The notes under the pieces were generated by a model. The model was not told where the DNA came from, made no database searches, and saw only the letters and a program-made list of their open reading frames with translations. A stretch of DNA of 64,000 nucleotides from contig JAFGWU010000039.1 in the NCBI GenBank assembly GCA_016936975.1, positions 21,024 through 85,023 of the forward strand, in the 5' to 3' direction. Shown here piece by piece: positions 1-64,000 of this stretch. This stretch comes from Bacteroidales bacterium. Its GTDB lineage: Bacteria; Bacteroidota; Bacteroidia; Bacteroidales; GCA-2748055. Positions within the stretch are counted from its first letter, which is position 1. Every line of letters starts with the position of its first letter. Both the position numbers and the translations under genes were made by a program.

Positions 1-291
1 CTGGATCCCGGATTAATTGAAATGGTTAAAGACGGAATGACCTATGGGCTTCTGGATCATACCTACAATGCCTATCTCCGGCTTTTGCCCGACCTCACTG
101 AATTACAAAAGAAAAAAATCAGGGAATGGCTGGTGGAGGCGAGGGAAACCGCTATGGATTCGGGCAGTTCAGAGGAGAAACACGCCTGTTTCCGGAAATA
201 CAGGGGAAAAATAAATAATTATCTTTCTGAAGAAGGTTATGATCTGAAACAGGCTGAACGGGAGAATGCGAAGAGTCAGGCCACCTGGTAA
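1..291 (+). CDS. C-terminal fragment of a DUF3826-like protein, truncated by the window edge
   Basis: Frame is open from base 1 (LDPGLIEMVKDG...). 'AREtAMDSGSSEEKHACFRKYRGKINNYLSEEGYDLK' resembles the DUF3826 C-terminus often found in Bacteroidota glycan loci. Confidence 0.65.
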   Translation: MDPGLIEMVKDGMTYGLLDHTYNAYLRLLPDLTELQKKKIREWLVEARETAMDSGSSEEKHACFRKYRGKINNYLSEEGYDLKQAERENAKSQATW

Positions 292-331
292 GTAAAGGCT
301 TTTTATCAAGGGATAAACATGCAGGAAACGA

Positions 332-3300
332 ATGATGGAATCCAGAAAATTTTCAGGCAGCCTTAAAAAAGGCATTTTTGGTTTTGTACTAATGGTATTG
401 CCGGTATGTGGCGTCCTTTTCGCCCAGGAAGTTACCGAAGTGCCAAAATTTTCAAGGATTTCCGGAGGGTATTTGAACCCGGTGCCGGATCAATACGGGA
501 ACCGGATCCCCGATTTTTCATATTGTGGTTATAAATCCTCGAATGTTCCTATTCCCGATTTACCGGTCACTCTTGTTGTCCCGAGACCGGAGGAGGATGC
601 AACGATATTGCTGCAATCTGCAATTGATCATGTGGCTTCTCTAATCCCAGGCCCGAACGGATTTCGCGGGGTTATTCTGCTGGAACCGGGCATTTACAGA
701 CTTAAGGGCAGATTAACCATTCGTGAATCGGGGATCATTATCAGGGGAAGCGGGATGGATGAACAGGGAACGACTTTGCTTGCTGAAGGAGTTGACCGGA
801 TGACCCTGATTCGCATTTCAGGAAAAGATGACCGCCGGGCTGGTCCTGAATATGATATCAAAGACAGTTTTGTTCCTGTAAATGCTTTTCAGTTCAGGAT
901 ATCTGATGCACATACACTCAGTTCCGGGGAGCGGATCATGGTTCAGAGACCATCCACGCCTGAATGGATTGATCTCCTCGGCATGAATGAATTCGGGGGA
1001 GAAACCGAATGGCTTGGCTGGAAACCCGGTCAGAGGGATATCTGCTGGTACCGGACGGTTACCGCGGTTGACGGAGACATGATAACCGTCGATGCTCCTC
1101 TTACCATGTCTCTTGATAAAAACTTTGGAGGCGGCAAAGTGATTCCGTTTAAGTGGTATGGACGGATCAGCCATATAGGGATTGAGAATTTGAGGTTACA
1201 ATCGGCGTACGACCGGACAAATCCAAAGGATGAATCGCATTGCTGGATGGCGGTTACTTTTGAGAATTGTGAGGATTCCTGGGTGCGCCAGGTCCGGTTC
1301 AGGCATTTTGCAGGTTCTGCTGTAGCCATTTATGAAACAGCAGGAAAAATTACAGTTAAGGATTGCATTTCGGAGTCACCTGTATCCGAGATTGGGGGAG
1401 GGCGCCGCTATACCTTCTTTAATATGGGTCAGCAATGTCTGTTTACCGGCTTATACTCCGAAAACGGGTACCATGATTTTGCAACCGGGTTCTGTTCCGC
1501 CGGACCAAACGCTTTCGTGGAGTGTGAATCCGGAAATTCATACAGTTTCAGTGGTGCCATCGACAGCTGGGCCACAGGGATATTGTTTGATATCGTGTCC
1601 ATCGACGGAAACAGGCTGAGTTTTAAGAATCGTGGTCAGGATGCGCAGGGTGCCGGATGGTGTGCGGCCAACTCGATGTTCTGGCAGTGCTCGGCCAGCT
1701 GGATTGATTGCCACAGGCCGCCGACGGCCTTTAACTGGGCGTATGGTTCATGGGCCCAGTATACCGGTGACGGGTACTGGGAAGAAACAGACAGTCATAT
1801 TTCTCCGCGCAGCCTTTTCTATGCCCAGCTTGCACAGCGTTTGAACCTGCCCCTGGACTCTTTCAGAAATGAATACAGGCCCGCACTGGGCGGGTCCACC
1901 ACATCACCCTCCCCCGAGCTGGCCGAAGAGATGACCCGCCTGGCTTACGAAAACGCATTCACTGTTAAGGATTATATTCTTACAGCACCGGTAAGGGACC
2001 CTATCTCTGCAGACCGAAGCAATGCTGATGTATTTGACAGAGTAAGTGCCGCGGAAGAGAATTCCAGTGTTGAAGAGAGAAAAAGAGTTGGGATTCTCAA
2101 CGGCGTAATTTTCAGTGACGGACTTGTGTTAAGCGGCGGACGAGCCAGTGTTCCCTGGTGGAGGGGTGATCCGAGGCCCTATGCCGCCCGGGTTGCCCGC
2201 CCTGCTATCACCCGGTTCGTTCCGGGCAGGTACGGACATGGTTATACCGACGACCCGGAACAGGTTTGTACCATCCTGAAAGCAGGAAATATGGCCGGAC
2301 TTGAGCATAATTACGGTCTCTGGTATGACCGAAGGAGGGATGACCATCAACGCATCAGAAGAATGGATGGGGATGTCTGGGCGCCCTTCTATGAACTTCC
2401 ATTTGCCAGGTCGGGGATTGGCATCGCATGGGACGGATTGAGCAGGTATGACCTCACACAATATAATCCATGGTACTGGAGCCGGCTAAAAGCCTTTGCG
2501 GATGCGGCAGAGGAAAACGGACTGCTGCTCTTACAGCATCATTACTTTCAGCATAATATTCTGGAAGCAGGGGCTCATTATGCTGATTTCCCATGGCGTT
2601 CGGCTAATAACATCAATGATACCGGTTTCCCGGAACCTCCGAATTATGCCGGCGACAAGAGGATATTCATGGATGAACAATTTTACGACATCGGACATGA
2701 AGTCCGACGCAATCTTCACAGGATGTATATCCGGAAGTGTCTTGAGAATTTTGCCGGGAACAGCAACGTTATTCACCTGGTCAGTGCCGAGTACACAGGT
2801 CCCCTGCATTTTGTGCAGTTCTGGCTGGATGTGATTGCAGAGTGGCAGGAAGAAACAGGGCATGATCCACTCGTTGCCCTCAGCACTACAAAGGATGTTC
2901 AGGATTCAATTCTTGCCGATCCGTTGCGCTCCGGTGTTATCGATATCATTGATATACGTTACTGGGGTTACCGGACCGATGGGACCCTGTATGCTCCTGA
3001 AGGCGGGAAGCATCTCGCTCCCAGGCAACATGCCAGGCTGGTGGACCCCGGCAGGAGGGGATTTGAAGAGGTTTACAGAGCAGTCAGGGAGTATCGCGTC
3101 CTTTATCCGGACAAAGCGGTGATATATTCGGAGAATTCCGGTTCAGACCAGGGATGGGCCGTAGTCATGGCGGGTGGGTCCCTGCCACAGTTGCCTGCAG
3201 ACCTTTCAGATGAATTCCTGATAAATATGGGAACCATGGAACCGGTTGAATCCGGCAGGGATGATGGAGAGGAGTGGATCATGAGAAACAGAAAAGGTGA

Positions 3301-3490
3301 TATGATTATATACTACAACTCTCCGGATTACAGGTTACCGGATTTGAATCTTTTGAAAAGAAGAAAGCAGGTCGAATGGATCGATCCTCTGACCGGTGAG
3401 ACTATCTCCGGGTTCCGCAATGTCCTGGGAAGGGGACGGACCGTGATCGAGCGTCCCCGGAAGAGTCCGGTTGTGCTATGGTTACATTAA
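332..3490 (+). CDS. Secreted two-part protein: pectate-lyase-like right-handed beta-helix plus C-terminal TIM-barrel-like domain (DUF6298-like)
   Basis: N-terminal signal peptide (GFVLMVLPVCGVLFAQ). 'GVILLEPGIYRLKGRLTIRESGIIIRGSG' beta-helix start. C-terminal half has TIM-barrel-like 'AFADAAEENGLLLLQHHYFQHN' and 'VIHLVSAEYTGPLHFVQFWLDVI'. Confidence 0.7.
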   Translation: MMESRKFSGSLKKGIFGFVLMVLPVCGVLFAQEVTEVPKFSRISGGYLNPVPDQYGNRIPDFSYCGYKSSNVPIPDLPVTLVVPRPEEDATILLQSAIDHVASLIPGPNGFRGVILLEPGIYRLKGRLTIRESGIIIRGSGMDEQGTTLLAEGVDRMTLIRISGKDDRRAGPEYDIKDSFVPVNAFQFRISDAHTLSSGERIMVQRPSTPEWIDLLGMNEFGGETEWLGWKPGQRDICWYRTVTAVDGDMITVDAPLTMSLDKNFGGGKVIPFKWYGRISHIGIENLRLQSAYDRTNPKDESHCWMAVTFENCEDSWVRQVRFRHFAGSAVAIYETAGKITVKDCISESPVSEIGGGRRYTFFNMGQQCLFTGLYSENGYHDFATGFCSAGPNAFVECESGNSYSFSGAIDSWATGILFDIVSIDGNRLSFKNRGQDAQGAGWCAANSMFWQCSASWIDCHRPPTAFNWAYGSWAQYTGDGYWEETDSHISPRSLFYAQLAQRLNLPLDSFRNEYRPALGGSTTSPSPELAEEMTRLAYENAFTVKDYILTAPVRDPISADRSNADVFDRVSAAEENSSVEERKRVGILNGVIFSDGLVLSGGRASVPWWRGDPRPYAARVARPAITRFVPGRYGHGYTDDPEQVCTILKAGNMAGLEHNYGLWYDRRRDDHQRIRRMDGDVWAPFYELPFARSGIGIAWDGLSRYDLTQYNPWYWSRLKAFADAAEENGLLLLQHHYFQHNILEAGAHYADFPWRSANNINDTGFPEPPNYAGDKRIFMDEQFYDIGHEVRRNLHRMYIRKCLENFAGNSNVIHLVSAEYTGPLHFVQFWLDVIAEWQEETGHDPLVALSTTKDVQDSILADPLRSGVIDIIDIRYWGYRTDGTLYAPEGGKHLAPRQHARLVDPGRRGFEEVYRAVREYRVLYPDKAVIYSENSGSDQGWAVVMAGGSLPQLPADLSDEFLINMGTMEPVESGRDDGEEWIMRNRKGDMIIYYNSPDYRLPDLNLLKRRKQVEWIDPLTGETISGFRNVLGRGRTVIERPRKSPVVLWLH

Positions 3491-3504
3491 AAAAAACAAA
3501 AGTT

Positions 3505-4896
3505 ATGGGTAAATTCTATTTAGCTATTGCATTCATTATGACACTCTGCCTCAGTTGCAGTAATGAAATTGAATCGAATCGCCTGGGCAGGCTCGAAGTG
3601 TCTGAAAATGGCCGATTCCTCCAGGACGAAGACGGCAATCCTTTTTTCTGGCTCGGAGATACAGGGTGGCTGTTATTCACAAAGCTGAACAGGGAAGAGG
3701 CAATAGTCTACCTCGACAACCGGGCAGAAAAGGGCTTCAATGTGATACAGGCCTCATTGGTTCATGGTATTTCGGCAAAAAACAGTTATGGAGATTCTGC
3801 ACTGCTGAACCGGAATATCGCAATGCCGGTAATAACGGAAGGGAGTTCATTTGAAAATGAGGCAGAATATGATTACTGGGACCATATTGACTATATCATC
3901 AGGCTTGCTGAAGAAAGGGGATTATATATGGCCCTGATCCCTGTATGGGGTTCAAATGTGAGGGCAGGATTGGTCAGCAGGAAACAGGCAGAGACCTACG
4001 CATCGTATATCGCAAATCGATACAAAACTTATTCCAATATCATCTGGCTGAATGGCGGGGATGTGCCCGGAAGTGATTCAACGGAAGTTTGGAATATCAT
4101 CGGAGAGACCATTCAGAAAACAGACCCCGATCATCTCGTGACCTTTCATCCCAGGGGCCGTATGCAATCCTCCATGTGGTTCCATGATGAGGAGTGGCTT
4201 GATTTCAATATGTTCCAGTCGGGTCACAGGCGTTATGACCAGGATGATACGGAACTGAACTACGGAGAGGATAACTGGCGTTATGCCATGGCCGATTATA
4301 ACCGGGTCCCGGTTAAACCTACCATTGACGGGGAACCATCCTATGAGGGCATTCCCCAGGGACTTCATGATCCGGAGGAACCCTACTGGACCGATAATGA
4401 CGTCCGTCGTTATGCCTACTGGTCGGTATTTGCCGGATGCTTCGGATTCACCTACGGACATAACAGCATCATGCAGTTTTATAAGCCAACGGACCGCCGG
4501 CCGGCCTATGGTGCAAAGATTTACTGGACAGAAGCCCTGGACGCCCCCGGTTCCTCTCAGCTGCAACACCTCAAAAGTCTTATGCTGTCGCGGCCTTATT
4601 TCGAGCGGGTCCCTGACCAGTCGCTGATTGCAGGAGATGAAGGCGAGAAATACCACAGGCTCATGGCCACTGCCGGTAAAAATTATGCCTTTGTGTATAC
4701 CTATAACGGAAGGAATATTTCAGTGAGTGGCGGTGCGATTCCATCGGACAGTTTAACCGCGAACTGGTTCAATCCTCGCAATGGAGAGATGAGCCTGATA
4801 GGTCGTTATAAAAACAATGATATACCAGAATTTGATCCCCCCGGGGAGATAACTGATGGAAATGATTGGGTGTTGGTTCTGGATTACCATAATTGA
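3505..4896 (+). CDS. DUF4038-type glycoside hydrolase lipoprotein (GH140 apiosidase-like)
   Basis: Lipobox LCLSC. 'FLQDEDGNPFFWLGDTGWLLFTKLNREEAIVYLDNRAEKGFNVIQ' is the DUF4038 N-terminal signature. Start moved from 3478 to the ATG before the signal peptide. Confidence 0.8.
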   Translation: MGKFYLAIAFIMTLCLSCSNEIESNRLGRLEVSENGRFLQDEDGNPFFWLGDTGWLLFTKLNREEAIVYLDNRAEKGFNVIQASLVHGISAKNSYGDSALLNRNIAMPVITEGSSFENEAEYDYWDHIDYIIRLAEERGLYMALIPVWGSNVRAGLVSRKQAETYASYIANRYKTYSNIIWLNGGDVPGSDSTEVWNIIGETIQKTDPDHLVTFHPRGRMQSSMWFHDEEWLDFNMFQSGHRRYDQDDTELNYGEDNWRYAMADYNRVPVKPTIDGEPSYEGIPQGLHDPEEPYWTDNDVRRYAYWSVFAGCFGFTYGHNSIMQFYKPTDRRPAYGAKIYWTEALDAPGSSQLQHLKSLMLSRPYFERVPDQSLIAGDEGEKYHRLMATAGKNYAFVYTYNGRNISVSGGAIPSDSLTANWFNPRNGEMSLIGRYKNNDIPEFDPPGEITDGNDWVLVLDYHN

Positions 4897-4909
4897 AAAT
4901 TTTAAGCAT

Positions 4910-7621
4910 ATGATCAGGAGATATCTATTTTTTCTGTTTTTCCCGGTGCTCATGTTTTCCTGTCAGGACAAACAGGAGGTATACATGTTCAGTACATTTC
5001 GTGAACCTGCGACCGAGGGACTTTATCTTGCCTACAGCCTGGATGGCTATCAGTGGAATGATCTGGGCGGGCCCTACCTGGTTCCGGAGGTGGGGAACCA
5101 GAAAGTGATGCGCGATCCCTCTGTAGTAAAAGGACCGGACGGCACGTTCCATATGGTATGGACCTCTTCCTGGCAGGGAGACTCCGGATTTGGTTACGCC
5201 TCATCAAAGGATCTGGTTCACTGGTCGGACCAGAAGTTTATTCCGGTTATGGCGCATGAGCCCGCCACGGTGAATGTCTGGGCGCCTGAATTATTCTATG
5301 ATGATGAATCGGGTCAGTACATCATTATATGGGCTTCCACCATTCCGTTCAGATTTGAAAAGGGGATGGAGGAGGAAAGAAATAACCACCGGATGTACTA
5401 CACCACCACAAAGGATTTTGAAACTTTCTCCGAAACGAAACTCTTTATCGATCCCGGGTTCAGTATCATTGATGCCGTCATCGTAAAACGGGATCAGAAT
5501 GATTATGTGCTCGTTCTGAAGGACAACACCCGTCCCAACAGAAACCTTAAGGTAGCATTCGGTTTTTCCCCGCTTGGGCCCTATTCCAATATATCCGAGC
5601 CTTTTACCGTGCAGTTTACAGAAGGGCCCACCGTTTTGAGAATAAAGGATGAATACCTGATTTACTTCGATGCCTACCGAAGTAAAAATTACGGTGCCGT
5701 GAGAACCAGAGATTTCAAAACTTTTGAAGACATTTCCGATAGTATCTCACTGCCGGAGGGCCATAAACACGGAACCATCTTCAAGGCCGATATGAAGATC
5801 CTTAAAGCCATTCAGAAGGGGAAGGAAGCACAGGAGCAGAAGCTGGATACCATCAGGTACACCGGGCATACCCTGAATAACGTGGATTACCATCACGGAC
5901 AGTTAAGCAATGCAGTTGGCGTACATAATATACAGGTTTTAAGAGCCAACAGGGAACAACCTGAATTTGCGGAAAATTATGGCTGGACCTACAACCATGC
6001 ACCGATGCTGGCTTATTGGAACAATACTTTTTATCTGCAATATCTCAGTGATCCTGTCGGGGAGCACATCCCTCCGGGTCAGACGTTCCTGTCAACCTCA
6101 GAAGATGGTTATGCCTGGAGCCGACCGGTACCGCTCTTTCCTCCCTATAAAATTCCCGACGGCACTACCAAAGAGGGTGAAGAGGGCGCTGCAAAGGATT
6201 TATATGCCGTGATGCACCAGCGCAATGGGTTTTATGTTTTCGAAGCCAGCCGTCTTTTAACATTTGGATATTATGGAATATCCCTGCATGAAAGGGACAG
6301 TCCGAATGACGGCAAAGGCATCGGAAGGGTTGTCAGGGAAATATACCGCGACGGCACCTTCGGTCCGATCTATTTCATACGTTATAACAAAGGATGGAAT
6401 GCCGGCAATACCGATTACCCGTTTTTCCGGGAGAGCCGGGACACGGGATTCGTAAAGGCCTGCATGGAAGTGCTGGATAATCCCCTGATGATGCAGCAGT
6501 GGAATGAGGAATCGGATCGGGATGATCCGCTGATTCCGATGAACGAGGAATATAAGGCTTTCTGCTATTATCATCTTCCGGATGGCAGGGTTGTCGGATT
6601 GTGGAAGCATGCACTCACTGCAATGAGCCTGGATGAAGGGAAAAACTGGACAAAGCCCATCAGGGCGCCGGGATTCGTTAATTCAAACGCCAAGATCTGG
6701 GGTCAGCGGACCTCTGATGGCCGTTATGCGACCGTGTACAATCCTTCGGATTTCAGGTGGCCCCTTGCCATTTCGGTGAGTGAAGACGGACTGGAGTACA
6801 GGAACCTGCTGCTTGTTAACGGAGAAATAACCACCATGCGATACGGGGGTAACTATAAATCATACGGTCCGCAATATGTTCGCGGCATCCTGGAAGGAAA
6901 TGGTACTCCCCCGGATGGAAACCTCTGGGTTACATACAGTATGAATAAAGAAGATATCTGGGTTTCTTCCATAGCCGTTCCGGTTACAGATACGATAATC
7001 CAACATGTGGATGAGGTATTTGAGGAAATGAAAGAGGGAACCGAACTGGATTCCTGGAATATTTACAGTCCACAATGGGCCAGGGTGGAGATGACGGAGG
7101 ATACCGACGGCTCAAGGGCGCTTCTGGTCTCAGACAGGGATCCTTTTGATTATGCAAAGGCAGAGCGCAAATTCCCCGGATCAAAAGCGGTCGAGGTCGA
7201 GTTCGTGGTATCCCCGGCACAGAATGATCATGGATTGCTTCATGTTGAATTGCAGGACAGAAAGGGAATGCCGGCTCTCCGGCTGATTTTTGACAGTGAC
7301 GGGAGAATGAAGCACAAGGCCGGTTACAGGTTCAGAAATATTATGAACTATGATCCCGACAGGGAGTATAAAATAAAAATCGAAGCCTGGACCCATAATC
7401 GTTTTTATAATATTTATGTTGACGGGGAACAGAAAACCAGCGGATTGTTCTTCCAACCGGTTCATTATCTTGACAAGATAACCTTCCGCTCAGGGGAAAT
7501 CAGGAGATTTCCCGATGCGGATACCCCGACGGACCAGAAGTTTGATATCCGGCAGAACGGACCTCCTGTCCAGGAAGCACGGTACTTCATTAAATATTTA
7601 AAAACACGTACCATAGAGTAA
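4910..7621 (+). CDS. Lipoprotein with N-terminal GH43-like propeller and C-terminal sialidase/BNR-like region with a terminal beta-sandwich
   Basis: Lipobox LMFSC. 'MRDPSVVKGPDGTFHMVWTSSW' and 'VNVWAPELFYD' are GH43/GH32-like. 'STSEDGYAWSRPV' and 'SLDEGKNWTKPI' are BNR/Asp-box-like. Confidence 0.7.
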   Translation: MIRRYLFFLFFPVLMFSCQDKQEVYMFSTFREPATEGLYLAYSLDGYQWNDLGGPYLVPEVGNQKVMRDPSVVKGPDGTFHMVWTSSWQGDSGFGYASSKDLVHWSDQKFIPVMAHEPATVNVWAPELFYDDESGQYIIIWASTIPFRFEKGMEEERNNHRMYYTTTKDFETFSETKLFIDPGFSIIDAVIVKRDQNDYVLVLKDNTRPNRNLKVAFGFSPLGPYSNISEPFTVQFTEGPTVLRIKDEYLIYFDAYRSKNYGAVRTRDFKTFEDISDSISLPEGHKHGTIFKADMKILKAIQKGKEAQEQKLDTIRYTGHTLNNVDYHHGQLSNAVGVHNIQVLRANREQPEFAENYGWTYNHAPMLAYWNNTFYLQYLSDPVGEHIPPGQTFLSTSEDGYAWSRPVPLFPPYKIPDGTTKEGEEGAAKDLYAVMHQRNGFYVFEASRLLTFGYYGISLHERDSPNDGKGIGRVVREIYRDGTFGPIYFIRYNKGWNAGNTDYPFFRESRDTGFVKACMEVLDNPLMMQQWNEESDRDDPLIPMNEEYKAFCYYHLPDGRVVGLWKHALTAMSLDEGKNWTKPIRAPGFVNSNAKIWGQRTSDGRYATVYNPSDFRWPLAISVSEDGLEYRNLLLVNGEITTMRYGGNYKSYGPQYVRGILEGNGTPPDGNLWVTYSMNKEDIWVSSIAVPVTDTIIQHVDEVFEEMKEGTELDSWNIYSPQWARVEMTEDTDGSRALLVSDRDPFDYAKAERKFPGSKAVEVEFVVSPAQNDHGLLHVELQDRKGMPALRLIFDSDGRMKHKAGYRFRNIMNYDPDREYKIKIEAWTHNRFYNIYVDGEQKTSGLFFQPVHYLDKITFRSGEIRRFPDADTPTDQKFDIRQNGPPVQEARYFIKYLKTRTIE

Positions 7622-7644
7622 TCGGAAAAAAGGAGAACAAACAT

Positions 7645-9855
7645 ATGAACAGGTTAATATATAAAATCAGATTGATCATTCCTGTCCTGTTACTTTCAGG
7701 AATCCTTTGGGCTCAGCCGGTCGCTTTTCCGGGGGCGGAAGGGTTCGGCAAATGGGCAACGGGGGGGCGCGGCGGTGAAGTGGTTGCAGTTACGAATCTG
7801 CTGGATGATCCGGCCAATCCGCCGGAAGGTAGTTTCCGCTGGGCGCTGGACCAGGCTTATGAAACGGTTGAACACCCTGCTCTTCCGGGAGTGTTTATTG
7901 ATGTGCCGCTTCCACTGACCATTATTTTCAGGGTTTCGGGTATTATTGAATTACAGGATGAGCTGACAATTCAGCGATCGAACCTGACCATAGCGGGGCA
8001 GACTGCACCGGGAGACGGCATTTGTTTTAAAGGGCACTATGTTTCAATCAGCGGCGGGGGTACAGCCGGAATACAGAAAAATATCATTCTGAGATACCTC
8101 AGGTTTCGTCCGGGAATTGATATTGATCCTGATGATCTTGCAGGAGGAATAGCCGGACTTGGAGTGGAAAACTGCGAAAACATCATCGTCGATCACTGTT
8201 CCTTCAGCTGGGCCAACGAAGAGTGTGCCATTTTTTACGATAATAAGTATGTAACCGTCCAGTGGTGTATTGCCAGCGAGGGCCTTTACGATGCCGGTCA
8301 TGCCAAGGGTGTCAGGTCCTATTGCGGAGTCTGGGGAGGTCAGTATTCCTCCTTTCACCACAATCTGATTGCCCACAATAAAAGCCGGACCATCCGGTTT
8401 AACGGGGCACGTGCGCATGATAAGGAAGCATTGGTGGATTACAGAAACAATGTAATTTACAATTGGAACAGCATAGGTGCCTGCTACGGCGGAGAGGTAG
8501 ATCTCACCGGGGGATTTTCACATGCAAACATGGTGGGCAATTATTATAAACCGGGACCGGCCACCCCGTCCACACTCCGGTTTGTTTCCCCGAGCTATAA
8601 TTCCGAAAAAGCCAAAGGCGTTGGAAAATGGTTCCTGGAAGGCAATTTCATGTCGGGTGATGAGAATAAAACGAATGATAACTGGCTGGGAGTAAGCCTG
8701 GGTGAGGTCCCGACGGCTTTGCGGGATGATGCCCGATCCGATATTCGGTTCAGGGTGGATGAACCTGTGCCGACACAGACTGCAGAGGAGGCTTATAACG
8801 CTGTTCTCGAAAAGGCCGGTGCAGCCTTTCCAAGGGATGTCATTGATGCACGAATCGTAAATGAAACGTTTACAGGCACGGCCACCGGTACCGGGGTGAT
8901 TGGAAATGGCATCATCGATGATCCCGCAGTTGTTGGAGGGTATCCTGAATATAATACTCATGACGTTCCCGGTGACCAGGATGAGGACGGTATGGATGAT
9001 GCATGGGAACGCCTGAACGGACTGAATCCTGAAGACAGGGAAGAACGGAATATCCTTAACGGGGAGGGTTATACCATGCTGGAGGTTTACCTGAACAGCC
9101 TGGTCGGGGATCTTACCCTGATACTGCCCCCCGTGGTTCACATCAAGGGAATAGATTTGTCTTACTGCGCCGGAGATGTTGCGGATATGCTTCTTGGTTC
9201 TCCTGAAGGCGGGATGTTTCAGCCGGCAGATTGGATTACCATTCTCGGCGGGGATACGGCAATGTTTGATCCCGCAGTAGCAGGAGATTATGAGGTAAAA
9301 TACATCTATGATGATGGTGCGGGACGTAAAGACAGTATCATTGAAACGATTACCGTTCATGCTTTGCCTGAGGCCACTATCAGCGGGCTTGAAGATTCAT
9401 ATTATCAGGATCAGGCTTTCATTACAGTAACAGGAAACCCTCAAAACGGAGCGTTTCTTGAGTGTGACGGAATAGTAAACCCGGGAAATGATGAATCCCT
9501 TTTTGACATTTCTGAACAGGGAGAGTACACCATTCTTTACCGGTACGTTGATGGATTCGGTTGTGTGGATACTGCCGAGGCGACTACGGTCATAAATCCC
9601 CCGGTTGCACTGGAAGTCAGTGAAGCGGGCAGAGGAATTGAAATCTTCCCAAATCCGGTGGGTAATGCCATCAGGATCAAATCCGATTATAAAATTACCA
9701 GGGTCTGCTTCTATGATTCCTCCGGATTGAAAGTCAGAGAAATAAAAAAATCAGATATCGACGTGATTGATACCGGCCATATGAAAGGCGGCGTATATTA
9801 TCTGCATATATACAGGGGGGATGAACTGGCAGTGAAACGGATGGTAAAAATATAA
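7645..9855 (+). CDS. PL1-like pectate lyase with a T9SS C-terminal sorting domain
   Basis: 'AFPGAEGFGKWATGGRGGEVVAVTNLLDDPANPPEGSFRWAL' is the canonical N-terminus of Bacteroidota PL1 pectate lyases. 'DQDEDGMDDAWERLNGLNP' is a Ca-binding-like motif. C-terminal 'IFPNPVGNAIRIKS...GVYYLHIYRGDELAVKRMVKI' fits T9SS type A sorting. Confidence 0.9.
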   Translation: MNRLIYKIRLIIPVLLLSGILWAQPVAFPGAEGFGKWATGGRGGEVVAVTNLLDDPANPPEGSFRWALDQAYETVEHPALPGVFIDVPLPLTIIFRVSGIIELQDELTIQRSNLTIAGQTAPGDGICFKGHYVSISGGGTAGIQKNIILRYLRFRPGIDIDPDDLAGGIAGLGVENCENIIVDHCSFSWANEECAIFYDNKYVTVQWCIASEGLYDAGHAKGVRSYCGVWGGQYSSFHHNLIAHNKSRTIRFNGARAHDKEALVDYRNNVIYNWNSIGACYGGEVDLTGGFSHANMVGNYYKPGPATPSTLRFVSPSYNSEKAKGVGKWFLEGNFMSGDENKTNDNWLGVSLGEVPTALRDDARSDIRFRVDEPVPTQTAEEAYNAVLEKAGAAFPRDVIDARIVNETFTGTATGTGVIGNGIIDDPAVVGGYPEYNTHDVPGDQDEDGMDDAWERLNGLNPEDREERNILNGEGYTMLEVYLNSLVGDLTLILPPVVHIKGIDLSYCAGDVADMLLGSPEGGMFQPADWITILGGDTAMFDPAVAGDYEVKYIYDDGAGRKDSIIETITVHALPEATISGLEDSYYQDQAFITVTGNPQNGAFLECDGIVNPGNDESLFDISEQGEYTILYRYVDGFGCVDTAEATTVINPPVALEVSEAGRGIEIFPNPVGNAIRIKSDYKITRVCFYDSSGLKVREIKKSDIDVIDTGHMKGGVYYLHIYRGDELAVKRMVKI

Positions 9856-9911
9856 TCCTTCTTCGCCGGGATGTGCCGGGACTTCGGCAGACGGGGAGGA
9901 ATAGGTTAAAT

Positions 9912-9937
9912 GGGTTTCGCCGGGCTTTTTAACCCGG
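9912..9937 (+). terminator. Candidate hairpin/terminator downstream of the pectate lyase
   Basis: CCGGG-ctttttaa-CCCGG stem-loop at 9920-9937. An alternative GGGTT...AACCC pairing spans 9912-9935. Lies in a 200-bp gap. Confidence 0.4.
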
Positions 9938-10056
9938 TTTCAGAGTTCTTTAAGTCAGGTACAGCGCTCTGAAGGCCGTGTTCAGCGTTTTGAAGAACAC
10001 ACTGTTTGCCGAAACAGGTCGCTTTTATATAGAACAACGTGTTAATAAGATAAAAA

Positions 10057-11610
10057 ATGCATTACCGGTTATTAAGTATTCTGTTTACATCACTGTTCAT
10101 TTCAGGCTGTGGTTCTGAAGGGGACAGCCAGGGCGGGGAACCCTACATCCTGCGGTTTGATGATTTCAGGCATTATGTGGAATATTTCAACAGGATGGAA
10201 GATGAAAATGTTGTCAATGCGGTCCCAAACGCACAGGCATGGGAATGGATGACCGGCAACATTCCGTTATTTGAATGTCCGCAGGATAATTTCGAGGAGA
10301 TCTATTATTACAGATGGTGGACGATCCGTAAACATATAAAGGAGACGCCCGTAGGCTATATACTCACTGAATTCCTGGTCGATCGATCCTATGCGGATAA
10401 ATACAACATGATCAGCTGTGCCCTCGGGCATCATATTTATGAGATGCGGTGGATTCATGATCCGGTTTACCTTGATGATTACATTCATGCATGGTACAGG
10501 GGAAATGATGGCGGGCCGATGGAACGGTTGAGAAAATTCAGCAGCTGGACGGCTGATGCCATTTATAACAGGTACCTGGTAAATGGTAACCAGGATTTTC
10601 TCCTGGGAATGGCTCCTGATCTCGAATGGGAATATCGTGCCTGGGAGTCTGATCACCGTCTCGGCAATGGTTTGTTCTGGCAGTATGATGTGAGGGACGG
10701 TATGGAAGAACAGATCAGCGGCAGCCGTCATGAGAAAAATGCCCGGCCAACCATCAACAGTTATATGGCTGGAAATGCCGTTGCCCTGGGACATATCCTT
10801 GACATGGCAGGAAAAAAGGAAAAGGCACAGCTTTATTATGCGAAGGCTGACACCCTGAAGGCTTTGACAGAGCAGAAACTGTGGAATCCCGGGAGTGCAT
10901 TTTTTGAAGCACTCAGGGAAGACGGAAATCATGCCCGGGCGAGGGAGGCTATCGGATTCATCCCATGGTATTTCCATTTACCATCAGATGGTTTTGAGCA
11001 GGCCTGGTCACAATTGATGGACCCTGAAGGGTTCCTGGCGCCTTTCGGACTGACGACAGCAGAGAGGAGACATCCGGAGTTCCGGACCCATGGCTGCTGC
11101 AACTGTGAGTGGGATGGTGCGGTATGGCCTTTTGCCACTTCCCAGACCCTTACGGCACTGGCCAACCTGCTTAATGATTATCAACAGTCCGTTGTAAGCG
11201 CTGAGGATTATTTCAAACACATGGAACTGTATGTGGAATCCCAGTATTACCGCGGACGGCCTTACATCGGGGAATACCTGGATGAAAGGACCGGCTACTG
11301 GCTGAAGGGCGACCAGGAGAGAAGCCGGTTCTACAACCATTCAACCTTCAATGACCTGATTATAACCGGACTGGTTGGACTGAGACCGTCAGCGGATGAT
11401 GTCGTTGAGGTAAATCCGTTGATTCCTTCTGACCGGTGGGATTGGTTCTGTCTTGACAATGTTTTGTATCACGGCAGGATCATCACCATATTGTGGGACC
11501 GGGACGGAACCAGGTACAATAAGGGAAAAGGATTTTTTATATATGCAGATGGCAGGGAGATTGCCTCTTCCGATCATCTTACAAAACTATCGGGAAAACT
11601 AAAGGAATAA
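10057..11610 (+). CDS. MGH1-like (alpha/alpha)6-barrel glycosidase lipoprotein
   Basis: Lipobox ISGC. 'YYYRWWTIRKHIKETPVGYILTEFL', 'RPTINSYMAGNAVALGHI' and 'CNCEWDGAVWPFATSQTLTALANLLN' are typical of MGH1/GH63-like barrels. Confidence 0.7.
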   Translation: MHYRLLSILFTSLFISGCGSEGDSQGGEPYILRFDDFRHYVEYFNRMEDENVVNAVPNAQAWEWMTGNIPLFECPQDNFEEIYYYRWWTIRKHIKETPVGYILTEFLVDRSYADKYNMISCALGHHIYEMRWIHDPVYLDDYIHAWYRGNDGGPMERLRKFSSWTADAIYNRYLVNGNQDFLLGMAPDLEWEYRAWESDHRLGNGLFWQYDVRDGMEEQISGSRHEKNARPTINSYMAGNAVALGHILDMAGKKEKAQLYYAKADTLKALTEQKLWNPGSAFFEALREDGNHARAREAIGFIPWYFHLPSDGFEQAWSQLMDPEGFLAPFGLTTAERRHPEFRTHGCCNCEWDGAVWPFATSQTLTALANLLNDYQQSVVSAEDYFKHMELYVESQYYRGRPYIGEYLDERTGYWLKGDQERSRFYNHSTFNDLIITGLVGLRPSADDVVEVNPLIPSDRWDWFCLDNVLYHGRIITILWDRDGTRYNKGKGFFIYADGREIASSDHLTKLSGKLKE

Positions 11611-11631
11611 ATACAATACAACATCGAAATT

Positions 11632-12717
11632 ATGAAAAATTTACAGCTACTGTTTATACTGGTGGTTATTGTTCTGGCCGGCTGTGCTTCCGGTGAGGAG
11701 AGGTGGAAGAAAGGGATTGTCTCGGAGACCTTTATTTATGAAGAGGCCCCGTTCCCATCTTGTCATGCCGCAACCATCGAGGAAACACCGGAAGGATTGA
11801 TTGCAGCCTGGTTCGGAGGTACGCATGAACGGCATCCTGATGTTTGCATCTATACGAGCAGATACGTTGACGGAGCCTGGACGGAGCCGGTTAATACAGC
11901 CGATGGAGTGGTAAATGATACCCTTCGCTATCCAACCTGGAACCCGGTTCTTTTCCAGGTGCCGGAAGGAGCGTTGTGGCTGTTTTACAAGGCAGGGCCC
12001 AGTCCTTCCACATGGAAAGGATATATGAAAACGTCAAACGATGCAGGGAAGACATGGAGTGAGGTAAGAGCGCTGCCGGAAGGATTTATCGGACCGGTAA
12101 AAAACAAACCCGTTCAGCTCGAATCGGGAACGATTCTCTGCGGAAGCAGTACGGAGGGGGATGCCTGGCGCATTCACATGGAAGCCACCGATCCTGAAGC
12201 AAAAGAGTGGGCGAAGACAGGGTTTATGAATGACGGAAAGACCTTTCAGGCCATCCAGCCCACCATTCTGCAGCACCCCGACGGTGTTCTGCAGATACTT
12301 TGCCGCAGTAAAAACCGTGTGATTGTTGAATCCTGGTCCTATGACGATGGCAAGACATGGTCGTTATTTCAGGAGTCGGATCTGCCAAACAATAATTCGG
12401 GATTCGACGGGGTTACACTGAGTGACGGTAGGCATGTGCTGGTATATAACCATGTAAAAACCCCGGCCAATGCCGGTAAAGGGTACCGGACGCCGCTCAA
12501 TATTTCTGTTTCGAAGGATGGTAGAACATGGTATGCGGCAGCGATTCTTGAGGATTCGGAAATCAGTCAGTATTCCTATCCGGCCGTTATCCAGGGCAGT
12601 GACGGCATGCTCCATATTGTGTATACCTGGAGAAGGGAGAAGATAAAATATGTCAGGGTGGATCCGGATAAACTGAAGCTGTCGCGGATAATGGATGAGA
12701 AATGGCCATCAAAATAA
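11632..12717 (+). CDS. Sialidase-fold (BNR_2-like) exo-hydrolase lipoprotein
   Basis: Lipobox LAGC. Asp-boxes 'SNDAGKTW' and 'SYDDGKTW', plus degenerate 'SKDGRTW'. 'PSCHAATIEETPEGLIAAWFGGTHE' is typical of the N-terminus. Confidence 0.8.
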   Translation: MKNLQLLFILVVIVLAGCASGEERWKKGIVSETFIYEEAPFPSCHAATIEETPEGLIAAWFGGTHERHPDVCIYTSRYVDGAWTEPVNTADGVVNDTLRYPTWNPVLFQVPEGALWLFYKAGPSPSTWKGYMKTSNDAGKTWSEVRALPEGFIGPVKNKPVQLESGTILCGSSTEGDAWRIHMEATDPEAKEWAKTGFMNDGKTFQAIQPTILQHPDGVLQILCRSKNRVIVESWSYDDGKTWSLFQESDLPNNNSGFDGVTLSDGRHVLVYNHVKTPANAGKGYRTPLNISVSKDGRTWYAAAILEDSEISQYSYPAVIQGSDGMLHIVYTWRREKIKYVRVDPDKLKLSRIMDEKWPSK

Positions 12718-12723
12718 TCCACT

Positions 12724-14919
12724 ATGAAAAGAGCTTTCATCATATTCTTTATTTTCCTAATTCATTTTACCCTTCCGGGACAGAATTCTGATAACGGGTA
12801 TTCGGAAGAATTAAAAGCTGTTCTGGAAGAGGTGGAACGAAGGTTCGATGTCGACCTGGATTATCGGGCAGACCAGGTGGAAGGAATGATCCTTACCAAT
12901 GCCTGGTACCGGTTCCGGCCCGATCTTGAGAAAACCCTCACCAATATCCTCTTTCCTTTCGACCTGGCCTTCAAGAAAACCGGACCCGGAAGTTACAGAA
13001 TACGACCTTACAGGTACAGTGAGATGACGGTTGAGGATGGCCGGGAACTGCTGGATTTCCTTTCAGTGAAGTATACAAACCTTGAGGAGTGGAAGCTCAG
13101 GAAGGGAGAGCTCAAATCCTGCATGATGCAATCCATTGGCCTTTCCCCGATGCCAGAGCCGACAGGAACACCGCCCATCATCACAAACAGGCGATCGTAT
13201 GATGACTATTCCATTGAAAATATTGCCCTGGAAACCCTGCCGGGTCTGTACGTATGCGGATCCGTCTATAAGCCGGCAGGGAAGCTGAAAAGCGTGCCTG
13301 TGGTGCTCTGTCCGAATGGTCATTTTCCCTCCGGACGCTATTATCAGGATATACAGGTTCGCTGTGCCATGCTGGCCAGGATGGGGGCTCTCGTCATCAA
13401 TTATGATCTGTTTGCGTATGGTGAATCATTACTTCAGTTTGATCCTGAAGATCATCACCGGAGCCTGGCAATGACGGTGCAGGCGCTTAACAGTATCCGG
13501 ATCCTTGATTATCTGTTGTCTTTAGAGTATGCCGATCCGGAGCGGGTTGCCATTACGGGCGCTTCAGGGGGCGGAAGCCAGAGTATGCTCATCACGGCAC
13601 TGGATGACCGTATAAAAGTGAGTGTGCCTGTGGTGATGCTCTCCAGCTTTTTCATTGGCGGTTGCCCTTGTGAGAGTGGTCAGCCCCTGCACCTGTGCGG
13701 AGGAGGGACCAGCAATCCTGAAATAGCAGCCATGGCTGCACCCCGGCCCCAGTTAATCATTTCAGATGGTGGGGACTGGACCCACGATGTGCCGAATACG
13801 GAATATTGCTATCTTCAAAAAATATACGGTTATTATGGCCTGGACGACCGGGTTCAGAATGCTCATTTTCCGGATGAGGGGCACGACTACGGGTATTCAA
13901 AGCGCATGGCTATGTACAGGTTCCTTGCCGGATACCTGGACCTTAACCTGGCGCCTTTTGAAAAGAAGGATGGAACCGTTGATGAGTCGGGGTGTGTTAT
14001 CGAGGAGCGCTCTGCCATGCTTGTATTCGGAGACAACGGGGAACGATTGCCGGAGAATGCCATAAAGGGTTTTGAACAGCTTGCCCGGCTGTTCCCCGGC
14101 AGTAAAAAGGATCCGGAGAAGGGCTCCTGTTATAAAATTTCAGTATGCGACTGGATGATCCTGAAACGTCAGAAACCAGGGGCATTTGAAAGGGCTCATC
14201 AAATCGGGGCTGATGGGGTTGAGGTAGATATGGGCAGTCTGGGTGATCGCCCGACTTTCGATAATAAATTGCTGGATCCGGTCACCCGCAGGGATTTTCT
14301 TGACAGATCCCATCAGCTGGGACTGGAAATTTCCTCCATTGCCATGTCTGGTTTTTATGCCCAGTCATTTCCCACCCGTGATGGAATAGAGAAGATCATG
14401 GATGATTGCATCAATACCATGCAGCTGATGGACGTGAAGGTTGCATTCCTGCCACTGGGCGTTGAAGGAGACCTGAAAAAGTACCCTGAACGAAGAGCGG
14501 CCGTTATTGAGAGATTAAAAATGTTCGGGCAGAAGGCAGAAGCAGCCGGTGTGGTGATTGGCATAGAAACAGCTCTCGATGCAGGGGGGGAGGTAAGGCT
14601 TTTGGAGGAGATCGGGTCACCGGCCATCAAAATATATTTCAATTTTCAGAATCCCCTGGAGAATGGGAGGGATCTATGTGAAGAGTTAAGAATTCTGGGT
14701 AAGGACCGGATCTGCCAGTTCCATTGTACGGATACCGACGGTGTTTTGCTGAAGGATAATAAAAGGCTGGACATGCATGCGGTTAAAAAGACGCTTGATG
14801 AAATGGGGTGGTGCGGATGGCTGGTGATTGAACGGTCGAGAGATGCAAAAAACACGGGGGATGTCATAGGTAATTATGGTTCAAACAGCGATTATCTGAA
14901 AAGCATTTTCAGCAATTAA
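12724..14919 (+). CDS. Secreted fusion: STN-like N-terminal domain, acetyl-xylan-esterase-like alpha/beta hydrolase, C-terminal sugar phosphate isomerase/epimerase-like TIM barrel
   Basis: Signal peptide. 'VLEEVERRFDVDLDYRADQVEGMIL...FDLAFKKTGPGSYRIRP' is STN-like. 'ITGASGGGSQ' nucleophile elbow and 'DEGHDYGYSKR' are hydrolase-like. 'GADGVEVDMGSLG...GVVIGIETAL...WLVIERSRD' is epimerase-like. Confidence 0.7.
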   Translation: MKRAFIIFFIFLIHFTLPGQNSDNGYSEELKAVLEEVERRFDVDLDYRADQVEGMILTNAWYRFRPDLEKTLTNILFPFDLAFKKTGPGSYRIRPYRYSEMTVEDGRELLDFLSVKYTNLEEWKLRKGELKSCMMQSIGLSPMPEPTGTPPIITNRRSYDDYSIENIALETLPGLYVCGSVYKPAGKLKSVPVVLCPNGHFPSGRYYQDIQVRCAMLARMGALVINYDLFAYGESLLQFDPEDHHRSLAMTVQALNSIRILDYLLSLEYADPERVAITGASGGGSQSMLITALDDRIKVSVPVVMLSSFFIGGCPCESGQPLHLCGGGTSNPEIAAMAAPRPQLIISDGGDWTHDVPNTEYCYLQKIYGYYGLDDRVQNAHFPDEGHDYGYSKRMAMYRFLAGYLDLNLAPFEKKDGTVDESGCVIEERSAMLVFGDNGERLPENAIKGFEQLARLFPGSKKDPEKGSCYKISVCDWMILKRQKPGAFERAHQIGADGVEVDMGSLGDRPTFDNKLLDPVTRRDFLDRSHQLGLEISSIAMSGFYAQSFPTRDGIEKIMDDCINTMQLMDVKVAFLPLGVEGDLKKYPERRAAVIERLKMFGQKAEAAGVVIGIETALDAGGEVRLLEEIGSPAIKIYFNFQNPLENGRDLCEELRILGKDRICQFHCTDTDGVLLKDNKRLDMHAVKKTLDEMGWCGWLVIERSRDAKNTGDVIGNYGSNSDYLKSIFSN

Positions 14920-14930
14920 ACGATTCGATA

Positions 14931-16829
14931 ATGAAGAAATCCCTGACAAAAATATTCATTCGCGTTCTGGTTGCCGTCCTGTTAATTCTGACCCCTCAGA
15001 TGTCGGCCATCGACATCTGGGTATCCCCTGCCGGCTCCGATTCGGGACCGGGGACAGAAGAGCAGCCGGTTTTAACGGTTGATGCGGCTCTCAGGAGAGC
15101 GAGGGAACTGCGCCGGCTGAAAGATCCCCGGGTAAACGGCGGGATCAGGATCATCCTTAAGGAAGGAACGTACCCGTTGTATGAACCCATTCTGATCCGG
15201 CCGGAAGATTCCGGTACCGAATCCTCACCAACTTTAATAATGACGGAACCGGAGGGGCAGGCGGTGATCAGCGGAGGGGTTCATGTTCGTAACTGGAAGA
15301 GAGCCGGACGAAATCTTAAGGGATTTCCGGAGGTTTCCCGCGGAAATCTCTGGGTGGCCGATGCGCCTTCAATAGGAGGAAGACCGTTTGAGTTCCGGCA
15401 AATCTGGATAAACGGGAGCAAGGGGCAAAGGGCAGGTACCCTGGGAGACGGAGCGTTACCCCGTATCCTTGGACTTGACAGGGAGCGTGAGGAATTTTTC
15501 ATTCCCGTTCCGGATTTTGATCCCCGGGAGAACGGCGGGCTGGAGTTTGTTATCCATCAATGGTGGGCCATCGCTATTCTCAGGGTGAAGGAGATTATCA
15601 GGGAGGATGGTATGGCCCGGATTACCTTTCATCAGCCTGAAAGCAAGATTGAATTTGAACATCCATGGCCGGCTCCCTTTATTGATAAAGGAGACACGCT
15701 TAATGGCAATTCCGCTTTCTATTTCGTCAATGCACCCGGACTCCTGAATAGGCCCGGAGAGTGGTTTATGGACCCTGAAAAAGACAAGGTATATTACTGG
15801 CCGCGCGAAGGAGAAAAGTTGAATGAAGCCGAAGTGATTGCATCCCGGCTCGAGCAGCTGATTATAATTAGCGGTGCTCCCGATAATCCGGTACGGCATA
15901 TCTCTTTCAGCGGACTGGATTTTCAGCATACAACGTGGATCCGTCCGGCCCGTTTGGGCCACGTACCCATTCAGGCAGGGATGTCACTGCTTGATGCCTA
16001 CAAGCTTAAGACTCCCGGAACCGAAGATAAAGCAGGTCTTGAAAACCAGGCCTGGATTGAACGTCAGACTGCGGCGGTTGAGGTTCAGAACGCTGAAAAC
16101 ATAATTTTCTCAAGATGTAATTTTACCCGTCTTGCAGCTACGGGACTGGATTTTTTCGAGGGTGTGAATCACTGCAATGTCACGGGCTGCCGTTTCAGGG
16201 ATATTGGCGGGACGGCAATCCAGGCGGGTTTCTTCGGTAATTCTGCCACGGAAATACATCTCCCGTATGATCCTGAGGACGAAAGAGAAGTATGTCATCA
16301 TATCAGAATCTCCAATAACCTGATTACCGACTGTACGAATGAAGATTGGGGATGCGTGGGCATCAGCATAGGGTATGCACATCATATTCAGATCGAATAC
16401 AATGAAGTCAGTCATTTAAACTACTCGGGGATCTGTGTGGGATGGGGATGGACATCCACTCTCTCCTGTATGCGGAATAATTTAGTTCATGCCAACCACA
16501 TTCACCATTTTGCCAGAAACATGTATGATGTTGGGGGTATCTATACACTCTCGGCACAGCCCGGAACAGTTATCAGTCATAACAGCATTCACCATCTTGA
16601 GAAAGCGCCTTACGCACACCTTCCCGAACATTATCAATATATATATCTTGATGAAGGTTCATCTTACATCAGGGTGCTGAATAACTGGACTGAAAAGGAC
16701 AAGTTCTTTTCAAATACGCCCGGTCCGGGCAATATTTGGAAAAATAATGGGCCACAGGTTTCGGAGGAGATCCGGGAAGCTGCCGGACTACAGCCAGAAT
16801 TCAGGGACTTATTGACTGAACCCGATTAG
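14931..16829 (+). CDS. Right-handed parallel beta-helix protein (GH141-like)
   Basis: Signal peptide, then 'IWVSPAGSDSGPGTEEQPVLTVDAALRRARELR...GGIRIILKEGTYPLYEPILI'. Beta-helix repeats such as 'HHIRISNNLITDC' and 'HHIQIEYNEVSHL'. Confidence 0.7.
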   Translation: MKKSLTKIFIRVLVAVLLILTPQMSAIDIWVSPAGSDSGPGTEEQPVLTVDAALRRARELRRLKDPRVNGGIRIILKEGTYPLYEPILIRPEDSGTESSPTLIMTEPEGQAVISGGVHVRNWKRAGRNLKGFPEVSRGNLWVADAPSIGGRPFEFRQIWINGSKGQRAGTLGDGALPRILGLDREREEFFIPVPDFDPRENGGLEFVIHQWWAIAILRVKEIIREDGMARITFHQPESKIEFEHPWPAPFIDKGDTLNGNSAFYFVNAPGLLNRPGEWFMDPEKDKVYYWPREGEKLNEAEVIASRLEQLIIISGAPDNPVRHISFSGLDFQHTTWIRPARLGHVPIQAGMSLLDAYKLKTPGTEDKAGLENQAWIERQTAAVEVQNAENIIFSRCNFTRLAATGLDFFEGVNHCNVTGCRFRDIGGTAIQAGFFGNSATEIHLPYDPEDEREVCHHIRISNNLITDCTNEDWGCVGISIGYAHHIQIEYNEVSHLNYSGICVGWGWTSTLSCMRNNLVHANHIHHFARNMYDVGGIYTLSAQPGTVISHNSIHHLEKAPYAHLPEHYQYIYLDEGSSYIRVLNNWTEKDKFFSNTPGPGNIWKNNGPQVSEEIREAAGLQPEFRDLLTEPD

Positions 16830-16830
16830 C

Positions 16831-17751
16831 ATGGACACAATAGCCAATATTGAAGGCATTATCACACCGATTGTGACTCCGTTGAAAGGAACGGATGAAC
16901 TGGATGTAACCGGGCTGGAAAAGCTGGTTGAGCATGTCATAGCGGGGGGAGTATCCGGTATTTTTGTATTGGGAACGACCGGGGAGTTCTCCGGATTAAG
17001 CTACCGTTTGAGAAAGGAGCTGGTTGAAAGAATCTGCAGGCAGGTAGATGGAAGAATCAGGGTTCTGGTAGGAATTACCGATACCGCCTTTATTGAAAGT
17101 GTCAATATGGCCGAGAAGGCTTATTCAAGCGGCGCTGATGCGCTTGTTGCAGCTCCGCCATACTATTATCCAACCGGTCAGCCTGAGTTGATCGAATATT
17201 ATGACAGGCTGCTGAAACAGCTCTCCCTGCCCCTGTTTCTATACAACATGCCGCTTCACACCAAAACAATTCTCGAACCCAATACAGTCAGTGCCATTGC
17301 TGTCAATGAGAAGGTAGCCGGATTAAAGGACAGTTCGGCGAATATGGTGTATTTTCGGTCCCTGCAGTACGCAATGAAGGATCATCCCGGTTTCAGGCTT
17401 TTCATCGGACCGGAGGAGATTATGGCGGATGCGGTGCTCCTCGGTGCCAACGGTGGGGTGAACGGAGGATCAAACCTGTTTCCGGGATTGTATGTTGAAT
17501 TATACCGGGCCGCTAAATTGCGTGATTTCGAACGACTGGAGTTATTACAGAAAAAGGTTTTGCAGATAAGCGCAATGATTTATTCCGTTGGAAGGTACGG
17601 CTCAAGCTATCTGAAAGGCCTTAAATGTGCCCTGTCGTTGATGGGTATCTGTGATGATTACATGACCGAGCCTTTTCACAGGTTTAAAAAGGAAGAGCGG
17701 GAGAAAATATCAGAAGCATTGAAAACAATAAATGAAGGGCTGGCACGGTAA
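16831..17751 (+). CDS. DHDPS/N-acetylneuraminate lyase family aldolase or dehydratase
   Basis: 'GIITPIVTPLKG', 'GTTGEF', 'YNMP' and the Schiff-base lysine motif 'GLKDSS'. Confidence 0.9.
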   Translation: MDTIANIEGIITPIVTPLKGTDELDVTGLEKLVEHVIAGGVSGIFVLGTTGEFSGLSYRLRKELVERICRQVDGRIRVLVGITDTAFIESVNMAEKAYSSGADALVAAPPYYYPTGQPELIEYYDRLLKQLSLPLFLYNMPLHTKTILEPNTVSAIAVNEKVAGLKDSSANMVYFRSLQYAMKDHPGFRLFIGPEEIMADAVLLGANGGVNGGSNLFPGLYVELYRAAKLRDFERLELLQKKVLQISAMIYSVGRYGSSYLKGLKCALSLMGICDDYMTEPFHRFKKEEREKISEALKTINEGLAR

Positions 17752-17783
17752 ACCATCGCCAGTTCCGGTAAAAAACATACTGT

Positions 17784-19283
17784 TTGGAAGTACCTGTAAT
17801 TGATCTTGTGGTATTCCTGGTCTATATGGCCGGAATCGTCATTTTTGGCAGTACATTCTTTGTGAAGAACAGGGATGCCAGTCAATATACTACAGGAGGA
17901 GGCAAACTGCCCTCTTTTATTGTCGGCATGTCGATCTTCGCCACGTTTGTAAGCAGTATCAGCTTCCTGGCGATTCCGGGGAAGGCTTACCAGAGTGACT
18001 GGAACGCTTTTGTTTTCAGTTTATCCATACCGGTGGCCGCTATTCTGGCAGTCAAATTCTTCATCCCGCTGTACCGCAGTGTCAACAGCATCAGCGCCTA
18101 TACCTTTCTCGAAAAACGGTTTGGGCTGTGGGCCAGAACATATGCTTCGCTCTGTTATATTCTTACCCAGCTCATGAGGGTGGGATCCATCCTGTACCTG
18201 ATGGCCCTCCCGCTTAATGCCATGTTCAACTGGAACATCAGCATAATCATCGTGTTAACGGGCCTGAGTGTTATTCTTTACTCCATGCTGGGGGGAATCA
18301 AAGCAGTAGTCTGGACCGATGCCATCCAGGGGCTCATTCTCATAGGAGGAGCACTGACCTGTGCCTTTCTGCTGCTTTTCTCAATGCCGGAAGATCCGGG
18401 GCAGCTGTTCAGAATAGCCATGGAACATCATAAATTCAGCCTGGGAGATTTCGGACCCGGTATATCCCAATCCACCTTCTGGGTCATGCTGCTGTACGGA
18501 CTGTTCATCAACCTTCAGAACTACGGGATAGATCAGAATTACATTCAGCGGTACATGCTGACCGAGACAGAGCGGGGGGCCAAAAGATCGGCGCTTTTCG
18601 GGGCTCTTCTCTATGTACCGGTTTCCCTGGTTTTTTTCTTCATCGGTACCGCCCTGTTCTCCTACTATACAGCCAGTCCGGATTTATTGCCCGCTGAACT
18701 CAGGGATATCTCGCAGGGCGATAAGATATTTCCGTACTTCATCGTCAGGGAGTTGCCCCCCGGTTTAACAGGGGTGTTGATCGCTTCGGTGTTTGCTGCG
18801 GGAATGAGTACCGTATCCACCAGTATAAACGGGACAGCAACCATTATTCATACGGATTATTTTTTAAGATTTTTCAATAAGGGCCAGGCGGATGGAAAAG
18901 GGATGAGGGTACTCTATCTTGCATCGCTGATTTTTGGATTTTTTGGAATCATTATTGCCCTGGCGATGATCAAGGTTAAAAGTGCCCTTGATGTTTGGTG
19001 GATGCTCGCTTCCATATTCAGCGGGGGGATGCTTGGTCTGTTCCTGTTGGCACTGATTTCCCGGCGGGCACAGAGGGCCGGTGCAGTTATAGGTGTGGTG
19101 GCGGGGATTCTGGTCATATTCTGGCTGAGCCTTTCCCCAATTTATTTCACGGAAGGGGCCCTTCTGAAATTTCGCAGTCCTTTTCATGCAAACCTGACCA
19201 TCGTCATTGGAACGACTGTCATATTCCTCGTGGGATTCCTCTTTACGCTTATTTTAAACAGACATGGCAGGCGGGGGGCGTGA
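17784..19283 (+). CDS. Sodium:solute symporter (SSS family)
   Basis: Many TM segments. 'FLAIPGKAYQSDWNAFVFSLSIPVAA', 'LGGIKAVVWTDAIQGLILIGGA' and 'GMSTVSTSINGTATI' are SSS signatures. TTG start. Confidence 0.9.
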   Translation: MEVPVIDLVVFLVYMAGIVIFGSTFFVKNRDASQYTTGGGKLPSFIVGMSIFATFVSSISFLAIPGKAYQSDWNAFVFSLSIPVAAILAVKFFIPLYRSVNSISAYTFLEKRFGLWARTYASLCYILTQLMRVGSILYLMALPLNAMFNWNISIIIVLTGLSVILYSMLGGIKAVVWTDAIQGLILIGGALTCAFLLLFSMPEDPGQLFRIAMEHHKFSLGDFGPGISQSTFWVMLLYGLFINLQNYGIDQNYIQRYMLTETERGAKRSALFGALLYVPVSLVFFFIGTALFSYYTASPDLLPAELRDISQGDKIFPYFIVRELPPGLTGVLIASVFAAGMSTVSTSINGTATIIHTDYFLRFFNKGQADGKGMRVLYLASLIFGFFGIIIALAMIKVKSALDVWWMLASIFSGGMLGLFLLALISRRAQRAGAVIGVVAGILVIFWLSLSPIYFTEGALLKFRSPFHANLTIVIGTTVIFLVGFLFTLILNRHGRRGA

Positions 19284-19299
19284 AATAACCAGGACTTCT

Positions 19300-19323
19300 G
19301 ATTCCTATCTGCAGGCAGGAATC
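19300..19323. terminator. Inverted repeat between convergent genes (candidate bidirectional terminator)
   Basis: GATTCCT-N10-AGGAATC, 7-bp perfect arms, spanning the stop codon of the minus-strand GH127 gene and 16 bp past the SSS stop codon. Confidence 0.4.
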
Positions 19324-21368
19324 CAGACCGTCATTTCAGACTTTCCCCTGTTTCCCCATGCAAAATAGGGGATGAGCCGGATGATTAACGGAACGGGTTG
19401 TCGGTCGGATATTTCCCGGTAGAGTTCATCATCCCAATCGTCCTGATTTATGATTAAGGCCTCACCTTTAAGGCTGATTAATTGAGAACCATCTATTTCA
19501 ATCTTTTCAGGCGAAAGGTGAATATCTGCAGGGATTCCGATATCTGATACCCTGACATTTTGCGGTAAATCAGGGGATTCAAGGCAATAAACTATCGGGC
19601 CGCGCCGGACAGCAAGTTCGTTCCGTGTTTCTTCAACAAGCGGGTTGGATTCAATCAGTTTTGTCTTTACAGGGAGTTCGAGCCTGATTTTATCTCCTTT
19701 TCTCCAATTCTTTTCGATCGTCAGGTAAGTTCCGGGAACGACTGGTGTCTGGCATAACTGTTCATTGACATAAACCTTGCTTCCGTCTGCCCAGGAGGGT
19801 ATGCGCAATTTCAGGATGAGATTGTTGCGCGGGACCTCCTCGAGCGTTAACATAACAGTGCCTTCCCAGGGATAATCGGTTTCCTGGTGCAGTATGACCT
19901 TCGAACCGTCAGGCAGGTGTGTATCGAGATGGCTGGATCCGTACAGGTGGAACCATACAGTTCCCTCAGACAGTGAATAAAGATAATTATGTATTTCGGA
20001 GACCGTTCTTACAACATTGGGCGGGCAGCAATTGCACAGTGAAATATATTCCTCCCTTTCCTTGGACCACCTGAGGGTATAAGGAAGATCAAAATCCACC
20101 CTCAGGGGATTCGTATAAAAGTATCTTTTTCCATCCAGGCTGACTGCTGACAGGACGCTGTTATAAAGTGTCTGTTCGACCATCTCGGCATATTTGGCTT
20201 CTCCTGAAATCATCAGCATTCTCCAGTTCCACAGTACGCTGCCAATGTTGGCACAGGATTCATTATGCGCCGTGATGTTTGGTAACTGGTATGGCCGTCC
20301 ATAGGCCTGGTGCACCTGCTGGATGTAAGGCTGATTATAGGTTGTGCCGTCGGGGGATACCCCATCGTATAATGCCCCGCATCCGCCGGTAATGTATAGC
20401 TTGTGTTTGACGAGGTCGTTCCATATCATTTCAAGGGGCCGCAGAAGCGTTGTGTCACCTGTCTCAGCCACCAGGTCGGCCACACCGGCATACAAATAAT
20501 TTGCCCTGACTGCATGGCCAATGGCCTCTGTCTGTTCCCTGAACGGAATCCGGTCCTGATTGTGATCGGTTCCGTTTCTGACCATACGTCTGATATCTAT
20601 CAGGTTTCGCCCCAGGTCGAGATACTTTTTCTCCCCGGTAACCCGGTACAATTCAATTATCCCCATATAGTGGGAAGGACAGATGGCATTCTGGGCGAGT
20701 TCCTCCGGATCACGGTTGTAAAAATCAATCAGAAAATCTGCTGCTTTCACAGCCACGTTTAACAGGGTTTCCTTACCCGTAGCCCGGTAATGCAAACAGG
20801 CTGCCGTCATTAAATGTCCCATATTATAAGTCTCAAAATCGAGACGCTCCCTGAACTCGGCTTTCAGGTCATTGCCAGATCTTTTTCTCTGTTCGATGAT
20901 GACAGGTGTATGGATATAACCATCTTCTCTTTGTGATCCGGCGATGATCCTGATAATGTCATCCATCTGTTCATCCAGTTCCGGCTTTCGGGTTTGCATG
21001 TAAACTGAAACCAGGGATTCGAACCATTTGTAAAAGTCACCATCGTGAAAAGGAGGTCCGGAGTGATTTCCCTCTGCATGTCCCGCCGCAATCTCAAAGT
21101 TTCTGAATGCATGGCTGACATCCGCATCATTCAGGATGCTCCACATGAAGGGTACCATGGTATCCCTGCAGACGATAAAACGTTCAGCCCAGAATCCTGA
21201 TGTCAGGGCAACATCATTCCCGTTTACCCCCATCATCAGGGCAAATGGACTCCGGGAGTTATCTGCTGGTGCTTTGTCCTGTCCATTCAATAACAACGGA
21301 AAGACCAATAAAATGATTACGAAGGCGGGATTTGCAATGGTTACTGATTCCCTGTTCTTTGGATCCAT
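19305..21368 (-). CDS. GH127-like beta-L-arabinofuranosidase
   Basis: 'LTSGFWAERFIVCRDTMVPFMWSIL', 'HDGDFYKWFESLVSVYMQTRKPELDEQMDDIIRIIAGSQREDGYIHTP' and 'SLCNCCPPNVVRTVSEIHNYLYSLSEGTVWFHLYG' (Cys cluster). Confidence 0.85.
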   Translation of the reverse strand: MDPKNRESVTIANPAFVIILLVFPLLLNGQDKAPADNSRSPFALMMGVNGNDVALTSGFWAERFIVCRDTMVPFMWSILNDADVSHAFRNFEIAAGHAEGNHSGPPFHDGDFYKWFESLVSVYMQTRKPELDEQMDDIIRIIAGSQREDGYIHTPVIIEQRKRSGNDLKAEFRERLDFETYNMGHLMTAACLHYRATGKETLLNVAVKAADFLIDFYNRDPEELAQNAICPSHYMGIIELYRVTGEKKYLDLGRNLIDIRRMVRNGTDHNQDRIPFREQTEAIGHAVRANYLYAGVADLVAETGDTTLLRPLEMIWNDLVKHKLYITGGCGALYDGVSPDGTTYNQPYIQQVHQAYGRPYQLPNITAHNESCANIGSVLWNWRMLMISGEAKYAEMVEQTLYNSVLSAVSLDGKRYFYTNPLRVDFDLPYTLRWSKEREEYISLCNCCPPNVVRTVSEIHNYLYSLSEGTVWFHLYGSSHLDTHLPDGSKVILHQETDYPWEGTVMLTLEEVPRNNLILKLRIPSWADGSKVYVNEQLCQTPVVPGTYLTIEKNWRKGDKIRLELPVKTKLIESNPLVEETRNELAVRRGPIVYCLESPDLPQNVRVSDIGIPADIHLSPEKIEIDGSQLISLKGEALIINQDDWDDELYREISDRQPVPLIIRLIPYFAWGNRGKSEMTVWIPACR

Positions 21369-21382
21369 ATTTACGATGGTTG

Positions 21383-24190
21383 TTAATTAATATCAATACT
21401 GCTGTTGAACCGGTAATGGCCCGAACCCGCAATTACTTTTAAATATTCTCCGGTGTATTCAAGCACGGTTATATTTTCTGAATTCCTGAGTTCAGCGTCC
21501 GATTCCCTGACACTGCCGGGTTCAGCGGCCGGAATAAAAATTGTTGCTGTGGTATTTACAGGCACAGAGACGTTAAGATGAAGCGTGGTTCCTTTGACCT
21601 CCCATTTCGAGGAGAGGGTTCCGTAAGGTGTTTGATGGCTCCCGGATGCATAGGAGAGCCGTTCGGTTAAAACGGGTTTGATCACAGACTTTTTATAACC
21701 GGGGACCTCTTTTTCTCTCTGAATTCCTGCAATATTTTCATACATCCACTGTCCAATGGCCCCGTAGGCATAATGGTTAAAGGAATTCATCCCGGCATCC
21801 TGGAACGTGCTGTCCGGTTTAATTCCATCCCACCGCTCCCATATTGTGGTTGCCCCCATGGTAACAGGGTAGAGCCAGGAGGGGTACCTTTTATTGAAAA
21901 GTAAATTGTAAGCCAGATCCTGATAACCCGTATTCGAAAGCACATGACAGATTAACGGGGTTCCCAGGAATCCGGTGGTGATATGTCCGAAGTGTTCAAC
22001 ATCTGCCGCGAGCCTTTCTGCTGCAATGGTTTTGAACTCCTCCGGAACCAGGTCAAAACCAAGTGCCAGGGAGTAGGCGGCCTGTGTACCGGATACCAGC
22101 CTTCCTGTTTCGGTAAAAAATTCCCGGGCAAAGGCAGATTTGATTTTTGGAAGAATAGCTTTATAATGTTCAGCATCCTCATTGTGTCCAAGGATTTCAG
22201 CTATTTTTTGCAGGATCCCCGTTGAGTGGTAAAAATAGGCTGTTGCGATCAGATCTTTATCTGTATTGGCACCGGCATAGCCGTAATCCGGTGCATTGTA
22301 ATGGTAACTCATATATTCTGCAAATGCCAGCCAGTCGCCGAAGTGAAATCCATAGTCGAAGATATACCGCTCGCCTGCATGCCCGACCATATAATCAACC
22401 CAGGCTTTCATGGAATGGTATTGATCCCTGAGGATATTTTCATCGCCGTATATGAGATACATGTTCCATGGGATAAGAATGGCCGCATCGGACCATCCGG
22501 TGGCTCCGTAACCGTCGGACCAGCCTGTTCCGCCTCCGCCATCAACAATCATCGGGACCACCCATGGAACTGAACCATCCTCTTTTTGATCTGCCTCAAG
22601 ATCCTTCAACCATTTCCTGAAAAACGGAACTGTATTCATGTTGAAGGAAGCTGTAGGTGTAAATACCTGCGCATCGCCTGTCCATCCCATACGCTCATCA
22701 CGCTGTGGGCAGTCGGTGGGAATATCCAGGAAATTACCTCTCAGTCCCCATACAATGTTTTCCTGCAATTGATTGATAAGTGAATCAGAGCATTCGAATG
22801 TTCCAACCGGCTCCATATCGGAATGTATTACAATCCCCTGCAGGTCATCGCACGAAACCCGACCCGGATAACCTGAGATCCTTACATACCTGAACCCCTG
22901 GAAGGTAAAATGCGGTTCAAAATGTTCCACGCCTTCGCCTTTGAAGATATAGCGTACCTCCTGGTCTGCCTCACGGAGATTCTCCAAGTAAAAATTTCCC
23001 TCCTTATCAAGAACTTCTGCATGATGGAGCACGATCTCCGTTCCGGCCTCTCCCTTCAAAGCGAATTTTATCCATCCGACCATATTCTGTCCCATATCAA
23101 ATACCAGCTCCCCTGAGGGGGTGATTATCTGTTTCACCGGCTTGATGGTATCTGTGGCCCGGACGGGGACACTGACGGAGGGGACGAGATTAGAGAAACC
23201 GTGGTCTTTTTCAATGCAGTCAAACCATTTAAGATCCCTGTATCCCGGTTGATCCCAGCCGGTCAATTCAAGCCTGGCATCATATACCTCTCCGTCATAT
23301 ATTTCAGATTTCAATATGGGTCCGGAAGCGGATCGCCAGGATTTATCCGAGCAAATAACCTCATGTGATCCATCCTGGAAGGTGATTACCAGTTGCAGGA
23401 GCAATGCAGTTTTTTTACCATAGTGTTCTTTCTCCATTGTCCAGGCGAATGGTCCCCTGAACCAGCCGTCACCCAGTATGGCACCAATGGCATTATCGCC
23501 TTTATTGACGAGTTTAGTGACATTGTACACCTGGTATTGCAGTCTTTTATGATAACTTGTCCAGCCGGGGGTAAAGAGCTGGTCACTGACTTTTTTTCCA
23601 TTAAGGTGGACATGGTAAAGTCCATGAGCCGTCACATATAATTGCGCATTCCGGATTTTCTTCCCTGCATGAAATTCTTTCCTCAGGTATGCGGCTTTAT
23701 TGGGTTTGTTTTCCGCTTCCTCAACCCCCGGTTCAATCCATTCAGCTATCCAATCTTCATCATTCAGAAGTCCCATCTCCCAGAATGCCGGTTGGCTCCA
23801 TTCAGACCGGTTCCCCCTGTTGTCCTCAATTCTCACCTGCCAGTATATACGCTGGCCGCTTTTCAACGGTATCCCATCATAAGGAATGTTAATGGATTGT
23901 CCGGACATTACAATTCCTGATTTCCAGGTATGAGGGCCATCTTTGAGGGCTTCCTCCGTCAGTGCCGCTTTTATTTCATACGCTTTCTGAATTACACTGC
24001 GTTCTGAGGAGACAATCTGCCAGCTCAGGGCAGGTCTTATATTTTCAATTCCGACAGGATTGATCCTGTATTCACAGGTCAGGTTATGCACAGCCGGTCC
24101 GATACTTCCGGACTGGGCCTGAACAGAAATCATTAATGAAACAGCAATGGTAAGGAGTGCGATGCAATGGATGAGCTGTTGATTTTTCAT
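21383..24190 (-). CDS. GH78-like alpha-L-rhamnosidase (copy 1)
   Basis: 'LTCEYRINPVGIENIRPALSWQI', 'LGDGWFRGPFAW', 'IPTDCPQRDERMGWTGDAQVFTPTASFNMN' and 'TTIWERWDGIKPDSTFQDAGMNSFNHYAYGAIGQWMYENIAGI'. Start moved to the ATG at 24190. Confidence 0.95.
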   Translation of the reverse strand: MKNQQLIHCIALLTIAVSLMISVQAQSGSIGPAVHNLTCEYRINPVGIENIRPALSWQIVSSERSVIQKAYEIKAALTEEALKDGPHTWKSGIVMSGQSINIPYDGIPLKSGQRIYWQVRIEDNRGNRSEWSQPAFWEMGLLNDEDWIAEWIEPGVEEAENKPNKAAYLRKEFHAGKKIRNAQLYVTAHGLYHVHLNGKKVSDQLFTPGWTSYHKRLQYQVYNVTKLVNKGDNAIGAILGDGWFRGPFAWTMEKEHYGKKTALLLQLVITFQDGSHEVICSDKSWRSASGPILKSEIYDGEVYDARLELTGWDQPGYRDLKWFDCIEKDHGFSNLVPSVSVPVRATDTIKPVKQIITPSGELVFDMGQNMVGWIKFALKGEAGTEIVLHHAEVLDKEGNFYLENLREADQEVRYIFKGEGVEHFEPHFTFQGFRYVRISGYPGRVSCDDLQGIVIHSDMEPVGTFECSDSLINQLQENIVWGLRGNFLDIPTDCPQRDERMGWTGDAQVFTPTASFNMNTVPFFRKWLKDLEADQKEDGSVPWVVPMIVDGGGGTGWSDGYGATGWSDAAILIPWNMYLIYGDENILRDQYHSMKAWVDYMVGHAGERYIFDYGFHFGDWLAFAEYMSYHYNAPDYGYAGANTDKDLIATAYFYHSTGILQKIAEILGHNEDAEHYKAILPKIKSAFAREFFTETGRLVSGTQAAYSLALGFDLVPEEFKTIAAERLAADVEHFGHITTGFLGTPLICHVLSNTGYQDLAYNLLFNKRYPSWLYPVTMGATTIWERWDGIKPDSTFQDAGMNSFNHYAYGAIGQWMYENIAGIQREKEVPGYKKSVIKPVLTERLSYASGSHQTPYGTLSSKWEVKGTTLHLNVSVPVNTTATIFIPAAEPGSVRESDAELRNSENITVLEYTGEYLKVIAGSGHYRFNSSIDIN

Positions 24191-24230
24191 TGGTTTGTTT
24201 TTCAACGATTATAACGATTGAACGGTTCAT

Positions 24231-24344
24231 TTGCAAATCTAGCCCATTAAATTTATTTTTGCAATAAAACGTTTGCATACAGGAGATTTTGCTATTATTC
24301 TAAGATACACTATTTAAGTATTTTATAGACTGTAAACGTTAACA
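24231..24344. promoter_or_regulatory. Divergent regulatory region A: two LacI-type operators 67 bp apart plus a minus-strand Bacteroidota promoter
   Basis: AAACGTTT core centred at 24270/24271 and TGTAAACGTTAACA at 24331-24344. Minus-strand TTGC-N19-TAGATTTG. Ungapped 114-bp match to region B. Confidence 0.75.
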
Positions 24345-24366
24345 CTAAATTATAATATTCAATATC

Positions 24367-25029
24367 ATGAAAACTGTTGTTGCGATTCATACTGCCATGG
24401 CGATGGTTGAGCCGACAAAAGAATTATTTCAAAAGCATCTGCCCGGTGTAAGGCTGATAAATATTGTGGATGACAGTCTGATACAGGATGTGATCAGGGA
24501 TGGGGAAGTAAAGGCATCGGTTGAGAGCAGGATCCGGCTTTATTACCGGGCTGCTGTGGATGCGGGTGCTGATGTGATATTCAATACCTGTTCCTCGGTT
24601 GGAGAGGTGGCTATCGCTGCGAGAAAAACCCTCCCGGTTCCCCTGGTTAAAATTGATGATGCAATGGCCCGCAAAGCTGTTAAGGAGTATAAAAAGATCG
24701 GTGTAATGGCTACCCTTTCCACAACGCTGAATCCCACCATCAAGCTGATCTCTCGTTTCGCCAGGGAGATGTCTGCTGATGTTACCGTTACAGAAGGACT
24801 TGTTGATGGCGCTTTTCAGTCATTGATGGATGGGAACCTGGATGATCACGATCAGAAGGTCCTTAACAAAGCTCAGGAAATATCTTCGCAGGTGGATGTG
24901 ATTTTGCTTGCCCAGGGTTCCATGGCCAGGGTGGAGAATACCATCATTGCCAGGACCGGTAAGCCGGTCCTTACAAGTCCTTTACTGGGTGTTCTGGAGG
25001 TGAAATCCACACTTGAGCAATTAAATTAA
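24367..25029 (+). CDS. Asp/Glu/hydantoin racemase-like protein
   Basis: 'DVIFNTCSSVGEVA' and 'KKIGVMATLSTTLNPT' are Asp/Glu racemase superfamily-like. The second expected Cys position reads 'LLAQGSMAR'. Confidence 0.7.
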   Translation: MKTVVAIHTAMAMVEPTKELFQKHLPGVRLINIVDDSLIQDVIRDGEVKASVESRIRLYYRAAVDAGADVIFNTCSSVGEVAIAARKTLPVPLVKIDDAMARKAVKEYKKIGVMATLSTTLNPTIKLISRFAREMSADVTVTEGLVDGAFQSLMDGNLDDHDQKVLNKAQEISSQVDVILLAQGSMARVENTIIARTGKPVLTSPLLGVLEVKSTLEQLN

Positions 25030-25035
25030 TCTGTT

Positions 25036-26274
25036 TTGAAAAAGAGAAATATTGTTCTGATCCTGTTGATGATTGTAGGAGTCATCACCTTTCTCGACAG
25101 GATTAACATCAGTGTTGCCGGTGCCAGTATCATGGAGGATCTTGGTTTGTCGGGCAAGCAATGGGGATGGATTCTGAGTGCATTTATCCTGTCTTACGGT
25201 TTACTGCAGGTCCCACTCGGTGCCTGGGGAGATCGGGCCGGACAGCGCAAGGTACTTTCGTTCATAGTACTCTGGTGGTCCCTCTTTACCATCCTTACAG
25301 GATTTGCCAATGGATTCATCATGCTGATTATTGTCCGGTTTTTATTTGGAATCGGTGAAGCCGGGGCCTACCCGAACATGACCGGTACGGTAGGCAGGTG
25401 GTTTCCCGGGAAAGAGACTGCCAAAGCACAGGGCTTTCTCTGGGCGGCCAGCCGAATCGGTGGTGCACTGACCCCGTTGATTGTGATCCCTGTCATTATA
25501 AACCTGGGGTGGCGGATGGCATTCTATATTCTCGGGGCATTGGGATTTATCTGGGTTATTGTCTGGTTCGCGTGGTTCAGGGATTTTCCTGCACAGAAAA
25601 AGGGTATCTCCCGGCAAGAACTTGACGAGATAGGGAATAGTGAGGTTAGAGCAGAAAAAATAAAGATTCCCTGGAAATCCATTTTACGAAAGAACCAGTT
25701 CTGGATTTTGCTGGGGATGTATTTTTTCTATGCATGGGGGAGCTGGTTTTTCTTTTCATGGTTCCCTGTATTTATGGAAGAGGGCAGGGGATTTGCCAAA
25801 AGTGAGCTCACCTATGCCGTGGCCGTTCCTTTTCTGTTCAGTGTGATCGGTAACATCTCAGGGGGATATATAAGCGACAGGCTTTCCCTGAAATACGGAG
25901 TAAGAATCGGCAGGAAGGCAGTTGGAGTGTCGGCCCTGATAATTTCTTCCATATTGATGTTTCTTGCGGGATTCATCCCCGGGAAGATACAGGTATTTAT
26001 CTTTCTTTCCCTCTGTTTCGGAATCTTTGACCTGATGCTTCCGGCGGCATGGGCCATCTGCCTGGATATCGGAAAGAAATTCGGAGGCGCTGTATCGGGT
26101 GCCATGAATACGGCAGGAAATATCGGGGGATTCCTGTGCGCGTTAATGTTCGGGTACCTGGTTGATCTAACGGGAAATTATAATTTTCCGCTCTATGTGA
26201 TTGCCTTTATGCTCTTAATAAGTGCCATCCTGTTCTCGTTTATCGATCCGACACGGAAACTGGTGGAAGATTGA
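25036..26274 (+). CDS. MFS transporter (anion:cation symporter / hexuronate-type)
   Basis: 'VITFLDRINISVAGASIMEDLGLSGKQWGWILSAFILSYGLLQVPLGAWGDRAGQRKVL', 'FLFGIGEAGAYPNMTGTVGRWFP'. TTG start. Confidence 0.9.
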   Translation: MKKRNIVLILLMIVGVITFLDRINISVAGASIMEDLGLSGKQWGWILSAFILSYGLLQVPLGAWGDRAGQRKVLSFIVLWWSLFTILTGFANGFIMLIIVRFLFGIGEAGAYPNMTGTVGRWFPGKETAKAQGFLWAASRIGGALTPLIVIPVIINLGWRMAFYILGALGFIWVIVWFAWFRDFPAQKKGISRQELDEIGNSEVRAEKIKIPWKSILRKNQFWILLGMYFFYAWGSWFFFSWFPVFMEEGRGFAKSELTYAVAVPFLFSVIGNISGGYISDRLSLKYGVRIGRKAVGVSALIISSILMFLAGFIPGKIQVFIFLSLCFGIFDLMLPAAWAICLDIGKKFGGAVSGAMNTAGNIGGFLCALMFGYLVDLTGNYNFPLYVIAFMLLISAILFSFIDPTRKLVED

Positions 26275-26287
26275 TTTTCGGAATTAT

Positions 26288-27697
26288 CTAAACAAGCTTT
26301 TTAAACAATTCTGAGAGAGAACCGGTCCCTCCCACATTGCCGGGAAATATGATAAAGGGTATTTTGCGGCCTTTTTCTTCATATCTTATTTTTAATACCG
26401 GAACGCCGGGCAGGATCTGCCCTGAAACGGTCGAAGAAGTTACATTCAGTCCGTCCACAAGAATATCGTGTGAAGTGATTCCTCCTTTCGATACAATATA
26501 GGAAGGAGAGATCGGGAGCTGTTTTATGACGGATGCAAGGAAACCGGATATTTTCCGTCCGCTATGAACGGCCGCATCCATGTTTTCTGACCGGAGTTCT
26601 TTCCTGGTAGTGTAAAGGGCAGGTGTTTTGTCCCTGTTGAACGCATGTACCAGGGCATTCATGGTTTGTTTGAAACAGGTTTCCTCATCCTGCAATATTT
26701 GCATCACATCGATTTCAATTCCTTCAACCTCCGAGTTTTCAAGCAATTCATTCAATTGACGGGTGGTCCTGGGAACATGCGAGCCGATCACAAAAATCCC
26801 TTTTGAACCGCCTGTCCCGAGTTCCTGTCCGGTAAGCAAATCTTTGTCGGGGATACCGCTCAGCGCTTTTGGCAGGGAGGAGGAAGTTCTCATAATGATT
26901 GCCCGGTCGGCCGGGCCCATCATTTCGGTTAATGCAAAACTGAACCTGTGGAGATCAGGGTATTCAACTGCATTAATAATAAGGAACCTGCGGCCGGAAA
27001 GGGATGTAATTTTTTCTTGTAGTTCCGGGGATTCAAGTTTCCTCAACTCTTCCAGGGAAATAGATCCAATCTTTTTTCTGCTCAATGTCCCGGCCGATTT
27101 TTCTATTATATAATCTGTCAGGTTGGAGTTTTTGTAACCAAAAAGCGTGTCGCGTGCAAATTCACTCCGGGCGACCGGAAGGAGATTGTCTCCCTCGACC
27201 ATGTATTGAATATTCCCTGCAGTGATTCTTCCCGCCTCAAGAAGGGCAGGTACAAAGAAAACCGGAAGTTCAACCTCAATATTATGCTCGTGAAGTTTTT
27301 CCAGGATGGCGTCTGTTTCAAGGGGAAAGTGTCCCCTGAGAGTGGAATCGCTCCTGCTGATTATGATAAGTTTATAATGGCAGGACTCATTAGCCCGAAT
27401 GAGCGATTCAACAATCTCGAGGTTAAGTTTCCGGGCAATCTCGGGACTCCGGGATCTTGAGTTTGAGAGTATGTACAGAAGGTGGGAATTGCCCTGCAGG
27501 GCTTTCTTAACAAGGGTGACACTCCATTTTGTCAGCAGCGTGCATCCATGGACGGTCTGGATACCCGTCGGATCATCGTCAATGACGAAAATTTTTGCTC
27601 TTTTCTTTTCAAGGTTTTCCGAAATACGATACCTGATATTGCCCGTCTGAACGGAGGGAACCTTTTTGATGATATCGGAAAGATATTGATAAATCAC
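26288..27697 (-). CDS. Four-carbon acid sugar kinase family protein (DUF1537, OtnK/DtnK/OiaK-like)
   Basis: 'IFVIDDDPTGIQTVHGCTLLTKW', 'SRSDSTLRGHFPLETDAI', 'VSKGGITSHDIL' and 'IFPGNVGGTGSLSELF' are DUF1537 hallmarks. Confidence 0.9.
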   Translation of the reverse strand: MIYQYLSDIIKKVPSVQTGNIRYRISENLEKKRAKIFVIDDDPTGIQTVHGCTLLTKWSVTLVKKALQGNSHLLYILSNSRSRSPEIARKLNLEIVESLIRANESCHYKLIIISRSDSTLRGHFPLETDAILEKLHEHNIEVELPVFFVPALLEAGRITAGNIQYMVEGDNLLPVARSEFARDTLFGYKNSNLTDYIIEKSAGTLSRKKIGSISLEELRKLESPELQEKITSLSGRRFLIINAVEYPDLHRFSFALTEMMGPADRAIIMRTSSSLPKALSGIPDKDLLTGQELGTGGSKGIFVIGSHVPRTTRQLNELLENSEVEGIEIDVMQILQDEETCFKQTMNALVHAFNRDKTPALYTTRKELRSENMDAAVHSGRKISGFLASVIKQLPISPSYIVSKGGITSHDILVDGLNVTSSTVSGQILPGVPVLKIRYEEKGRKIPFIIFPGNVGGTGSLSELFKKLV

Positions 27698-27718
27698 AAT
27701 CAGTTAATTAAATAATAT

Positions 27719-30469
27719 TCAATCTGTTTTGATGATCTTGCCTGTAACCGTTGAATAATTAAATAATACCCGGTAGAAATAAATGCCCGGATCAAGCGAT
27801 TCGGGAACCCAGGGCATGGTGTGACTGCCTGCCGGCATCTGTCCGCTGTAAAGATTTTCGACCAAACGACCGTCGACATTGAAGACCTGAATATCCAGAT
27901 TTCCGTTTTGAGGAAGATCAACCTGTAGTCTCATATGATCCCTGAACGGATTTGGATAGACGTTTACACTGAACTGGCCGCTGGTTGCTGATCCCGGTCT
28001 TTCTGTTGTTGCGAAATCCATATCGAATTCAGCCATGGTAAGAGCAGACCAGGTATTGTTACTGAATGCCCTGGCTTTAATCACTGTATTTTTATCAATA
28101 TAGACAGGATTGGAATAGAGCGTGGCAAATTCAGAGGTTCCTCCACCGATTTGTCTAGGGTCGTTGTCATCGGCAGCATAGTAAATATCTCCTGTTTCTG
28201 CAAATATTTCCAGATTTAACGGTTCTGATATCTCCCCGCCATAATGACTGAAGGTTGGTGCATCGATATCGGGGTAGAGTCCTTCATTCCTGAACTGCTG
28301 AAAAACGATATCCGAACGGTCGGGAAAATAATCCGATAAAAGGGCATTTTTTGCTACCAGCCAGTGGTCGTTTCTGGTATAAAGTTCTGCCACCTCATCC
28401 CGCGGTTGCACATCCCTCCGATAATCCCCCCACCTTGCACTTTCCGTAATAACAGCCATGTCCAGTTCATTTGCCAGTTCATTGAAACGATCAGCCGTGA
28501 CTGTGGCAGTCATTGCGCCTCCATCGAAGAAATGAGCCCTGAGGTGATCGGCAAAGCGCAGCCTGAACTCCTCATTTTGTTTCAGTTCTTTATATATGGT
28601 TGTGGGTTCACCCTGTATGTCATCAACCATGTTTACACTTTTATCCGTCAGGGAATTTTCCGCATCCCAGCTGAAAAATCTGAAACCAGCATCGTTCCTG
28701 ACCCTGTTTCTGGCTGCCAGCCAATTATTGTGATCCCAGTCGTTGTTACCTATATAAACATTTAAAATGATGTAATTTATCAGGTTATCCACGTCCAGCA
28801 GGTTTGAATACCCTGCATTCAGGGTTCCATCGGCATTTCTTCCCTGGATCCTGAAATATGCAGTATTGTCGGACAGGCCGCCACCCACCTGTGCCATTAA
28901 TTGATTCCAGGCTATCTGGTTTCCGTCCACCACATCATTATGGTCCTTCACCATATCATAATCCTCTTCCTTTCCGCCCCAATAAGATTCAGTAAAATCG
29001 TTATTCACTTTTTCCGTTACGCAATATACGCCCCAGTAAAGGCTATTCAGATACAGATGCACAAATTTGTTATGAGGAGAGAGATCTCCCATATCAAGCT
29101 GACTGTTTTTGGCGAATGGATCCTGGAGAAATGTAGTATTGATGCGCTGACTGACATTGTTATGCATCCACGAATAATTATATCCTGACCTCAGGATTAA
29201 CGTGTTAAAGTCATTGGTTGCATCACGATCGTCTGTAAAAAAATTATAGTTCAGCCTGGTTGGCCCGAATTCGCTTCTGAAGACTAGCCTGAAGGAGTGT
29301 TTCTGGCTGTTTTCAGGCACTCTGCTGTTTCCACCGTGGAGTTTGATCCCGCAGTTTATTTGAAAATCCGAATGGTTTTCCGGATCAAGATATTCCAGGG
29401 ATATTTGTCGTTCCCAGTCAATCCCCAGGGCACCGGCCCCTGAACTTCCGGTATAGATATAAATCCCGCCGCTTTCGGGGTCATCACTGTGTGAGAAAAT
29501 ATTCCCCGGATCGGTTACGACGGATAATGTTGGTATCGATGTAAGGGCTGTTTCCATCAGGAGAGCATAACCAGGGTCATTACAAACCTCCGGGTCCATT
29601 TCGTAGTCGGAGGGTGCATTGCCATCTGAAAATTTTAAGGGGCTCCATTCCTGCGGGTATCCTTCCGGATCATCGGGTTGTTGAAGAATATCTTCTATAA
29701 ACAGATAGGTATGGGTAATTACATCGCTGTACTGGCCGCTGTTAGTTACCGCAACTGCACTTAAGGGAGTTGTGGTTCCGATCTGGATGGGAGTGCTGTA
29801 TAAAGTACCGTTCAAACTGTTGGGGCGGCTGCCGTCAGTCGTATAATAGATAGCCAGATTTGCATCTGCCACTGAAAGCTGAACTTCAAAAGGCCCTTCA
29901 TAAAATCCCCTGCCTTTGCTGAAAACAGGAGTAAATACCTGGTTCCCGAGGGTGTTTTCACTTCCGGGTGTTGGTGTCTCCATAAAAGTGTGCTGGGAGG
30001 ATATTATTCCGTAAGAAACATCCTGTCTCTGGACCGGAAAGGTTGGCCCGTAGGAGTATGAGATTGTCCTGCCGTCAGGCTCTGTTAAAGCCAGGTATTC
30101 TCCCGAACCGGATAGTTTAAAGCTGGTGTGCAGGTTATTTGACGGATTGATCCTGTTTTTACCCGAGGCATAAATTACAAGGTATTCCCCTGCAACAATG
30201 GTAATATCCGGAAAGGTCCATTTATTCAGATTACCGGCATTATCGGTCAGATACCACCCCGTTAAATTAATATCGGATGATCCGGGATTATGGATTTCAA
30301 GCCAATCCGGGTAATCTCCGTCCTCATCCTGGAGTGTGGAACCGTTTATGGCCATGAACTCACTGATAAGTAATTTATGAGTGTCCGCAGCATAGAGGAG
30401 GTTTGAAATTGTCACTCCTGTTATTATTGTTAATATTCCCAGGTAATTTCTTTTAGTTTTCTTAAACAT
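27719..30469 (-). CDS. Lamin-tail domain plus CotH-kinase-like domain, chitobiase/FN3-like segments and T9SS sorting domain
   Basis: 'LLISEFMAINGSTLQDEDGDYPDWLEIHNPGSSDINLTGWYLTDNAGNLNKWTFP' (lamin tail). 'LHGGNSRVPENSQKHSFRLVFRSEFG...YLNSLYWGVYCVTEKV' (CotH). 'VYPNPFRDHMRLQVDLPQ' (T9SS). Start moved to the ATG at 30469. Confidence 0.85.
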   Translation of the reverse strand: MFKKTKRNYLGILTIITGVTISNLLYAADTHKLLISEFMAINGSTLQDEDGDYPDWLEIHNPGSSDINLTGWYLTDNAGNLNKWTFPDITIVAGEYLVIYASGKNRINPSNNLHTSFKLSGSGEYLALTEPDGRTISYSYGPTFPVQRQDVSYGIISSQHTFMETPTPGSENTLGNQVFTPVFSKGRGFYEGPFEVQLSVADANLAIYYTTDGSRPNSLNGTLYSTPIQIGTTTPLSAVAVTNSGQYSDVITHTYLFIEDILQQPDDPEGYPQEWSPLKFSDGNAPSDYEMDPEVCNDPGYALLMETALTSIPTLSVVTDPGNIFSHSDDPESGGIYIYTGSSGAGALGIDWERQISLEYLDPENHSDFQINCGIKLHGGNSRVPENSQKHSFRLVFRSEFGPTRLNYNFFTDDRDATNDFNTLILRSGYNYSWMHNNVSQRINTTFLQDPFAKNSQLDMGDLSPHNKFVHLYLNSLYWGVYCVTEKVNNDFTESYWGGKEEDYDMVKDHNDVVDGNQIAWNQLMAQVGGGLSDNTAYFRIQGRNADGTLNAGYSNLLDVDNLINYIILNVYIGNNDWDHNNWLAARNRVRNDAGFRFFSWDAENSLTDKSVNMVDDIQGEPTTIYKELKQNEEFRLRFADHLRAHFFDGGAMTATVTADRFNELANELDMAVITESARWGDYRRDVQPRDEVAELYTRNDHWLVAKNALLSDYFPDRSDIVFQQFRNEGLYPDIDAPTFSHYGGEISEPLNLEIFAETGDIYYAADDNDPRQIGGGTSEFATLYSNPVYIDKNTVIKARAFSNNTWSALTMAEFDMDFATTERPGSATSGQFSVNVYPNPFRDHMRLQVDLPQNGNLDIQVFNVDGRLVENLYSGQMPAGSHTMPWVPESLDPGIYFYRVLFNYSTVTGKIIKTD

Positions 30470-30498
30470 GCCAAATAATAAATAGAAAAGAAATGAAT

Positions 30499-31320
30499 TC
30501 AACTTCCCAGCAATTCCCTGTATTCTGAAGGGGTCATGATATCACCTCCCATTGAAATTACCAGGTTGGCGATCTCTTCAACCAGGATGGAATTGTGTTC
30601 GGCGATTTTTCCCTGTCTGTAATAAAATGAATCTTCAAAGCCCACTCTCAAAACGGTTGTTCCCATGGCAATGGCTCCGGCCAGAAATGAGAAATCCACC
30701 ATTCCGTCATGGGTTAATCCCCAGTGTGCTCCAGTCTCAACAAGTGAAGAAATAAAAGTAAGGTTTCTCATATCTGCCTTCAATGCTCCTTTGATTCCAA
30801 AGCAGAAGTTAAAATGGAGCGGGCGCTCCAGAACCCCTTCGTTTGCGAGTTGAATGCTGGTTTCCACCATGCTCACATCAAAACACTCCAGTTCAGGCAC
30901 TACTAAGGTTTCCTTCATTCTTTTTGCCCAGTAACGTATATCCGGAAGGGTATTGATATATACCTCCTCTCCGAAGTTAATGGACCCCATATTCAATGAT
31001 GCTACTTCAACCCGGGGATCGGTCAGACAAACAGAACGTTCTTCAAGAGAGAGTTCCGCCAGCCCTCCTGTGGATCCCTGGATGACGATATCGGAACCGG
31101 CAGTGATCAGATCGAGTGTCCGGCTGAATTCCTTCATTTCGGAAGTTTGGCGGCCCTTTTCATCCCTTACATGAAGATGGACCATGCCGGCTCCTTTTTC
31201 TGCGCAGGCGATGACCTCCTCAGCTATTTCTTCAGGTTTCAGGGGGTTATTACAGCGATTCGGTACCGGTTTCCCGAAATGGCTTACCGGAGCCACAGTG
31301 ATCAGTACTTTTTTATTCAT
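30499..31320 (-). CDS. BKACE family (beta-keto acid cleavage enzyme, DUF849)
   Basis: 'LITVAPVSHFGKPVPNRCNNPLKPEEIAEEVIACAEKGAGMVHLHVRDEKGRQTSE' is the BKACE signature with the HLH metal site. Confidence 0.9.
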   Translation of the reverse strand: MNKKVLITVAPVSHFGKPVPNRCNNPLKPEEIAEEVIACAEKGAGMVHLHVRDEKGRQTSEMKEFSRTLDLITAGSDIVIQGSTGGLAELSLEERSVCLTDPRVEVASLNMGSINFGEEVYINTLPDIRYWAKRMKETLVVPELECFDVSMVETSIQLANEGVLERPLHFNFCFGIKGALKADMRNLTFISSLVETGAHWGLTHDGMVDFSFLAGAIAMGTTVLRVGFEDSFYYRQGKIAEHNSILVEEIANLVISMGGDIMTPSEYRELLGS

Positions 31321-31363
31321 AGAAATAATGATGAAATGTGAAAAAGATTGGCATCATATTAAT

Positions 31364-31477
31364 TTGCAAATCTATTGGTTTAAAATTATTTTTGCAATAA
31401 AACGTTTGCATTTATTGCACGAAGATGCAATTTTAAGATATTGGAAATGAGATTATAATTAAATGTAAACGTTAACA
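31364..31477. promoter_or_regulatory. Divergent regulatory region B: two LacI-type operators 67 bp apart plus a minus-strand Bacteroidota promoter
   Basis: AAACGTTT core centred at 31403/31404 and TGTAAACGTTAACA at 31464-31477. Minus-strand TTGC-N19-TAGATTTG. Ungapped 114-bp match to region A. Confidence 0.75.
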
Positions 31478-31524
31478 ACAAATAATGCACTTTTATCACT
31501 TCCCAAGTAAAAGACTTTTCAGTT

Positions 31525-34257
31525 ATGAAAAAAACCGGAATCATTTCTTTTTTTCTGCTTTTGATTATTCTGCTGGCAGGTTGCGGCAAACCAAAAAATG
31601 TCATTATCATATCAGGTAATGATGATCCGAAAACCCGCTTTGGAGTGGAATGGCTTTCCGCCAGGTTAGCTGAAGCAGGCTTCTCGGTAGAGGTTCGTAA
31701 TACCCCGGCCGACACTGTTCATCATTCAATCATTATCGGATTGAAAAAAGATGCTCTGGTAGACGAATTTCTCAGGACAGAAACCCTCGATTCGGTTCTG
31801 CTATGCGATAATCAGGAGGGATATACGCTGATTTCGGGAAGGTCCCGGACCATAATAGCGGGGAATGATCCTTCAGGAACACTCTATGGATGCATCGAGC
31901 TTGCAAACAGAATAAAGGAAAACGGAATAATTCCTGAGATAACATTTTCGGATTATCCCGGAATGGTTTTACGTGGTGCGTGTGTCGGTCTGCAAAAAAC
32001 AGAATACCTTCCGGGCAGGGGTGTTTATGAATATCCTTATACGCCTGAGAACTTCCCATGGTTCTATGATCAGGAATTATGGATACGCTACCTGGACATG
32101 CTTGTGGAGAACAGGTTCAATGCATTGTTCCTCTGGAACGGTCATCCGTTCGCATCATTGGTGCGTCTGGAAGATTATCCTTATGCTGTTGAAGTGGACA
32201 GCGTCTCTTTCAGAAAGAATCAGGAAATCTTCAGGTTTCTGACTCTTGAGGCCGAAAAACGTGGTATCTGGGTTATACAGATGTTCTATAATATAATTGT
32301 ATCAAAACCCTTTGCTGAGAAACACCAGATTAGAACCCAGGATCGATCCCGTCCAATTACGCCCTTGATATCCGATTATACCCGAAAATCTGTTGCGTCA
32401 TTCATTGAAAATTATCCGAACGTTGGTTTAATGGTTTGCCTTGGGGAGGCAATGAATACTTATGAGGACGATGTTGAGTGGTTTACCGGAACCATTATTC
32501 CGGGGATCAGGGACGGATTGGAATCAATCGGCAGTGATGTTGAACCCCCTCTGATCCTGAGAGGCCATGATACCGATGCAAAAATGGTTATGGAAGCTGC
32601 TTTGCCCCTCTATCATAATCTTTATACCGTCTACAAATACAACGGAGAGTCCCTGACAACCTACACTCCAAGGAATTCGTGGGCCGATATTCCTATGGCG
32701 CTCAGTGAACTCGGTTCCGTTCATATTTCAAACGTTCATATTCTGGCCAACCTTGAACCGTTCCGGTATGGATCTCCGGATTTTATCCAGAAAAGTACCA
32801 TTGCAATGCATGAAATACAGGGAGCAAACGGATTGCATCTCTATCCTCAGACCTCATACTGGGACTGGCCCTATTCTGCAGATAAAGTGGACGGGCGTTT
32901 GCTTCAGATTGAGCGGGACTGGGTATGGTACAAAGCGTGGGGCAGATATGCATGGAACAGTTACCTCGAGCGGGAGAAGGAAGCAGATTACTGGAGCAAG
33001 CAGTTTGAAAGTTATTATGGATGCAGGGGATATGGCAGGGAGATTCTCAAAGCCTATGAGGAAACTGGTGAAATTGCGCCGAAGCTTTTAAGAAGATTTG
33101 GTATTTCCGATGGGAACAGGCAGACTCTGATGCTGGGGATGTTTATGAGTCAGCTCGTTAATCCTTATAAGTACACAGTTTATGAAAGTTTCCTGAATTC
33201 AAACGGACCAGAGGGTGAGATTCTTATTGATTATGCCAGGAAGGAGTTTCATAACGAACCGCATAACGGTGAAACGCCGCCACAGATAATACAAGAGGTA
33301 ATGGATCATGCCGCTTCTGCCATTGAAGCCATTGAAAAAGCAGCTCCTCATGTTACCAACAATATCGAAGAGTTCGAAAGGCTCAGGAATGATATATTCT
33401 GCTACAGGGATATAGCCGGTTTTTACGCGGACAGGGTTAAAGCAGCCATGTTGATTTTGAGATACAGGTACTCCAGGGATCCGGAGGATCTCAAATCCGC
33501 TTTGCCGTTTATAGAGGCAAGTTTGCAGACATTCAAAGACCTTTCAGATAGAACCGAAGGCACTTATTTGTACGCGAACAGCATGCAGACTGCCCAGAGA
33601 AGGATCCCCATTTCCGGAAGAGATGGGAAAAATAAGACATGGAGCGAGTTGCTGGTTCATTATGAAGAGGAGATGGAAATATTTAACAGGAATGTTCAGA
33701 TGTTATCCGGTGAACCGGATTCTCAAGCAACCCGGAATTATGAAACCCTTATTCCTGCGCGGATAAAAGTTTTGGAGCCTGAACCGGAATGGTTCAAATA
33801 TGAAATGGGACAACAGGTATATTCCGACCGGAATTTCAGGATAGAAGCGTTTGCTCCTGAGTTGTTGAATCTGGAGGGTCTGAAACTTTCAATGGAGAGG
33901 CAGGTGAAAGAGGGCACCAGGATAAGGTTCAGAAATGAAGAACCGGTGAAGGTGCTGGTCGGTTATTTTAACGGGCACAGCTACTCCATCCTGTCACCCC
34001 CAACACTTGAAACCAATGCTAATGCGAATGATCGCGGACAGGCGGATATAAAAATAGCGAATGGATTGCATATTCCCGGGCTTTATCCTGTAAACATTTA
34101 CACGTATCTGTTTGAACCGGGGGAGAATATCCTGGAGCTGGGTGCCGGCAGGGTGATGGTACTGGGTTTTATGGATGGAAACCAACAGATCAGGGTTCGT
34201 GATGCTGGAATTGGAAGTGAAGAGGAGGAATTGCCCATCGATTGGTTATTCTATTAG
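31525..34257 (+). CDS. Alpha-glucuronidase-like lipoprotein (GH67-related fold, atypical)
   Basis: Lipobox LAGC. N-terminal 'SARLAEAGFSVEV...IIAGNDPSGTLYGCIELANRI' resembles GH67/GH20 N-terminal domains. TIM-barrel 'DMLVENRFNALFLWNGHPFASLV'. Confidence 0.65.
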   Translation: MKKTGIISFFLLLIILLAGCGKPKNVIIISGNDDPKTRFGVEWLSARLAEAGFSVEVRNTPADTVHHSIIIGLKKDALVDEFLRTETLDSVLLCDNQEGYTLISGRSRTIIAGNDPSGTLYGCIELANRIKENGIIPEITFSDYPGMVLRGACVGLQKTEYLPGRGVYEYPYTPENFPWFYDQELWIRYLDMLVENRFNALFLWNGHPFASLVRLEDYPYAVEVDSVSFRKNQEIFRFLTLEAEKRGIWVIQMFYNIIVSKPFAEKHQIRTQDRSRPITPLISDYTRKSVASFIENYPNVGLMVCLGEAMNTYEDDVEWFTGTIIPGIRDGLESIGSDVEPPLILRGHDTDAKMVMEAALPLYHNLYTVYKYNGESLTTYTPRNSWADIPMALSELGSVHISNVHILANLEPFRYGSPDFIQKSTIAMHEIQGANGLHLYPQTSYWDWPYSADKVDGRLLQIERDWVWYKAWGRYAWNSYLEREKEADYWSKQFESYYGCRGYGREILKAYEETGEIAPKLLRRFGISDGNRQTLMLGMFMSQLVNPYKYTVYESFLNSNGPEGEILIDYARKEFHNEPHNGETPPQIIQEVMDHAASAIEAIEKAAPHVTNNIEEFERLRNDIFCYRDIAGFYADRVKAAMLILRYRYSRDPEDLKSALPFIEASLQTFKDLSDRTEGTYLYANSMQTAQRRIPISGRDGKNKTWSELLVHYEEEMEIFNRNVQMLSGEPDSQATRNYETLIPARIKVLEPEPEWFKYEMGQQVYSDRNFRIEAFAPELLNLEGLKLSMERQVKEGTRIRFRNEEPVKVLVGYFNGHSYSILSPPTLETNANANDRGQADIKIANGLHIPGLYPVNIYTYLFEPGENILELGAGRVMVLGFMDGNQQIRVRDAGIGSEEEELPIDWLFY

Positions 34258-34323
34258 TGGTAAAGCAGTGCTTAAATTGAATGAGACGATTATATTTGCT
34301 AATGTCTTGCCAGTCTGCGAGAA

Positions 34324-34340
34324 TATTCATTAAATGAATA
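34324..34340. repeat. 17-bp AT-rich perfect palindrome upstream of a GH2 gene
   Basis: TATTCATT-A-AATGAATA, 8-bp arms. Confidence 0.5.
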
Positions 34341-34356
34341 ATTAACACATATCCTG

Positions 34357-37300
34357 GTGGATTTTCCAAAGAGATATTACTGTTGCCCTATAAAAAAAAA
34401 TCGTTCTGTTTTTCCATTGAAACCTGTGGCAATTCTGTTTGCCTTGATTCTCCTATCTGCCTGTACAAACAATAAAGAGGTCCGGAAAATAATATCCCTG
34501 AATACCGGGTGGAAAAGTATCGCAATGGACTCTCTGTCTGAGTCTGACGGTATCTATTCCATTTCTGACTTTGACGATTCGGAATGGAAATCCGTTGATA
34601 TACCCCACAACTGGGATGACTATTACGGATATCGCCGGTTACGTCATGGAAATTTACATGGGGTTGCATGGTACAGGAGAGAATTAACAATAAATAAGGA
34701 GTCGGAAAACAGCCGCTATTTTTTATGGTTTGAGGGCGTCGGGTCCTATGCCACAGTCTGGATGAACGGAATGAAGGTCGGTTATCATGCAGGAGGAAGA
34801 ACCTCCTTCACAGTGGATATTACTGATGCAATTTCCTTTAACGGGGAGAACGTACTTCTCGTTCGTGCCGATCATCCCCCAAATATCAGGGATCTTCCAT
34901 GGGTTTGCGGAGGATGCAGTCCTGAATGGGGCTTTTCTGAGGGCAGTCAGCCGTTTGGAATATTCAGGCCCGTTCATCTTGTGGTCACTGCTCCAATAAG
35001 GATTGAACCGTTTGGCGTTCATGTCTGGAATGATGTTGGAGCCGGAAAGGTATCTGTGAACACACATATCAGAAATTACAGCCAGGTTCATGAAACTGTC
35101 TGTCTGGTTAGCCGGATTGAAGACAAGCAGGGTAAGATTGTCAGCAGGAAAGAAACAAAAACTGAAATTCGTCCCGGAGAAACCATAACCATTCAGCAGC
35201 ATTTCACTGATATCCGGCAGCCCCATCTCTGGTCCCCTGAGGATCCTTACCTTTATAAACTGGTGTCGCAGATTCATCAGAATAAAGTTAATGTTGACAG
35301 GACTGTTACTCAATTTGGAATCCGTTGGATTCATTGGGATATAGATGGGGATAGTGCAACAAACCGCTTTTATTTAAACGGGAAGCCCTATTTTATTAAT
35401 GGGACAGCCGAATATGAGCATCTCCTGGGGCAAAGTCATGCTTTCTCGGAAAAGCAGGTCGAAGCGAGAGTGGAGCAAATCAAATCTGCAGGTTTTAATG
35501 CGTTCAGGGACGCGCATCAGCCTCATAATTTAAGATACCAGCACTTCTGGGACAGTCTTGGCATCTTATGGTGGCCACAGATGGCGGCACACATATGGTT
35601 CGATAATCCCGCTTTCAGGGAAAACTTCAAAAAACTGCTATCGGATTGGATTATTGAACGAAGAAACAGTCCTTCAATTATTCTCTGGGGACTGGAAAAC
35701 GAAAGCACCCTTCCGGAGGATTTTGCCAGGGAATGTGCAGATCTGATCAGGCAATTGGATCCGACAGCCTCGATTCAGCGAAAAATAACAACCTGTAACG
35801 GGGGAACCGGGACCGATTGGAATGTTATACAGAATTGGTCCGGGACTTATGGTGGTGATCCCGCTTTATATGGTGATGAACTGATAAAACATGCGTTGAA
35901 CGGGGAATATGGAGCATGGCGCAGTATTGGATTGCATACAGAAGGAGAATTTGTGCAGGACGGGCCCCTGAGCGAAGAGCGGTTCTGCCTGCTCATGGAA
36001 TCAAAAATCCGTTTGTCCGATTCGGTAAGCAGTCAGTGTTGCGGGCATTTTCACTGGCTGTTTGCCTCCCATGAAAATCCTGGCAGGATTCAGGGGGGAG
36101 AGGGAATCAGGGATATAGACCGTTTGGGACCGGTAAATTACAAGGGACTGTTCACGATATGGGGGGAACCGACCGACGGATATTATTTGTACAGGTCGAA
36201 TTATGCACCGAAGGAGCATGATCCGATGGTTTATATCGTTTCACATACCTGGGAGGATCGGTGGATAAACAGCGGGATAAAAAATGGGATAAGGGTGTTC
36301 TCAAATTGCGATGAAGTCGAATTATTTAATGGGTCTGCCTCCCTCGGAAAAAAGAATAATCCCGGCAGAGGGTCTCACTATACCTGGGACAGTGTGGAGA
36401 TCAACAATAATATCCTTCATGCGGTGGGATATGTAAATAAAAGGAAGGCCGCTGAAGATTGTATCGTATTGAATCATCAGGATACAGCTATAAATATTGC
36501 GGATTTTGCCGGAAATGATATATCCGTTCCGAAGGAAATAAAAGGGCATCATTATCTCTATCGTGTCAACTGCGGAGGGCCGGATTACACAGATCGTTAC
36601 GGACATAAGTGGATGGCCGATCTGCCGTACGATGGAACAAAATCCTGGGGATCGGTTTCATGGACCGGTGATTTCAGGGACCTTCCTTCAAATTACGGAA
36701 GCCAGAGATACACCCGTGATCCCATAAAAGGAACGCTTGACTGGCCCCTTTTTCAGACATTCAGATACGGCCGGCACCGGTTAAAATATCATTTTCCCCT
36801 CCCGGATGGAGACTACCTGGTGGAGCTCTTTTTTATTGAACCCTGGTATGGAACGGGGGGAGGAATAGATTGTGAAGGATGGCGCGTTTTTAATGTGGCA
36901 TTCAACGGGAAAAACGTGATTAATGATCTTGATATATGGAGAGAAACAGGTCATGATCACGTTCTGAAAAAAACCATCCGGACCACCATCGACAGTGGTT
37001 ATCTCGAGATTTCATTTCCGGAAGTGTTATCCGGACAGGCCGTAATTTCAGCAATAGCCATTTCTACGAAGGATAAAAAGATCCTTCCGGTGCCGCGATC
37101 CACTGGATTGATTAAAGAGTTACTCAGTAAAAATGGTGAAATAAAAGGGCAGTGGACAATTCAATACTGGTTATCAACCGGAATAAGAAATTATTCTGAC
37201 GAAAGATCCGCGTTTTTCCACCTGCCTCCGGAACTTCACGGAGCGGAGTGGATCAGGACCCCTTGCAGCAAAGCTAATCTGCTTTTCGGCACTTCAGTCG

Positions 37301-37953
37301 CAATTGTTCCGGATGAGGATGTTGATCTTTTTATCGGTATACCCGGAAATCATCCTGGGCCTTACAGCTGGATGGATGGCTTCATTAGAACTGGTGAAGT
37401 ACTTGGAACCACTCTTGACGGGAAGTGTTTTTACACGATTTTCAGAAAAAGATGTCCGGGGTCCGATACAATAGAACTGGGCCCTTTTACTGTTCCTGAT
37501 AGAAAGGACGATCGGATGCCGGTAATTGCTTTCCAGCCGGCAACCAATCTGGATGCTCCGATTGATTTGCGCGAGTCTGTGACATACCAGGCCGAGGATG
37601 CCCGTTACAGCAACTCTTCAAAGGTTTTGATAAAGGCCGGCAAACCATCGGTCTGGATCAGGGGGAAGGAAGGATATATTAACTGGAAGATTACTGTGGG
37701 TATTGCTGCAAAATATGGACTGGAATTCAGGTATATGAATCCCCAGAATCATTCTGTTTTCGCTACGGTTGATATTACTACCGATAATGATATTCCGGTA
37801 TATCAGGGAGTAATAGAATTTTTACCTTCGGGTGACCGGTGGAAAAGCATAAGGACCGATACTCATTCCTCCATTAATGCTGGTGATTTCAGAATTATAC
37901 TGAATGCCGGGGGGAGCGACGAATTACTGTTTGACTGGCTGAAAGTTCAATAA
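34357..37953 (+). CDS. Large GH2 lipoprotein with malectin-like and further C-terminal carbohydrate-binding-like domains
   Basis: GTG start, lipobox LLSAC. 'SIILWGLENESTLPEDFA' GH2 acid/base region. 'YLVELFFIEPWYGTGGGIDCEGWRVFNVAFNGKNVINDLDI' is malectin-like. Confidence 0.8.
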   Translation: MDFPKRYYCCPIKKNRSVFPLKPVAILFALILLSACTNNKEVRKIISLNTGWKSIAMDSLSESDGIYSISDFDDSEWKSVDIPHNWDDYYGYRRLRHGNLHGVAWYRRELTINKESENSRYFLWFEGVGSYATVWMNGMKVGYHAGGRTSFTVDITDAISFNGENVLLVRADHPPNIRDLPWVCGGCSPEWGFSEGSQPFGIFRPVHLVVTAPIRIEPFGVHVWNDVGAGKVSVNTHIRNYSQVHETVCLVSRIEDKQGKIVSRKETKTEIRPGETITIQQHFTDIRQPHLWSPEDPYLYKLVSQIHQNKVNVDRTVTQFGIRWIHWDIDGDSATNRFYLNGKPYFINGTAEYEHLLGQSHAFSEKQVEARVEQIKSAGFNAFRDAHQPHNLRYQHFWDSLGILWWPQMAAHIWFDNPAFRENFKKLLSDWIIERRNSPSIILWGLENESTLPEDFARECADLIRQLDPTASIQRKITTCNGGTGTDWNVIQNWSGTYGGDPALYGDELIKHALNGEYGAWRSIGLHTEGEFVQDGPLSEERFCLLMESKIRLSDSVSSQCCGHFHWLFASHENPGRIQGGEGIRDIDRLGPVNYKGLFTIWGEPTDGYYLYRSNYAPKEHDPMVYIVSHTWEDRWINSGIKNGIRVFSNCDEVELFNGSASLGKKNNPGRGSHYTWDSVEINNNILHAVGYVNKRKAAEDCIVLNHQDTAINIADFAGNDISVPKEIKGHHYLYRVNCGGPDYTDRYGHKWMADLPYDGTKSWGSVSWTGDFRDLPSNYGSQRYTRDPIKGTLDWPLFQTFRYGRHRLKYHFPLPDGDYLVELFFIEPWYGTGGGIDCEGWRVFNVAFNGKNVINDLDIWRETGHDHVLKKTIRTTIDSGYLEISFPEVLSGQAVISAIAISTKDKKILPVPRSTGLIKELLSKNGEIKGQWTIQYWLSTGIRNYSDERSAFFHLPPELHGAEWIRTPCSKANLLFGTSVAIVPDEDVDLFIGIPGNHPGPYSWMDGFIRTGEVLGTTLDGKCFYTIFRKRCPGSDTIELGPFTVPDRKDDRMPVIAFQPATNLDAPIDLRESVTYQAEDARYSNSSKVLIKAGKPSVWIRGKEGYINWKITVGIAAKYGLEFRYMNPQNHSVFATVDITTDNDIPVYQGVIEFLPSGDRWKSIRTDTHSSINAGDFRIILNAGGSDELLFDWLKVQ

Positions 37954-37963
37954 AATAGGAACC

Positions 37964-39085
37964 ATGAAGAAGTTACTTTTTCTGACTGTATTAGCGGGAC
38001 TGCTATCCGGGTGCATTATAAAAAAACAGGATGTTTCAGGATTGCCCGAGACGGTAGCTCCTGAAGAAATGGAGAAAATTTACAATGAGATAAAAACTCC
38101 CTTTAAATATGGATTGGTTCTGACTGCTCCGGAACCATCCAAAAAAGTGGATTGCCCGACTATCTTCCGCAGGAATGGCAGGTGGTACATGAGCTACCTG
38201 GTTTATGATGGCCGCGGATACGAGACCTGGCTGGCCGGCAGTGACGATTTGATGCACTGGGACCAGATGGGACGGATTCTCTCTTTTTCCGACAGCACCC
38301 ACTGGGATGACGATCAAAAGGCAGGTTACATCGCCCTGCAGGATTATGAATGGGGAGGGAGTTACGCCCTGCAAACCTTTGATGGCAAATACTGGATGTC
38401 GTATTTCGGCGGAAACAAAACAGGATATGAAGCAGGAATATTGTCAATCGGGATCGCATATACCGACAGGGATCCCGCAATGGTTCATGAATGGCAGCGG
38501 CTTGATGAACCTGTGCTGAGACCGATGGACGAGGATGTTCGCTGGTGGGAAAACAGTACCATGTACAAAAGCACGGTGATCCGGGACAAACAGGAGATAA
38601 CCGGTTACCCGTTTGTAATGTATTTCAATGCCAGGGGAGACAGTATCCGGCCCCACAGGGGCGCTGAACGGATTGGAATGGCCGTTTCAAGGGATATGGT
38701 AAACTGGGAACGTTTCCTGAAAGACCCGGTTCTGAACCATCACAGGGGGATTACGGGAGATGCCTATCTTCAACGCATTGATGATGTCTGGGTCATGTTT
38801 TATTTCGGGGCATTCTGGGAAGGACGGCCTAATGCGTTCAACCGGTTTGCCTGTTCGTATGATCTGGTCAACTGGACGGATTGGACCGGGCCCGATCTGA
38901 TTGCTCCGACTGAAGATTATGAATCCAGGTTCGCTCATAAATCGTGTGTTTTGAAATATGATGGGGTGGTCTACCATTTCTATTGTGCGGTTAATGCAAA
39001 TGATGACAGGGGAATTGCCCTGGCCACTTCTGTGGATTTGGGAAAGAGTGACCTGAAATTTCTTGTCACTGAAAATAATGATTAA
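37964..39085 (+). CDS. Five-bladed beta-propeller glycosidase lipoprotein (GH43/GH130-like)
   Basis: Lipobox LLSGC. 'KVDCPTIFRRNGRWYMSYLVYDGRGYETWLAGSDDLMHWDQMG'. Confidence 0.7.
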   Translation: MKKLLFLTVLAGLLSGCIIKKQDVSGLPETVAPEEMEKIYNEIKTPFKYGLVLTAPEPSKKVDCPTIFRRNGRWYMSYLVYDGRGYETWLAGSDDLMHWDQMGRILSFSDSTHWDDDQKAGYIALQDYEWGGSYALQTFDGKYWMSYFGGNKTGYEAGILSIGIAYTDRDPAMVHEWQRLDEPVLRPMDEDVRWWENSTMYKSTVIRDKQEITGYPFVMYFNARGDSIRPHRGAERIGMAVSRDMVNWERFLKDPVLNHHRGITGDAYLQRIDDVWVMFYFGAFWEGRPNAFNRFACSYDLVNWTDWTGPDLIAPTEDYESRFAHKSCVLKYDGVVYHFYCAVNANDDRGIALATSVDLGKSDLKFLVTENND

Positions 39086-39087
39086 CT

Positions 39088-41514
39088 ATGAGAACAAGGC
39101 ATTACGGCCTGCTGATGGCCATATTTATTATTTTTTTTACAGGATGTAATTCTGATTCTCATTTGCCGGGACAAAGAATTTCATTTAACGAAGACTGGAA
39201 ATTTCACCTGGGAGATATTGCTGACGGACAGGTTCCGGAACTGGATGACTCCGGATGGAGGGAACTGGATCTGCCTCATGACTGGAGTATTGAGGGACCT
39301 TTCAGCGAAGAGCATAATACGACCATTAACCAGGGTGCACTTCCGGCAGGTATTGGCTGGTACAGAAAAACATTCCGGCTTCCGGAATCCGATAGGAACA
39401 GGTTTTTTTACATCGGTTTTGACGGGATTTACCGTAACAGCCAGGTATGGATCAACGGTCATCTGCTTGGAGAAAGACCCTCGGGCTATATTTCTTTCCG
39501 GTATGATCTGACACCCTATCTGAACTATGGAAAAGAAGAAAATATGATTGCCGTTAAAGCTGACAATTTATTGCAGCCTTGCTCACGATGGTATACCGGG
39601 TCGGGAATATACAGGAATGTATGGATTGTGAAGACCGGCGAGGTACACGTTGATCATTGGGGCACCTTTGTAAGAACCCGGATGGATGACAATGCCGGAT
39701 GTTCTGTTGACCTGGATATTAACATAAGGAACCGGACTGAAAAATATAACCGCGCCTCTGTCAGGACAACCATTCTTGACCATGATGGTAGAAAGGTAAA
39801 ATCTTTAAGAAATTCTATTAATCTATCAGATTCTGTTTTGTCTTTGACCCAATCATTTTTAATTGATAATCCTGATCTCTGGTCTGTTGAAAATCCACAT
39901 CTCTATAGTGCCCTAACATCCATTTCCTGTAAGGGTACTGAACTGGACCGGTATGAAACACTCTTCGGCATCAGGGAATTCAGATTTGAGGCTGATAGTG
40001 GCTTTTCCCTGAACGGTCGGCATATAAAAATTAATGGAGTCAACATGCATCACGATCTGGGGGCCCTGGGCACTGCGGTCAATAAAAGAGCCATCGAAAG
40101 GCAGTTGGAACTTTTAAAGGAGATGGGGTGCAATGCCATCCGGACAGCCCATAATCCTCCGGCCCCCGAACTACTGGATCTTTGCGATGAAATGGGGTTC
40201 CTTGTGATTGACGAATCGTTCGATATGTGGGCAAAAAGAAAAAACCGTTATGATTACCATATTTTCTGGGAAGATTGGCATGCAAAAGACCTTCGGGATA
40301 TGATTCTGAGGGACAGAAACCACCCTTCGGTTATTGCCTGGAGCATTGGTAATGAAATTCGGGAACAGTTTGATTCAACCGGAATTGAAATAACCTGGGA
40401 GCTTGTCCGGATTGTAAAATCAGTGGATGACACGCGACCGGTTACCTGTGCCCTGACAGAGCAGGATCCTTCCAAAAATTTTATCTACCAGTCAGGAGCT
40501 CTTGATATCATAGGATTTAATTACAAACATGAGGGGTATCCCGATTTTCCGGTAATCTATCCGGGAGAAATGCTCATTGCTTCAGAAAGCGTATCAGGGT
40601 TTGCCACACGGGGATATTATGATATGCCGTCAGACAGCATCCGCATATGGCCGGTCAAGTATCGGGCACCCCTTATCGGTGCTAATCCGGAACACACAGC
40701 GTCTTCCTACGATAACGTTCATGCCTACTGGGGAACAACCCATGAAAAGAACTATCGTGTCATTAAACAGTACCCGCATATTGCAGGCATGTTTCTGTGG
40801 TCGGGATTTGATTACCTGGGCGAGCCAACTCCTTATGACTGGCCATCAAGAAGTTCTTATTTCGGGGTTATTGACCTGGCCGGTTTCCCCAAGGATTTGT
40901 ATTATCTGTATAAAAGTGAATGGACCGACGAACCTGTACTGCACATCTTTCCCCACTGGAACTGGAAAGAGGGGCAGGAAGTCGATGTCTGGGCATTTTA
41001 TAACAATGCGGATGAAGTTGAATTGTTTCTGAATGATGTATCCCAGGGAATCAGGAGGAAGGGCGATTCAGACTTTCATGTGATGTGGAGGGTTAATTTT
41101 GCACCCGGGAAGATTAAAGCTGTAAGCAGAAAAGACGGACAAACGGTACTGGAAAAAGTGATTTCTACTGCAGGAAGTCCATATCAGCTTGAAATAATCC
41201 CCGACAGGGATATAATCTCTGCTGATGGTCTGGACCTCTCTTTTTTAACTGTCAGGATAATGGATGAGTATGGAAATCTGGTCCCCTATGCAAATAACCT
41301 TGTCCGGTTCAATATTCAGGGAGATGGATCGATTGCCGGGGTTGACAACGGTTATCAGGCCAGCCTTGAACCATTTAAGGCCGATTACAGGAAAGCCTTC
41401 AACGGATTATGCCTCGTTATTATCCGGCCGGGGAAAGCAGCCGGTGAGATTAAGGTCACTGCGGAATCGGAAGGTTTGTTATCTGAGGAAACCGTCATAA
41501 GAACCCGGAATTAG
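39088..41514 (+). CDS. GH2 lipoprotein (beta-galactosidase-like, DUF4982-type C-terminus)
   Basis: Lipobox FFTGC. 'LDLPHDWSIEGPF', 'NGVNMHHDLGALGTAVN' and 'HPSVIAWSIGNEIREQ'. Confidence 0.9.
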   Translation: MRTRHYGLLMAIFIIFFTGCNSDSHLPGQRISFNEDWKFHLGDIADGQVPELDDSGWRELDLPHDWSIEGPFSEEHNTTINQGALPAGIGWYRKTFRLPESDRNRFFYIGFDGIYRNSQVWINGHLLGERPSGYISFRYDLTPYLNYGKEENMIAVKADNLLQPCSRWYTGSGIYRNVWIVKTGEVHVDHWGTFVRTRMDDNAGCSVDLDINIRNRTEKYNRASVRTTILDHDGRKVKSLRNSINLSDSVLSLTQSFLIDNPDLWSVENPHLYSALTSISCKGTELDRYETLFGIREFRFEADSGFSLNGRHIKINGVNMHHDLGALGTAVNKRAIERQLELLKEMGCNAIRTAHNPPAPELLDLCDEMGFLVIDESFDMWAKRKNRYDYHIFWEDWHAKDLRDMILRDRNHPSVIAWSIGNEIREQFDSTGIEITWELVRIVKSVDDTRPVTCALTEQDPSKNFIYQSGALDIIGFNYKHEGYPDFPVIYPGEMLIASESVSGFATRGYYDMPSDSIRIWPVKYRAPLIGANPEHTASSYDNVHAYWGTTHEKNYRVIKQYPHIAGMFLWSGFDYLGEPTPYDWPSRSSYFGVIDLAGFPKDLYYLYKSEWTDEPVLHIFPHWNWKEGQEVDVWAFYNNADEVELFLNDVSQGIRRKGDSDFHVMWRVNFAPGKIKAVSRKDGQTVLEKVISTAGSPYQLEIIPDRDIISADGLDLSFLTVRIMDEYGNLVPYANNLVRFNIQGDGSIAGVDNGYQASLEPFKADYRKAFNGLCLVIIRPGKAAGEIKVTAESEGLLSEETVIRTRN

Positions 41515-41525
41515 ATCTGAAAAAG

Positions 41526-43793
41526 ATGAAAAGAACAAATTTTCAATTGTTTGATTTTCTTGATTTTGATCCCGCTCTGAGCGAAAATGAATTTCTGTGG
41601 AAAGCCTGCAGGCCGGTTAGTGTAGAAGAAAGAAACGGGGATATTGAGATTGAGATACCTTTTCAAAGACAGATCAGGTCGGTGGATATAAATCCTGACA
41701 GAAACGTTCCCCGGAAAAATTTTGTTTTTAAGTTGAGAAGTTATGGAGAGGGTATAATCCGTTTTGGAGCCGGTTTTGGCACTGAGCCTTTCAGGGACTC
41801 TGAAATACTTGAAATCGACAGCGGTTTGAAAACGGGCGATCTGAGTGTCGGGAACTCCGGTTCCGGGTGGACGATTAAAGACATTGACGGCAGGTTGCTG
41901 GCATCTATCAATCTGAGCGAACCGGACATTAAGCATTGGAGCGACCTGGTCCCCGGACCCGAAGAAACCTTCGAACTCGTGCTCTATCCAGGCTCTTCCG
42001 GAGAAATCAGACTTAATGCATACGATCACTTCTTCCCGGCAAGGCAGGATGCCTTTCCGCTGGCCTTTGTGGAACGGAACGGGAGACCTCACCGGACAAC
42101 ACTCTCTTTTCACTGTAATCCGGATGAGGTTTTCACGGGTACGGGAGAACGCTTTGCAAAAATGGATCTTTCCGGGATGACTGTCCGGTTAAAAAACCAG
42201 GATGGCCAGGGTGTGAACAGCAGGAGAACTTATAAAAACATCCCGTTCTATCTTTCTAGCGACATGTACGGAGCATTTCTCCATACCTCTTCAGACAGTA
42301 AAATCTCTTTTGCTGATCATTCAACCAGGTCGGTTCAGTTGCTTTGCGAAGAACCTTATATAGATGTTTTCCTTATCGGTGGAAACTCCCCTGAGGAAAT
42401 CATTTACCGGTACAGGAAATTGACAGGGTTCCCGGCTATGCCGCCGGTCTGGAGTTTCGGAACATGGATGAGCAAAATGTCCTATTTCTCTGCCGATGAG
42501 GTAAACGAAGTCTGCAACAGGCTGAGACAGGAAGGTTTTCCCTGCGATGTCATCCACCTGGATACCGGTTGGTTCCGAAAGGACTGGCTGTGTGAATGGA
42601 AATTCAATGAAGAACGGTTCCCTGATCCGGAAAAATTCATGTCTGACCTGAGAAACAGGGGATTTAGAATCAGCCTCTGGCAGATGCCATATATTGCCAG
42701 GGAAGCTGAACAGCATGATGAAGCCATAAAAAATAAATATATCGGAAAGACTGAGGACGCTTCTAACAGACAGGATTCAAATTTCAGCCTGCACGATTAT
42801 GCGGGCACCATCGATTTTACCTGCCCGAAAGCTGTGGAGTGGTATAAAAACCTTATTGGCAATTTACTGAAAATGGGTGCTGCCTGCATTAAGACCGATT
42901 TTGGAGAGGAGATACACATGGATGCGGAATATTACGGGAAAGATCCCGGTCAGCTCAGTAATCTTTACGCCCTCCTTTACCAGAAAGCGGCTTTCGAGGT
43001 CACCAGGGAGATAACCGGGGATGGCATTATCTGGGCCCGGGCAGGATGGGCCGGATGCCAGAGGTACCCGGTGCACTGGGGAGGCGATGCTGCCTGTTCA
43101 TGGGACGGTATGGCGGGAACGCTTAAGGGAGGTTTGCACCTCGGGCTCTCAGGTTTTGGATTCTGGAGCCATGATGTGCCCGGTTTTCACGGACTTCCTG
43201 ACTTCATGAATGCAGTGATACCTGAGGACCTTTATGTACGGTGGACACAATTTGGCGTGTTTACATCGCACCTGAGGTATCATGGAACCTCCGGAAGAGA
43301 ACCCTATCACCATCCGAATGTGGCCGGCATTGTAAGAAAATGGTGGAGGCTCAGATACGCACTGTTACCCTATATCCTTGAACAGGCTGAGAAAACTGTC
43401 CGATCAGGTTATCCCATGCTGAGGGCATTGATCTTCCACCATCCGGATGACAGGATCTGCTGGCACATTGATGATCAGTATTATTTCGGGGATGATTTCC
43501 TGGTTGCCCCGGTGATGAACAGTCTGAATCATCGGGATATCTATCTTCCCGAAGGCGAATGGATCAATCTTTTCAATGGCACATACAACAAAGGACCATT
43601 GTGGTTGAAAAACTTCGAAGCTCCACTGGACGAAATGCCTGTATGGGTCCGTATGAATGCGAATATTCCGATATATCCTGAAAAAATGGAATGTACAGAT
43701 GATTACAATCCGGATAAGGTCATATCGATCAAAGTAAACAGGGAGTTTAAAGGAATATGGGACTCTGAAACAGGTCATTTATTTAATATGTAG
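41526..43793 (+). CDS. GH31 cytoplasmic glycosidase (YicI-like alpha-xylosidase type)
   Basis: 'CDVIHLDTGWFRKDWLCEWKFNEERFPDPEKF', 'GAACIKTDFGEEI' (nucleophile) and 'HWGGDAACSWDGMAGTLKGGLHLGLSGFGFWSHDVPGF'. No signal peptide. Confidence 0.92.
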   Translation: MKRTNFQLFDFLDFDPALSENEFLWKACRPVSVEERNGDIEIEIPFQRQIRSVDINPDRNVPRKNFVFKLRSYGEGIIRFGAGFGTEPFRDSEILEIDSGLKTGDLSVGNSGSGWTIKDIDGRLLASINLSEPDIKHWSDLVPGPEETFELVLYPGSSGEIRLNAYDHFFPARQDAFPLAFVERNGRPHRTTLSFHCNPDEVFTGTGERFAKMDLSGMTVRLKNQDGQGVNSRRTYKNIPFYLSSDMYGAFLHTSSDSKISFADHSTRSVQLLCEEPYIDVFLIGGNSPEEIIYRYRKLTGFPAMPPVWSFGTWMSKMSYFSADEVNEVCNRLRQEGFPCDVIHLDTGWFRKDWLCEWKFNEERFPDPEKFMSDLRNRGFRISLWQMPYIAREAEQHDEAIKNKYIGKTEDASNRQDSNFSLHDYAGTIDFTCPKAVEWYKNLIGNLLKMGAACIKTDFGEEIHMDAEYYGKDPGQLSNLYALLYQKAAFEVTREITGDGIIWARAGWAGCQRYPVHWGGDAACSWDGMAGTLKGGLHLGLSGFGFWSHDVPGFHGLPDFMNAVIPEDLYVRWTQFGVFTSHLRYHGTSGREPYHHPNVAGIVRKWWRLRYALLPYILEQAEKTVRSGYPMLRALIFHHPDDRICWHIDDQYYFGDDFLVAPVMNSLNHRDIYLPEGEWINLFNGTYNKGPLWLKNFEAPLDEMPVWVRMNANIPIYPEKMECTDDYNPDKVISIKVNREFKGIWDSETGHLFNM

Positions 43794-43800
43794 ATAAAAG

Positions 43801-44868
43801 ATGAGCGGAAAATGGAAGGAAAACTGGGAGGAATCCAGGAAGAACTATATCGATTGGTGGAATGGTACCGGGCTGGTCATCAGTATGTGGGAACACATGG
43901 AAAAAGAGGGTGAACCGGTTGAAAATGTCCTCCCGCCGGAACCACCGACAAACATTGAGCACTACTGGTTTAATCCCGGTTGGAGGGCAAAAAATATTCA
44001 TTACAGCCTGTCAAAAAGTGTTTTAAAAGCGGATATCCCCCCCGTGGCAAATACGCATCTCGGACCGGGTTCTCTTGCAGCTATACTGGGAGCTGAACTG
44101 GAAGGAGGGGAAGATACGATCTGGATCAGGAAACCCGGAAACTTTGATCCGGAAATAAAACTGAATGAAAACAACAGCTACTGGTTACTGCACCAGGAGC
44201 TTCTAAAATCCTGCCGCAAATACGCAGAAGATAAATATTATGTGGGCATGCCTGACCTTGTAGAAGGCCTTGATGTTTTGGCAAGCCTGAAGGGGACTGA
44301 TGAGACCCTTATGGATATGATCCTGTATCCTGAAAAGACCGCTGAACAGTTGCAGAAAATAAATGATATCTATTTAGAGGTATTCAACCGTTTGTATGAC
44401 ATTATAAGGGTTGGTGATGAAATGGCATTCTGCTATTTTTCATTATGGGCACCCGGAAAAACTACAAAAATTCAGTCCGACATTTCCGTGATGATCTCTG
44501 AGGAGGATTTCCGGAAGTTTGCCCAACCCTATTTCCGTGAACAGTGCCGGAACATAGAATATACGCTTTATCATCTTGATGGTGTGGATGCCATCCGGCA
44601 CCTGGATGCCATCCTGGAGATTGAGGAGCTTAAGGCAGTCCAGTGGACACCAGGCTACGGCCAGCCGCAGGGCGGTGACTCAGGATGGTACAACCTTTAT
44701 AAAAGAATAAAATCCGCCGGCAAGTCAGTAATGCCCTGCTGGGTGACTGTGGAGGAGATGGAACCCTTGCTGGATTATGTCGGCCCGGAGGGAATGAATA
44801 TCCTGATGGATTTCAGGTCGGAAAAGGATGTTGACAGGGCACTGGAAATAAGGGAACGTTATCGGTGA
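43801..44868 (+). CDS. Uroporphyrinogen decarboxylase (URO-D)-like protein, HLDG variant
   Basis: 'TLYHLDGVDAIRHLDAILEIEELKAVQWTPG' and C-terminal 'GMNILMDFRSEKDVDRAL' are URO-D-like. Confidence 0.75.
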   Translation: MSGKWKENWEESRKNYIDWWNGTGLVISMWEHMEKEGEPVENVLPPEPPTNIEHYWFNPGWRAKNIHYSLSKSVLKADIPPVANTHLGPGSLAAILGAELEGGEDTIWIRKPGNFDPEIKLNENNSYWLLHQELLKSCRKYAEDKYYVGMPDLVEGLDVLASLKGTDETLMDMILYPEKTAEQLQKINDIYLEVFNRLYDIIRVGDEMAFCYFSLWAPGKTTKIQSDISVMISEEDFRKFAQPYFREQCRNIEYTLYHLDGVDAIRHLDAILEIEELKAVQWTPGYGQPQGGDSGWYNLYKRIKSAGKSVMPCWVTVEEMEPLLDYVGPEGMNILMDFRSEKDVDRALEIRERYR

Positions 44869-44890
44869 TGTTTATAATATAATTCCTAAA

Positions 44891-46480
44891 ATGATTGACA
44901 TTCACGAATTATTGAGACCAGTTGATTTCATAGTTGTAGGTATTTATTTTGTTACCATCATTTTTATCGGGTACTGGGTTAGTTTTATTCAGAAAAGAGA
45001 AGAGAATGAGAACCTGTTTCTTGCAGGCCATTCCCTGAAGTGGCACAGCATCGGGCTGACGATGTGGGGGACCAATGTAGGACCATCCATGCTGATCGCT
45101 TCCGCCAGTATCGGGTACACGACCGGGGTCGTCGCCGGAAATTTCGGCTGGTATGCTTTTCCCTTCATTCTCCTGCTGGCCGTGGTTTTTGCACCCCGTT
45201 ACCTGGGCGCCAAAGTGCAGACATTACCTGAATTCATGGGGAAACGGTTCGGAAAATCCTCCCGGAACATACTCGCCTGGTACAGCCTCGCAACCATCCT
45301 GATCTCCTGGCTCTCACTGACTCTTTTTGCAGGGGGAATTCTTGTCAGCCAGATTCTCAATGTTCCGATCTGGCTTTCCGTTATGATACTGGTGCTGGTT
45401 TCCGCTTTTTTTACCATCGCCGGGGGATTGAAAGCCATTGCATATACCAATGTATTTCAAATGCTGCTCCTGATAGGCGTGTCTTTTGCGCTTACGGTGG
45501 TGGGTGTTTCCAAAGCTGGCGGAATTATGGCTATCTATGAAAATACCCCTCCAAATTACTGGAACCTTTTTTTACCGATGGATGATCCAAACTATCCGTG
45601 GCTCGCCATTCTGCTTGGTTATCCGGTCATGGGTATCTGGTTCTGGTGCACCGACCAGTCCATGGTCCAGTCGGTTCTGGGAGCAAAAAATCTTACGCAG
45701 GGCCAGCTGGGGGCAAATTTTACGGGATGGCTCAAGATTCTGGATGTCGCCCTCTTCATTATTCCGGGTATCATCTGCTTTATCCTTTTTCCTGACCTGA
45801 AGGACCCCGATGAGGCTTACATGACCATGGTAACCCGCCTTTTTCCGGCAGGCATGACCGGTCTTGTAATGGCCGTGCTGATTGCCGCACTTGTTAGCAC
45901 CATCGATTCGGCATTAAACTCCCTCAGCACAGTATTTACAGTGGATATCTTTATTGAAAGATTCAGGCCCGGAGCAGACCAGAAGCAGATCATAAAAATA
46001 GGAAGGATTGTTACCCTGGTCGGAGCTGCTCTGGCTATTCTTATCACATTGGCCATTAATAATATTCAGGGGCTTAACCTGTTCGATGTTTTTCAGGCCG
46101 TACTCAGTTTTCTTGCCCCGCCAATGTCAGTGGTGTTTTTGCTGGGGGTTTTCTGGAAAAAGGCAACTGCAAGAGCTGCCAATTTTGTCCTTTCATTCGG
46201 AACCATCTTCAGTATTGGAACCGGTATCTTATATCTGTGGGTATTCCCGTCTGATAAATATGATTTCTGGCCCCATTTCCTTTTGCTATCCTTCTTTATC
46301 TTTATATTTCTGATGGTGGTTTCGATCATTATAGTCCTGGCTGACAAAAGGGCAGGAGAGAAGGATCAGAACCAGCTCGATTTTGGCAGGTTATCCAAAC
46401 CACCCCGGAAAGTTTGGATTTTCTGGTCTGCCTTAATCATTGTGATGGTTATGTTGTATATTTTATTTAATGGACATTGA
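44891..46480 (+). CDS. Sodium:solute symporter (SSS family)
   Basis: Many TM segments. 'LFLAGHSLKWHSIGLTMWGTNVGPSMLIASASIGYTTGV', 'AGGLKAIAYTNVFQMLLLIG' and 'IAALVSTIDSALNSLSTVFTVDIF'. Confidence 0.92.
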   Translation: MIDIHELLRPVDFIVVGIYFVTIIFIGYWVSFIQKREENENLFLAGHSLKWHSIGLTMWGTNVGPSMLIASASIGYTTGVVAGNFGWYAFPFILLLAVVFAPRYLGAKVQTLPEFMGKRFGKSSRNILAWYSLATILISWLSLTLFAGGILVSQILNVPIWLSVMILVLVSAFFTIAGGLKAIAYTNVFQMLLLIGVSFALTVVGVSKAGGIMAIYENTPPNYWNLFLPMDDPNYPWLAILLGYPVMGIWFWCTDQSMVQSVLGAKNLTQGQLGANFTGWLKILDVALFIIPGIICFILFPDLKDPDEAYMTMVTRLFPAGMTGLVMAVLIAALVSTIDSALNSLSTVFTVDIFIERFRPGADQKQIIKIGRIVTLVGAALAILITLAINNIQGLNLFDVFQAVLSFLAPPMSVVFLLGVFWKKATARAANFVLSFGTIFSIGTGILYLWVFPSDKYDFWPHFLLLSFFIFIFLMVVSIIIVLADKRAGEKDQNQLDFGRLSKPPRKVWIFWSALIIVMVMLYILFNGH

Positions 46481-47549
46481 TTACCCATTGACGAAATGTG
46501 AAATGAAAACCGGAATGACACACAAAGACAGATTCCTTGCAACCATTCAGAATGAGGTTGTTGACAGACCTGCATCATGGCTGGGACTCCCTGTTCCGTC
46601 CGCTGAGCCTGCACTTATGAGCCATTTTAATGTGCAATCGATGCATGAATTGAAATTGAGGCTCGATGATGATATTTACCCGATTGAAGTACCGTATGAT
46701 TTTCCTCCGGCTAATCATATCGCATGTGCCTTCAATTTTGCCAAAGAGGAGCACAGAGGCAGGCCCGATGAGAGAACCCTGACAACCCCTGGCTTTTTTG
46801 AAGACTACAATGATCCTTCCGATGTGGATAAGTTCGACTGGCCGGATCCCGAACGATACCTTGACAGGAAAGAATCCGCCAGGCTGGCACGTTCCATTGA
46901 TGACAGCTACTGCCGGATGGGAATACTGTGGAGTGCCCATTTTCAGGATGCCTGCTCGGCATTCGGAATGGAACTGGCCCTGATGAATATGATGATCAAT
47001 CCGGATATATTCAGGGCGGTTATTGACAGGATAACACAGTTCTACCTCAGAGCCAATGAACTGTTTTATGATGCCACAAAGGGATACCTCGATGCGGTCC
47101 TTATAGGGAATGACTTTGGAGGACAGAAAGGACTTTTGGTTGATCCCCAATCTATCAGGGAATTTGTTTTTCCCGGCATAAAACTGCTCATCGACCAGGC
47201 AAAAAGTTACGGGCTGAAGGTTATGTACCATTCCTGCGGATCCATCTTTCCCTTAATTCCAGATTTTATCAATCTGGGGGTCGATGTAATTCATCCCATC
47301 CAGGCACTGGCGACCGATATGTCGGTTGAACATATGCACGATAATTTTGCTGGGAAAACGGCTTTCTGCGGAGGAATTGATGCGCAGTATCTTCTGGTGG
47401 AGGGAACCCCCGGGGAGGTGTTCAAAAGGGTTCAGGAGGTGAAAGGATTATTCCCGACAGGTTTGGTTATTTCTCCAAGCCACGAGGCGGTCCTGCCGGA
47501 TATACCTCCGGAGAATATAGAAGCAATGTTTAATTCCATAAAGACTTAA
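46470..47549 (+). CDS. URO-D/MtaA-like methyltransferase-family protein with HxCG motif
   Basis: 'KDRFLATIQNEVVDRPASWLGLP', 'VMYHSCGSIFPLIPDFINLGVDVIHPIQ' and 'TAFCGGIDAQYLL'. The true start may be the ATG at 46503 or the ATG of MTHKDR. Confidence 0.8.
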   Translation: MDIDYPLTKCEMKTGMTHKDRFLATIQNEVVDRPASWLGLPVPSAEPALMSHFNVQSMHELKLRLDDDIYPIEVPYDFPPANHIACAFNFAKEEHRGRPDERTLTTPGFFEDYNDPSDVDKFDWPDPERYLDRKESARLARSIDDSYCRMGILWSAHFQDACSAFGMELALMNMMINPDIFRAVIDRITQFYLRANELFYDATKGYLDAVLIGNDFGGQKGLLVDPQSIREFVFPGIKLLIDQAKSYGLKVMYHSCGSIFPLIPDFINLGVDVIHPIQALATDMSVEHMHDNFAGKTAFCGGIDAQYLLVEGTPGEVFKRVQEVKGLFPTGLVISPSHEAVLPDIPPENIEAMFNSIKT

Positions 47550-47550
47550 G

Positions 47551-47874
47551 ATGAGACGATTCGGACAGATGATCAGATTGAAACCCGGCTGTGAGCAGGA
47601 TTATATCAAATATCATGCGGATGTATGGCCCGGTGTTCTGACAAAGATTAAGGAGTGTAATATTTCTAATTATTCCATTTATGTGAAGGGAAACACACTC
47701 TTTTCATATTTTGAATACACCGGTGATAATTTTGAAGGGGATATGAGGACCATGGCAGCTGATGAAGAGACACAGAGATGGTGGGATGTAGTCAAACCGC
47801 TGATGGAACCCCTCGAAGATCGGAAGGAGGGAGAATTCTGGGCGGACATGCAGGAAATATTTCATATTGATTAA
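47551..47874 (+). CDS. rhaM: L-rhamnose mutarotase
   Basis: 'MRRFGQMIRLKPGCEQDYIKYHADVWPGVL...ISNYSIYVKGNTLFSYFEYTGDNFEGDM...WWDVVKPLMEPL' is the RhaM signature. Confidence 0.93.
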   Translation: MRRFGQMIRLKPGCEQDYIKYHADVWPGVLTKIKECNISNYSIYVKGNTLFSYFEYTGDNFEGDMRTMAADEETQRWWDVVKPLMEPLEDRKEGEFWADMQEIFHID

Positions 47875-47886
47875 AACTTATCATAC

Positions 47887-52283
<4,397 letters not shown>

Positions 52284-52295
52284 ATAAAAGGAAAA

Positions 52296-55187
52296 ATGAT
52301 GAAAAGCAAAGTTGAAGTTACAATGTTCAGGACAATCCTGACTTATCTTTTCATAACAGCAATCCTGGAAATCCCCGCTGTCGCCCAAACTTCATTCATT
52401 GAACCGGAAACCGATATAATTTACCTGTCTGGAACGGGATCGGATAACCCCGTGGAATGGAATTTCTATTGCTCTTCCGGGATGAAAAGCGGTTCCTGGA
52501 CGAAAATAAATGTGCCCTCATGCTGGGAACAACAGGGTTTCGGCACCTATAACTACGGTGTCTATTTTTACGGGAAAGCGACCGATCCGGCCATCCCCGA
52601 CGAATACGGATTGTACAGGTATGAGTTTGAAGTTCCTGCTGACTGGAAAAACAGGAACAACCGTATAGTATTCGAAGGATCGATGACCGACACCGAAGTA
52701 AGAATAAACGGAAAATCCGCAGGACCGGTCCACCAGGGTGGCTTTTACAGGTTTTCATACGACATAACGGACCTCCTGGAATATTCCGGGTCCAACCTCC
52801 TTGAGGTTACGGTCAGGAAAGAATCGGAGAATGCCAGCGTAAACCTGGCTGAACGGAGGGCGGATTACTGGAATTTCGGGGGGATCTTCAGGCCGGTGTT
52901 TATCGAATCAAGACCTGAGGTCAATATCCTGCGGGTAGCTGTGGATGGAAAGGCAGACGGCACGTTTTCCGCTGATGTTTTTCTGGGGCGCCCGGCCGGG
53001 AAGCGAATGAACCTGGAACTGCTGATTACTGACCATGAAGGAAAAAGGGTCGGAGATATCGTATTAAAAAAAATTAAAGCAGGGGAAGAAATAATTACCC
53101 TTTCAAATAGTTGCAGGGGCATTAATCATTGGACAGCCGAAACACCTTTTCTCTATACAGCTTCATTCAAATTATCCAGGGGGGAAACAGTGCTTCACCG
53201 GGTTACAACCCGTTTTGGGTTTCGGACGATGGAGATCAGGGAGGGCGATGGAATCTACCTTAATGGACAGAGGATTCTCCTTAAGGGAGTGAACCGGCAC
53301 AGCTTCAGGCCTGAAAGCGGAAGAACATTAAGTCCCGCCCAGAACAGGGAGGATGTTTTGCTCATAAAGGAGATGAACATGAATACTGTCAGAATGTCGC
53401 ATTATCCTCCTGATCCGGAATTTTTGGATGCCTGTGATGAACTGGGACTGTATGTGCTGAATGAACTGGGAGGATGGCATGGAAAATATAATACGGAAAT
53501 CGGTAAAAAGCTTGTTAAGGAACTGGTAACCCGCGATGTGAACCATCCGAGCGTGATTTTCTGGGATAATGGAAATGAAGGAGGTTGGAACACGGAACTC
53601 GACAGTGAATTTTCGAAATGGGATCCCCAGAACCGGCCGGTGCTTCATCCCCAGCAGGAACTGAATGGCGTGGAAACCATGCATTACCGTTCATACGGGG
53701 AAACCCAGGAGTATTTAAGGGGAAAAGAGATCTTTTTTCCGACCGAGATCCTGCATGGATTGTATGACGGCGGATTGGGTGCCGGTTTATATGATTACTG
53801 GGAGTTCATGAGAAACCATCCCCGTTGTGCGGGAGGACTTCTCTGGGTATTTGCCGATGAAGGAATAATCCGTACGGACCTGGATGGAAAGATTGATTGC
53901 GATGGCAATCATGGGGCGGATGGAATCGTCGGACCCCACCATGAAAGGGAAGGGAGCTTTTATACCATAAAAGAAGTCTGGTCCCCGGTGCAGGTATTAA
54001 TGGAGGAACTACCTGAAGAATTTAACGGGATCATTCCGGTGGAAAACCGTTATGATTTCATCAACCTGAACCGCTGCACATTTAAATGGACTCTAGGAAA
54101 ATTTTATGGGCCGTCGGAAGAGAAGAATGGCTATTCTGTGCTGGATTCCGGAACAGCCCTGTCACCGGAACTTCCGCCTCATCTGTCAGGGGAACTGGTT
54201 CTTAACCTTCCATTAAACTGGCAGGATGCCGACGTACTGTATCTTACTGCTTATGATCCCGGGGGACAGGAACTGTGGACCTGGTCATGGCTTACCGGGG
54301 ATCCGGATCCCGGCCAAATATTGAATGATGGTGATTACGATGGAATGAACTTTTATAAAGACAATGGCAGGTTGATCGTTGCTGCCGACAGTCTGAAGCT
54401 GATCTTTAATCTTTCTGACGGATTCCTGGAGGAAGCACAACAGGGACCAAACCGGATGTCATTTGGAAATGGTCCGCGTTTCATTGCTTTCAGAAGGGGC
54501 GACAGGACGCTTGATGGAACCATTAAGGCAAATGTTCCCAAAGGCGTCGACAGGATTTATTATGATGTTGCAGGGGCGAGCAACTTAACCGGCCTGGAGG
54601 CAAAGAATAATGGCAATACCATAGTTGTTAAAGCAGACTATTCCGGTCCTTTAACAAAGGCAGTCTGGACCATTGGATCCAACGGTCTCGTGAGATTGGA
54701 CTATACCTACCGGTACGACGGGGCTGTTGATCTTATGGGAATAACCTTTGACACCCCGGAAGAGAAGGTGCAGTCGTTACGATGGTTGGGAGAAGGACCT
54801 TACAGGGTATGGGCCAACCGTTTGCATGGCACAATCATGAATGTCTGGGAAAACCAATATAATGATCCTGTTCCGGGAGAATCATTTGAATATCCTGAGT
54901 TCAAGGGATTTTTCGGAAAATGGAAATGGGCTGAACTGTACACTGAAGAGGGCTCTGTTTTCATCTCCGGCGAACAGTTCAATAATTACCTTGGGATCTA
55001 TACCCCCCGTGATGGAAGGGACTCCTTGCTTTATACATTTCCTGAAGCCGGAATTTCTGTGCTGGATGTCATACCGCCTGTCAGGAATAAAGTGAATGCG
55101 ACCGATCTGATTGGTCCTTCCTCAAGGGTAAGATTTGTGGAGGGTATCAGAAATGGGACCCTCTATTTCAGGTTTAAACCGGAATGA
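52296..55187 (+). CDS. GH2 glycosidase (divergent)
   Basis: Signal peptide. 'LKGVNRHSFRPESGRTLSPAQNREDVLLIKEMNMNTVRMSHYPPDPEFLDACDELGLYVLNELGGWH' and 'HPSVIFWDNGNEGGWN'. Confidence 0.85.
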   Translation: MMKSKVEVTMFRTILTYLFITAILEIPAVAQTSFIEPETDIIYLSGTGSDNPVEWNFYCSSGMKSGSWTKINVPSCWEQQGFGTYNYGVYFYGKATDPAIPDEYGLYRYEFEVPADWKNRNNRIVFEGSMTDTEVRINGKSAGPVHQGGFYRFSYDITDLLEYSGSNLLEVTVRKESENASVNLAERRADYWNFGGIFRPVFIESRPEVNILRVAVDGKADGTFSADVFLGRPAGKRMNLELLITDHEGKRVGDIVLKKIKAGEEIITLSNSCRGINHWTAETPFLYTASFKLSRGETVLHRVTTRFGFRTMEIREGDGIYLNGQRILLKGVNRHSFRPESGRTLSPAQNREDVLLIKEMNMNTVRMSHYPPDPEFLDACDELGLYVLNELGGWHGKYNTEIGKKLVKELVTRDVNHPSVIFWDNGNEGGWNTELDSEFSKWDPQNRPVLHPQQELNGVETMHYRSYGETQEYLRGKEIFFPTEILHGLYDGGLGAGLYDYWEFMRNHPRCAGGLLWVFADEGIIRTDLDGKIDCDGNHGADGIVGPHHEREGSFYTIKEVWSPVQVLMEELPEEFNGIIPVENRYDFINLNRCTFKWTLGKFYGPSEEKNGYSVLDSGTALSPELPPHLSGELVLNLPLNWQDADVLYLTAYDPGGQELWTWSWLTGDPDPGQILNDGDYDGMNFYKDNGRLIVAADSLKLIFNLSDGFLEEAQQGPNRMSFGNGPRFIAFRRGDRTLDGTIKANVPKGVDRIYYDVAGASNLTGLEAKNNGNTIVVKADYSGPLTKAVWTIGSNGLVRLDYTYRYDGAVDLMGITFDTPEEKVQSLRWLGEGPYRVWANRLHGTIMNVWENQYNDPVPGESFEYPEFKGFFGKWKWAELYTEEGSVFISGEQFNNYLGIYTPRDGRDSLLYTFPEAGISVLDVIPPVRNKVNATDLIGPSSRVRFVEGIRNGTLYFRFKPE

Positions 55188-55230
55188 TAGTATTGAGTGC
55201 AATTCGATAAAAATAAACAAGAACAATTCA

Positions 55231-58200
55231 ATGAAGCGATTCAGACAATTCATATTTTTCAAAATTCTGATCTGGCTGTTCCTGGTAACTATTTTCTGTT
55301 CCTGCCATTATCAGGAGCCGGATAATCAGGCAAGAGAACATTTTATGAATCCTCCTGAATCAGCCAGACCATGGGTGTTCTGGTACTGGATGCATGGAGC
55401 CTATTCTAAGGACGGGATTACGGCCGATCTGGAAGCGATGAAGAAAGCCGGTATAGGAGGCGCATTCCTCGTCCCGATAAAAGGGATTACCGACCCGCCT
55501 CTTTATGAGCCCTCCATCAATCAGCTGAGCCCGGAATGGTGGGATATTCTTAAATATACCCTTGATGAGGCCAGAAGGTGCGGCATTATCATTACAATGC
55601 ATGCAAGCGATGGTTTTGCCACAGCAGGCGGTCCGTGGATTACTCCAGAACTTTCCATGCAGAAGGTTGTATGGACGGAGAAAAGGATTAAGAACGGTGA
55701 AAATTTTAATGGCACTGTGGTGCAGCCTGAAGATTATGAAGGGTATTACCGTGACCTGGCTGTATATGCTTTTCCCACGCCCGGACAGGGAAATATTCCG
55801 GAGGACTTTATTCCGTTAGTCACAACCAGCGATCCCGGATTTGATGGCCGGTCGCTCCTGGATAAAGGTAACAGGAACAGATTCAGGAGCCGGGAGAAAA
55901 GCTGGATCATGTTTGAATACAGTGAACCGGTTACCTGTCGTTCAGTAACCATTTTCAGGGATGGTACAAACTTTCCCTCCCTCAGGCCGATGATTGAAGT
56001 CAGTGATGACGGGGTCCTTTTCAGGGAGATCCTCCGGTTAGAGCCTCCCAGGGCAGGATGGCTGGATTGGACAGAGGATGTGACCTGTTCTGTCAAACCG
56101 GTTTCAGCCCGGTATTTCAGGTTCATCTTTGATCCGGAAGGGGTTGAGCCGGGCGCTGAAGATCTTGATGCAGCCAAATGGAACCATGCATTGAGCCTCA
56201 GGGCAATTAACATTTCCGGATTCCCGCGCCTCGGTCATTTTGAAGGAAAAAACGGCTCGTCCTGGCGGGTAGCTCCCCGGACGGATGTATCCGCCATACC
56301 CGATGCTCTTTGCGTGAAACCGGAAGAGATCGTCAATCTGACCGATCGGCTGATGAATAATAACCGCATTGACTGGAATCCTCCGGAAGGAAACTGGACC
56401 ATTATCCGGATGGGATATACATCAACAGGACAGATGAATGAAACGGGAGGTGCCGGGAAAGGTCTGGAATGTGACAAGTTTAATCCTGAGGCTGTCAAAC
56501 TGCAATTTAAGAAGTGGTTCGATGAATCGGTAAAGGTGGCAGGAGAGGAGCTGGTCCCCGAGGTCCTGAAAATACTGCATGTGGATAGCTGGGAGTGCGG
56601 CAGCCAGAACTGGTCGCCCATCTTTCGTGAGGAGTTTATAAACCGCAGAGGATATGACCCACTGGATTACCTGCCCGTCATGGCAGGAATACCCATGGTG
56701 TCGGCGGATGTATCGGAACGCTTTCTGTATGACGTCAGAATGACCATCTCTGAGCTTGTTATGGATGTCTTCTACAACACCCTTAACGAACTGGCGCACT
56801 CAAGGAACTGCCTGTTCAGCGGGGAGTGCATTGCCCCGGTATTTGTTTCGGATGGGATGGAACTCTTCGGCAGGATGGATATCCCTATGGGAGAGTTCTG
56901 GTTAAGAAGTCCGTCACACGATAAGTTGAACGATATGCTGGATGCCATCTCAGGAGCCCATGTTTACGGAAAGAATATTATCCAGGCAGAAGCATTTACC
57001 GAGATCAGGATTGACTGGGATGAACATCCCGGTATGATAAAATCACTTGGGGACAGAAATCTGGCTCTTGGAGCAAACCGGATGGTGCATCATGTTTTTA
57101 CCCATAATCCATGGCTGGATCGCAAACCCGGAATGACACTGGATAGAGTCGGACTTTATTTTCAAAGGGACCAGACCTGGTGGGACCAGGTCAACGGGTG
57201 GACCGGTTATCTTCAAAGATGTCAGGCCCTTCTGCAGATGGGAGCTCCGGTTGTTGATGTGGCAGTATTCACGGGAGAAGAAATTCCACGAAGGGCCATA
57301 ACCCCCGAGCGGCTGGTCTCTTCCTTACCGGGAATTTTCGGTGACGATCTGATCAGATCAGAGCAGGAAAGGCTGGAGAACAGGGGAAGTCCCATGAGGG
57401 AACTGCCCCGCGGGGTGAGAACGACCGACAATATGGCTGATCCTGAAGAGTGGATTGATCCCTTGAGAGGATATGCCTATGATTCATTTAATAAAGATGC
57501 ATTGCTCAGACTGTCGAAGGTGGATAACGGAAAGATCACCCTGCCGGGAGGATTGGCCTATTCACTGCTGATTATTCCCGGTTCCCGCCCGCTTTCACCC
57601 AATGCCGGAATAATGTCGGCGGAGGTTGCCGAACGGATCCTGAAACTTGTAAAGGACGGAGCCACCGTTGTGTTCACCGAAAAGCCGGAACACACACCCG
57701 GATTATCCTATTATGCAGAGAATGAAAAAAGGCTGGGAGCACTAACGGAAGAACTTTTCGGCAGTGAAAAACATTTTATTCAGACAGGAGGAGAAAGAGT
57801 TGTGGAGGTCCGTAACATTGGAAAAGGAAGGATTATTCCGGGCCCCTATCAGGCTTCCTCCTTCAATCCCCTGGGAATTGAGCGGGATCTTTTCGTGACC
57901 GACGGAACCGGGATCCTTCAGGGAAATGTTGCCTGGACACACCGGATCGACGGTAACACGGATATCTATTTTCTTTCAAACCAGGTGAATGAGGAACGTG
58001 AATTAACAGTTTCGTTCAGGACTTCCGGAAGGTGGCCTGAAATATTTGATCCGGTCAATGGAGAGATCTTTAAGGCTTCCGCTTGGAGAAGCTCTGAAGG
58101 GAGGACTATCCTGCCACTGAAGATGCCTCCGGATGGCTCCCTGTTCGTTATTTTTTCAGAAGAAACAGAAGAAACCAGCATAAACAGGGGAGAAAACCAT

Positions 58201-58698
58201 CCCGTGTTTGAAGAGGTCATGGAGATCGAAGGCCGGTGGGAGATAGTTTTTGATAAGGAATACGGGGGACCTGGACAAGCATTTTTCATGGATTCCCTGA
58301 CAGATTGGACGGAAATGGAATCGGATTCTGTTAGATTTTATTCCGGGACAGCGGTTTACAGAAAAACCTTCAGAGTTGATACCCCCGTTCACGATTCTTC
58401 ACGGTACTGGATCGACCTGGGAGAGGTGTCGAATATTGCATCTTTGAACCTTAACGGAAAAGATTGCGGAATAGCTTGGACGGAACCCTTCAGGCTCGAA
58501 ATATCAGACAGGATAAAGCCCGGGGAGAACACCCTGGAAATACATGTCAGCAATACCTGGGCGAACCGTATTATTGGGGACCATCTGAAGCCTGAAGCGG
58601 AAAGATTAACCTGGACCACCGCCCCTTACAGGCTGAGGAATCAACCCCTGCTGAAATCCGGGCTTGCCGGACCGGTAATTCTGTTGAAACAATTATAG
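55231..58698 (+). CDS. GH106-like alpha-L-rhamnosidase lipoprotein
   Basis: Lipobox FCSC. 'RPWVFWYWMHGAYSKDGITADLEAMKKAGIGGAFL', 'LECDKFNPEAVKLQFKKWFDE', 'ILHVDSWECGSQNWSPIFREEFINRRGYDPLDYLPVM' and C-terminal GH2-like jelly roll. Start moved from 55135 to 55231. Confidence 0.92.
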   Translation: MKRFRQFIFFKILIWLFLVTIFCSCHYQEPDNQAREHFMNPPESARPWVFWYWMHGAYSKDGITADLEAMKKAGIGGAFLVPIKGITDPPLYEPSINQLSPEWWDILKYTLDEARRCGIIITMHASDGFATAGGPWITPELSMQKVVWTEKRIKNGENFNGTVVQPEDYEGYYRDLAVYAFPTPGQGNIPEDFIPLVTTSDPGFDGRSLLDKGNRNRFRSREKSWIMFEYSEPVTCRSVTIFRDGTNFPSLRPMIEVSDDGVLFREILRLEPPRAGWLDWTEDVTCSVKPVSARYFRFIFDPEGVEPGAEDLDAAKWNHALSLRAINISGFPRLGHFEGKNGSSWRVAPRTDVSAIPDALCVKPEEIVNLTDRLMNNNRIDWNPPEGNWTIIRMGYTSTGQMNETGGAGKGLECDKFNPEAVKLQFKKWFDESVKVAGEELVPEVLKILHVDSWECGSQNWSPIFREEFINRRGYDPLDYLPVMAGIPMVSADVSERFLYDVRMTISELVMDVFYNTLNELAHSRNCLFSGECIAPVFVSDGMELFGRMDIPMGEFWLRSPSHDKLNDMLDAISGAHVYGKNIIQAEAFTEIRIDWDEHPGMIKSLGDRNLALGANRMVHHVFTHNPWLDRKPGMTLDRVGLYFQRDQTWWDQVNGWTGYLQRCQALLQMGAPVVDVAVFTGEEIPRRAITPERLVSSLPGIFGDDLIRSEQERLENRGSPMRELPRGVRTTDNMADPEEWIDPLRGYAYDSFNKDALLRLSKVDNGKITLPGGLAYSLLIIPGSRPLSPNAGIMSAEVAERILKLVKDGATVVFTEKPEHTPGLSYYAENEKRLGALTEELFGSEKHFIQTGGERVVEVRNIGKGRIIPGPYQASSFNPLGIERDLFVTDGTGILQGNVAWTHRIDGNTDIYFLSNQVNEERELTVSFRTSGRWPEIFDPVNGEIFKASAWRSSEGRTILPLKMPPDGSLFVIFSEETEETSINRGENHPVFEEVMEIEGRWEIVFDKEYGGPGQAFFMDSLTDWTEMESDSVRFYSGTAVYRKTFRVDTPVHDSSRYWIDLGEVSNIASLNLNGKDCGIAWTEPFRLEISDRIKPGENTLEIHVSNTWANRIIGDHLKPEAERLTWTTAPYRLRNQPLLKSGLAGPVILLKQL

Positions 58699-58725
58699 AA
58701 GAAATAAGAGCGAATCATAAAGTAA

Positions 58726-61047
58726 ATGAAAGCAATCATTCCCCTTCCGTTTGTTCTTCTTTCATTAATGGTAGCCTGTAATCTTCGTCCTGAAAGGATC
58801 CCTGAATCCTATAATATAGCCTGGGATACATTGAGTACCAATGCTTCCGAATCGATGCCATGCGGAGGGGGAGATATCGGACTGAATATCTGGGTTGAAG
58901 ACGGAGATGTTCTCTTTTATGTTTCAAGAAGCGGTGTGTTTGATGAGAACAATACCTTCCCGAAGCTTGGCAGAATACGGGTGTCACTGGACCCCAATCC
59001 CTTCAACGGAGATACATTCCGGCAGGAACTGGTCCTGAAAGAGGGTTATGTGAAGATCAGCGGGAAGAATGGACCGGTATCGGGAATGGCTGTCATCTGG
59101 GTGGATGTTTCAGAGCCGGTGATCCATTTTGAACTCGAAACGAAACCGGAGGTGGAAATGGAGGTTGTCTATGAAAGCTGGCGGCATAGGGACCGGTTCA
59201 TGCGGGGGTCGGAACCATTCCAGAGTTCCTATAAATGGGCTCCCATTGACAGCCTGGTGACCCGAAAGGATGAAATCTCGTTCGTGGATGAAGGCGTCCT
59301 CTTTGTCCACCATAACAGCGACAGCACCGTTTTTGACGTAACGGTCCGTCAACAGGGCATGGACCAGGTGAAGGAACAGATGTTCAATCCACTTAAGAAC
59401 CTAACGTACGGGGGCTTTCTGTACGGTTCCGGTTTATCCCCTTCAGGCACTGTTGGCGGGACCTATATCAATACCGATTTCACCGGCTGGAAATTAAAAG
59501 GCACAGACGCTTCCTCCAGGCATGAATTCCGGGTGGCACTGCATACAGATCAATCCGGCTCCGTGGAAACCTGGCAAAAGGAACTGAAGCAGGTGGTCGA
59601 TGCAAATACAGGGAACAGTGCAAAACAGTTTCGTGCAACCCGAAGATGGTGGAATCAATTCTGGGAACGCAGTTTTATTATCATTAATGAAGACCAACCT
59701 GATCCCTCCGATGAAGCCTGGCAGGTCGGAAGGAATTACCAGCTCTTCAGGTACATGTTGGGTTGCAATGCATATGGCAGTTACCCGACAAAATTCAACG
59801 GGGGCCTGTTTACCTTTGACCCGGTATTTACGGATCCCGGCCGGCCCTATACTCCCGACTTCAGAAACTGGGGAGGAGGGACCTTTACGGCCCAGAACCA
59901 GCGCCTGGTTTATTTCCCGATGCTGAAAAGCGGGGATGTGGATATGATGAAACCGCAGATTGAGTTTTACAGGAGGATGCTGAATAATGCGGAACTCAGA
60001 AGCAGGGTGTACTGGGATATTGAAGGGGCCTGCTTCACCGAGCAGATCGAAAATTTCGGACTCCCCAATTGCAGTGAATATGGATGGAACAGGCCGGAGG
60101 ATCTGGATAGGGGCATACAGCACAATAAATGGCTGGAATACCAGTGGGATACGTCACTGGAGATCTGCTGGATGGCATTGCTGCAGAATGCCTATACAGG
60201 AAGGAATATTTCGGAGGCCCTGCCCCTGATTAAAAGCTGTCTGATCTTTTTTGACAACTATTACAGGCAACGGGCTTTGATTACTACCGGCCGGGAGTTG
60301 GATGCAAACGGAGACCTGATCCTTTATCCGGGTTCCGCCTGTGAAACCTATAAGTTGACAAATAATTCCACCCCAACCATAGCGGCCCTTCAAACAGTGC
60401 TGAACGGGCTCATGGATCTTCCTGAATCCTTTTTGAGCAAAGAGGATTATGACTTCTTTACGGGGATGATGGACAGAATTCCCCCGATCAATTATCGTTC
60501 ATTTGAAGAAAAAACAACCATTTCCCCCGCAAAAACCTGGGAGCGGATCAATAATACCGAAGCGCCCCAGTTGTATCCTGTTTTTCCCTGGAGGATTTTC
60601 GGATTGGGCAGGCCCGGATTGGACACAGCCGTGAATACGTTTAAATATGATCCCGATGTATTGAAATTCCGTGGGTATATGAGCTGGAAACAGGATAACA
60701 TATTTGCAGCATGCCTGGGACTGACCGGAGAGGCAAAAACGTTAACCATAAAAAAGCTGGGGGACTCCGGACGAAGGTTCCCCGCTTTCTGGGGTCCGGG
60801 GATGGATTGGGTGCCGGATCACAACTGGGGCGGTTCGGGAATGATCGGGTTCCAGGAAATGCTGTTGCAGACCCATGAGGATACCATCATGCTGTTCCCG
60901 GCCTGGCCGGAAGAATGGGATGTCCGTTTCAGACTTTATGCGCCCGGGAACACCATTGTCGAAGCTGAAATGAGGAACGGAAAACTTGAGAAGCTGAAGG
61001 TTGAACCGGCTTCAAGGAAGAAAGACATTATTAATATGATGAAATAG
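58726..61047 (+). CDS. DUF5703 / GH95-like (alpha/alpha)6 glycosidase lipoprotein
   Basis: Lipobox LMVAC. 'YNIAWDTLSTNASESMPCGGGDIGLNIWVEDGDVLFYVSRSGVFDENNTFPKLGRIRVSL' is the DUF5703 N-terminus. Barrel 'NRPEDLDRGIQHNKWLEYQWDTSLEICWMALLQNAYTG'. Confidence 0.8.
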   Translation: MKAIIPLPFVLLSLMVACNLRPERIPESYNIAWDTLSTNASESMPCGGGDIGLNIWVEDGDVLFYVSRSGVFDENNTFPKLGRIRVSLDPNPFNGDTFRQELVLKEGYVKISGKNGPVSGMAVIWVDVSEPVIHFELETKPEVEMEVVYESWRHRDRFMRGSEPFQSSYKWAPIDSLVTRKDEISFVDEGVLFVHHNSDSTVFDVTVRQQGMDQVKEQMFNPLKNLTYGGFLYGSGLSPSGTVGGTYINTDFTGWKLKGTDASSRHEFRVALHTDQSGSVETWQKELKQVVDANTGNSAKQFRATRRWWNQFWERSFIIINEDQPDPSDEAWQVGRNYQLFRYMLGCNAYGSYPTKFNGGLFTFDPVFTDPGRPYTPDFRNWGGGTFTAQNQRLVYFPMLKSGDVDMMKPQIEFYRRMLNNAELRSRVYWDIEGACFTEQIENFGLPNCSEYGWNRPEDLDRGIQHNKWLEYQWDTSLEICWMALLQNAYTGRNISEALPLIKSCLIFFDNYYRQRALITTGRELDANGDLILYPGSACETYKLTNNSTPTIAALQTVLNGLMDLPESFLSKEDYDFFTGMMDRIPPINYRSFEEKTTISPAKTWERINNTEAPQLYPVFPWRIFGLGRPGLDTAVNTFKYDPDVLKFRGYMSWKQDNIFAACLGLTGEAKTLTIKKLGDSGRRFPAFWGPGMDWVPDHNWGGSGMIGFQEMLLQTHEDTIMLFPAWPEEWDVRFRLYAPGNTIVEAEMRNGKLEKLKVEPASRKKDIINMMK

Positions 61048-61058
61048 ACCAATCCATA

Positions 61059-63881
61059 ATGGTTATGAAAACTTTTTTCAAATGCTCCGGCGTATTCAGT
61101 CTGCTTCTGAGCCTTGGGCTGCTTATGGGATGTTCACATTCTGAACTGCAAATTAATGAGGTGCTTATCAATTATGTGGAGCATCCTGATGGAATCGATA
61201 CTGCCGGATTTCATTTCTCATGGAAGGTAACGGCATCCGAAAGAAATGCGGGTCAGGTTGCTTACCGGATCATCCTCAGTACCACTGATGACCGGAATTT
61301 TGAGCGCCCTGTGTGGGACTCCGACAGGATTCAAAGCGATCGGAGTATTCTGGTGGACTACGCCGGTCCCGCTCTTCTTTCGGGCGTACAGTACCACTGG
61401 AAGGTGAAGATCTGGGACAACCATGGACATGAGTCGGATTGGAGCCCTGAAGGATCTTTTATTACAGGATTGTTTCCGGATTCAGACTGGGAAGGAGCAA
61501 GGTGGATCTCCTTTGCTCAGATGGATTCGGCAAAACGTATTGTGCCGGGCGTTCACTGGCCACCCTATCCGCCATCCATGGAAGGTTACAGGGATGTGGT
61601 CAGCGGGGATCATCCGCTTCTCCTGATCAGGAAAGAGTTCTACCTGAATAAAAGAGTAAGACAGGCCATTGTATTTGTTTCAGGCCTTGGACATTATGAA
61701 CTGAATATCAATGGCAATAAGGTGGGAGACCGGTTCCTGGCGCCGGGCTGGACCGAATATGATGAGGTTGCTTTTTATAACAGCTTTGATGTTACCGGTT
61801 ATATTAAAAAAGGAAGCAACGCCATCGGGATCATGTTGGGAAACGGTTTTTACAATGTCCCGACCAGCCGTTACAGAAAGCTGATTGTGGCATACGGGTT
61901 TCCTCAAGCCATCATGAAAATGAAGATAACCTTCACTGACGGAAGCGCCGAGACTGTAATCAGTGATGATAGCTGGAAATGGAGCCCTTCACCGATCACC
62001 TTTTCCAGTATTTTCGGCGGAGAGGATTATAATGCCATCCTTGAACAGGAGGGCTGGGATATGCCTGGCTTTGATGATACAGGATGGGAAAATGCCAGGG
62101 AAGTCTCCTCTGGAAATACAAAACTGGTTGCTGAACAGGATTACCCGGTCCGGATCATGGAACGTATCGGTGTAAAAACCATTTCTGAAATTGAAGATAA
62201 CCGATCCTTCGTCTATGACTTTGGTCAGAATGCTTCGGGAATTGCGGAGATCACCGTGAAAGGCAGCAGGGGAGATACCGTCAGGCTGGTGCCGGGTGAA
62301 TTAATCAACCGGAATGGATCGGTGACCCAGAGAAGTTCGGGGCGGCCTTATTACTGGCTGTATGTGTTGAAAGGGGATGGAGTGGAAACCTGGTCTCCGC
62401 GGTTTACCTATTACGGATTCCGGTATGTTGAGGTGGAAGGGGCCGTTCCCGACACGGCTGCAGAGGGGGAAGACCTGCCTGAGATTCTCGACATGAAGCT
62501 GCTGCACAACAGGAACGCATCGCCGGACATAGGATATTTCAATACTTCATCCGATCTCTTTAACCGGATTAATGAATTAATTCTCTGGGGTATCAGGAGC
62601 AATCTCCAGAGCGTGGTCACCGATTGTCCGCACCGCGAGAAGCTCGGTTGGCTCGAACAAACCTATCTGATGGGTGAGGGGATCCATTTCAATTATGATA
62701 TATACCAACTTTATCTTAAACTGATTGAAGGGATGCGTTATGCCCAGACGGAGAACGGAATGGTCCCGACCATCACACCGGAGTATGTGGAATTTTGGGA
62801 GATGTTCAGGGACACCCCCGAGTGGGGAAGCGCTTCGGTTTTCCTGCCCTGGTTAATTTACCGCTGGTATGGAGATAAGTCTCCGATGGAAGAATCATGG
62901 GATATGATGACCCGCTATGTCGATTACCTGGAGAGCAGGTCGGAGGAGCACATCATTTACTACGGACTGGGAGACTGGTATGATGTCGGTCCGAAGCCTC
63001 CGGGGCTGTCACAGCTCACTCCTGCAGGCGTTACGGCTACGGCCATTTATTATTACGACCTGGTTTTGATGGCGAAGATGGCTGAATTACTCGGGAAGCC
63101 CGACGAAAGCAAGAACTACATTAAACGGGCCCTGACTACAAAGGACGCCTTTAACGACAAATTCTTTGACCCGGATGCAAAGGTTTATGCTTCGGGCAGT
63201 CAGACTTCCATGGCGATGCCACTGGCCCTTAATATGGTGGAGGAACCTTTTATAGATGCCGTATTCAGCAACCTGGTCGATTCAATCCTGTCAAATAACA
63301 GGGCCCAGACCACCGGTGAGGTCGGTTTTCCATTCCTGATCAGCCTGCTTCAGGAAAAGGGAGCCTCAGACCTGCTTTTCGAAATGAATGCCCGGACCGA
63401 CGTGCCAGGATACGGATACCAGCTGTCCAGGGGAGCGACAGCCCTTACCGAGTCGTGGCAGGCTACACGGCAGAATTCAAACAATCACCTGATGCTGGGT
63501 CATATTATGCAATGGTTTTATGAAGGGCTGGCAGGCATCGGGCAGGAAGAGCATTCAGTAGCTTATAAGGAAATCGTAATCAATCCGGCATACCTCGAAC
63601 AGATCGACCGGGTGGAAGGCCATTTCAACTCCCCTTACGGAATGATTCAATCCTCAGTGGAGGTGCTGGAAAATGAATATCTTGTCCGGGTGGAGATTCC
63701 GTTTAATTCCACGGCAACCATTTTTCTCCCGGCTGAAGACCCCGGGATGGTTACGGAAGGTTCAGTCCCACTGAAGGAACATGAGGGTATGATCATTGCG
63801 GGAACCAAAAACGGGAAAATAAAAATAATCACAGGCTCCGGAAGTTACAACTTTATTATACAGCGAACCCTGAACCAGTAA
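61059..63881 (+). CDS. GH78-like alpha-L-rhamnosidase lipoprotein (copy 2)
   Basis: Lipobox LLMGC. 'DTAGFHFSWKVTASERNAGQVAYRIILS', 'LGNGFYNVPTSRYRKL', 'VVTDCPHREKLGWLEQTYLMGEGIHFNYD' and 'TALTESWQATRQNSNNHLMLGHIMQWFYEGLAGI'. Confidence 0.95.
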   Translation: MVMKTFFKCSGVFSLLLSLGLLMGCSHSELQINEVLINYVEHPDGIDTAGFHFSWKVTASERNAGQVAYRIILSTTDDRNFERPVWDSDRIQSDRSILVDYAGPALLSGVQYHWKVKIWDNHGHESDWSPEGSFITGLFPDSDWEGARWISFAQMDSAKRIVPGVHWPPYPPSMEGYRDVVSGDHPLLLIRKEFYLNKRVRQAIVFVSGLGHYELNINGNKVGDRFLAPGWTEYDEVAFYNSFDVTGYIKKGSNAIGIMLGNGFYNVPTSRYRKLIVAYGFPQAIMKMKITFTDGSAETVISDDSWKWSPSPITFSSIFGGEDYNAILEQEGWDMPGFDDTGWENAREVSSGNTKLVAEQDYPVRIMERIGVKTISEIEDNRSFVYDFGQNASGIAEITVKGSRGDTVRLVPGELINRNGSVTQRSSGRPYYWLYVLKGDGVETWSPRFTYYGFRYVEVEGAVPDTAAEGEDLPEILDMKLLHNRNASPDIGYFNTSSDLFNRINELILWGIRSNLQSVVTDCPHREKLGWLEQTYLMGEGIHFNYDIYQLYLKLIEGMRYAQTENGMVPTITPEYVEFWEMFRDTPEWGSASVFLPWLIYRWYGDKSPMEESWDMMTRYVDYLESRSEEHIIYYGLGDWYDVGPKPPGLSQLTPAGVTATAIYYYDLVLMAKMAELLGKPDESKNYIKRALTTKDAFNDKFFDPDAKVYASGSQTSMAMPLALNMVEEPFIDAVFSNLVDSILSNNRAQTTGEVGFPFLISLLQEKGASDLLFEMNARTDVPGYGYQLSRGATALTESWQATRQNSNNHLMLGHIMQWFYEGLAGIGQEEHSVAYKEIVINPAYLEQIDRVEGHFNSPYGMIQSSVEVLENEYLVRVEIPFNSTATIFLPAEDPGMVTEGSVPLKEHEGMIIAGTKNGKIKIITGSGSYNFIIQRTLNQ

Positions 63882-63910
63882 GCAGTAACCAGTAAGCAGT
63901 AACCAGTAAG
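63874..63910. repeat. Heptamer tandem repeat (ACCAGTA/AGCAGTA alternating, 5 copies)
   Basis: accagta agcagta accagta agcagta accagta ag. The first two copies contain the stop codon of the GH78 gene. Confidence 0.9.
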
Positions 63911-63912
63911 AG

Positions 63913-64000
63913 TTGTCCCGTCCTGAAAAATGTCTACACAATTTACGTAGACATGTTAAAAGACGACAGAGTACAAAAAAGTTACAGTGAAAATTTTAAA
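63913..64000 (+). mobile_element. Probable left end of an IS element with the start of a transposase ORF, cut by the window edge
   Basis: 'TTGTCCCGTCCTGAAAAATGTCTACACA' end-like sequence, TGTCTAC/GTAGACA inverted repeat (63931-63953), ATG at 63953 encoding MLKDDRVQKSYSENFK, which resembles an IS3-type OrfA N-terminus. Confidence 0.55.

Follow-up and report, generated by a model that had tools for sequence, protein, structure and literature searches.

Four promoters in the genome of a Bacteroidales bacterium carry two palindromic operators each, always 67 bp apart from centre to centre. We suggest that these are the paired operators of a LacI-family protein encoded on the same contig, C73, which would repress a regulon by which pectin-type, uronate-containing glycans are taken up and degraded; judged from the DNA sequence, this explanation as a whole is probable. 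The arrangement is a real and fairly conventional gene switch. Its regulon is new and its fixed 67-bp spacing is unusual.

Operator pairs in the window and in the genome

The window is a stretch of 64,000 nucleotides (C73:21024-85023) from a Bacteroidota assembly of 3.48 Mb that is about 90% complete; positions given without a contig or locus name refer to it. Region A lies between a GH78 gene (minus strand) and a racemase-like gene (plus strand). Its operator 1, ATAAAACGTTTGCA, occupies 24264-24277 on the plus strand, with the core AAACGTTT at 24267-24274 and the centre at 24270/24271. Operator 2, TGTAAACGTTAACA, follows at 24331-24344 on the same strand (centre 24337/24338) and is palindromic at 12 of 14 positions. 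The initial annotation had described two palindromes 67 bp apart at this place, and all its coordinates as well as the 12 symmetrical positions were confirmed. Region B, flanked by a BKACE gene (minus) and an alpha-D-galacturonidase gene (plus), contains the same two sequences on the plus strand, ATAAAACGTTTGCA at 31397-31410 and TGTAAACGTTAACA at 31464-31477, again at 67 bp. Both 14-mers are even palindromes with CG in the centre, the hallmark of the LacI family (PMC4052901). Symmetry and central CG agree with the LacI-type assignment made earlier, and the operators almost certainly belong to this type.

We counted occurrences in the genome by pattern searches and by individual examination of stretches. 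The exact 14-mer occurs twice in 3.48 Mb, both times inside the window; with three mismatches allowed, the window holds 12 matches where 2.9 are expected. A pattern of two operators separated by 53 bp has four exact matches genome-wide, without any mismatch, and the reversed pattern, searched as a control in the same genome, has none. When AAACGWT pairs were allowed any spacing from 52 to 82 bp, 11 were obtained, and the four at exactly 67 bp are the promoter pairs. Besides regions A and B, these are a third promoter at C73:6533-6611, directly after lacI and before an operon of Fe-ADH, DHDPS-like, PdxA-type, DUF1537 kinase and SSS symporter genes, and a fourth on the minus strand of contig C23 (26865-26943), before a susC/susD operon. 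In the latter promoter, an overlapping third site, TGTAAACGTTAACGTAAACGAT, is situated about 12 bp past operator 2 (L026, 8863-8875), a spacing similar to the 13 bp published for overlapping sites.

Single sites within two mismatches of the consensus number about 43 in the genome. Most of them (35, one at a frame edge) are inside long open frames; of the eight intergenic ones, six belong to the four paired promoters or to the lacI promoter. Given the paired matches against an empty control and this concentration of intergenic sites, the motif is not equally frequent in random intergenic DNA, an outcome that the initial annotation had named as fatal to its proposal. The paired sites are far beyond chance. 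A single AAACGTTT octamer is expected about once per window, and isolated AT-rich palindromes without function might arise in this way; four exact pairs at one spacing against none in the control, the intergenic placement and the conservation in two relatives (G304 and G086, see below) make such an accident scarcely conceivable for the set as a whole. Two candidates were put aside. The site at 34089-34102 lies inside the alpha-galacturonidase frame, and a tight pattern that demands GTAAACGWTAAC twice recovers just one of the four own pairs and has no match in 343 other genomes.

Promoter layout

On the plus strand of region A, a putative -33 box TTTG (24230-24233) is followed after 20 nucleotides by a putative -7 box TATTTTTG (24254-24261), 9 nt before the operator-1 centre. 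The corresponding boxes of region B are TTTG at 31363-31366 and TATTTTTG at 31387-31394. Aligned on operator 1, all four own promoters keep one register: TTTG or TTGA, 19-20 nt, TAnnTTTG, 9 nt, operator-1 centre, 67 bp, operator-2 centre. The -7 box reads TATTTTTG in three of them and TACATTTG in one. Thus each of the four carries, in its sequence, the TAnnTTTG element and the TTTG-like -33 element of primary-sigma promoters in Bacteroidota, and this box consensus is the published one (PMC7366714). In F. psychrophilum, the -7 box covers -12 to -5 (PMC9723704); the same position here would put operator 1 on the predicted start site and operator 2 around +70 in the leader. We therefore read operator 1, with good but not full confidence, as located at the plus start site.

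The initial annotation had instead connected operator 1 with the -33 element of a promoter on the minus strand, directed towards GH78. The putative boxes TTGC-N19-TAGATTTG are present exactly as claimed, with TTGC at 24264-24261 and TAGATTTG at 24241-24234, and TTGC overlaps the operator-1 14-mer by one base. Region B has its putative minus -7 box TAGATTTG at 31367-31374. In both regions the boxes of the two strands coincide: TTTGCAAATCTA comprises the plus -33 and the minus -7 box, TATTTTTGCAA the plus -7 and the minus -33 box. The predicted minus promoter is the mirror half of a face-to-face promoter pair. Because the two non-divergent promoters lack it, it does not unite the set; the overlap seen in the sequence stands, and what all four share is the plus promoter. 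A main role of TTGC-N19-TAGATTTG at operator 1, with operators that mainly coordinate divergent promoters, would suit the exact box pair in A and B and the presence of TTGG-N19-TAGCTTTG at the same place in G304, before a divergent transporter-like gene. It fits poorly with the two of four own paired promoters (after lacI and before susC) that are non-divergent and have the plus promoter only, and with G086, where the next gene upstream is unrelated and about 1 kb away. We consider it rather unlikely. A search by eye for a second promoter between the operators, or for an antisense promoter upstream of operator 2, yielded none that was consistent.

Candidate regulator and its relatives

Four genes in the genome encode a LacI-type DNA-binding domain. 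The best candidate, lacI at C73:5481-6476 (331 aa; PF00356, E 1e-20), is located 15.5 kb upstream of the window on the same contig. Its own promoter holds TGAAAACGTTATCA at C73:5322-5335, so that it is a LacI-family gene of the kind that the initial annotation had proposed to look for elsewhere. The own palindromes of other LacI genes differ (CGCAAACGATTGCG on contig C7, TGCAATCGATTGTA on C66), and the upstream sequence of the third one, on C21, has no such palindrome. The lacI promoter of C7 (L005) contains two overlapping sites, GCAAACGATTCCGCAAACGATTGC. Among solved structures, C73 LacI is closest to CcpA, RbsR and PurR (for CcpA, PDB 1rzr and 1zvv, E 4e-59). It aligns to residues 5-328 of the 360 of E. 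coli LacI, and in this alignment the LacI-type tetramerisation helix is absent. From its sequence, the protein looks like a dimer.

We searched 344 genomes of the order for orthologs. True ones (66-72% identity) exist in only three others, G304, G030 and G086, all from other families; the remaining regulator matches in the order are below 40% identity. In the three ortholog genomes, without exception, TGTAAACG-type sites precede lacI. In G086 and G030, lacI heads the same operon, with Fe-ADH, DHDPS, PdxA, DUF1537, SSS and SusC/SusD genes. An operon of lacI, Fe-ADH, DHDPS-like, PdxA-type, DUF1537 kinase, SSS symporter and SusC/SusD genes is kept in three families (L023, i.e. C73, 5481-12577; L202, 534-7610; L200, 217-7336).

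The alpha-galacturonidase gene is present in 15 genomes. Its orthologs in G304 and G086 are preceded by an operator pair at 69 bp. Operator 1 of G304 is the very 14-mer of regions A and B, with no clear TAnnTTTG before it in that promoter. G086 keeps the block TTTGCAAATCTAT...TTGCAATAAAAACGTTTACAT around the operator, and its promoter reads TTTG-N19-TAACATTG, then 10 nt to the operator-1 centre. In G030 the gene follows an SSS gene within an operon, and one would not expect it to have a promoter immediately upstream. Altogether, the pair precedes alpha-galacturonidase in three of four genomes with the regulator and in none of the 11 without an ortholog (Fisher p 0.009). The best single site in these 11 matches at 10 of 14 positions and the best pair at 19 of 28, against 12-13 and 22-25 in genomes with the regulator. 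Regulator and paired sites are kept together across relatives, as a phylogenetic footprint. The pair is not kept at every promoter, since G086 has only a single site between lacI and the Fe-ADH gene. In G130, a genome without the ortholog, one copy of CTGAAACGTTTAAA stands 36 bp upstream of alpha-galacturonidase and follows a TACTTTTG box at 12 nt (L213, 1465); it perhaps serves another LacI protein.

Some leads were abandoned. Apparent pairs at 67-68 bp in the lacI promoters of G030 and G086 were rejected, with the second site falling in the first lacI codons. The collection-wide regulator search yielded only relatives of at most 40% identity and no clear signal for pairs in their flanks, where the score of the flank scan is permissive and its reports are mostly noise. 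The spacing pattern in 40 relatives was dropped as a test of conservation, because it was mostly background.

Taken together, these data point to C73 LacI as very likely the protein that binds the paired sites. One may object that the genome has four LacI-family genes and that this MAG, about 90% complete, may lack yet another regulator; the sites would then be occupied by a second LacI protein or by a member of another family recognising AACGTT palindromes. We find this improbable, as two of the three remaining LacI genes have different palindromes of their own and C21 has none, and as paired sites precede alpha-galacturonidase only in genomes with an ortholog of C73 lacI. The single LacI-family repressor that had been postulated for both divergent regions is retained in so far as C73 LacI probably serves A and B alike; the layout centred on the minus promoter is revised.

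Proposed repression, known systems and regulon content

In the absence of inducer, a repressor dimer on operator 1 would cover the transcription start and exclude RNA polymerase, as the layout and general knowledge of LacI-family repressors suggest. In regions A and B, this dimer would also border the minus -33 box, so that a single operator could silence transcription both ways. Repression would be strengthened by another dimer, bound to operator 2 some 70 bp inside the leader, most likely via dimer-dimer contact across a short loop of about six helical turns in vivo; otherwise operator 2 may act as a roadblock for elongation. As inducer we envisage a sugar-acid breakdown product.

The distance of 67-69 bp is constant over diverged spacers, which suggests that the two sites act together, and selection on the spacing is likely. 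A gal-type loop would ask for a whole number of helical turns between the operators; the distance corresponds to 6.4-6.6 turns at 10.5 bp, and to about six turns at the 10.95-11.6 bp per turn that were fitted in vivo for lac loops (PMC1762422). As C73 LacI has no tetramerisation helix, a loop would need contact between dimers, as in gal. Looping itself is a possibility that we put forward with reserve. Operator 2 might equally act with no contact between the two sites, as an additional lock or a roadblock, with a spacing inherited from one copied ancestral promoter. The dimer-like regulator would agree with this. So would the promoter/operator-1 block conserved between regions A and B, which may therefore be copies rather than independent cases, and the weak residual similarity of the spacers (24-26 of 52 positions in three pairs against about 17 expected); common descent may thus explain part of the constant spacing. 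Spacing that is free should drift, yet 67-69 bp is found in three families despite diverged spacers. We regard action without contact as a serious contender, to which we would grant somewhat less than an even chance. If the sites do act in concert, one can imagine, still more tentatively than the loop, that a dimer-type LacI uses a spacing-locked pair as a standard promoter cassette, with a very short loop made without the tetramerisation helix, kept across families and reused throughout the regulon.

Several known systems are similar in part. Bacillus CcpA, the closest solved relative, regulates globally and has HPr as its co-repressor; C73 lacI instead sits in a local sugar-acid operon. In E. 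coli lac, tetrameric LacI binds the main operator O1 at the start site and auxiliary operators. The predicted layout resembles it in having a main operator at the start site and an auxiliary one, but the C73 protein stops at the position that corresponds to LacI residue 328. E. coli GalR, like C73 LacI, is devoid of the tetramerisation helix and loops OE and OI by direct dimer contact, in a 113-bp loop with HU (PMC4693257). The gal promoters are inside that loop, whereas here the distance is 67-69 bp, one operator would cover the start site with its partner lying further downstream, and the loop is only putative. A survey of the LacI family found tandem sites upstream of about 20% of regulated operons, at spacings that peak at 13, 22 and 32 bp (PMC4052901; Ravcheev et al. 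2014). Such regulons are alike in CG-centred even palindromes, autoregulated lacI and sugar-catabolic operons; the fixed 67 bp found here (69 in relatives) is not among the peaks. Finally, the Bacteroides uronate regulators KdgR, UxaR, UxuR and UxmR (PMC3878776), compared by description rather than by sequence, have phylum, family and galacturonate/glucuronate control in common with our case. The regulon proposed here differs in that it includes alpha-galacturonidase and BKACE as well as a PdxA-type dehydrogenase and two DUF1537 kinases.

The left unit of region A consists of a GH78-type alpha-L-rhamnosidase (21383-24205, minus) and, next to it, GH127 (19305-21368). The right unit encodes an Asp/Glu racemase-family protein (24367-25029, plus) and an MFS transporter (25036-26274, plus), whose best NCBIfam match, below the cut-off, is a galactonate-transporter subfamily. 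To the left of region B are BKACE, a beta-keto acid cleavage enzyme (30499-31320, minus), and, further along, a DUF1537-type four-carbon acid sugar kinase (26288-27697, minus). To the right is alpha-D-galacturonidase (31525-34257, plus; NF049878, above the cut-off). Further members come from the lacI operon: Fe-ADH, a DHDPS-family protein, a PdxA-type dehydrogenase, another DUF1537 kinase and an SSS symporter. This content points to pectin-type glycans plus a sugar-acid catabolic branch, and the conserved combination in the lacI operon suggests that a sugar-acid pathway, so far uncharacterised, is attached to a pectin locus. The racemase-family protein and the galactonate-type MFS (24367-26274) have paired-operator promoters in common with the DUF1537 kinase and BKACE (26288-31320), hinting that the four belong to one pathway. 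Our literature search found no paper joining BKACE or DUF1537 with galacturonate.

Two further observations concern neighbouring genes. A T9SS-secreted CotH/LTD/Fn3 protein (27719-30502), unlike its neighbours, is encoded between BKACE and the kinase. Elsewhere in the window, a uroporphyrinogen-decarboxylase-like protein is followed by an SSS symporter (43801-47549), an arrangement that is kept in G030, where it adjoins alpha-galacturonidase (L230, 19-2707).

If our reading is right, a switch is identified for an apparently uncharacterised regulon that combines uptake of pectin-type glycans (SusC/SusD, alpha-galacturonidase, rhamnosidase) with an unusual group of acid-catabolic enzymes. Co-regulation ties BKACE, DUF1537 kinases and the PdxA-type dehydrogenase to one testable pathway. 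Repressors of Bacteroidota are little studied, and the fixed pair at 67-69 bp lends itself naturally to a test of short-loop repression by LacI-family proteins that lack the tetramerisation helix.

Follow-up and report, generated by a model that had tools for sequence, protein, structure and literature searches.

A candidate aceric acid pathway in a rhamnogalacturonan-II locus of a Bacteroidales bacterium

Rhamnogalacturonan-II (RG-II) is the most complex plant pectin, and the hydrolases that dismantle it are known. One of its components is aceric acid (3-C-carboxy-5-deoxy-L-xylose), a rare branched sugar acid. The literature that we searched yielded neither a described breakdown route for aceric acid nor a paper on how bacteria use the odd sugar acids of RG-II after their release. 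The closest described systems act on other compounds: the OiaK/OiaX branch of D-apiose catabolism, the tetronate pathways, deoxyribonate catabolism and the lysine fermentation enzyme Kce. The tetronate pathways lead to DHAP (PMC12540250, PMC10971088), which is likely to be the end product of the module described here as well. In the deoxyribonate catabolism described by Price et al. (2019), an SDR dehydrogenase makes 2-deoxy-3-keto-ribonate, and a glycerate kinase follows (PMC6365646).

Here we describe a gene module at positions 24367-31320 of a window of 64,000 nucleotides, the whole stretch of DNA analyzed, from a Bacteroidales bacterium. A sequence-only reading had proposed that it encodes an uncharacterized route for a glycan-derived acid sugar, made up of a racemase-like protein, an MFS transporter, a DUF1537 kinase, a CotH protein and a BKACE enzyme. 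The proposal of such a route is supported by our analysis, with RG-II as the glycan and aceric acid as the best candidate for the sugar; its canonical partners, in contrast, do lie nearby.

The module and its neighbors in the RG-II locus

The window is an RG-II locus. It encodes the GH127 aceric acid hydrolase AceA (19305-21368, minus strand; 1072 bits with NF049879, cut-off 950), which we propose as the source of the module's substrate. The first gene of the AceA operon encodes a GH78 alpha-L-rhamnosidase (21383-24205, minus strand) and is divergent from the racemase-like gene. On the other side, divergent from the BKACE gene, lies the gene for a GH138 alpha-D-galacturonidase (31525-34257, plus strand; 1416 bits with NF049878, cut-off 1300), an RG-II marker. 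Profile searches detected a split GH2/GH137, an apiosidase-type GH140, a BT1020-like GH143 Dha hydrolase, GH141, GH106, GH78 and GH95-like enzymes and others in the window. The module itself consists of two convergent units that are 13 bp apart (26274/26288); all five open reading frames proposed for it are present, and HMM searches confirmed their families.

The first gene of the plus-strand unit (24367-25029) encodes a protein of 220 amino acids that belongs to the Asp/Glu racemase superfamily (PF01177, 68.6 bits, cut-off 31) and is our proposed aceric acid isomerase. This superfamily includes racemases, maleate isomerase and arylmalonate decarboxylase; we know of no described case of aldose-ketose isomerization in it. 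The nearest solved chain found by profile is allantoin racemase (E 1.3e-4). Cys75 is invariant, and the second cysteine site is occupied by serine (Ser185) in all members. The protein thus lacks the pair of catalytic cysteines, one in each half-site, that characterizes two-cysteine amino acid racemases, which argues against an activity of that type.

The second gene (25036-26274, plus strand) encodes an MFS transporter of the acid-sugar type with 412 amino acids (MFS_1, 211 bits), the proposed aceric acid importer. Its nearest named model is the D-galactonate transporter TIGR00893, with 255.7 bits below the cut-off of 395, and its orthologues in the cassettes of other genomes are 55-71% identical.

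The minus-strand unit carries the genes for the kinase, the CotH protein and the BKACE enzyme. The kinase (26288-27697, minus strand; 469 amino acids, DDDPTGIQTVHG subfamily), which we propose to act on the ketose form of the sugar, is a DUF1537 kinase: it scores above the gathering score with both PF07005 (150 bits) and PF17042 (106 bits) and keeps the conserved N- and C-terminal motifs. It falls outside three characterized subfamilies: it has no match to the OiaK model NF042436 (at least 700 bits needed) and reaches only 59.6 bits with DtnK (NF047819, cut-off 450) and 46.0 bits with OtnK (NF043035, cut-off 350). A search of genome contigs with this kinase as single protein returned one distant locus, which has no BKACE gene. 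The BKACE enzyme (30499-31320, minus strand; 273 amino acids) would be the C-C cleaving enzyme for a phosphorylated beta-keto acid. It belongs to the PF05853 superfamily (245 bits, cut-off 24.8), with intact metal-binding and catalytic residues (HxH, STGG, VPE, RxGFED), has 2Y7D as its nearest solved structure, is single-copy in the source genome (a 3.48 Mb draft) and stays below the cut-off of the Kce model NF052387 (244 bits, cut-off 382). Between the two, in the same unit, a secreted protein of 927 amino acids is encoded (27719-30502, minus strand) that combines a CotH domain, a lamin-tail (LTD) domain and a T9SS signal according to HMM searches.

The module is flanked by two divergent control regions. 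The first (24206-24366) separates the AceA/GH78 operon from the racemase/MFS operon, the second (31321-31524) the BKACE/kinase unit from the GH138 operon. Both contain an identical 26-nt block, TTATTTTTGCAATAAAACGTTTGCAT (24253-24278 and 31386-31411), as well as a perfect LacI-type operator sequence, TGTAAACGTTAACA (24331-24344 and 31464-31477), so that the twin-operator regions noticed earlier are real. When one mismatch was allowed, TGTAAACGTTAACA gave six strand-matches at three places in the window, compared to 0.10 expected. Such one-mismatch sites are also located directly before a LacI-type gene and an Fe-ADH gene upstream of the window. Thus, the module shares its control regions with the AceA operon and with the GH138 operon.

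Distribution of the cassette and its link to AceA

The racemase-like, MFS, kinase and BKACE genes were found together in the genomes G208, G211, G250, G251, G253 (racemase and MFS positions taken from separate searches) and G260-G263. G252 also has all four, split between two contigs; the G269 contig breaks off behind the kinase gene. DUF1537 kinase and BKACE therefore recur together with the racemase-like protein and the transporter, and these four are the conserved part of the proposed module. The CotH gene is missing from all other cassettes, and CotH was rejected as a module member. In a tree, the BKACEs of the cassettes group together in a single clade with 100/100 support, and the remaining BKACEs of the order fall outside it. 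G014 and G228 have kinase and BKACE genes but neither the racemase-like gene nor AceA. G108 and G247 encode the racemase-like protein and the transporter, but in their operon a split transketolase and a transaldolase-cupin protein replace kinase and BKACE.

We compared the occurrence of the racemase-like gene (called at E below 1e-50 in the order sample) with that of AceA (counted over its cut-off). Among 247 genomes of the order the racemase-like gene is present in four and AceA in ten, and among 395 genomes of the class in five and twelve; every carrier of the racemase-like gene has AceA (4/4 and 5/5). When the source genome is left out, this holds for 3/3 and 4/4 carriers, seven of seven in total. 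The corresponding hypergeometric probabilities (3.4e-5 for the order, 3.3e-7 for the class) ignore shared ancestry and overstate independence, because carriers are related within families. In one family (f108) the racemase-like gene tracks AceA over 13 genomes, except in one 70%-complete and one fragmented genome. The converse does not hold: several AceA genomes of another family (f111) lack the racemase-like gene, and G133, G165, G442 and G111 are among the AceA genomes without the module. G248 and G254 contain neither AceA nor the racemase-like gene; both have the Dha operon described below, and G254 also has GH140.

It is very improbable that the module is a stand-alone system for a small dietary or host acid of the threonate or tartrate type that came to lie in the RG-II locus by chance. 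Cassettes are often located among housekeeping genes, those of G208 and G211 far from CAZymes, as such a system would be. Against this, the sampled racemase genomes, drawn from six families, all have AceA over the cut-off except for G262 (77% complete, in a dense family sample), which has the module and no AceA over the cut-off, and the fragmented G247, where AceA fragments are located at contig ends. Furthermore, module and AceA operon have operators in common in the window, and direct linkage to AceA is found in two genomes of other orders. Since every RG-II degrader sets free apiose and Dha as well, co-occurrence alone cannot name the sugar.

In these other orders (genomes G348, G563, G377 and G334) the racemase-like gene is part of a different block, which encodes a RuBisCO-like protein (RLP), a DUF1537 kinase, the racemase-like protein and a BASS transporter. 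The block is directly linked to AceA in G348 and G563, and in G348 the RLP gene starts 4 bp from AceA. In G442, a congener of G348, the same flanking genes are present (74-78% DNA identity), and precisely this block of 4.6 kb is missing. The best model for the block RLPs is OiaX (3-oxo-isoapionate-4-phosphate decarboxylase), with 500-517 bits, and that for the kinases is OiaK (3-oxo-isoapionate kinase), with 372-429 bits. The cut-off is 700 in both cases, and by these scores the proteins represent sister families of OiaX and OiaK rather than members. BKACE and an OiaX-like protein are thus exchanged between genomes. Since the RLP accompanies the same racemase-like gene in these relatives, the BKACE in the window looks like its replacement.

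OiaK and OiaX belong to apiose catabolism, and apiose is therefore the strongest rival as substrate. It would be oxidized to apionate and 3-oxo-isoapionate, the kinase would phosphorylate the latter, and BKACE (the OiaX-like protein in relatives) would cleave the product. In the related blocks, kinase and RLP do have OiaK and OiaX as their closest models, and the locus contains apiosidase-type GH140 genes; even so, we regard apiose as an unlikely substrate. The scores with the OiaK and OiaX models are clearly below the equivalog cut-off, none of the blocks contains a dehydrogenase or lactonase, the transporters are of the anion type, and the module is linked to AceA, while G254, which has neither AceA nor racemase, retains both GH140 and the Dha operon. 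In addition, a separate operon encoding an isomerase, a glycerol-kinase-like FGGY kinase and a transketolase fits apiose; it is present in G111, G265, G267, G268 and G259, where no isomerase open reading frame was called. This operon adjoins AceA in G111-type genomes and may alternatively serve aceric acid, although its glycerol-kinase-like kinase would be a better fit for apiose.

A separate PdxA2 set upstream of the window

The sequence-only reading pointed out that PdxA2, class II aldolase and a RuBisCO-like protein are absent. This holds for the module and for the window, where none of these partners accompanies the kinase, but not for the contig. Some 10-14 kb before the window begins, the contig carries genes for PdxA2, another DUF1537 kinase that differs from the one in the module, an Fe-ADH and a DHDPS-type aldolase. 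A LacI regulator, an SSF symporter, SusC/SusD and PL1 are also encoded in this upstream part of the contig. According to that reading, canonical dehydrogenase and aldolase partners co-regulated close by would have made the module part of a known pathway. PdxA2, Fe-ADH and DHDPS aldolase are such partners in form only, since the upstream set has its own DUF1537 kinase and is a separate conserved operon fitting Dha.

The order DHDPS aldolase-SSF-Fe-ADH-PdxA2-DUF1537b is conserved in G208, G108, G251, G219, G211, G111, G254, G248, G263, G064 and G264 (a partial copy at a contig end). The operon adjoins or is near the gene for the BT1020-type GH143 Dha hydrolase in G208, G108, G251, G252, G064 and the source genome, and it occurs without the racemase-like gene in G248, G254, G219, G064, G111 and G264. 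We take it to encode a second, separate pathway with a chemistry that would fit Dha: cleavage would give pyruvate and a four-carbon uronate, the uronate would be reduced to a tetronate, and the tetronate would be phosphorylated and then oxidized with loss of CO2 to yield DHAP. The absence of the Dha hydrolase was dropped as a discriminator, as the GH143 gene seemingly missing at the G208 locus was found elsewhere in that genome.

These findings bear on another reading, in which the substrate of the module would be one of the remaining RG-II sugar acids, Dha or Kdo. Both are anionic and are released in the same locus, and cleavage of Dha could yield four-carbon acids, which are substrates of DUF1537 kinases (PMC10971088). 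Nevertheless, this reading is distinctly improbable: the conserved operon near the Dha hydrolase would explain Dha fully and occurs without the racemase-like gene, which probably removes Dha as the module's natural substrate.

Proposed aceric acid route and its relation to described systems

We consider it probable that the racemase-like protein, the MFS transporter, the DUF1537 kinase and the BKACE enzyme are the inner-membrane and cytoplasmic arm of RG-II digestion, which consumes the aceric acid released by AceA. In its free form, aceric acid is an aldose that carries a carboxyl group on C3. From the gene content we infer the following reactions. The MFS transporter would import aceric acid, and the racemase-like protein would isomerize it to a ketose, the beta-keto acid HOCH2-CO-C(OH)(COO-)-CHOH-CH3. 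The DUF1537 kinase would, judging from its family, phosphorylate the terminal CH2OH; OiaK acts on 3-oxo-isoapionate and OtnK on 3-oxo-tetronate at the analogous step. BKACE would then cleave the phosphorylated beta-keto acid, the job of the OiaX-like RLP in relatives, by decarboxylation, by retro-aldol or retro-Claisen cleavage, or by transfer to acetyl-CoA. The end products would be DHAP, CO2 and acetaldehyde; if the step is a decarboxylation, a 5-deoxypentulose-1-phosphate aldolase would be needed to reach them. The BKACE step is the least certain: structural work on Kce reportedly indicates that the BKACE mechanism requires an alpha hydrogen, and its absence from the proposed substrate counts against this step.

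The proposed ketose is the methyl homologue of 3-oxo-isoapionate, the OiaK/OiaX substrate, which points to aceric acid. It also contains the HOCH2-CO-C(OH) motif cleaved by transketolases, which would explain the back-end of the G108 type. Three back-ends are found in all: DUF1537 kinase with BKACE, OiaK-like kinase with RLP, and transketolase with transaldolase. The racemase-like protein is the sole enzyme common to them and thus the best candidate for a common first step. The prediction of a ketose that is a beta-keto acid preceded the detection of the OiaK- and OiaX-like partners.

With aceric acid still the substrate, the racemase-like protein may instead act as a racemase proper, an epimerase or a decarboxylase, and the steps would then follow in a different order; for example, epimerization or decarboxylation could come first, with BKACE transferring to acetyl-CoA. 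The activities found in the superfamily speak for this. Deoxyribonate catabolism also offers a precedent, in a sugar-acid pathway, for BKACE acting with acetyl-CoA (PMC6365646). We regard such an order as possible but doubtful, because only the first catalytic cysteine is kept and because the protein serves three different back-ends, which is easiest if one common ketose is made. Our own more specific model, in which a single-cysteine aceric acid aldose-ketose isomerase of the racemase superfamily feeds three interchangeable back-ends and BKACE replaces the RuBisCO-like decarboxylase, is put forward tentatively.

The analysis provides concrete candidate gene sets for the use of two RG-II sugar acids, one for aceric acid and one for Dha. 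If the aceric acid route is true, it would be the first catabolic route described for this sugar, the racemase superfamily would gain a new activity, BKACE and RuBisCO-like proteins would be exchangeable solutions for one step, and annotators could separate RG-II degraders able to use up aceric acid from degraders that would leave it to others.

Compared to the described systems, the module shares with the tetronate pathways (LtnD/OtnI/OtnK/OtnC, and DtnK/DenK with PdxA2) a DUF1537 kinase and an acid-sugar MFS transporter; however, it contains no dehydrogenase, OtnI, OtnC or PdxA2, and the PdxA2 set of the contig uses another kinase. Deoxyribonate catabolism, a sugar-acid pathway in which a beta-keto acid is cleaved, also involves BKACE and MFS genes (PMC6365646), but the module has a DUF1537 kinase and lacks the SDR dehydrogenase and the glycerate kinase. 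Kce of lysine fermentation has the same PF05853 fold and catalytic residues, whereas the window BKACE stays below the Kce cut-off, falls into a separate clade and has no lysine fermentation genes next to it. The OiaK/OiaX branch of D-apiose catabolism likewise combines a DUF1537 kinase with an enzyme cleaving a beta-keto-acid phosphate, and the only difference between the ketose proposed here and 3-oxo-isoapionate would be that CHOH-CH3 takes the position of CH2OH. In contrast to that branch, the module has BKACE for the RLP, enters through a racemase-superfamily enzyme and contains no apionate dehydrogenase or lactonase; its kinase does not match OiaK, and the proteins of its relatives remain under the equivalog cut-offs. 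Taken together, the module can be regarded as a candidate pathway for aceric acid, a variation on the OiaK/OiaX theme in which the entry enzyme is new and BKACE takes the place of the RuBisCO-like protein.

Sugar operons beside AceA and the racemase-like protein

In f111-family genomes without the racemase cassette, for which aceric acid catabolism was proposed, the aceric acid hydrolase AceA adjoins an operon encoding a fucose-isomerase-family protein, a glycerol-kinase-like FGGY protein and a split transketolase (L109:4148-8919; also loci L242, L243, L244 and L247). Apiose fits as the substrate of this operon, which may alternatively be another route for aceric acid.

Genomes G108 and G247 encode a split transketolase, a transaldolase-cupin protein, the racemase-like protein and an MFS transporter in a single operon (L090:15889-19998 with L091:219-1136; L135:2-4005). 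Transketolase and transaldolase-cupin are here a third back-end paired with the same racemase-like protein.

Genes near SSF and GH31 and other window genes

A URO-D/MtaA-like methyltransferase (window 46470-47549) neighbours SSF and GH31, and this same neighbourhood in G219 contains proteins resembling, by eye, a corrinoid protein and a reactivase (L103:12458-13096 and 15575-16246). The 2-O-methyl sugars of RG-II could possibly undergo corrinoid-dependent O-demethylation via this neighbourhood. A 355-aa protein (window 43801-44868) had no matches in Pfam, NCBIfam or PDB; the RG-II loci of both G219 and G111 nevertheless carry copies with 49-61% identity, which in G219 adjoin SSF and GH31.

A short ORF resembling L-rhamnose mutarotase by eye (window 47551-47885) is directly followed by a RhaT symporter gene. 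One window gene (12724-14919) joins an esterase and a TIM barrel of xylose-isomerase type (AP_endonuc_2) in a single protein; in G563 and G377 both are separate, neighbouring genes.

DUF1537 kinases in other operons

Upstream on the same contig (C73), an operon encodes LacI, Fe-ADH, a DHDPS aldolase, PdxA2, the second DUF1537 kinase (DUF1537b) and SSF (L002:4458-11554), some 8.4-15.5 kb ahead of the window start. Kept across RG-II degraders, often with Dha hydrolase nearby, it is a candidate Dha catabolic pathway.

Related DUF1537 kinases (L017:3970-9144 and L020:11538-16970), of which the G223 kinase carries a frameshift, neighbour a GntR regulator, an isocitrate/isopropylmalate-type dehydrogenase, a cyclase and DUF5060 glycosidases. 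These loci would be a separate acid-sugar pathway, without BKACE.

Follow-up and report, generated by a model that had tools for sequence, protein, structure and literature searches.

The window, by which we mean the whole stretch of DNA analysed, is 64,000 nucleotides long, corresponds to G000:C73:21024-85023 (G000 being the genome under study) and reaches the end of its contig. It holds two control regions, A (24231-24344) and B (31364-31477), which are about 7 kb apart, with the following genes and operons around them:

19305-24205, minus strand: reverse operon of A, GH78 (21383-24205) and GH127 (19305-21368)
24367-26274, plus strand: forward operon of A, Asp/Glu racemase-family protein and MFS transporter
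26288-31320, minus strand: reverse operon of B, BKACE, CotH/LTD protein and DUF1537-type kinase
31525-34257, plus strand: first gene of the forward operon of B, GH138-type alpha-D-galacturonidase

The gene to the right of B had been described as alpha-glucuronidase-like in an earlier note on this DNA, but profile and PDB matches make it a GH138-type enzyme instead: it scores 1416 bits against NF049878 (cut-off 1300) and matches 6HZE/6HZF (BPa0997, a member of GH138). Together with apiosidase, BT_1020-like, GH127, GH106, GH78 and GH141 enzymes and SusC/D proteins in the surroundings of A and B, it points to the plant pectin rhamnogalacturonan-II (RG-II) as the most likely target of the regulon. 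The same note had treated everything between A and B as one regulon, a reasonable reading that is too narrow, as operons also run outward from the two regions. A published account describes BT0997 as an RG-II alpha-galacturonidase and BT1012 as an RG-II beta-apiosidase (PMC7939467). The full set of enzymes named above, with SusC/D, is shared with the RG-II loci of Bacteroides thetaiotaomicron, from which the present locus differs in that a LacI-family regulator appears to be in control. Polysaccharide loci of Bacteroides are usually controlled by hybrid two-component systems or by ECF sigma/anti-sigma pairs. An operator-like palindrome, TGTAAACATTTACA, is also present within the GH138 gene (34089-34102), about 260 bp before the next ORF.

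Anatomy of the two control regions

The core of both regions, TTG-CAAATCTA-N12-TATTTTTG-CAA, is a palindrome of 34 bp sited between divergent genes. The primary promoter of Bacteroidetes has TTTG near -33 and TAnnTTTG at -7 (PMC7366714), and a promoter of this type can be read on both strands of the symmetric core (TTG-N20-TAnnTTTG), with a gap of 20 nt in each direction. The two promoters interlock: on each strand the -33 TTG abuts the -7 box of the other strand. The elements of the two regions are:

24231-24264, both strands: promoter core of A (forward -33 TTG 24231-24233 and -7 24254-24261; reverse -7 24241-24234 and -33 24264-24262)
24264-24277, no strand: operator 1 of A, ATAAAACGTTTGCA, over the predicted forward start, CG at 24270
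24301-24307, no strand: TAAGATA of A, near the midpoint between the operators
24331-24344, no strand: operator 2 of A, TGTAAACGTTAACA, CG at 24337, centre 67 bp from operator 1
31364-31397, both strands: promoter core of B (forward -33 31364-31366 and -7 31387-31394; reverse -7 31374-31367 and -33 31397-31395)
31397-31410, no strand: operator 1 of B, ATAAAACGTTTGCA, predicted LacI-type
31434-31440, no strand: TAAGATA of B, a sequence block in common with A
31464-31477, no strand: operator 2 of B, TGTAAACGTTAACA, centre 67 bp from operator 1

In Flavobacterium johnsoniae the -7 box lies 4-5 nt from the start (PMC6847099), a rule that would place the starts of A at about 24266 (+) and 24229 (-); those of B would be near 31399 (+) and 31362 (-). 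The predicted operator 1 of A would then extend over the forward start and the reverse promoter's upstream edge, with the predicted operator 2 in the forward leader, at about nt 72 of the transcript predicted for the forward strand.

Pairwise alignment of A and B gives 79 of 114 identical positions without a gap, exactly as counted by hand in the earlier note, and identity drops to background directly outside both ends. The identical blocks are TTGCAAATCTA (11 bp), TTATTTTTGCAATAAAACGTTTGCAT (26 bp), TAAGATA (7 bp) and TGTAAACGTTAACA (14 bp). Outside them 21 of 56 positions agree (shuffled mean 17.1, P=0.14), so that the two regions are detectably alike in their elements only, and the concentration of identity claimed in that note holds. 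Its labels needed some correction: the block that it called operator 1 does contain the operator, yet TATTTTTG inside it is the forward -7 box, and what it read as a single -7 box, TTGCAAATCTA, combines the TTG of the forward -33 element with the reverse -7 box TAGATTTG. With a P of 0.009, the shared TAAGATA stands out modestly. Within the window the 20-mer TTGCAATAAAACGTTTGCAT, with up to three mismatches, occurs in A and B only (0.01 expected). Pattern searches, from which all whole-genome site counts derive, with an 18-mer from the same sequence at up to three mismatches found, besides A and B, no site with fewer than three mismatches in the 3.48-Mb genome.

Operator pairs in the genome and in its relatives

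Two further pairs with a spacing of 67 bp were returned by a gapped search of the genome, at C73:6533 and C23:26867-26943. The former, TGTAAACGATAACA, is on the same contig as A and B, immediately downstream of a LacI-family gene (5481-6476), and separates this gene from an Fe-ADH/DHDPS/PdxA/DUF1537-kinase/SSF operon with SusC/D behind it; the latter precedes another SusC/D pair. All four pairs of the genome are spaced by exactly 67 bp in a search that allowed 52-82 bp, and the reversed control gave none; an operator-like site at C19:160297 was set aside, as it resembled coding DNA. At each of the four the forward -7 T stands 16 nt before the C of operator 1, with a TTG 19-20 nt upstream. The combination of TAnnTTTG with a TTG about 20 nt upstream is found on both strands in A and B and on the forward strand at the C73 and C23 pairs and in G394, and among the four genome pairs only A and B have the reverse promoter. 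The spacers of the four are unrelated. Operator 2 is separated from the start codon by 22 nt in A, 47 nt in B, 77 nt at C73 and about 144 nt at C23, and overall the separation ranges from 2 to about 160 nt. Because this distance varies, gene position offers no explanation for the spacing, and the constraint is one of operator to operator and not of operator to gene.

The operon beside the LacI-family gene (L020:6691-12577, on C73 to the left of the window) encodes an Fe-ADH, a DHDPS-type aldolase, PdxA, a DUF1537 kinase and an SSF protein and is largely conserved in G033 and G090. Such a set would suit a pathway that degrades Dha, a sugar acid of RG-II, through aldolase cleavage, reduction, phosphorylation and oxidative decarboxylation. 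A lone operator-like sequence, TGAAAACGTTATCA, lies at L020:5322-5335 between a GH106-like gene (minus strand) and the LacI gene (plus strand) and could possibly serve autoregulation.

Similar pairs are found in relatives that have an orthologue of the LacI-family gene, with spacings of 67 (G033), 67 (G394), 68 and 69 (both G090) and 69 bp (G308), and in G033, G090 and G394 a pair is situated at the regulator's own promoter. A strict scan for pairs across the order (395 genomes) detected the spacing of 67 in G000 and G394 only; six other matches, with spacings of 53-83, are scattered and look like chance. A pair at 67 on C61 of G026 was likewise treated as chance, having no -7 box and degenerate repeats, and a pair at 60 on C609 of G308 was left out of the counts for its different layout. 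The composite module of reverse -7 box and extended operator 1, searched for in the same 395 genomes, is confined to four of them, G000 (two copies), G090 (two), G308 and G409, with none in the reversed control, and three of these four have the regulator. No regulator orthologue was found in G409, where the module, at the edge of its contig, neighbours a GH2 gene whose product is 52% identical to that of window gene 52296-55187. A B-type module lies directly upstream of the GH138 orthologues of G090 (57%) and G308 (60%), which belong to two other families; B is old, since the same module precedes the same gene there. The forward -7 box of the G308 orthologue of B is degenerate. The spacing of B differs by 2 bp across families (67 versus 69); spacing seems to track the genome rather than the locus, in what is a small sample.

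These comparisons bear on two expectations of the earlier note. Variable spacing in orthologous loci, which the note had named as contrary evidence, is seen only weakly, with 69 in place of 67. TAAGATA is not kept as such in the relatives. Instead, the spacers of the operator pairs have an AT-rich, TTTAAA-like stretch, some 27-33 positions beyond the C of operator 1, more often than shuffled sequence does (P about 3e-4 to 2e-3); base composition may be behind part of this enrichment. A stretch of this kind near the operator midpoint could be a flexible loop apex or a site for an architectural protein.

As to how A and B came to be alike, the alternatives had been put as duplication of a promoter without its genes or constraint on the spacing. 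Recent duplication of A and B is not supported, because their spacers have no detectable homology and because B is shared with two other families. Constraint is supported by the spacing of 67 at two pairs with unrelated spacers and of 67-69 in relatives. A duplication far in the past, or a composite module that was used again and again, may still lie behind the likeness, because the modules of A, B, G090 (both), G308 and G409 have more in common than the operators alone would require. A and B might then both descend from one promoter through the old duplication or re-use of a small cassette without its neighbouring genes, and their offsets would be inherited and not selected. The 26-bp block, the reverse promoter and TAAGATA (with its P of 0.009), common to A and B and absent from the other two 67-bp promoters, fit this explanation, as do the two G090 modules, which are more alike mutually than either is to A or B. 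The shuffle-like identity of the A and B spacers, the orthology of B across families and the same spacing at C73:6533 and C23, which are unrelated to A and B outside the elements, argue against it, and we regard inheritance of the offsets as somewhat unlikely. Found again to within two bases at unrelated promoters of this and related bacteria, the 67-bp distance probably reflects the way in which one repressor switches an RG-II gene set and not a recent copying of DNA.

The candidate regulator and the proposed mechanism

The LacI-family gene at C73:5481-6476, about 14.5 kb to the left of the first base of the window, encodes a protein of 331 aa (P0001) with an N-terminal LacI helix-turn-helix and a periplasmic-binding-like core (PF00356, PF13377 and PF00532). 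Operators with a central CG are found in its neighbourhood, in the TGTAAACGATAACA pair, and three orthologues have such pairs at their promoters. The recognition helix of P0001, IATVSRV, is similar to the one in CcpA (1RZR), which among PDB entries with DNA is the best match to the protein. Many LacI-family proteins share operators of the TGTAAACG type, and the helix and the CcpA match fit such operators. According to domain and structure matches P0001 ends with its core domain and has no LacI-type tetramerisation helix; therefore, a loop would need a dimer-dimer contact like that of GalR. Four orthologues (72, 67, 66 and 56% identity) were found in the 395 genomes of the order. Searches of its own family returned nothing above 37% identity, a scan of GTDB contigs, which may omit near records, returned nothing above 40%, and 396 genomes of the class yielded no new orthologue.

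We consider it likely that A and B are members of a set of stereotyped RG-II control regions with a candidate LacI-family repressor at both operators. According to the proposed mechanism, polymerases of the two directions would share the DNA of the 34-bp palindromic core, which carries a -33/-7 promoter on each strand. P0001, most likely the repressor, would bind operator 1, which overlaps the predicted forward start and the reverse promoter's upstream edge, and operator 2, 67 bp away in the forward leader. The fixed 67-69 bp would reflect two repressor dimers in contact across a short DNA loop, or another form of cooperative binding, and both operons would be freed together by an inducer that arises when RG-II is degraded. 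The comparison shows the sequence elements with their exact offsets, their return at unrelated promoters, the orthology of module B and a distribution mainly among genomes with the regulator; the binding protein, its repressing action, the loop and the inducer are what we infer from it, and looping is our favoured reason for the constraint on spacing. Against the mechanism, a distance of 67-69 bp is a non-integral number of turns at 10.5 bp per turn, though about six turns at the 11.1-11.6 fitted in vivo (PMC1762422). The missing tetramerisation helix of P0001, the degenerate forward -7 box of the B orthologue in G308 and the module of G409, a genome in which no regulator was found, also count against it.

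Looping by LacI of Escherichia coli has been measured in vivo over 57.5-155.5 bp (PMC1762422), so the paired operators described here, like those of lac, have a short spacing within the range of measured looping; they differ in that LacI is a tetramer, whereas the candidate has no tetramerisation helix, and in that one spacing is re-used at several promoters. In the gal operon of E. coli, GalR closes a loop between OE and OI, 113 bp apart, by a dimer-dimer contact, and repression depends on helical phase (PMC4693257). With gal the present system would share two operators at a fixed spacing and, judging from the predicted protein, a dimeric LacI-family repressor; unlike in gal, the spacing is 67-69 bp, both operators are at or downstream of the predicted forward start and the promoter is two-way. 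We suggest, tentatively and with less than even confidence, that a dimeric repressor without a tetramerisation helix may form a natural, fixed loop of 67-69 bp beside a palindromic two-way promoter and thereby shut two divergent operons, the spacing being set by the regulator of each genome and kept at otherwise unrelated promoters.

The two operators might also act independently, operator 1 blocking initiation and operator 2 serving as a roadblock in the leader, with dimers that make no contact. The position of operator 2, some 72 nt into the predicted forward transcript, and the missing tetramerisation helix of P0001 would both suit such an arrangement. A roadblock needs no fixed distance, yet the spacing is 67 in 4/4 genome pairs and 67-69 elsewhere while operator 2 stands anywhere from 2 to about 160 nt from the start codon, and we judge independent action to be unlikely. 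That another LacI-family protein of the genome (on C21, C7 or C66) binds the pairs appears more improbable still: TGTAAACG-type operators are widespread in the family and the C7 protein is 36% identical to P0001, but no pair lies near the C21, C7 or C66 genes, pairs are at the promoters of P0001 orthologues, and the same-family genomes with a distant homologue only (G011, G016 and G022) had no pair.

Predicted interlocked two-way promoters in the order

Searched for in 355 genomes of the order, the pattern TTGCAAANNTA-N{1,28}-TANNTTTGCAA was matched 146 times, in 81 genomes; reversed controls gave 5 matches. Among the 76 matches listed, N11-13 accounts for 38, where a uniform distribution would give about 8, and N22-25 for 18, where it would give about 11. 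The N22-25 group is about one helical turn longer than the N11-13 group. Of 17 N11-13 loci fetched, 14 lie between divergent ORFs and none within an ORF. Given this position and the excess of N11-13, interlocked two-way promoters appear to be common in this order, with A and B as regulated examples; we found no published description of them in Bacteroidota in the literature, our coverage of which is incomplete. Bidirectional promoters of E. coli have a pseudo-symmetric core, to which RNA polymerase can bind in one orientation or the other (PMC12825309), as predicted for the cores of A and B. They differ in having starts 10, 18 or 23 bp apart, while in A and B the -33 and -7 elements interlock over 34 bp and the predicted starts are about 37 bp apart.

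The system of A and B would be best filed as LacI-family dual-operator control of a two-way promoter. It names a candidate regulator and an operator code for an RG-II regulon, and it provides a natural series of promoters that keep one operator spacing but have different spacers and downstream genes, which makes the role of the spacing directly testable in Bacteroidota.
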